Origin: a virus | Virus record (IMG/VR): IMGVR_UViG_3300006868_000090 | Span: 1 to 26,311 of that record | DNA length: 26,311 nucleotides | Strand: one strand, 5' to 3' | Part shown: piece by piece, positions 1 to 26,311 of the stretch | Layout of the letters: each line of letters opens with the position of its first letter | How positions within the stretch are numbered: position 1 is the first letter of the stretch | Position numbers and translations under genes: made by a program | Notes under the pieces: model-generated | Database searches by the model: none | Seen by the model: the letters and a program-made list of their open reading frames with translations, nothing else | Told to the model about the DNA's origin: nothing

Positions 1-2
1 AA

Positions 3-3000
3 AAAGACGACAGAGCATTCATCCGTTATGATGAGTTTACCAATACATTCAATCAAGCATCACTGAAGGATGCTTTTGATAGCATCCCTTATCACACTAA
101 GGGTGATTCATTCTGGAAAGATGACTGGAGAAACTTCCACGTTCGTGCTTCGGAAGATGCCTTCATTCAGAACGTTTCGATCTTCGCTGTTGGTTTCGCT
201 GATCACTTCCTGATGGAGAGTGGTGGTGACATGTCGATCACCAACTCTAACTCCAACTTTGGTAATACCTCACTACACGCAATCGGTCACAAAGGATTTG
301 CATTCAACAGTGACAAGGGTGGATACATTGATGCTATTATCCCACCACAGGTAATTGAAACTGTTGATAAGAAGATCAACTACTACCCATTCAACATCCC
401 CGCGATGATCAATGGTGTTGAGGGTATTCAAACTGCATCTTCTGGTACTGTAGTATTCAACCACACCAGACTATATCTAGATTCTAATGATGATGCACTA
501 GATCCTGCAAAGCGTCCTGCTGTATCTATTGATGGATACAGACTCGGTGCTAGACAGAATGAAACCATCTATACTAAGTTGGAGTCTGCTTATATTGGAG
601 ACGACCAAGAGTATAGTTCAGAACTAACTCCATCTGGTTTCACTAAGTACATTGCTAAACCAGACATTCTAGCACCATCTGGTGGTGTTATTGATAATCT
701 TGCTCTCGATGCTGCTAACCTCATTGAGCTCAACAGAACTTTCTTCCAAGAAGAAGTATTTGGATATGTTCTAGAGAAGTATCCATATCTTCAGAACATT
801 TCTTATGTCAACCCTGGTCTAGATCCAGACGCTAACAGATATTTCGATGCTCGTAATCTAATTCTCTCGAACAGAGATGAGATTATCGATACCGCATATG
901 ATCAAATGTACACAGCATTTGGTCCTGCTGGTGAGAACAACCAAGACTTCCTGAATGGAAACAATGAGGCAAAGTGTAAGCGTGATATTGGTTACATTGT
1001 TGATGCTATTGCCGAAGACCTAAGAGACGGTGGCAACAGTAATATCATCAATGCAACTAAGTTCTACTTCAATGCAGATGGAACACCACTTGCAAACGGC
1101 CTTGTAGGTGAAGAAAGATTTGCTGTCTTTGCATTCAAGAGAGCTCGTGATCTTTGCAAACTAGCAATTGCTAACCTGTTGACAGTAACAGATCCTACTG
1201 TTATTATCGATGCATCTAATGCTGTTGATCCTGCTGGTCGTTACAAAGATTCTCGCAACCTAATTCTTGCAAACAAGCAAGACATCATCGATGCTGGTAT
1301 CGCTGCAATCACAGCATACAATCCTTCCTTTGTATTCCCTGGTGGTAGTGATACTAAGTGCCGCAGAGACTTAGGACTAATCGTTGATGCTGTCGCACAA
1401 GATCTCTGGTTTGGTGGCAACGAGTATAGCATTGCTGCTACTGAAGAGTACTTCAATAACAATGTATTGACTGCTGGTGGTGTTGCTGGAGAAGTAAACG
1501 AAACCATCAGAGCTCTGTATAAGATTCAAGATCAAATGAATCTTGCAGTCAACAATCAACTTGCAGTCACTGATAACACAGTAACTCTAGATCAGACTGG
1601 CGATCCTCCAATCGTAGCAGATACACATGCTAACGCTTTTGAAATTATCAAAGAGAATAAGAAGTTCATTGCTAAGGAAGCATATGAGCGCATGAAGTCT
1701 GTGAACTCTAATGTTCAGTATAGCTGGAATCCTGTTGGAACATTAGGTTGGACTCCTCGCCCTGATACTACAGAGCAAGATTGTCTGGATGATGTATACA
1801 AAATCATCGACGAAGTTGCTTACAACGTGAAGTTTGGTGGTAACCATAAGACTTATGATGCTGCTGAAGTTTATGTAACTAACACTCTAAACGGACAACC
1901 AATTTCTTCATTCATTGATGAAGAGCGTGATGAAGCATCAAGAGTATTCCTTGAGGCGAAGAATATTGCCATCGATGTGATGCGTAATATCACTGTAATT
2001 CCTACCAATTGGACTCCATCTGGTGATAGTGTACAGAAGAAAGATCCAACAACTATTGTTGACACAAACAATCCAACATGTGCTTCGGTAGAAGCAGCAC
2101 TCGATACTCTATTTGGTATTATTATTCAGGCAGTTGGAACTGATGCTGGAGTTGGAAACCTCAATGGTATCACAAGAACTGTTCCTGCACAACCAACTTC
2201 TTATACAGTTGGTAACTGTTCGGATGTTCTAGATACGATTGATACTCTTATCAGCATCATGGCTGATGCATTGTATGCTGGAAATCTCAATGGTATTCCT
2301 GCTGTAAACAGTGGTAACTGGGATTGTGCAAACGTAAGAGGAACAATCCATACACTCACAGACATCATTGTAGACGCCATTGAGGGCGGTACACTGACAA
2401 CTCTACCCGATGTATCCTCTGGTGCATTTGTTGCCAATGCACAGGCATCTAAGTGCTATAGAGACGTTGGTATTATCACTGATGCAGTTATCAATGACCT
2501 ACGTTTTGGTGGTAACCTCAACACCATTCAGGCAGGTGAAGCATACTTCATTGGTAACAACCTAGAATACATTGATGGAGAGAAGAACGAGACTCTAGAT
2601 GCATGGGATGCTATTAGAAACCTAGCAATCTCTGCTCTACGCAACCACACCACACAAGTCAATGGTTGTGTTCTAACCAATGGCAGTGCAATTGTTGATG
2701 TTGGAACTAACGTCGGTCTAGCAATCGGCATGAGAGTTGTACAGTATGATCCTAATGACTTCTCTGCTGATGCACAACTGAATGCTGGTTCAACACCAAT
2801 CTATACCAATATTCCTGAAAATACTTTCATCAAGAAGAAGATTGGTACTACTCAGATTGAACTTGGTGTAGAGAATGCTAGATTAGATACTGGTGCTACT
2901 GTACCTGTTATTGGTCCTGGTGGTAGCAACATCACTCTCTACTTCACAATGGAGAAGGGACAGTGGGCAGATACTCTACCTACAACTGATTCTACAATTC

Positions 3001-6000
3001 TTACTAGCAACGCAGGTTATCCTGAGTGTAATGCTGTTGCATCTGCTGTTGATACACTGATTGATAACATCACTACCATCATCAATAATGGTATTGGTTC
3101 TGTTGATCTAGTCGAAGCAACTGCTACTTCATCTGATTATGCTACAAGAGCAACCATCTTTACTATTGATATTGATGGAACTGGTGCTCCTAATCCTCAT
3201 AAGTTCGAGACTGGAACTGCTGTAAGACTTGTTCCACGTCCACGTTGGGATGCTGAAGCACAGAAGTATGTTGAGGTTGATAAGCGTTTGGTAAGACTGC
3301 CAAATGGTTTTGAAACTAACAGAACATACTATGTAATTGCTCCTGGCAGAAAGACTGCTCCATACGATTACTCTGGTTCTGCTCTATTCAATGGTAGCGA
3401 TCAGACTAAGTTGATGCTTGCAGAAACCAGAGCAAATGCTGCTGCTGGTATCTACATCTACTCATCCGAATCTGATACGATTGACGAGAATGTAGAGATT
3501 GACATCTACAAGTTTGTACTTGATGAGAAGTATGATCTTGATTCTTATAAGTGTCAAGTTGATGTTGCTGTTGCTGGTGGATCTGCTATCACGGGCGGTA
3601 TTGTTTCTAACGTTGCACACATCTTTGATGTTCCTAACGCAAGCACAACTCCACAGAGAGTATTCTTCAGAAAGATCAATGACACCACGCCACTACCACT
3701 TCTAGCGGCAAACTTACAAGGTGATAATGCATCTGCAAATAGCAACGACTCTACTGCTGGTGTTGCTGATGCAAATGGTAGACTAAATCCAGAGTTTGAA
3801 TTCTTCACTCGTTATGTTTACAACCCAGACAAACCAAACAAAGTATTCTGTATCTACAAGACTCATGCAGATGCTATCAATGACACTAACAGAATTACAT
3901 TCCAGTCATTGAGTGACGCACAGTTTGTTGCTTACGCTAACAAGTCACAAACTCCATATGCATTTGACCCAAGAGGTATTGAGTATTCAAATAGCAACAC
4001 TGGTAGATGGTATCTCAAAGTCAAGGATACTTCAAGTTCTGGTAATCCACTGTCAGTCCAGCAAGAGAGTATCCTATGGAGAATCAATCAGTCTGATATT
4101 AGACAGTCACCCGATCCTAAGACTAATGATTCGTTCTATCTACGTCAAGAAGATAACAGAGAGAAGGATGACAGAACCTTCAAGATTCGTTACGTCATTC
4201 CTAACTATCTTGAAGGAGTTAGAGATCCTATCAATGGATTTGTTCTCAAGACAAGAACTGACTCCACACGTAGACTTAGACCACAAAGAATCTTACTCAA
4301 GCCTGCTCCTGGAAACTTCAAGTCTGATGCATTCTTCCAGAATGATAGAAACCCAGGAGAAAGAATTGGTTGGACTAGCAATCAAATCATTCAAAATTTA
4401 GGTACACTAAACAACGCTTACGATCCATATCGTAGAGACACAACTGGTGCTGGTATTGATTACAGAAAGAGAATCACTACTGACAACAACGTCACCATGA
4501 CAATTCAGTCTGGTAGACTAAGAGAAGTTGAAGGTGATACTTACCTAGAACTGAACGTATTTGATTACGAACCAAACCCAGAAATTCTAGCACTCAATGG
4601 TTCTTCGTTCAGAACTGTCAAGATTAGTGCTCCTCAGGGCGGACTATTTGAAGTCAATAAGAGTGTTGGTAGCGGTGTTCCTACTGATCCTCATTATATT
4701 CAATGGTCTGGATTCAGCTCGGGTAGTGCATATGTACATGCATATACTAACGTTGGTTCTGATCACTATCTAATCCTCAAGGGTGATACCATTGATGGAA
4801 ATCTAATCTTCTCGCCATTCCAGAACACTAGATTCCAGCAAGGAAATATCTATGCTGATCTTCTAGAAGATCCAGATGGTGGTAAGTCATTGCCACTCAA
4901 GAGACTAATTGAAAAGGGTAAGAGTGATCTCTTCTACAAACAAAACGGAGCACCTGTATATACTATCACTCCTGGTGATATCATCAAAGAAGATGGATCG
5001 GAAAATAGATTCATTGTTGCTTCTGTTGAAGATGCTGGTGAGATTGATGATACCTTCTACATCTTTGACATCGAGACACTTCAGCGTCGTATTCCAAAAC
5101 AGCAAGATGGTATTTACTACCTGACTGCTATCCGTGGTAATATCTCACCTCTACCTCTAGGTGCTGGTAACCAGAATAACTTCCGCAACTTCAAGTTCTC
5201 TCAACCAATTTCTTATCTATATCCACAGAACTATAAGAATGATCCTTATTGGTTCACACATGCAGGTACAACACCATCAGAGAAAGCATTTGCACAGGGT
5301 CTGATTGATCCTCCTGCAACTTACTCTGCTGCTGATAACTATGTACATGGTTTAGTTAGAACCAACGATTCTAAGGGATCAATGACCAAGGAGACTATCC
5401 TTGATCTGATTGAAACTCCTGCTTTTGAGCGTAACACATATACTGGCGATAACGCTATTGTTGCACAGGAAGGTAATGCTTCTGCTGGTGCTGAAGACAG
5501 ACAGATCCGTCTTGCTGGTGATAGCGAAGTCTATACTGATCAGAAGTGGTACGTTGAACTCCGTAGACCATCTATTGCTCGTGCTGGTAACCACACGTTT
5601 GAATACCTTGGTTTCGGTCCTGGTAACTACTCCACAGGTCTCCCAGCGCGTCAGGAGATCGTTCTAACGGCGACTCAGGACTACTACGCCCAAGCGAAGC
5701 GTCAAGACGCTGGTATCGTCTTCTACACGGGTATCAACTCCAACGGTGAACTCTATATTGGTAACCGTAAGATCAATGCTATTACTGGTGAGGAAGAGTT
5801 CCTAGAAAGAGCAGCACTGATTGACTCTGATGATGACGAGGATGATATCAGCTCACTCATCACCACCTTCGAAGTTCCTGTAACATTCAACCAGAATATT
5901 ACAGTCAACGGTGGTGAAGGAGAACTGGTAAGCAACTTCAACTCACCAGTTACAATCAACGTTTCCAATAGTGATCTAACTCTTCAAGATAGACCACTTT

Positions 6001-9000
6001 ATATTCTTTCTAACGTAGATACACAAAATCCAGATGGAACACCAAATGATGTAACTCTTGATAGAACTTCATTCTTACCACGTCAAAGTGGTGATATGTA
6101 TCTCGGTAAGAATGAGATTAGAGCAGCAATGTTCAATCTCAATGCTAAAAAGAATGGTCAGAGTTATAGATTCCAGACACATACTTCACTTGAAATTACT
6201 GGTCCAACGCCATCTAATGTAACTCCAAACCAGTCTACACTGTTCAGTGCTGGTCTTGGTGGCAGTGCTCTAAACAGCAAGCAGTATGTCAAGTATGGTA
6301 CTTCTACCGCATTTGTTCTACCTCAAGATGGTGATGTTCTATTCAAGGGTGGATCTGTTGAAAGGTCTGGATCTCTTGGTTGGATTTATGCAAACTACTT
6401 TACTGTAATTCAGAATGCTGCTATCTTCTCTGTCAAGTTCAATGGAACTACGAGAGTAAAGATCAATTGGAATACCATCAATGGAGTGCAGCAAACTAAC
6501 GCATCTCTAGGAATTAGAGAGACTTCAGCAATCAGAATTTCCAACTTCTATCCAGTTGGAACAATGAACGGAACGTTCAACGTTATTTCTACTGTTGTTG
6601 GCGAACCATTCCAGGCTACTGATTCCTTCTGCTGGATTCAGGTTGGTGAGACAATTGCTGGTGTTTCTTATGATAATGATGGAGATGGATCGCTTGATGC
6701 TCCAGTCTCAGAACCAACTTGGAATAGTCTAGTAACTAATGCTGGAACTCCAATCAATGGTAGCACTCCTGCTCCAGTCATGGAATTCTCCACGGCAAAT
6801 TGGAAAGAAGTTGGTGTAATTGGTGCTGAAGCAATTAGAACTTCAACTGAAAACATTGGAGACTACAGACTTGGTATCAACACAATTGCTTCTGCAAATC
6901 ATCTAGCTTATGAAACAGCATTTGTTGATCAGTATACTGATCCTAAAGCAAACCTAGACGTTGTTGGAACGGCATGGATTACTGGAAGAACTGTAAACAA
7001 TTGGTTAGGTCAACCAAATGCTCCATTGTTCAACAGAACTGTAACTGGACAAGCAAATGCATTCTTGGTTGGTGGTGATAGAGACATTCCAGATTCTATT
7101 GCTGTTCTAAGGGTCAATACTCTAAACAATAGAGTTGGTATCAATGTTTCAAATTCCGACATTGTTCTCGATAAGGAATTTGTTGTTGATGGTGAAGTAA
7201 GATTTACTGAAACTCTTACACTTGATAATGGCATTATTGATACTCCAAGCACTACATTTACCCTTGCTCCTACAACTACTGATGTAGATCTATTCCCACA
7301 AGCACTACAACTCAAGATTGCTAATAGTGCAACTGGAGTTCAATCAATTGATATTGGTAATGGATCTGCAACTCAAACGGTAAAAATTGGTCATGGAGCA
7401 ACTACATCTCTATTCTATCTACATAGCAATTCAGAAAACTCTGTAATTGATATTGGTACAGTTGCAAGTGATGCATCATACAACTCTCAGATCTTCATGG
7501 GAGGTGCGTTTGCTAATCAGAATAGTTTGTTCAACATTAGAAACGCTAGAACAAAGATTGATGGAGATCTACAGATTGGTACGCCATCTACTGGCATCAC
7601 AAAGATCTACTCATTTACACCAAAACTAGAAGTATTCAGTGCTTCTGGTGGTTCTAATGAAATTGATCTTTGCCGCACTGGTTCTGTTCTAAGCATCGGT
7701 GCTGACGCTGGCACAACTACAATCAATAATAGTCTGTATGTCAAAGCATCTGAGAGAGTTGATGGAAACATCACACTCTTTGGTGGACTTCAATCGGGTG
7801 AACTGACTGCTACTAGAGGTATCTTCAACACAACAACATCAGCACATGGTTTTGGTGGAGTTGACAATCTAAACATCGATATCTATAAGCGTATTGAAAT
7901 CGGTAAGTCAATTGATACTCAAGGTGCTGCAACATGGGGTAATACCACATTCATTGAAAATTCTGGTGAGGGTACTTACTATCTACCAGTCAATGAACTG
8001 ATTGGTCTAACCGATATTGCTATTGGCGATCTACTACTAATTGATAGAGAAGCATCTGGTGGAGATCAGGCAACTTCTGAAATTGTTCTAGTAACAAATC
8101 TAATCAATGCTACCGATGCTACTGATCCAGATGGATATAGAGTTGAAGTATTGAGAGCACAAGAAGGAACAACTCTTAGAACTGACCACCCAGATAATTG
8201 TGTAATTACTAAACTACTCAAGCAAGAGAACGTTAGCTACACTACTTCTACAATTTTAACTGGTGCTCAGGGAACTTCTGTACAGATTACAACTGCTGAG
8301 TTTGGCGGATCGATCAACATCAATGATATCCTAAGAATTGATGACAACGAACTATTCAATGTCACATATGTTTCTACTGATGCCGAAAACGTTCAAGGAC
8401 TTAGAATCAATGATGGCGGTGAACCACCTCTTACTGTATTCGAAGTTCTTTCAACTACTGGTCAAACAACAATTCTTGGTCCAACTGAAGTTAGAAATAA
8501 TATTACTCTAACTGGTACTACATCTCTAGGTGATAGACTATTCACTATTACAAATGGAACTGATGTAAGATTGCAAGTTGATAGTTCAAATGGAAATACC
8601 AAACTATTTGGTAGTCTGAGTGTTGGTGTAAACTTCAACGAATTCTTAGTTGATGGTGCTACTGGAACTCTAACAATGAATGGTGGAGATGTAAATATCT
8701 TCGCTGATGATGGAACAACACCAAAACTTACATTTGTAAATGGTAACGGAAATCTAACTATCTCTGGTGTAATTACAACTCAGGGAACTGGAGAAAACCT
8801 ATTCGCTGGTGATGTTACTCTGAATGGTGGAGATCTAACCGTAAATAGTGGTTCTACTAAGAGATTCAAGGTAAATAACAATGGTAACATTGACCTTGGT
8901 GGAATTGACGCTTACTTCTCTGCTAGCGGAGCAAGAAAGTGGTTGTACATGAGCACTGTTTCTGGTGATGGTGGTGAATTGGTTGGTAACGTCAACTACT

Positions 9001-9329
9001 TCACGAAGGCATCTTCTGATCTAGTTCTCAAGTTACCAGATACTGCTCAAAGTGGAGATTGCATCAGATTTGTTGACATTGGTGGAGCATTGACTTACAA
9101 TGTAAGAATGATTATTAGAGCCCCTGACGGTGTACCTGTTGCTGGAGATTCTACCAATACTGGAATTACCATTCCTGGAGTTAGCCTAACTAACTATGAT
9201 GGTGGTGAACTAATTGTTACCACTCCAAACGCCGCATTTGGTCTTATCTATGCTGGTTCAACTAATGCTGATGGAACTGCATCTGGTATCCCAAGTAACC
9301 TACAGGGTTGGTGGCTAATGGAAATCTAA
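3..9329 (+). CDS. Giant virion structural protein, probable tail-fibre/appendage component (5' partial)
   Basis: The frame is open from the first bases of the window, so the ATG at 213 is internal; 3,108 codons are visible and the true start lies upstream. The first ~90 residues look like the end of a right-handed beta-helix (AFIQNVSIFAVGF, then DMSITNSNSNFG), a pattern I associate with cyanophage structural proteins. Next come four copies of a Cys-x-x-Asp...GGN unit (975-2516) and shorter Cys-started helical units (2079, 2217, 2325, 3027). After a long mixed region there is a short conserved-looking, GC-richer module (5641-5790; KRQDAGIVFYTG, IGNRKINAITGEE). The last ~1,100 residues are Gly/Asn/Thr-rich beta repeats (for example TLNGGDLTVNSG). 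The C-terminus, with LPDTAQSGDCIRF and a final GWWLMEI, resembles the end domain of other cyanophage fibre proteins. No catalytic motif is seen. The structural role is confident; the exact organelle is not. Confidence 0.85.
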   Translation, partial: KDDRAFIRYDEFTNTFNQASLKDAFDSIPYHTKGDSFWKDDWRNFHVRASEDAFIQNVSIFAVGFADHFLMESGGDMSITNSNSNFGNTSLHAIGHKGFAFNSDKGGYIDAIIPPQVIETVDKKINYYPFNIPAMINGVEGIQTASSGTVVFNHTRLYLDSNDDALDPAKRPAVSIDGYRLGARQNETIYTKLESAYIGDDQEYSSELTPSGFTKYIAKPDILAPSGGVIDNLALDAANLIELNRTFFQEEVFGYVLEKYPYLQNISYVNPGLDPDANRYFDARNLILSNRDEIIDTAYDQMYTAFGPAGENNQDFLNGNNEAKCKRDIGYIVDAIAEDLRDGGNSNIINATKFYFNADGTPLANGLVGEERFAVFAFKRARDLCKLAIANLLTVTDPTVIIDASNAVDPAGRYKDSRNLILANKQDIIDAGIAAITAYNPSFVFPGGSDTKCRRDLGLIVDAVAQDLWFGGNEYSIAATEEYFNNNVLTAGGVAGEVNETIRALYKIQDQMNLAVNNQLAVTDNTVTLDQTGDPPIVADTHANAFEIIKENKKFIAKEAYERMKSVNSNVQYSWNPVGTLGWTPRPDTTEQDCLDDVYKIIDEVAYNVKFGGNHKTYDAAEVYVTNTLNGQPISSFIDEERDEASRVFLEAKNIAIDVMRNITVIPTNWTPSGDSVQKKDPTTIVDTNNPTCASVEAALDTLFGIIIQAVGTDAGVGNLNGITRTVPAQPTSYTVGNCSDVLDTIDTLISIMADALYAGNLNGIPAVNSGNWDCANVRGTIHTLTDIIVDAIEGGTLTTLPDVSSGAFVANAQASKCYRDVGIITDAVINDLRFGGNLNTIQAGEAYFIGNNLEYIDGEKNETLDAWDAIRNLAISALRNHTTQVNGCVLTNGSAIVDVGTNVGLAIGMRVVQYDPNDFSADAQLNAGSTPIYTNIPENTFIKKKIGTTQIELGVENARLDTGATVPVIGPGGSNITLYFTMEKGQWADTLPTTDSTILTSNAGYPECNAVASAVDTLIDNITTIINNGIGSVDLVEATATSSDYATRATIFTIDIDGTGAPNPHKFETGTAVRLVPRPRWDAEAQKYVEVDKRLVRLPNGFETNRTYYVIAPGRKTAPYDYSGSALFNGSDQTKLMLAETRANAAAGIYIYSSESDTIDENVEIDIYKFVLDEKYDLDSYKCQVDVAVAGGSAITGGIVSNVAHIFDVPNASTTPQRVFFRKINDTTPLPLLAANLQGDNASANSNDSTAGVADANGRLNPEFEFFTRYVYNPDKPNKVFCIYKTHADAINDTNRITFQSLSDAQFVAYANKSQTPYAFDPRGIEYSNSNTGRWYLKVKDTSSSGNPLSVQQESILWRINQSDIRQSPDPKTNDSFYLRQEDNREKDDRTFKIRYVIPNYLEGVRDPINGFVLKTRTDSTRRLRPQRILLKPAPGNFKSDAFFQNDRNPGERIGWTSNQIIQNLGTLNNAYDPYRRDTTGAGIDYRKRITTDNNVTMTIQSGRLREVEGDTYLELNVFDYEPNPEILALNGSSFRTVKISAPQGGLFEVNKSVGSGVPTDPHYIQWSGFSSGSAYVHAYTNVGSDHYLILKGDTIDGNLIFSPFQNTRFQQGNIYADLLEDPDGGKSLPLKRLIEKGKSDLFYKQNGAPVYTITPGDIIKEDGSENRFIVASVEDAGEIDDTFYIFDIETLQRRIPKQQDGIYYLTAIRGNISPLPLGAGNQNNFRNFKFSQPISYLYPQNYKNDPYWFTHAGTTPSEKAFAQGLIDPPATYSAADNYVHGLVRTNDSKGSMTKETILDLIETPAFERNTYTGDNAIVAQEGNASAGAEDRQIRLAGDSEVYTDQKWYVELRRPSIARAGNHTFEYLGFGPGNYSTGLPARQEIVLTATQDYYAQAKRQDAGIVFYTGINSNGELYIGNRKINAITGEEEFLERAALIDSDDDEDDISSLITTFEVPVTFNQNITVNGGEGELVSNFNSPVTINVSNSDLTLQDRPLYILSNVDTQNPDGTPNDVTLDRTSFLPRQSGDMYLGKNEIRAAMFNLNAKKNGQSYRFQTHTSLEITGPTPSNVTPNQSTLFSAGLGGSALNSKQYVKYGTSTAFVLPQDGDVLFKGGSVERSGSLGWIYANYFTVIQNAAIFSVKFNGTTRVKINWNTINGVQQTNASLGIRETSAIRISNFYPVGTMNGTFNVISTVVGEPFQATDSFCWIQVGETIAGVSYDNDGDGSLDAPVSEPTWNSLVTNAGTPINGSTPAPVMEFSTANWKEVGVIGAEAIRTSTENIGDYRLGINTIASANHLAYETAFVDQYTDPKANLDVVGTAWITGRTVNNWLGQPNAPLFNRTVTGQANAFLVGGDRDIPDSIAVLRVNTLNNRVGINVSNSDIVLDKEFVVDGEVRFTETLTLDNGIIDTPSTTFTLAPTTTDVDLFPQALQLKIANSATGVQSIDIGNGSATQTVKIGHGATTSLFYLHSNSENSVIDIGTVASDASYNSQIFMGGAFANQNSLFNIRNARTKIDGDLQIGTPSTGITKIYSFTPKLEVFSASGGSNEIDLCRTGSVLSIGADAGTTTINNSLYVKASERVDGNITLFGGLQSGELTATRGIFNTTTSAHGFGGVDNLNIDIYKRIEIGKSIDTQGAATWGNTTFIENSGEGTYYLPVNELIGLTDIAIGDLLLIDREASGGDQATSEIVLVTNLINATDATDPDGYRVEVLRAQEGTTLRTDHPDNCVITKLLKQENVSYTTSTILTGAQGTSVQITTAEFGGSININDILRIDDNELFNVTYVSTDAENVQGLRINDGGEPPLTVFEVLSTTGQTTILGPTEVRNNITLTGTTSLGDRLFTITNGTDVRLQVDSSNGNTKLFGSLSVGVNFNEFLVDGATGTLTMNGGDVNIFADDGTTPKLTFVNGNGNLTISGVITTQGTGENLFAGDVTLNGGDLTVNSGSTKRFKVNNNGNIDLGGIDAYFSASGARKWLYMSTVSGDGGELVGNVNYFTKASSDLVLKLPDTAQSGDCIRFVDIGGALTYNVRMIIRAPDGVPVAGDSTNTGITIPGVSLTNYDGGELIVTTPNAAFGLIYAGSTNADGTASGIPSNLQGWWLMEI
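975..2516 (+). repeat. Four Cys-x-x-Asp...GGN protein repeats in the giant structural protein
   Basis: Four diverged copies of a 21-residue motif lie in frame at 975-1037, 1359-1421, 1782-1844 and 2454-2516. Each starts with Cys, has Asp at position 4, a hydrophobic helix containing (I/V)(I/T)D(A/E)(I/V), and ends in GGN. The third copy is the most diverged (CLDDVYKIIDEVAYN). Full units span roughly 130-230 residues with an (A/S)RNLIL-like lead and an AxxYF segment after GGN. The Cys-led shorter units at 2079, 2217, 2325 and 3027 share a DTL-type helix and may be related. Confidence 0.75.
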
Positions 9330-9332
9330 TTC

Positions 9333-9340
9333 CATAAATT
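9333..9340 (+). promoter_or_regulatory. Candidate T4-type late promoter (CATAAATT, one mismatch)
   Basis: The 48-base gap between the giant protein gene and the 408-aa collar gene contains CATAAATT, one base away from the NATAAATA late-promoter element of T4-like phages, 37 bases before the ATG at 9378. The gap is otherwise A-rich with no convincing Shine-Dalgarno or terminator. This is motif evidence only, in AT-rich DNA. Confidence 0.3.
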
Positions 9341-9377
9341 CTGAAAAAAATTCTCCGCCAAAAATAGACGAAAAAAG

Positions 9378-10604
9378 ATGGCAACATACGGAACACTAAA
9401 AACTATGAAAGCCGCCGCCATTGGCACTATTATGCCATGGGGCGGCGACTTGACCGCTATTCCTGCTGGTTGGTTGATTTGTAATGGTCAAACTTTGAAT
9501 GCCGTTGATTATCCATTATTAGCACAAAATATTGCTGATAATTATGGTGGTCAAAATTTTGGCGGAACATTTCCCAATTATACTGGGCAAATTGCCCTCC
9601 CAGCAATCAATCAGAGAGGATTGGTAGATATTGAGTCATCATATTTTGATAACTCAAATGATATTGATACAACAGAGGCACTTGCTGCTTTAGTTTCTCC
9701 AGGAACAACAAATACATTGATTGGTCTTGATACTGATAATGGCGTTGGAACTTCTTTCAATGCTTATACAGATATCAATTTTTCGTATACACCAGAAAAT
9801 GATTTTACTGGAAAACTAACTGGCGCTACATTGAATGAGACTTTTGGATCGAAAACAGTCTATATGTCTCACAGAAAACTTGGTAGAAGACATCTTACAA
9901 TTCACAGTCACCCAACTACTTTTACAACATTATATCTTCCTTCTTCTGGTGCTAGACCAGGACAAGGTGTTGCTGCATGGGGTGAAATCAATTATCGAAT
10001 CGAGAGAGCTAGTTTCGATCAACTTGATTATTCTCAGGTTCAGGCACAGTTGAATATTCAGTATACTAATGATCAGGGATTTGGTGGAGGTGCTCCTGGC
10101 GTAGTTGTTACTAATGTTCAAGGTGAAGGTCCAACATACAACCTAAAACCAGTAAATGTAATTGGATCACCAATTTCTAATTGGTTTGGACCTTATCAAG
10201 TTCCAAACACAAAATCATCAAACCCAATGGATGAAAACTTTCTTGCTGGCGATACTTTGCTATTTGCTCCTGGTGGGGGAACTCAAACTATTGCCAATAG
10301 AAACTTTGATCCAGGTGGTGGAAATAGTGGAGACGTACATGGATATAATAAATCTATGTTTGATTCTAATGCTATTAGTTTCAATCAAAACACAGAAATT
10401 GCTGGAGAGCAGGCTGTAATTCAACCACATAATCATGAACCATTTGAAGTTCAATTTGATATCGCAAATACTAGACTTCCAAATAGCGTTTCAGTAAATG
10501 TTATTTCAAATGTTGTACCAGATAACGTTGATAAAGCATTAAATATCAATGTATCAACACCAACACCAACTCTCATCTGTCTGTATCTAATCAGGGCATA
10601 CTAA
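9378..10604 (+). CDS. Tail-collar domain protein (short-tail-fibre-like), 408 aa
   Basis: The N-terminus carries a clear phage tail-collar domain: IGTIMPWGGDL, then IPAGWLICNGQTLN, DYPLLA, an NYGG segment and a final LP-x-x-x-RGL (about residues 14-90). This is the fold at the end of T4 gp12 and related receptor-contacting fibres. The rest is Gly/Asn/Thr-rich beta structure without enzyme motifs. Two HxH motifs (HSH at 9903-9911, HNH at 10428-10436) match the metal-binding pattern of trimeric T4 fibre tips. The start has no good Shine-Dalgarno; ATG 9378 is the first Met in frame and places the collar domain near the N-terminus as in its two relatives here. The stop overlaps the next start (TAATG). 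The structural role is strong; the receptor and position on the virion are unknown. Confidence 0.85.
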   Translation: MATYGTLKTMKAAAIGTIMPWGGDLTAIPAGWLICNGQTLNAVDYPLLAQNIADNYGGQNFGGTFPNYTGQIALPAINQRGLVDIESSYFDNSNDIDTTEALAALVSPGTTNTLIGLDTDNGVGTSFNAYTDINFSYTPENDFTGKLTGATLNETFGSKTVYMSHRKLGRRHLTIHSHPTTFTTLYLPSSGARPGQGVAAWGEINYRIERASFDQLDYSQVQAQLNIQYTNDQGFGGGAPGVVVTNVQGEGPTYNLKPVNVIGSPISNWFGPYQVPNTKSSNPMDENFLAGDTLLFAPGGGTQTIANRNFDPGGGNSGDVHGYNKSMFDSNAISFNQNTEIAGEQAVIQPHNHEPFEVQFDIANTRLPNSVSVNVISNVVPDNVDKALNINVSTPTPTLICLYLIRAY

Positions 10605-11461
10605 TGGCAAATTATACTAGAGAAAAATCAAAATACGGTGGAGTCGTAGGTAGTATTCAGCTATTTACTAGTGCTCTGCCATTAGCAAATGATCCCTTAG
10701 ATGCTCAATGGAAGTCTCAAATTCCTGCTGGTTTTTTGAGATGTGATGGATCTATTTTGAATGCTAAAGAATATCCAGAACTTGCTGCTATTCTTGGAGT
10801 TGGTGAAGCTTCTAAATTTAGAAAAGAAACTCAGGAATTGAATGAAAATCAGTTTCAACTTCCAGATCTTGGATCTAAGTATATGACTCCTGGTTTGGCT
10901 AGCGGTCAGTATGCTTCTTTGAATATTATTCAGACAGGAAAAAGTAGAGTAGGTGCTGAAGTTTCTGTTACTTCCAATGTTGGAAATAGTGTTACAATTG
11001 ATTATGCAGGAAACTTCACTGTAATTGGGCAAAGCGATGTTGCTCTTTTGGGAAACTCAAAATTTACTCCACCAAATGATGAAAAAAATACTGGTGAAGC
11101 AATTCTTGATCAGTCAAGTTTTCAAGCACATGGACATAATACAAATGCTAAAGTACTGAACTATACTGGAAATTTCAAAGTTGGTGCGGAAGGAAAAAGT
11201 GGAACTGATCTAACACCTTTTGCAGGAAACCAAATTGTTGGATCTGGAAATCCATCAAATACAACTCAATCACGACACGTACACAAAATTACTTGGCCAA
11301 ATGCTGCATCATATAATCAAAATTTCAAATTTGAATTTGATACTTTCAATGCCCCAGCAGACAATCTACAAACAACTATAAATATTGCCACTAAAACAGT
11401 TACAGAACTTCCAGAGACGGTTCAACCATTTATTTTAGTAGAGTACATAATAAAATTCTAA
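10604..11461 (+). CDS. Tail-collar domain protein, 285 aa
   Basis: This is a second collar-type protein: VVGSIQLF, then IPAGFLRCDGSILN, EYPELAAILG and FQLPDLGSKYMTPG (about residues 14-105). Sequence is well diverged from the 408-aa protein, so this is an old paralogue rather than a recent copy. HGH (11129-11137) and HVH (11276-11284) again give exactly two HxH pairs. The C-terminus is beta-rich and ends in LVEYIIKF, comparable to the hydrophobic-aromatic ends of its neighbours (CLYLIRAY, VKYIIKAY), which suggests a shared trimer tip. The start overlaps the upstream stop, with AGGG at 10593-10596 seven bases before the ATG. Confidence 0.85.
   Translation: MANYTREKSKYGGVVGSIQLFTSALPLANDPLDAQWKSQIPAGFLRCDGSILNAKEYPELAAILGVGEASKFRKETQELNENQFQLPDLGSKYMTPGLASGQYASLNIIQTGKSRVGAEVSVTSNVGNSVTIDYAGNFTVIGQSDVALLGNSKFTPPNDEKNTGEAILDQSSFQAHGHNTNAKVLNYTGNFKVGAEGKSGTDLTPFAGNQIVGSGNPSNTTQSRHVHKITWPNAASYNQNFKFEFDTFNAPADNLQTTINIATKTVTELPETVQPFILVEYIIKF
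11377..11384 (+). promoter_or_regulatory. Candidate late promoter TATAAATA
   Basis: A perfect match to the T4 late-promoter element lies inside the end of the 285-aa gene, 78 bases before the ATG of the 681-aa gene. Similar octamers also occur by chance in this AT-rich DNA (for example inside the gene at 13740-13747), so this is weak evidence. Confidence 0.3.
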
Positions 11462-11462
11462 C

Positions 11463-13508
11463 ATGGCAGAACTAATATACGACTTATATCCAGGAGAAAT
11501 GACATGGGAATTATTGGATGGATGTGCCATTTATAATTCTGGATATGGAGTTTCTGGTGCTGCTGGAACTGGAGAACTTGGTGGATTTAATACCAATACT
11601 GGAAAAGCATATTTGAGTTTTGGAACGTTCAACTCATATTCTTATGTTATTGATAGAGAGGCAAAATTTTTCTTGAATCTTGCTAGTATGGAGTATATGA
11701 TTATTGATGTAATCACTGGTAGTGATTATAATGGAGGAGAGAGACCAAATAATTTTGGAGAATCACTATATTTACAATCTATTACTGGATCTGGACAAAC
11801 ATATTTAATGGCAAATTCTGGTAAAGATGGTGGATATACATTTCCAGATGTTGATGCTGGTGGTGCGTGGACAACAAAAACAGTTTATATATCCGAAGCT
11901 GATAAGGGTGTGAAATTGTGGAGATTTTATGCATATAGTGTTGCTCAACCAGAATTTGCTGGAAGTGGAGGAATATACTCATCAAATGTAAACGCTGGCG
12001 ATAGATATGGAATCTCACGAATAAGAGTTTATGGCACTGTTCCTACTCATATTCAATACTTTAGGGGAAACGATGAAAGTGATGAAGTATCGATATTTCC
12101 TGGCGATCCTCTAGTTTTGTCTTGGAGTACTAAACTTGGAAATTTTGTTGGTGCAACTAGCGTAAGTATAAATCAAGGAATTGGTGCTGTGGCACCCATA
12201 GCGCAGGGATCTATTACTCTTGCTGTTGGTCCAACCGTTGAAACTACTTATATTTTTACTGCTGTTGGAAATACTGGAACTATAACAAAAACTCTCCTTG
12301 TGAAGATGAAAGTTCCAGATACTACTCCAGACATCTTTGCTTTTGGTGCTGTATCTGGTGCTGAACTTTCAACAGAATATACTAGTAATACTATTACAGT
12401 TGCTGGACTAGATCCTGGAATTATAGTAGTTCTTAGTGCTACAAATGGTGCTCTAACATCAGTGAATGGAGGAGCATTTAGTACTACTAATAAATCTGTT
12501 ACTAACAACGATACTGTTACTGTTAAGATGACATCATCTGGCAGTTTCAATACGCAAAAATCTACAACTGTCAGTATTGGAACAATTAGTACAACTTGGA
12601 AAATTACTACTAAATCAGCACCAGTTCAAATACCAAATACGTTTACATTTACTCCAGTAGTTGGTGCTCCAGTTCTTACATATATTGAGAGCAATGAGGT
12701 AACAATTACTGGTCTTACAACTACCGTAGATGTAACCGCACCTACTAATGGAGCAGAAAGTTCTGTGAACGGTGGAGCATACTCTACAGCAGCAAAGACA
12801 ATATCTAACGGTGGCAAACTAAAACTTAGACTTCTTACGAGTGATGTTCTTGGTGATGTTGCGACAACTGCTATTGCTGTTGGAGATGGTCCTAATGTAG
12901 GGTGGCAAGTAACTAATGTTACAACTGCGGACGGTAATCCAGATTATTTTGATTTCGATGACATTATAAATGCTTCACCGTCATCTTTAGTTGAGAGCAA
13001 TGTAATTACAATTACTGGTATTAATGTACCAACAACCGTTACTACAACTACAACAGATGGTTTGAATAATCCTTCTGGAGCAGAAATTAGAATTGATGGT
13101 GGATCTTGGCAACCAAGTCCCGCAACAATATCCAACAATCAAACACTTCAGATTAGATGGACATCTAGCGCAGATCCTGGAGCAACTGTATCAACTAATA
13201 TAACTGTAGGCACTCTAACAAATGATTGGAAGATAACCACTACAACCGCTGGTGATATCATACCAGATGATTTCTTTTTCTTTGATAAAGATAATCAACC
13301 TCCAAATACATATGTTGAGAGTAACACTGTGATCATTCAGGGTATTACTTCTCCTTCTCCAATCAATGTTGTGAACGGACAAGTTTCTATCAATAAAGGA
13401 CCTTGGATATTTACTGGATTCGTAAATAATGGAGACACACTGAAAGCAAGAGTTCTTACGCCTGGGACACTGCTAACACCAAAATCACTTTCTATAACGG
13501 TAGGATAA
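11463..13508 (+). CDS. Ig-like repeat structural protein with N-terminal beta-sandwich domain, 681 aa
   Basis: Residues 1-195 form a Gly/Tyr-rich beta-sandwich-like domain (FLNL, SDYNGGERPNN, SLYLQSITGSG, YGISRIRVYG) that resembles carbohydrate-binding or reeler-type domains of other phage appendages; this is pattern recognition only. About 196-284 is an Ig/PKD-like domain (YFRGND, WST, SINQGIG, TTYIFTA). About 285-681 are four Ig-like repeats sharing SNxVTIxGI, SVNGGxxS and a W(K/Q)(I/V)T strand. The last repeat stops at SITVG, before that W strand. The next gene (679 aa) has the same five domains in the same order. No Shine-Dalgarno is seen at the start, two bases after the upstream stop. 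The protein is probably an adhesin or fibre; no enzyme motif is present. Confidence 0.8.
   Translation: MAELIYDLYPGEMTWELLDGCAIYNSGYGVSGAAGTGELGGFNTNTGKAYLSFGTFNSYSYVIDREAKFFLNLASMEYMIIDVITGSDYNGGERPNNFGESLYLQSITGSGQTYLMANSGKDGGYTFPDVDAGGAWTTKTVYISEADKGVKLWRFYAYSVAQPEFAGSGGIYSSNVNAGDRYGISRIRVYGTVPTHIQYFRGNDESDEVSIFPGDPLVLSWSTKLGNFVGATSVSINQGIGAVAPIAQGSITLAVGPTVETTYIFTAVGNTGTITKTLLVKMKVPDTTPDIFAFGAVSGAELSTEYTSNTITVAGLDPGIIVVLSATNGALTSVNGGAFSTTNKSVTNNDTVTVKMTSSGSFNTQKSTTVSIGTISTTWKITTKSAPVQIPNTFTFTPVVGAPVLTYIESNEVTITGLTTTVDVTAPTNGAESSVNGGAYSTAAKTISNGGKLKLRLLTSDVLGDVATTAIAVGDGPNVGWQVTNVTTADGNPDYFDFDDIINASPSSLVESNVITITGINVPTTVTTTTTDGLNNPSGAEIRIDGGSWQPSPATISNNQTLQIRWTSSADPGATVSTNITVGTLTNDWKITTTTAGDIIPDDFFFFDKDNQPPNTYVESNTVIIQGITSPSPINVVNGQVSINKGPWIFTGFVNNGDTLKARVLTPGTLLTPKSLSITVG
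12316..13505 (+). repeat. Four Ig-like protein repeats (array 1)
   Basis: Approximate units are 12316-12630, 12631-12936, 12937-13260 and 13261-13505. Each begins near (I/N)P-x-x-F-x-F, carries SNxVTIxGI and a V-N/D-G-G turn, and ends near V(S/T)(I/V)G followed by a W strand. The fourth unit ends at SITVG and lacks the W strand. Each unit resembles its positional partner in array 2 more than its neighbours. Confidence 0.8.
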
Positions 13509-13509
13509 C

Positions 13510-15549
13510 ATGCCAGCATACGTTACGGGTTATTACTATAGATACGGAAACACAAGTGATTGTACAACTATACCAGCTTGGATTCCTGGTGTCTCATCAG
13601 CAGATGTCAATGATGGCACTAGAGATCAGATAAGTAACGCTTATTTCTCTCTTTTTGGAAGATATGGAGAATCGCCCTATCTTGAACAATGGCTTGCTGA
13701 TTGGATTTATGGAAGTGCTCCAACTGTTTACGGGTCAATTATAAATATGATTCGTGCTGGTGGAGATTCTAATCAAGGTGGCAGTGGAGAACTTCAAGAC
13801 GTTCAAGCATATGGAAAACATACTTGGGGAGGTCAGGGTTCTTGTCCTCCTCCACCTCCAGTGTGCTCATCTCTTTCTGCAAGTTTGAGCTTGAATAAAA
13901 CAAGCATAGTAAATGATGGAATAGATAGTGCTACTCTAAGTTGGTCAATAACGGGAGATAAAATAACTTCAATATCAGTAACTTCTGTTAGCAGTCCAGG
14001 AACGAGTGGAAGCGTTACTGTAAAACCAGCATCAACAACAAGTTATTATCTAACTGTCACCAATGAATGTGGTGTTACTTATAGTGCAACCTCAGTTACT
14101 CTAAACGTAATTGATATACCCCTAACACTTACTTATTTTAGAGCAAATGATCAATGGCCAGAAACATCTGTATATCCAGATGAGGTAGTTACATTTACAT
14201 GGAGTACCCTTTTTAATGCTTCTTATAATACTGCTACTAGTGCTAGTATAAATCAAGGCATTGGACCAGTTGCAACTGGAGCAAAACAAACTACAATACC
14301 AGCTCCATCTCAAGATACTGTGTATACTATTACGATAAGTGATGGATCTGCTACATTATCCGAAAGCGTTACTGTAAAATTATTGAAATTTGATGACGAA
14401 GCAGACCCCATTTCTTTTTCTGCTGTTGAAGATGCTGAACTATCCACAGTATACGATTCTAATGTTGTCACTATTAGTGGTCTTCAAGCATCAGTATCTT
14501 GTTCGGCATCAAATGGTGCTCTAACATCTGTAAATGGTGGTGCTTTTTCTGCAGATGTAAAACAAGTTTCTGAAGGTGATACTTTACAATTGAGAATGCA
14601 ATCATCTGCTAGTTTTAATACTCAAAAAACAACAACTGTTAGTTTGGGTGAAGTCAATAACACATGGAAAATACGAACAAAAACTGCTCCACAGCAAATT
14701 CCAAACAATTTTGATTTCAATGATGTTGAAGACGCTCCTCTACTTTCATATATTGAAAGCAATTCTGTAGTAATTTCTGGAATTACCGAACCAGTTTTGG
14801 TAACAACTCCATCAAATGGATTTGAAAGTTCTGTGAATGGAGGTTTATTTGATACCACACCTAAAAATATTACTAATGGTCAAACTCTAAAACTTAGGGT
14901 TCTTACTAGTAATGTTTTGGGGGACACACAAACTACAGGAGTGCTTGTTGGGGATTCACCTCTTGTTGATTGGAATGTCGTAAATGTTTTGACAGCAGAT
15001 AACAATCCAAATTATTTTGATTTTCTTGATAAAATAAATCAAATACCAAATTCCATTGTTGAAAGTGACGTATTGACTATTGAAGGAATCAATGTACCAA
15101 CACCAGTAACAGTTACTAATGGAGCTGAGTTTAGAATCAATGGTGGAGCATGGACTACAACTGGAAATATAAATGTCAACCAGACTTTACAACTTAGAAT
15201 TCTTTCTAGTCCAAATTTTGGGGAGTCTGTTTCTACATCCGTGACAGTTGGTAATCTTACTGATTTGTGGACAGTTTTTAGTACTACATTTGGTGATACA
15301 ATTCCAGATGCTTTCTATTTTGCTGATAGAGATAACCAACCACCAAATACTTATGTTTTGAGTAATACAGTTTTGATAAGTGGTATCACAGCACCAGCTC
15401 CCGTTTCTGTCACTGGTGGACAATGTTCTATAAATGGAAACGGATGGATTATCAGTGGTTCAATAAATAATGGAGACACTCTAAGACTCAGAATTTTGAG
15501 TAGCAGTAGTCTAAACACGGCGGTTTCTGCTTCTATTTCTATCGGTTGA
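13510..15549 (+). CDS. Ig-like repeat structural protein, paralogue of the upstream gene, 679 aa
   Basis: The N-terminus (1-110) differs from its paralogue and contains AYFSLFGRYGE followed by LEQWLADW, loosely like DUF4214-type surface modules (low confidence). A proline run (CPPPPPVC) leads into an Ig-like domain (about 118-202). A second Ig-like domain (YFRAND, WST, SINQGIG, about 206-292) and four repeats (293-679) match the 681-aa protein domain by domain: NGALTSVNGGAFS, GINVP, DNQPPNTYV and others are shared. TAGGA at 13501-13505 is a usable ribosome site. The protein ends at SISIG with TGA, TCA, then the in-frame ATG of the next gene, whose first residues look like the missing last strand of repeat 4. 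Most likely a fibre or adhesin subunit. Confidence 0.8.
   Translation: MPAYVTGYYYRYGNTSDCTTIPAWIPGVSSADVNDGTRDQISNAYFSLFGRYGESPYLEQWLADWIYGSAPTVYGSIINMIRAGGDSNQGGSGELQDVQAYGKHTWGGQGSCPPPPPVCSSLSASLSLNKTSIVNDGIDSATLSWSITGDKITSISVTSVSSPGTSGSVTVKPASTTSYYLTVTNECGVTYSATSVTLNVIDIPLTLTYFRANDQWPETSVYPDEVVTFTWSTLFNASYNTATSASINQGIGPVATGAKQTTIPAPSQDTVYTITISDGSATLSESVTVKLLKFDDEADPISFSAVEDAELSTVYDSNVVTISGLQASVSCSASNGALTSVNGGAFSADVKQVSEGDTLQLRMQSSASFNTQKTTTVSLGEVNNTWKIRTKTAPQQIPNNFDFNDVEDAPLLSYIESNSVVISGITEPVLVTTPSNGFESSVNGGLFDTTPKNITNGQTLKLRVLTSNVLGDTQTTGVLVGDSPLVDWNVVNVLTADNNPNYFDFLDKINQIPNSIVESDVLTIEGINVPTPVTVTNGAEFRINGGAWTTTGNINVNQTLQLRILSSPNFGESVSTSVTVGNLTDLWTVFSTTFGDTIPDAFYFADRDNQPPNTYVLSNTVLISGITAPAPVSVTGGQCSINGNGWIISGSINNGDTLRLRILSSSSLNTAVSASISIG
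14390..15546 (+). repeat. Four Ig-like protein repeats (array 2)
   Basis: Approximate units are 14390-14700, 14701-15006, 15007-15300 and 15301-15546, built like array 1. Shared signatures by position are SVNGGAFS and FNTQK(S/T)TTVS in unit 1, ESSVNGG and VLGD in unit 2, GINVPT in unit 3, and DNQPPNTYV in unit 4. Synonymous positions differ widely, so the duplication is old. Unit 4 stops before the W strand. Confidence 0.8.
15462..15469 (+). promoter_or_regulatory. Candidate late promoter AATAAATA
   Basis: This matches the NATAAATA late element inside the end of the 679-aa gene, 83 bases before the next ATG. It could be chance in AT-rich coding DNA. Confidence 0.25.
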
Positions 15550-15552
15550 TCA

Positions 15553-16818
15553 ATGGCATATACTACTAATTGGACAGTTACAACATATGCAAGTGCTGAT
15601 AACCTGCAACAGGGACACTGGTATAGTGCTAGAAATAAAAAGTTAGATGGATTATCACTAGGTACTGTGATGAGTATTTTTAGAGATAATACTGGAAACT
15701 GGGGAACTCTTGATGGCAATTTAGATTCAAGATATCCTGGATGGATTGAATGTGATGGCAGAACATTGAATGCTGCGGATTATCCAGATCTTTTTGATGT
15801 TATTGGGAACACTTATGGTGGAAATGGTGTAAGATCTCAAACTGGAAATACTAAAACATATTCTGGGTCTTTCAATCTACCAAACTATCATAATAGATTG
15901 TTGATGGGAATTGGTAATGTTGATGGCAATAAGTCTTCATCTCCTTCTGTTATTACATACGGAGGACCAAATCCAAATTCTGGCAGCACTGGTGATTCAA
16001 ATATTGTTGGATCTTATGGTGGAAACTGGTATATTGACACAGTTGATGCTCAGGGAGATCCTCCTGACGAACAAGTATATAGTGGTATTGGATCTAGTGA
16101 TGGCAAATTTTTCAAACTAGGATCTCTAACAACCACGGGACAAGATGGAATTACTGGAGAGACAACTTATACTATTACTGGAAACATTTCAGCTGCCATT
16201 GGACCAATCACAGAAGTAATTACCACTCCACCTCAACATGAACATGATGTAATTACAGCACAAGCAGACCAAATTTCTGTTGGATATGTTGCGTGGGGAA
16301 CTCCAGCCTTTTATCAGATAAGTAATGGAGAAATTGGTGCCACACTTTACTCATCAATCGGTTATAATAGTGTAGTATCACCTGGAGGAGAAGTAAATAG
16401 AAATTTCAATAATTATTGGGCTGGTGCGGTTCAAAATAATATCTCTGGACTTCCAGGTGGTGGTAACGCCTCTGCTGCTGCTGGTGTAAACAACGTTCAG
16501 GGTAATGTCGTGGTATATTCTCCAGGAACCCTACAAACACATGCCCATTATCTTTCCCAGAACGATTTTGGATCTTCTCAAAACGTATATGGATATGGTA
16601 ACACTGTTGGTGGTGGAACTGCAGCAGGTGGAATGGCAACTAATACAACTACAAACATTCAATTTACTCAAACTCAACTTGCTCTAACAGCAAATGAAGC
16701 AACATTTGAATTGAATCTCTCTAAAGTTGTAATTCCAACTCCAGCACTAACTCCAGAAACAACCATTCCAGTCATCAATAAATATCATCGTGTAAAATAC
16801 ATTATCAAAGCATATTGA
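15553..16818 (+). CDS. Tail-collar domain protein with extra N-terminal strand, 421 aa
   Basis: A collar domain begins at about residue 35: LGTVMSIFRD, then YPGWIECDGRTLN, DYPDLFDVIG, TYGGNG and FNLPNYHNRLLMG. The ~34 residues before it (WTVTTYASAD) are absent from the other two collar proteins and look like the W strand that ends each upstream Ig-like repeat. HEH (16237-16245) and HAH (16540-16548) give the same two-HxH pattern as the 408- and 285-aa proteins. The middle and C-terminus are Gly/Asn/Thr-rich, ending VKYIIKAY. The ATG is in the same frame as the upstream gene, separated only by TGA TCA, with no Shine-Dalgarno, so re-initiation or coupling is likely. A virion fibre-tip role is likely. 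Confidence 0.85.
   Translation: MAYTTNWTVTTYASADNLQQGHWYSARNKKLDGLSLGTVMSIFRDNTGNWGTLDGNLDSRYPGWIECDGRTLNAADYPDLFDVIGNTYGGNGVRSQTGNTKTYSGSFNLPNYHNRLLMGIGNVDGNKSSSPSVITYGGPNPNSGSTGDSNIVGSYGGNWYIDTVDAQGDPPDEQVYSGIGSSDGKFFKLGSLTTTGQDGITGETTYTITGNISAAIGPITEVITTPPQHEHDVITAQADQISVGYVAWGTPAFYQISNGEIGATLYSSIGYNSVVSPGGEVNRNFNNYWAGAVQNNISGLPGGGNASAAAGVNNVQGNVVVYSPGTLQTHAHYLSQNDFGSSQNVYGYGNTVGGGTAAGGMATNTTTNIQFTQTQLALTANEATFELNLSKVVIPTPALTPETTIPVINKYHRVKYIIKAY
16777..16784 (+). promoter_or_regulatory. Candidate late promoter AATAAATA
   Basis: A match to the T4-like late element lies 42 bases before the start of the first oxygenase gene, inside the end of the 421-aa gene. The distance is plausible for a late promoter; there is no other support. 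Confidence 0.35.
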
Positions 16819-16820
16819 GG
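16817..16820 (+). promoter_or_regulatory. Ribosome binding site GAGG
   Basis: GAGG overlaps the TGA stop of the collar gene and lies six bases before ATG 16827. It supports that start and is one of the clearest Shine-Dalgarno sequences in the window. Confidence 0.6.
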
Positions 16821-16826
16821 TAAATT

Positions 16827-17474
16827 ATGTCCGTGCAACCTATTCGTCCTTTGGAGTTGATGAAGGACGAAAATATTACAAAATCAGAATTTTCTGATTT
16901 TATTGGAGTTTGGGAAAATTTTGTTCCTCCAGTAGTCTGTCAAAAATTCATTGATCATTTTGAAAGTGTTCGTGCTAACTCTGCTCTTATTGATGAAGCT
17001 GAGCAGGGAGCGATTCTAGATGGAACTAATCAGTTTCCTCAGGGTAGTCTTGGTAGAAAAGATGAATCTCTGCTTATCAATTATTCTAGTCAAAGACTGA
17101 ACTACGAAGCAAATCAGTATCTTTCTGCGTGTACTTATCATTATATTGATACTTACAATCAATTGAGATCTACTAAACTAATCTCTGAAGATACTAAGAT
17201 GCAAAAAACTCCACCTGGCGGTGGGTATCATGTGTGGCACTATGAAAATAGTGGGTACGGATTTCACGCTAGAGAATTAGTGTGGATTATCTATCTAAAT
17301 GATCTTCCAGAGGGAGAAGCAGAAACTGAGTTCTTGTATCAGAAAAGAAGAATTAGACCAACTGCAGGAACTGTTGTAATTTGGCCCGCTGCTCTAACTC
17401 ATGTTCATAAAGGAAACACTGTATTTACAGAAGATAAATATATTTTGACTGGCTGGTATATCAAGGTTCCATAA
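16827..17474 (+). CDS. 2OG-Fe(II) oxygenase, prolyl-4-hydroxylase-like, HxE variant, 215 aa
   Basis: The family oxidises a substrate, often a Pro, Lys or Asp side chain, using 2-oxoglutarate, O2 and Fe(II). The core runs from residue 125 to 213: PPGGGYHVWHYEN, a hydrophobic strand (LVWIIYLND), GTVVIWPAALTHVHKGN and DKYILTGWY. Proposed iron ligands are H138, E140 (HxE instead of the usual HxD) and H194 (or H192); K204 could hold 2-oxoglutarate. HxE is rare but known in some oxygenases, so activity is plausible. It is the first gene of the operon after the tail-collar genes and overlaps the next by one base (TAATG). The substrate is unknown; a virion or host protein is possible. Confidence 0.8.
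   Translation: MSVQPIRPLELMKDENITKSEFSDFIGVWENFVPPVVCQKFIDHFESVRANSALIDEAEQGAILDGTNQFPQGSLGRKDESLLINYSSQRLNYEANQYLSACTYHYIDTYNQLRSTKLISEDTKMQKTPPGGGYHVWHYENSGYGFHARELVWIIYLNDLPEGEAETEFLYQKRRIRPTAGTVVIWPAALTHVHKGNTVFTEDKYILTGWYIKVP
17433..17440 (+). promoter_or_regulatory. Candidate late promoter GATAAATA
   Basis: A match to NATAAATA near the end of the first oxygenase gene, 33 bases before ATG 17474. Motif evidence only. Confidence 0.3.
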
Positions 17475-18430
17475 TGGCAGAATATTACTACAGACAACCT
17501 ACCGAAGACGAAGTTAGGGAGTTTTGGTCTACACATATTAGACCAAAAGAATCTATCATGGAACTGAACTTCAAAGAGAAGGCGGTTACTATTGGTAGTG
17601 TTGCTGATGGCGGTCAAACAACATTTATCGATGAGAAAGCATGGGATGACATTGTTTTGAAGTCAATCCCAGAATTTTGGCATGATCCAGGAAAAGATGA
17701 GATTGAACATCTTCTTTTATACAATAATGATCAATATTTGTGCCAAAGAAGAAGAATGAAGTATGATTTTTCTTCTAATTCTTCCTATTGGGATACTTAT
17801 AATTTCAAGGACGGATCTGTTGAGGATGTAAAGAAGATTTATGAGGTTATTCATGCTACTGTAATTATTCAAAGAGAAATTCATTCATTGGAAGTTCTTG
17901 AAGAAGCTAGAAAACTGAATCTTGAAGCACTAAACTATTATTATGACCAGAAATGGTATAAGAAGATGGATGAAATTCAAAAAATGCTTCTTTACTCTGA
18001 TTTCAGAGTATTACCTGATACACCTGTAAAATATGATGGAGAGAAAGATGATTGGGTGATTTGGAGACAGAAACTAAGAGATCTTCTTCCAAAAAACCCA
18101 AGGGAAGAATTTGCTGATAACTTTGAGATGTTCAAATTTATCCAAACATTGAAATATCCTATTGATCCACGAGTATATTTTGACAGATACCCCAATCTTG
18201 ATGTAGAATATCTTTCTACAGAGGATCAATTTGAAAAGTACGATTTCCAAGTTTCCAAAGACTTTGTTGGAAAAACACAACTAAATCTCATCAACTTCTT
18301 AGAATCATATAACACTGATTTCAGACCAATTGATTCTAAAGTGTTAGAATTGGCAAAGAAGTTAAAAATGGAAACGGTTTACACTGGACTAGATTACGAG
18401 AAATTTGTAGCTGATAATCAAACTGAGTAA
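17474..18430 (+). CDS. Probable tail-fibre assembly chaperone-like protein, 318 aa
   Basis: I do not recognise the whole protein. Residues 194-205 (WVIWRQKLRDLL), followed by Pro-rich spacing (KYPIDPRVYFDRYP), resemble the W-x-x-(Y/W)RQ-x-LRD motif of phage tail-fibre assembly chaperones, which help fibres fold or trimerise and are often encoded just after fibre genes. Position here, a few kilobases after the collar genes, fits. The N-terminal half has a beta-like start (KAVTIGSVADGGQTTFI) and a long, highly charged helical stretch (about 115-165: EARKLNLEALNYYYDQKWYKKMDEIQ). No signal peptide or membrane segment is seen. It is larger than typical chaperones of this type, so it may be a fusion or a virion protein. 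Role is inference. Confidence 0.6.
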   Translation: MAEYYYRQPTEDEVREFWSTHIRPKESIMELNFKEKAVTIGSVADGGQTTFIDEKAWDDIVLKSIPEFWHDPGKDEIEHLLLYNNDQYLCQRRRMKYDFSSNSSYWDTYNFKDGSVEDVKKIYEVIHATVIIQREIHSLEVLEEARKLNLEALNYYYDQKWYKKMDEIQKMLLYSDFRVLPDTPVKYDGEKDDWVIWRQKLRDLLPKNPREEFADNFEMFKFIQTLKYPIDPRVYFDRYPNLDVEYLSTEDQFEKYDFQVSKDFVGKTQLNLINFLESYNTDFRPIDSKVLELAKKLKMETVYTGLDYEKFVADNQTE

Positions 18431-18432
18431 TT

Positions 18433-19077
18433 ATGATTTATGAATATGATATGCTGCCAAAAGCAGTAGTGAAAAATCTTTTGGATTTTTATGAGTTTTG
18501 TGAATTTACTGACGGATCTTGGTCTGGTTCTTCAAATAGAGATTTGAAGTATAATGAACAAATTTTAGATAAAGTTCATTATCCTTCTATGGTTTCTTTG
18601 ATGAACAAATACATCTCAGAAAATCAGGGATTCAATTATCTTTTTCTTCCACGAGGACATACTCATCCCAATTTCCTTAGATACAAAGAGGGAATGCATT
18701 ATGCTTGGCATAATGACATGTGGATTTTAGATGGAATGAAAACAGATTACAGCATCACGGTATTTTTGAATGATCCTTCTGAGTATGAAGGAGGTGAACT
18801 TGTAATTACAGTCGGTGATGCTAATGTTGAATACAAATTAGAACCAGGAAAAGCAGTAATATATCACACTGGTCTCGATCATTGTGTAAAACCAGTTATC
18901 AAGGGAGAACGAAAAGTTGTTACATGGTGGTTCTGTTCTATTATTGATAATGGTAAAATGAGAGACGTTATCATGCAGTATTCTAGACTTCTGGCAGAGC
19001 TAGAGCAAGATCATCCCCTGAAACCAAAGTTTGAAACTATTCGTCATAACTTGATTAGAGAAAATGCCATCATATAA
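18433..19077 (+). CDS. PKHD-type (PiuC/YbiX-like) 2OG-Fe(II) hydroxylase, 214 aa
   Basis: The core matches PKHD-type hydroxylases: RYKEGMHYAWHNDMW, then SITVFLNDPSEYEGGELVI, LEPGKAVIYHTGLDHCVKPV and GERKVVTWWF. Iron ligands are H93, D95 and H150, and R160 is positioned to bind 2-oxoglutarate. The C-terminal helix with SRLLAEL also follows the family pattern. It starts two bases after the upstream stop and overlaps the next gene by 14 bases, so it is translated as part of the operon. All catalytic residues are present. Family assignment is strong; the substrate is unknown. Cyanophages are known to carry such genes. Confidence 0.88.
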   Translation: MIYEYDMLPKAVVKNLLDFYEFCEFTDGSWSGSSNRDLKYNEQILDKVHYPSMVSLMNKYISENQGFNYLFLPRGHTHPNFLRYKEGMHYAWHNDMWILDGMKTDYSITVFLNDPSEYEGGELVITVGDANVEYKLEPGKAVIYHTGLDHCVKPVIKGERKVVTWWFCSIIDNGKMRDVIMQYSRLLAELEQDHPLKPKFETIRHNLIRENAII

Positions 19078-19603
19078 TACTTCGGACATAGTTGAATATC
19101 ATGACTTTTTTGACAGTCATGATTATATTTCGGTAAAAAGAGCAATCGATGATAAATCATGGCATTGGGGACATAAAAGTATTCATAAGAAAGAGAATAG
19201 ACTTCCTCCTTTCTGGTATATGGAATTATCTGATGATAAGTTCTTTTCGGACTATCTCCTAAATAAGATTGAACAGAAAACAAATAGTGAATTTCATTTA
19301 GAGCGTGTATACGCAAATGGTCAAACTTATGGCATGAGAGGAAGTCCACATCAGGACGGATTTGATACTTCTTGTAGAACTCTCTTATATTATCCAATGG
19401 AAACATGGAGTGTTGAATGGGGAGGAAAGACAGGATTTATTATTCAAACAAATTCTGGTCCACAATATCATTTTGTTGTTCCTGAACCAAATAAAGCGGT
19501 TTTGTTTCCTGGTCAAATCTTTCATTGGGCAGAAGAAACTACTAGATCATTTGCTGGTTTACGAGTGTCAATTGCTTGGAAGTTATTCATCAAAATAAAA
19601 TGA
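19064..19603 (+). CDS. 2OG-Fe(II) oxygenase, 179 aa
   Basis: The protein has a complete, compact oxygenase core. GSPHQDGFD supplies H96 and D98. LLYYPMETWSVEWGGKTGF is the strand and GG turn that follow in the family. AVLFPGQIFHWAEE gives H154, and R161 or R167 (GLRVSIAWKL) is the 2-oxoglutarate arginine. The N-terminal 80 residues hold the usual helix (VKRAIDDKSWHWGH) and are not diagnostic. The start lies within the 3' end of the previous gene (14-base overlap), with GAGA a few bases upstream. Its ATGA overlap with the next gene suggests coupling. Sequence similarity to the other oxygenases here is limited to the core motifs. Confidence 0.85.
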   Translation: MPSYNTSDIVEYHDFFDSHDYISVKRAIDDKSWHWGHKSIHKKENRLPPFWYMELSDDKFFSDYLLNKIEQKTNSEFHLERVYANGQTYGMRGSPHQDGFDTSCRTLLYYPMETWSVEWGGKTGFIIQTNSGPQYHFVVPEPNKAVLFPGQIFHWAEETTRSFAGLRVSIAWKLFIKIK

Positions 19604-19938
19604 CCCATCAAGTATACGAATATCAAACAATCGTTGAAAATTACATCGCATCGCGTCAGAAACCCACAATGGTGGTGCGTAATGTAGGACCACGCAATAT
19701 TGTAGATGAAGATAAGAAAACACAGGTATATGATACGTATCGTATGCTGGTAGATCGTGATATTATGCATGGCATTTTGACTCATGAGATTATCTTTGTA
19801 GAATTTGAAACTGTGGAAGAAGCGGAAACATACGCAGTTGATCATTTTCCAAAGAACTCATCTGAAGGAGATCCCGATTATTATATTCTTGTTGAAGTGT
19901 ATGATGATCAAGGAAGAATTGAGTACCATAACAGATAA
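19600..19938 (+). CDS. Hypothetical phage protein, 112 aa
   Basis: The start at 19600 (MTHQVYEYQ) overlaps the previous stop in ATGA form; the longer frame from 19576 would run into the oxygenase and is less likely. Residues 50-75 (YDTYRMLVDRDIMHGILTHE) look helical and 76-112 (EIIFVEFETVEEAETYAVDHFP...ILVEVYDDQGRIEY) beta-alpha-beta. I recognise no catalytic motif and do not know the function. It lies between two oxygenase genes. Confidence 0.65.
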   Translation: MTHQVYEYQTIVENYIASRQKPTMVVRNVGPRNIVDEDKKTQVYDTYRMLVDRDIMHGILTHEIIFVEFETVEEAETYAVDHFPKNSSEGDPDYYILVEVYDDQGRIEYHNR

Positions 19939-19940
19939 TC

Positions 19941-20807
19941 ATGACTTACACAGATCATTATATGGGTGCTCAGGAGCACAGTATAACAAATAGAAGTTTT
20001 CTAAACTATCACAGATATGTTCCTCACGAATATATCAAATTTGATTTGATTGATCAAACTGCTGCTGAAAAGATAGAATCTTTCTATGATTTTTTTGTTG
20101 AAGAGAACAAAGAACTTGGATTTATCAAGCAATCCATGCTAAAGAAGAATAGTTGTGGTTTGTGGATAACAACCACAGACGACACTTTTACTGAAGACTT
20201 GTATTATCACCCATATCACGCATTTGATTATAGAGCAATTGACGTTGATTCTTTCTATGCTTTGTTTGGTAAACAAGAACCAGAGTTATTGAAAAAAATT
20301 AGAGAAGAAAAAATTGATGTAGGTATCGAAGGAGTATCTCTATCAACAACTGGAGATGTGATGAAGTACATCATGCTATTCAGACCAGTTTCAAATATTA
20401 TTGAGTTACTAAATCTTCCAGAATTTGAAAAACTTCAAAAATTTGTTGATTTGAATTTTTCCGAACTAAAAGCAGGTGAAGCATCAGCACCAGATTCATT
20501 CAAGTCGCCAATAAGAGTACAGTTTGATTCTGATGATGATACAATTTCTGTAGAATTTGTTAGTGCTTTTTATCAAAAAGAACTATATTTGAGTGGGGGA
20601 AATTATGACTCATATCTCAATAGAAAGCAAAAGTATTTTGATAGAATGGCAGAGTGTGACCTGCTAGATTCTGATGAGATTCAGTATTGTAAAGAGAATA
20701 GTCCATCGCGGCAACAATTTTCCATCAAATTCAAGTGGAAAGGTGGTATAATGGTTGATAAGAAGTTGTATACTTTTGATGTGGTAGATTTTGAGCGAGT
20801 TGTATGA
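19941..20807 (+). CDS. Hypothetical phage protein, 288 aa, in oxygenase operon
   Basis: No family is recognised. The protein is mixed alpha/beta and acidic, with helices at about 35-60 (TAAEKIESFYDFFVEENKE) and 105-125 (PELLKKIREEKI), and a Lys/Arg-rich, aromatic C-terminus (FSIKFKWKGG...KLYTFDVVDF). No His-x-Asp pair with a distal His and Arg is visible, so it is not another standard oxygenase. Position between oxygenase genes and the tight spacing (ATGA overlap with the next) suggest it is co-produced; it could be a partner or a substrate, but that is a guess. Confidence 0.65.
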   Translation: MTYTDHYMGAQEHSITNRSFLNYHRYVPHEYIKFDLIDQTAAEKIESFYDFFVEENKELGFIKQSMLKKNSCGLWITTTDDTFTEDLYYHPYHAFDYRAIDVDSFYALFGKQEPELLKKIREEKIDVGIEGVSLSTTGDVMKYIMLFRPVSNIIELLNLPEFEKLQKFVDLNFSELKAGEASAPDSFKSPIRVQFDSDDDTISVEFVSAFYQKELYLSGGNYDSYLNRKQKYFDRMAECDLLDSDEIQYCKENSPSRQQFSIKFKWKGGIMVDKKLYTFDVVDFERVV

Positions 20808-21373
20808 TTCTTGGTAGTATTATTCATGAGTATGTCATCGATGAATGTGATCAACTGAACAACCAAATCGCAGATTTTTTATATCAACTAAGAAAACTAA
20901 AACCAGAATCTGATGTAAGGTCAAACAGAAACGGGTGGCAAAAAAATAATATTGAAATAATGCCTCAAATGCAACCACTGCTGTATCTGATATCACAGCA
21001 ATTTGAACAATTCATTATCAATGAAATGAGACCGTTGATGGAGACAAAATATTTCTTGGGAAATATGTTTTGTAACATCAATCCTCCTGGTTCTCATAAT
21101 TTACCTCATGTACATGAAGGAGACTTCACTGGTGTTTATTATGTAAAGACACCAGATGACTGTGGTAATCTCTCTATAATGAATCCTCATCAGTGCGCCA
21201 CCACCGCAAGGTTGACAACTTATTTCGATGCTGTTAGGATGGAAGAGAAAATCAGACCCATTGCTGGTAGGGGTTATTTCTTTCCAACACATCTAGTTCA
21301 TTATGTGGAAGAGAATAAATCTAACAGCGATAGGATATCAATATCATACAATATCAATGTACAAAAGAAATGA
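20804..21373 (+). CDS. 2OG-Fe(II) oxygenase of the HxH-type (PF13759-like), 189 aa
   Basis: The sequence resembles the PF13759/TIGR02466 group: NPPGSHNLPHVHEGDFTGVY, then YYVKTPDDCGNL and NP, then GRGYFFPTHLVHYVEE and SDRISISYNI. Iron-binding positions are H102 and H104 (HxH rather than HxD) with H166 as the distal His and R177 for 2-oxoglutarate. Families of this type have lost or replaced the usual Asp, so activity is not certain. Overlapping ATGA junctions with both neighbours point to coupled translation. Substrate unknown. Confidence 0.78.
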   Translation: MILGSIIHEYVIDECDQLNNQIADFLYQLRKLKPESDVRSNRNGWQKNNIEIMPQMQPLLYLISQQFEQFIINEMRPLMETKYFLGNMFCNINPPGSHNLPHVHEGDFTGVYYVKTPDDCGNLSIMNPHQCATTARLTTYFDAVRMEEKIRPIAGRGYFFPTHLVHYVEENKSNSDRISISYNINVQKK

Positions 21374-21954
21374 TCTGTCAAGTTATAGATGGTATATTTG
21401 ATCAAATTTATATCCATCAAGTTGATGCTCTAATTAGAGACATTCCACTTTCTACAAATAATGTTGCTAACAGAAAAACATGGCCCTTTGGTAATGAAGG
21501 ATCACATAGATTGTTAGGTCAGATACTATTTGATAGATCAAGCATAAACAACATCAAAACACTCAAACCAGAGGCAGAAACTTTCTTCAAGATGTTTGAA
21601 GTTATTGAAGACAGATTGAAGGCATTTTTCTATCTTTCTCAAATATCACTGAATATTCAGCATTCTGGTTGTGATGGCACAACTCATTGTGACAGTCCAG
21701 ATCCTTATGATCATACTATTCTTCTCATGACAAATTCGGTTTGGGATAAAGAATGGGGTGGGCAATTTCAATTGATTGAAAATGATGAAGTTGTTGAAGA
21801 ACATGAGTATGTGCCTGGTAGAGTAATTGTATTGCCTTCTAAACATCCACATAGAGGATTAGGACCAATCCATCCATATGTTTATAGATCCTCTATTGTA
21901 TTCAGAGTAACACCTCTCGATTATTACCTTCGTAAATCTTATCCTGGAAGCTAA
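21370..21954 (+). CDS. 2OG-Fe(II) oxygenase, 194 aa
   Basis: The core is complete. TTHCDSPDPYDHT gives H106 and D108; TILLMTNSVWDKEWGGQFQLI is the typical strand-turn-strand; YVPGRVIVLPSKHPHRGLGP gives H161; and YRSSIVFRV supplies R173 for 2-oxoglutarate. The N-terminal 80 residues are not diagnostic. The start overlaps the previous stop and the end overlaps the next start (TAATG). It is divergent from the other four oxygenases, so the cluster was probably assembled from several sources rather than by tandem duplication. Confidence 0.85.
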   Translation: MICQVIDGIFDQIYIHQVDALIRDIPLSTNNVANRKTWPFGNEGSHRLLGQILFDRSSINNIKTLKPEAETFFKMFEVIEDRLKAFFYLSQISLNIQHSGCDGTTHCDSPDPYDHTILLMTNSVWDKEWGGQFQLIENDEVVEEHEYVPGRVIVLPSKHPHRGLGPIHPYVYRSSIVFRVTPLDYYLRKSYPGS

Positions 21955-22187
21955 TGAAAGTCCCTACACAATATGAATTGACGCATCTGCAACTGCAAGC
22001 GATGCTCCGTGATCACAATATCCCAGAAACAGAGATCAAATACCTGGGTGAATTTGAATATACTGCTGAATACTCAGCACATCCAGAATACCATGGTTAT
22101 ATGATGCATTGGTATCGCATTGGTAATGAACATGAAGTTCCTGTCTGCGACATCGCATCCGTCGATCGAACCGACGAGGACGATTGA
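21954..22187 (+). CDS. Hypothetical protein, 77 aa
   Basis: This is the last gene of the AT-rich operon, overlapping the oxygenase stop by one base. It is small and acidic with an aromatic/His-rich centre (YTAEYSAHPEYHGYMMHWYRIG). I recognise no family. Its stop (TGA) lies inside the TTGAAGAACTG element that precedes the terminator at 22201. Confidence 0.65.
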   Translation: MKVPTQYELTHLQLQAMLRDHNIPETEIKYLGEFEYTAEYSAHPEYHGYMMHWYRIGNEHEVPVCDIASVDRTDEDD

Positions 22188-22200
22188 AGAACTGTCACAG

Positions 22201-22221
22201 GGGGTCGCAAGACCCCTTTTT
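22201..22221 (+). terminator. Rho-independent terminator after the oxygenase operon
   Basis: GGGGTC (22201-22206) and GACCCC (22211-22216) form a 6-bp perfect stem with GCAA as a GNRA-type loop, followed by five T residues. It ends the operon that contains the oxygenases and precedes the helicase promoter. TTGAAGAACTG just upstream (22184-22194) also occurs before the second terminator. Confidence 0.88.
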
Positions 22222-22228
22222 CATGCCC

Positions 22229-22234
22229 TATACT
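22229..22234 (+). promoter_or_regulatory. Candidate promoter -10 (TATACT) for the helicase
   Basis: TATACT matches the sigma-70 -10 consensus in five of six bases and lies 22 bases before ATG 22257, immediately after the terminator. A good -35 is not visible; the position expected for it falls on the terminator stem-loop (TCGCAA, three of six). The same TTTTTCATGC run and ATACTAT follow the second terminator. Confidence 0.5.
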
Positions 22235-22256
22235 ATTCTCATCAACGACGTACCGC

Positions 22257-23507
22257 ATGACCCTGACCCTTCGCCCTCACCAGCAGCGTATGCTCGATGC
22301 TCTGCTGTCTGCTGACCGTGGGCGTCTTACCTGCCCCACAGGCGGCGGTAAGACCCTTGTGATGATCCTTGACACTCTGCGCCGTCTCCAGCAGGCAGAC
22401 CGCCCTCAGACGATCGTAGTGGTCTCTCCTCGCATCCTGCTGTCGGTCCAACTCTATGAAGAGTTCTTTGCCGAACTGAATGGCAAGGTTGATGTTGCTA
22501 CTCTCCACGTTCATAGTGGCGAGGTTGATGGTAACAGCACCACCAAGATCCAAGAGATCCAGTGTCATGCTGGTGTCTGTGCTGCTGCTAACATTCACCA
22601 ACTGATCTTCACCACTTACAACTCTCTGCGTCGTATCAACGAGGCAGGTATTGATGTTGACACCATCTATTATGATGAGGCACACAACTCTGTCCGCCGT
22701 GACTTCTTCAAAGAAGTTGCTGCTGCTTCGCTGACTGCTAAGCAAGCATACTATCTTACTGCCACTCCTAAGTATCGTGGTGGTGCTATCAGTATGAACA
22801 ACACTGATGTGTATGGTAGCGAGTTGATCAACGTGCCTGCTCCTGAGTTGATCAGCAATGGTAGCATCATCCCTCCTACCATTCTTCCTCACGTTGTTGA
22901 TATTGAGCGTAACAAGTCTCTGCTCGCTGCTGAGAACGATCGCCAGGTGCTGACTGATATTGTCAGCAAACTCGATGATGACTCTGCTCAGAAGATCCTG
23001 GTTGCTGCTCCTAACACTCGTGTGCTGTGGGCGTTGCTGACTGGCACGAATGTGATGGCAGAGTTTGCTGATCGTGGTTACGATGTTCTTCACATCACCA
23101 GCAAGCACGGTGCTTATGTGAATAAGCGTAAGGTTGGTCGTCAAGAGTTCTTTGACACTCTTGATGCCTGGGGTAAAGATCCCAGCCGTAAGTTCATCAT
23201 GTTCCACTATAGCATCCTGTCTGAAGGTATCAACGTGCCTGGTCTTACCCATACTATTCTCCTTCGCAACCTGCCTGTGATCGAGATGGCGCAGACTATT
23301 GGACGTGTGATTCGTCTTGATCGCCAGGATGCTGCTGACATCGCTGCTGGTAAGATCCCTGCTGGCAAACTTGATTTCTATCGCAAGCGCACTGGTTTCG
23401 TGACTGTGCCTGTCTTCACCAACTATGGTAAGCAGACTGAGAAGCGTCTCCAGCGTGTTGTGGATGCCATCTTTGTCAAAGGTGTCGCTGCCACTGAGTT
23501 TATCTGA
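22257..23507 (+). CDS. Superfamily 2 DNA/RNA helicase, UvsW/Res-like, 416 aa
   Basis: SF2 motifs are in order: RPHQ at 6-9 (Q-tip), PTGGGKT at 27-33 (Walker A), DEAH at 140-143, TATP at 168-171 (motif III), SEGINVPG at 322-329 (motif V) and QTIGRVIR at 346-353 (motif VI). The enzyme couples ATP hydrolysis to translocation or strand separation on nucleic acid. It begins almost directly at RPHQ, so it lacks the N-terminal DNA-binding extension of T4 UvsW and is shorter (416 versus about 500 residues). The closest known families are UvsW-like and the Res-type helicase of restriction systems. It is in a GC-richer segment than the genes before it and has its own promoter. No Shine-Dalgarno is evident. 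A role in recombination-dependent replication or branch migration is plausible. Confidence 0.85.
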   Translation: MTLTLRPHQQRMLDALLSADRGRLTCPTGGGKTLVMILDTLRRLQQADRPQTIVVVSPRILLSVQLYEEFFAELNGKVDVATLHVHSGEVDGNSTTKIQEIQCHAGVCAAANIHQLIFTTYNSLRRINEAGIDVDTIYYDEAHNSVRRDFFKEVAAASLTAKQAYYLTATPKYRGGAISMNNTDVYGSELINVPAPELISNGSIIPPTILPHVVDIERNKSLLAAENDRQVLTDIVSKLDDDSAQKILVAAPNTRVLWALLTGTNVMAEFADRGYDVLHITSKHGAYVNKRKVGRQEFFDTLDAWGKDPSRKFIMFHYSILSEGINVPGLTHTILLRNLPVIEMAQTIGRVIRLDRQDAADIAAGKIPAGKLDFYRKRTGFVTVPVFTNYGKQTEKRLQRVVDAIFVKGVAATEFI

Positions 23508-23520
23508 AATGTAAAGATAG

Positions 23521-23546
23521 TGTGAGGATACGTTGATATCCTCACA
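23521..23546 (+). promoter_or_regulatory. Perfect hairpin overlapping the -35 box (possible operator)
   Basis: TGTGAGGATA (23521-23530) and TATCCTCACA (23537-23546) are perfect inverted repeats with a six-base loop CGTTGA. No T run follows on this strand, so it is not a classical terminator. The loop and start of the right arm contain TTGATA, the -35 of the promoter below. An operator or an RNA-processing hairpin are both possible. Confidence 0.6.
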
Positions 23547-23560
23547 AAACAATCTAAAAT
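23533..23560 (+). promoter_or_regulatory. Sigma-70-type promoter upstream of the small-gene cluster
   Basis: TTGATA (23533-23538, five of six to consensus) is separated by 16 bases from TAAAAT (23555-23560, five of six). This is the best conventional promoter in the window; the first gene starts at 23583, about 16 bases after the expected transcription start. Confidence 0.6.
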
Positions 23561-23582
23561 AGTAATACTACGTTAGACTACC

Positions 23583-23765
23583 ATGGATCACCAAAAGCAC
23601 GAAAAGAGACGCGATGCTCTGGGTTTGTTCTACGAAAGCGTATTGAAACCTGACTCACAACTGCGTCAGTGTGCTCACAACCAAGAATGTTTCCATGAGT
23701 TGATGGAATGGCGCTCAGAAGTGCTAGAATACCTTGACCGTCGCCGTAATGAGGAGTTCAACTAA
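23583..23765 (+). CDS. Small charged helical protein, 60 aa
   Basis: A highly charged, probably all-helical protein with Cys/His residues in the middle (CAHNQECFHEL) and a basic/acidic end (EVLEYLDRRRNEEF). No family is recognised. It begins 16 bases after the predicted transcription start and its TAA overlaps the next ATG (TAATG). No Shine-Dalgarno. The coding bias and tight packing support a real gene. Function unknown. Confidence 0.6.
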   Translation: MDHQKHEKRRDALGLFYESVLKPDSQLRQCAHNQECFHELMEWRSEVLEYLDRRRNEEFN

Positions 23766-24058
23766 TGACTGGACACGAATTTGTAATTGAAGGGCGCCCT
23801 GAAATGAATGTAGATTGGGAAAAGCAGTATCGTAAGCAGCGTAAAGATCGCTTGACTGATGCTGTTCATGACTATTTGGATGATAAGGACACTAGTATCC
23901 TTGAATTCTATAATGATCTGCGCGATATTATCGTGGAGATGAACACTTACCATAAATCCTTCGCTGAAAAGGCGGAGGGTGCCCTGCTGCTGGTTCATGG
24001 CAAGTCCAGCACAGAAAATGATGATGTTGAACCTCCTGCCGAATCCTGGAATGGATGA
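23765..24058 (+). CDS. Hypothetical cyanophage protein, 97 aa
   Basis: The N-terminus MTGHEFVIEG and a long charged helix (about 20-75: EKQYRKQRKDRLTDAVHDYLDDKDTSI...) are followed by an acidic tail ending ESWNG. No enzymatic motif is seen. It overlaps its upstream neighbour by one base and the next gene by eight. The pattern is familiar from T4-like cyanophage small-gene clusters but I cannot name a function. Confidence 0.65.
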   Translation: MTGHEFVIEGRPEMNVDWEKQYRKQRKDRLTDAVHDYLDDKDTSILEFYNDLRDIIVEMNTYHKSFAEKAEGALLLVHGKSSTENDDVEPPAESWNG

Positions 24059-24203
24059 GAAAACTAAACTGATCCTCGCTTTACAGCAGGTTGATAATCT
24101 GGTACAATTGCTCAAGGATAATGAGTATGAGAGATATCTTTATTCTCATCTCATTACTCTTGATGTAGAACTGAAGAGACAATTATCTCATCATGAAATT
24201 TGA
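24051..24203 (+). CDS. Small hypothetical cyanophage protein, 50 aa
   Basis: The likely start is ATG 24051 (MDEKTKLILALQQVDNLVQLL); the longer frame from 23979 runs through the previous gene in a different frame and is not convincing. The protein is a short helical, Leu-rich peptide ending RQLSHHEI. I recall similar LILALQQV-type peptides from cyanophage genomes, without known function. It overlaps the next gene by 11 bases. Confidence 0.6.
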   Translation: MDEKTKLILALQQVDNLVQLLKDNEYERYLYSHLITLDVELKRQLSHHEI

Positions 24204-24462
24204 ATATGGAACACCAGTTCAATACCAACATACCAAAGGTTGGGTAAATTTTATTTGTGATGACTATATCACAATCTGTTTTATTGATCGACCAGACAAA
24301 CATACCAGAACTGGTCGTTACCAAGCAAATCTTTTAGTTTTTCGTGAATATTGGCATGAAGTACGCAGTTGTGTGGATGAAACAAAAGAAGAACAAGAAG
24401 ACGAAACAACAAGCTATTTTCTACAATCTAGAGGATGCGATTATGTGGGAGCAGCATGTTAA
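24193..24462 (+). CDS. Small hypothetical protein, 89 aa, KFEYGTPVQY type
   Basis: The sequence MKFEYGTPVQYQHTKGWVNFICDDYITICF is beta-rich, like small cyanophage proteins with a GTPVQYQ start. It is followed by an acidic Glu-rich stretch (DETKEEQEDE) and ends in Cys. No catalytic motif is seen. It overlaps the previous gene by 11 bases and is followed by about 60 bases without a gene before the second terminator. Confidence 0.6.
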   Translation: MKFEYGTPVQYQHTKGWVNFICDDYITICFIDRPDKHTRTGRYQANLLVFREYWHEVRSCVDETKEEQEDETTSYFLQSRGCDYVGAAC

Positions 24463-24525
24463 TAAGACATTACATGCTAAAACTGAACTCCACCCGATCT
24501 GGGGTGACAGTTGAAGAACTGGTTG

Positions 24526-24550
24526 GGGAGGGTTGACGCCCTCCCTTTTT
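24526..24550 (+). terminator. Rho-independent terminator with TTGACG loop
   Basis: GGGAGGG (24526-24532) and CCCTCCC (24539-24545) form a 7-bp stem with loop TTGACG, followed by TTTTT. TTGAAGAACTG (24511-24521) precedes it, as at the first terminator. The loop is itself a near-consensus -35 box for the promoter that follows. Confidence 0.88.
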
Positions 24551-24561
24551 CATGCGATACT
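24533..24561 (+). promoter_or_regulatory. Candidate promoter nested in the terminator (TTGACG-17-GATACT)
   Basis: The terminator loop TTGACG (five of six to TTGACA) is exactly 17 bases before GATACT (24556-24561, four of six). The ATG of the next gene at 24584 follows 22 bases after. The -10 overlaps an inverted repeat GATACT-ATC-AGTATC (24556-24570), a possible operator. Confidence 0.45.
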
Positions 24562-24583
24562 ATCAGTATCAAAGCAACGCACC

Positions 24584-25120
24584 ATGAAGATCCGCACTAA
24601 CTCTTCGATCAAGACAGAATCCATTGGGGTTGAAGCACGTCTTCGTGACTTTCTGGGTGCTGATAAACCTTTGCCTGAGCATAAGGGTAAGCACACTGAC
24701 GATCTCTGGTTCAAAGAGGACAATTTCTTCGCAGAGCATAAAGATTGTACTGCTCAGAAAGTTGGTTTGAATCAAGTTCATTGTACTCGTTATGAGGTTA
24801 TTATTGTAGACCTCAGTGGCAACAAATACTATGACTATGATTATGCTGTAATCGACCCTACTACTATTCTTAAAAAAGTTTTGAACAAGAAAGGACAACA
24901 CTCTCACAGTGCTATTGAGTGTGCTCAAGTCAACCTCAATCCCACTGAAGTTGCTAAGTATGGTTGCATGGAAACCGAACTTCGTGCTAAAATCTATGAA
25001 GCATATCGTATCGGTGAGCAGAATGTCAAACTGAAGCAGTTTGCTGAAGAGAAAGCGAAAGCGATTGTTGACCGTGCTACTCAAGACATGAAAGATTTGG
25101 AGACCCTGTTGAATGATTGA
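24584..25120 (+). CDS. Possible PD-(D/E)XK nuclease-like protein, 178 aa
   Basis: The start is ATG 24584; an earlier ATG-less frame start at 24533 falls inside the terminator. No family is named with certainty. Residues 39-53 (DDLWFKEDNFFAEHK) show D39/D40 followed 11-12 residues later by E51-x-K53 in a hydrophobic strand, with Q64 and a further strand (YEVIIVD). That arrangement resembles PD-(D/E)XK endonuclease cores. The C-terminal third is a long helix (about 145-178: EQNVKLKQFAEEKAKAIVDR). The gene overlaps the downstream DNA methyltransferase by eight bases, a typical arrangement of restriction-modification pairs, but also of other couplings. An unrelated beta protein is possible; function is inferred from motif and context only. 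Confidence 0.5.
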   Translation: MKIRTNSSIKTESIGVEARLRDFLGADKPLPEHKGKHTDDLWFKEDNFFAEHKDCTAQKVGLNQVHCTRYEVIIVDLSGNKYYDYDYAVIDPTTILKKVLNKKGQHSHSAIECAQVNLNPTEVAKYGCMETELRAKIYEAYRIGEQNVKLKQFAEEKAKAIVDRATQDMKDLETLLND

Positions 25121-25886
25121 AAATTTAGATTGTCTAGACTACCTCAAGACTCTTGAGGATGATAGTGTGGATCTGGTAGTCACAGATCCACCGTATTTCA
25201 TTGGATTTGATGGTGGTAAGGGATGGGATTCTCAGTGGAACAGTGAGCATGAGTATCTTGATTGGTGTGGACAGTGGACGGCAGAGTGTGTCCGTGTTCT
25301 AAAACCCAATCGTATGTTCATTGTGTGGGGTACACTCAAGACGGAGACATTCCTGCGCTACAAACTACAGACCACAGATAATCATGCTGTGCTCACACCA
25401 CAGAATGAGATCATCTGGTCATACAACTGGGGTGGACGTGCTAAGACTAACTTTGCTCGCAAACATGAGTATGCGTGGTGTTGGTCTAAAGGCGCGGAAT
25501 TTCTGTTCAATGATGCGGAAATTCGTGTGGAACGTAAGGTGAAGAAGAATCTACGCACTGGTCAAGACTACACTCAGGGCACTATTCCCACCTGTATTTG
25601 GGAGAAGAACAACCACACCACGTCTAAAGATTACTGTGGTTGGCATCCTACCACCAAGAATCTTGAGGTGATGGAACGTATTGTCCGCGCATATACCAAT
25701 CCTGGTGATACTGTGCTGGACATCTTTATGGGTTCTGGTTCTACTGCTATCGCAGCAAAACGTGCTGGTCGCAATTATATTGGTTGCGAACGCGATACAG
25801 AGTATTATGCCAAGAGCATCGAGCGCATCGGGCAACTGGGTGTGACAGCTGTCAAACCGCCCACTCACCATCCCCTGTTCCCCTGA
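25113..25886 (+). CDS. Beta-class DNA methyltransferase (N6-adenine or N4-cytosine), 257 aa
   Basis: DPPY (25-28) lies near the N-terminus and the SAM-binding motif DIFMGSGST (203-211), with ACID-type NYIGCE after it, near the C-terminus. This motif IV-before-motif I order is the beta class. HPTTKNLEVMERI is the usual motif X-like segment before motif I, and the target-recognition part lies in between. The enzyme transfers a methyl group from SAM to adenine N6 or cytosine N4 in DNA. It overlaps the preceding nuclease-like gene by eight bases. In cyanophages such enzymes may protect phage DNA from host restriction. Specificity cannot be predicted here. Confidence 0.9.
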   Translation: MIENLDCLDYLKTLEDDSVDLVVTDPPYFIGFDGGKGWDSQWNSEHEYLDWCGQWTAECVRVLKPNRMFIVWGTLKTETFLRYKLQTTDNHAVLTPQNEIIWSYNWGGRAKTNFARKHEYAWCWSKGAEFLFNDAEIRVERKVKKNLRTGQDYTQGTIPTCIWEKNNHTTSKDYCGWHPTTKNLEVMERIVRAYTNPGDTVLDIFMGSGSTAIAAKRAGRNYIGCERDTEYYAKSIERIGQLGVTAVKPPTHHPLFP

Positions 25887-25893
25887 TGCCGTG

Positions 25894-25911
25894 TATGATT
25901 ACAAGGTAATC
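25894..25911 (+). promoter_or_regulatory. Candidate -10 (TATGAT) with overlapping inverted repeat
   Basis: TATGAT (25894-25899) lies 23 bases before ATG 25923 in the 36-base gap after the methyltransferase. GATTAC-AAG-GTAATC (25897-25911) is a perfect inverted repeat over its 3' end, with the same 6-3-6 geometry as 24556-24570. No convincing -35 is seen. Confidence 0.4.
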
Positions 25912-25922
25912 GAGAGACACCC

Positions 25923-26165
25923 ATGCAACTCCAAACCTCTGCCACCCAGATCGACTTTTTCCCCTGTGCTGGTGGCAAGCGTTTCGTCAAGCGTGTGATC
26001 TGGCACCCCACTGAAGAGATCTCCCAGGAGATGACTTCTTTCAGCACCTGTGTCAAGTCTGACGCTCTCTACGACATCCGTAACTACCTTGCTAACGGCG
26101 CTGAGGTCACTGACTTCAACACTGAAGCGTACCAAGGTTCTGATTACTCCCCCGTGTATTGCTGA
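25923..26165 (+). CDS. Hypothetical phage protein, 80 aa
   Basis: The GC-richer sequence encodes a small protein with a beta-like N-terminal half (TQIDFFPCAGGKRFVKRVIWHP) and a helix (VKSDALYDIRNYLANGAEV). I do not recognise a family. A predicted promoter precedes it, and its TGA overlaps the start of the last gene. Function unknown. Confidence 0.6.
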   Translation: MQLQTSATQIDFFPCAGGKRFVKRVIWHPTEEISQEMTSFSTCVKSDALYDIRNYLANGAEVTDFNTEAYQGSDYSPVYC

Positions 26166-26311
26166 TGATAGAATTTCCACACACTCCTCCTGAAGGATAT
26201 TCATATGAATTTGACGATTTCAAGCGTGGTATTATTCGTATTTGGTGCGTTAATCATTACGAATTCAGCTATACCTCCAAGCAAGTCAAATCCGTATGGG
26301 GATTTTATAAA
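26165..26311 (+). CDS. Partial hypothetical gene at the window end
   Basis: ATG 26165 overlaps the preceding stop (TGATG), and the frame stays open for 49 codons to the edge of the window. The visible sequence (MIEFPHTPPEGYSYEF...VWGFYK) is aromatic and beta-like and looks like a small conserved phage protein. The end lies outside the window, so length and family are unknown. Confidence 0.55.
   Translation, partial: MIEFPHTPPEGYSYEFDDFKRGIIRIWCVNHYEFSYTSKQVKSVWGFYK

Follow-up and report, generated by a model that had tools for sequence, protein, structure and literature searches.

Multiple 2OG-Fe(II) oxygenases have long been known in cyanophages, and roles in 2OG/NtcA nitrogen signalling (Sullivan et al. 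2010, PMC3037559) and in DNA repair (PMC2984593; PMC9146016) have been proposed for them. One to 5 such genes are typical per marine T4-like phage, with 24 in S-SCSM1 (PMC9602691). Few unexplained genes of these phages are as numerous, and they are usually classed as auxiliary metabolic or DNA-repair genes, with no experiments to support this.

The nearest annotated relative of the locus described here is found in Synechococcus phage Sf-CH1b (PV340850), with 69% identity at the DNA level across 95% of the module. It carries all of genes A to H (lettered by their order in the DNA analysed here) in the same order, including all five oxygenases, and A, B, C, D, F, G and H are 57-75% identical; it differs in that helicase J does not stand at the end and in having a sixth 2OG oxygenase about 0.6 kb further on. 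S-PM2, S-RIM32 and S-H9-2 show A-B-C-D-E-F-G and then the helicase (T4-GC 240-741-28-166-742-743-101), but are without H and possess a more divergent G (30-33%). The SAR11 phage HTVC008M has four consecutive 2OG oxygenases, among them an A-type HxE enzyme and a C-like one, with H-type and G-type genes nearby; these, however, lie among head, neck and terminase genes, beside genes called ferrochelatase and tryptophan halogenase, rather than in a fibre-chaperone module. At the level of fold and active site, A, C, D, H and G belong with bacterial prolyl 4-hydroxylase (P4H), PiuC/PKHD, OGFOD1, PHD2 and PF13759 (2rg4/3bvc), respectively, but with the exception of G they show low identity to those enzymes or fall below curated cut-offs, and substrates are not transferable.

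The core cluster is thus already in the S-PM2 record and all five oxygenases are in Sf-CH1b; new here is the quantified link to fibre genes. A first-pass annotation of this DNA had stated that no described system explains five such enzymes together. Since the clusters of S-PM2, HTVC008M and Sf-CH1b were already public, that statement holds for function and not for gene arrangement. In the open-access literature searched we found no paper treating the cluster as a fibre module, and nothing on hydroxylated phage fibres with hydroxylases, on PiuC with 2-oxoglutarate or on FlmC oxygenases. The locus is the long end of a conserved, functionally unexplained Kyanoviridae arrangement.

Gene layout of the module

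The window, that is, the whole stretch of 26,311 nucleotides that was analysed (IMG/VR record IMGVR_UViG_3300006868_000090), derives from a T4-like cyanophage (Kyanoviridae), a virus of marine cyanobacteria. Upstream of A it encodes three tail-collar proteins and two long fibre-like proteins, the final collar protein being fibZ (15553..16818, 421 aa), the last fibre gene. This is followed, all on the + strand like fibZ itself, by the HxE oxygenase A (16827..17474, 215 aa), the putative tail (fibre) assembly chaperone B (17474..18430, 318 aa), the HxD oxygenases C (18433..19077, 214 aa) and D (19064..19603, 179 aa), the small conserved protein E (19600..19938, 112 aa), the conserved, fast-diverging protein F (19941..20807, 288 aa), the HxH oxygenase G (20804..21373, 189 aa) and the HxD oxygenase H (21370..21954, 194 aa). 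After the module come a small conserved protein, I (21954..22187, +; phrog_2020, 7.8e-28), and a DEAD/ResIII helicase, J (22257..23507, +; PF04851, 7e-17), which by gene order marks the module boundary in many relatives.

From A to I, adjacent genes either overlap or leave a gap of no more than 2 bp, while 8 bp separate fibZ from A and 69 bp separate I from J; such packing is consistent with one transcription unit. All five oxygenase genes reported in the first-pass annotation are present with the lengths given there, and the single operon it placed after the fibre genes stands as a tight run behind fibZ. The five are not contiguous, however: B, E and F are interleaved with them, so that A to H form a tightly packed eight-gene run. 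In a motif search for late promoters, TATAAAT did not occur above chance and CTAAATA occurred below expectation; sigma-70-like promoter matches were close to background.

Five oxygenases of at least four subfamilies

Profile searches and active-site alignments confirmed that A, C, D, G and H are genuine 2OG-Fe(II) oxygenases, representing at least four subfamilies, with a predicted fold adding to the case for H. A matched PF13640 above the cut-off (1.2e-8) and, in PDB profiles, the prolyl 4-hydroxylases 5c5t, 3itq and 5hv0 (2e-5 to 9e-5). Its iron site is H138-x-E140, residues H138, E140, H192 and K204 were invariant in 59 sequences, and its dN/dS was 0.10. C, with iron site H93-x-D95, also exceeded the PF13640 cut-off (5e-14) and matched the PKHD-type 3dkq (4e-41) and PiuC 9ghl (2e-36); against the PiuC/PKHD equivalog NF003974 it reached 3.6e-35 and 121.5 bits for a cut-off of 143, which makes it a relative and not a member. 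G matched PF13759 (2.2e-15, 57.3 bits versus a cut-off of 27), TIGR02466 above its curated cut-off (7e-21, 74.9 versus 62.5 bits) and the PDB entries 3bvc and 2rg4 (1e-16 to 1e-14). Its presumed iron site is H102-x-H104, with H102, H104, H166 and R177 conserved, and the HxH...H pattern is common to the PF13759-type relatives examined here.

D and H gave weaker matches. The PF13640 score of D (2.6e-5) was below the curated cut-off, and 38 of 46 members of its family matched that profile; H96, D98, H154 and R167 are invariant, H96-x-D98 being the iron site. OGFOD1 was a weak PDB profile match, and NF052475 (FlmC family 2OG oxygenase) scored 6.7e-15 and 55.6 bits, below its cut-off of 240. D-type genes are named DNA endonuclease V in public records. 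We rejected this label as wrong, given that D and other proteins so named matched 2OG oxygenase families only. H, the weakest of the five by sequence, also stayed below the PF13640 cut-off (1.6e-4), 9 of the 17 members of its family matching (best 1.8e-10); its iron site is H106-x-D108, and H106, D108, H161 and R173 are invariant. The AlphaFold (AF2) model of H, with a pLDDT of 89.5 and a pTM of 0.86, predicted a confident oxygenase fold. Foldseek matched it with probability 1.0 to 6n1f and PHD2 (about 6e-8 to 9e-8), and Z was 17.0 to PHD2 and 16.5 to PiuC. The double-stranded beta-helix was thus predicted for H alone, A, C, D and G having been assigned by sequence profiles and active sites; none of the five failed as a 2OG oxygenase. 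IMG/VR relatives of D and H were collected with alignment queries, as scans of IMG/VR with the single proteins retrieved none.

In each of the five families, aligned from isolates and IMG/VR, the metal- and 2OG-binding residues were invariant or nearly so. The HxD/E...H metal triad is present in A (HxE) and in C, D and H (HxD). All five families combine the iron-site motif with a distal His and, after it, an Arg or Lys for the 2OG C5 carboxylate (K204 in A, R160 in C, R167 in D, R177 in G, R173 in H). The three iron-site variants are as read from the window at first pass and are conserved within families. HxE and HxH each characterise an entire subfamily, unlinked paralogues included, and are not peculiar to the cluster. 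Across the five oxygenases the median dN/dS was 0.07-0.19, denoting strong purifying selection and therefore maintained rather than decaying genes. The subfamilies comprise a bacterial-P4H-like HxE enzyme (A), a PiuC/PKHD-like one (C), the D/H pair and a PF13759/TIGR02466 HxH type (G). The view that the cores are distinct and not recent duplicates held, with the correction that D and H are distant paralogues (hhalign 97%); the remaining pairs are related at the superfamily level only. The closest solved structures for A, C, D and H, namely P4H, PKHD/PiuC, OGFOD1 (weak) and PHD2, are prolyl- or other protein-hydroxylase-type enzymes. No cluster gene matched an AlkB-type family in the Pfam and NCBIfam scans.

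Fibre, putative chaperone and accompanying genes

The last fibre, fibZ, matched PF07484 (Collar; 4.9e-13) and phrog_4924 (short tail fiber protein; 7e-88), and is a candidate substrate for the oxygenases. B matched phrog_4697 (2.7e-61), and 19 of the 65 members of its family matched PF16778 (Phage_tail_APC) at E<=0.01, the best at 8.7e-7, with the window member below the cut-off. The AF2 model of B had a pLDDT of 89 and its structural neighbours named Phage_tail_APC were weak; no PDB match was obtained for the fold at E<=0.001, and the top VIA-align Z of 5.6 (DnaK helices) does not rise above the noise level given for helical proteins. B is accordingly called a putative tail/fibre assembly chaperone of weak identity. 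E, assigned to the fibre-chaperone core, matched phrog_4883 (1.3e-14) and is kept in phages without oxygenases at the locus. F matched no Pfam family and no PDB entry, occupies the same place in most relatives and showed a dN/dS of 0.12.

None of the fibre proteins in the window had a Gly-X-Y run of at least 5, which makes collagen-type hydroxylation unlikely; we accordingly rejected prolyl hydroxylation of that type for these fibres. A (GXX)8 run was seen in 4 of 88 last fibres.

Conserved gene order across Kyanoviridae

Loci were fetched from IMG/VR with alignments of A, B and H, joined with annotated isolates and searched with family profiles. This yielded 88 non-redundant B loci, 83 of which had enough upstream DNA to be testable. 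The order fibre-A-B-C-D-E-F(-G-H) recurs across Kyanoviridae: in all 83 testable loci the gene immediately before B was A, and in 82 of them A was itself immediately preceded by a fibre gene, the single exception being S-RSM4, where an annotated short tail fibre missed by the family profiles stands at that place. When only B-seeded loci were counted, A preceded B in 46/46 and a fibre preceded A in 46/46. The fibre before A belongs to one homologous family, that of fibZ, in 87 of the 88 non-redundant loci. A search of 50,697 phage records gave hits in 59 cyanophage records for B and likewise in 59 for fibZ, identical tallies that were compared by organism name. C-D-E-F follow B in most loci, and G and H are clade-specific extensions of a smaller clade that includes the window and Sf-CH1b. 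A, C and D are orthologous and fixed in order, identity across deep divergence being about 50% for A and about 30% for C. Far from being unique to this sequence or scattered in relatives, the cluster is therefore syntenic among them.

Shorter versions of the arrangement also occur. S-H9-1 and ACG-2014h have fibre-A-B-C-E, and S-WAM2 and Sf-FR1, both retrieved after the above counts, have fibre-B-E-helicase with no oxygenase at the locus (E confirmed by profile). As the latter two keep fibre-B-E, the oxygenases look like additions, at fixed places, to a stable fibre/chaperone core. We also considered a strict dependence between A and fibZ, an idea weakened by Sf-FR1, which retains a fibZ-type fibre without an oxygenase at the locus; such fibres thus either can do without the enzymes or are served by paralogues encoded elsewhere.

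Discussion

Building on the observed enzyme families, active sites, purifying selection, tight packing and conserved order, we propose, at a probability of about 0.5, that fibZ-A-B-C-D-E-F-G-H is a late tail-fibre maturation module whose oxygenases hydroxylate side chains of the fibre (or of the chaperone). Its core would be the last collar-type fibre gene, B and E, to which 2OG-Fe(II) oxygenases from different subfamilies, as many as five, would have been added at fixed positions. Co-expressed late in infection, each oxygenase would draw on host Fe(II), O2 and 2-oxoglutarate and act on protein rather than on small molecules, the target probably being side chains of fibre proteins, most likely Pro, or Asp/Asn/Lys, while the fibres fold with B. 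The outcome would be a changed fibre stability, trimerisation or receptor binding, and with it an effect on infectivity. The first-pass annotation had suggested modification of fibres or of host targets; this was supported in part. The gene-order link to fibres proved strong, a fibZ-family gene preceding A and a putative chaperone following it almost without exception, and hydroxylation of the fibre itself is what we infer from it. More tentatively, and below even odds, Kyanoviridae may run a dedicated multi-enzyme line in which up to five 2OG oxygenases equip receptor-binding fibres with hydroxylations of several kinds, one of the enzymes having a fixed place between fibre gene and putative chaperone. 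To our knowledge, no virion-maturation system of this kind is known in phages. If true, enzyme-made hydroxylations on receptor-binding proteins would link phage infectivity to the host supply of O2, iron and 2OG.

Bacterial P4H and OGFOD1-like enzymes act on translation proteins, and the resemblance of A to the former and of D to the latter would suit oxygenases that hydroxylate host proteins (ribosomal proteins, translation factors or surface proteins) for take-over while riding in a late operon. Two JmjC_2 (ribosomal-oxygenase-type) proteins in a marine virus array, L120, and same-subfamily genes outside fibre regions in HTVC008M and P-SSM2 point the same way. We nonetheless hold this unlikely, for it accounts neither for the constant place of A between fibre and B (83/83 loci) nor for the interleaving of C and D between B and E. 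An insertion-tolerant end of a fibre operon that gathers unrelated oxygenases as cargo would agree with the hypervariability of the host-recognition region of marine T4-like phages (PMC7029224), with the differences in G and H between clades and with the oxygenase-free loci of S-WAM2 and Sf-FR1. Cargo should, however, vary in order and type, and the orthology and fixed order of A, C and D make such a hotspot improbable.

We give as little credence to the published hypothesis (Sullivan et al. 2010, PMC3037559) that these are metabolic genes whose consumption of 2-oxoglutarate shifts nitrogen signalling (NtcA) or supplies succinate. The many copies in cyanophages, up to 24 in S-SCSM1 (PMC9602691), speak for it, but five distinct conserved active sites, strong purifying selection and a near-invariant order beside the fibre would be unexpected for bulk 2OG turnover. 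An AlkB-like role in DNA repair or modification, suggested by adjacent helicase and repair genes and published from Syn9 (PMC2984593; PMC9146016), could appeal to helicase J after the module and to the public name of D. It appears very improbable: AlkB-type matches are lacking in Pfam and NCBIfam, the solved structures nearest to these enzymes are those of protein hydroxylases, D was named endonuclease V in error, and fibre-B-E persists in phages that lack the oxygenases, so that these enzymes behave as add-ons to that core. Both the nitrogen-metabolism and the DNA-repair ideas match the gene order less well than fibre maturation does. Given the recurring fibre-linked order and the interleaved putative chaperone, the enzymes more probably finish host-binding fibres than serve as unrelated metabolic genes. 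With defined orthologues linked to a single fibre gene and a single putative chaperone, the question becomes testable on the virions of existing isolates.

S-WAM2 and Sf-FR1, the same-subfamily genes away from fibres, the weak identity of B and the lack of a Gly-X-Y substrate count against the maturation reading.

Oxygenases of these subfamilies lie away from fibres in HTVC008M, P-SSM2 and the contig L111. The latter carries an unbroken series of nine oxygenase-type genes, of which one matches PF13759 weakly, and a tryptophan halogenase; in L120, six oxygenases and the JmjC_2 pair lie downstream of a glycine-rich protein. In view of these larger arrays and of the four consecutive genes of HTVC008M, five together is no record, and adjacency to fibres is usual for the A-B-C-D subset but not for the 2OG oxygenases of phages at large.

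Functional labels of the oxygenase-type genes

The 179-aa product of gene D (window 19064-19603), one of the five oxygenases of the tail-fibre-linked module, carries the label 'DNA endonuclease V' (DenV), as do proteins of the comparison loci L018 (6165-6731), L212 (13405-13878) and L001 (38422-38967), the label being that given in PHROGs (phrog_274) and public records. Since the only matches among those DenV-labelled proteins scanned were to 2OG-Fe(II) oxygenase families, the label looks, from these sequence matches, like a spreading misannotation. Genes labelled 'ferrochelatase' lie at L212 12854-13402, L005 16495-17103 and L016 2536-3177 (minus strand). The 'ferrochelatase' adjoining oxygenases in phage ACG-2014h is itself a 2OG oxygenase (PF13640, 9e-19), and the proteins so named in S-PM2, S-RIM32 and the SAR11 phage HTVC008M matched no Pfam family. 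An oxygenase-ferrochelatase pairing has already been published (PMC9599517), and wrong labels may be partly behind it.

Oxygenase arrays and surroundings of the module

In locus L120 (364-8533), a gene for a glycine-rich (Gly_rich_2) protein is followed downstream by an array that comprises six 2OG oxygenases, one ORF without assignment and two JmjC_2 proteins. L111, a 72-kb marine virus contig, holds at 9333-16423 nine consecutive oxygenase-type genes and a tryptophan halogenase; the nine match PF13640/PF13759 (one of them only weakly), and one oxygenase is fused to a DUF6817 domain.

The window also encodes an N6/N4 DNA methyltransferase (25113-25886; PF01555, 8e-51), for which no restriction partner was seen within the window. 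Base composition shifts at window 22000-24000: the oxygenase module has a G+C content of about 35%, which climbs to about 50% at the DEAD/ResIII helicase gene J. This suggests different histories for the two parts.
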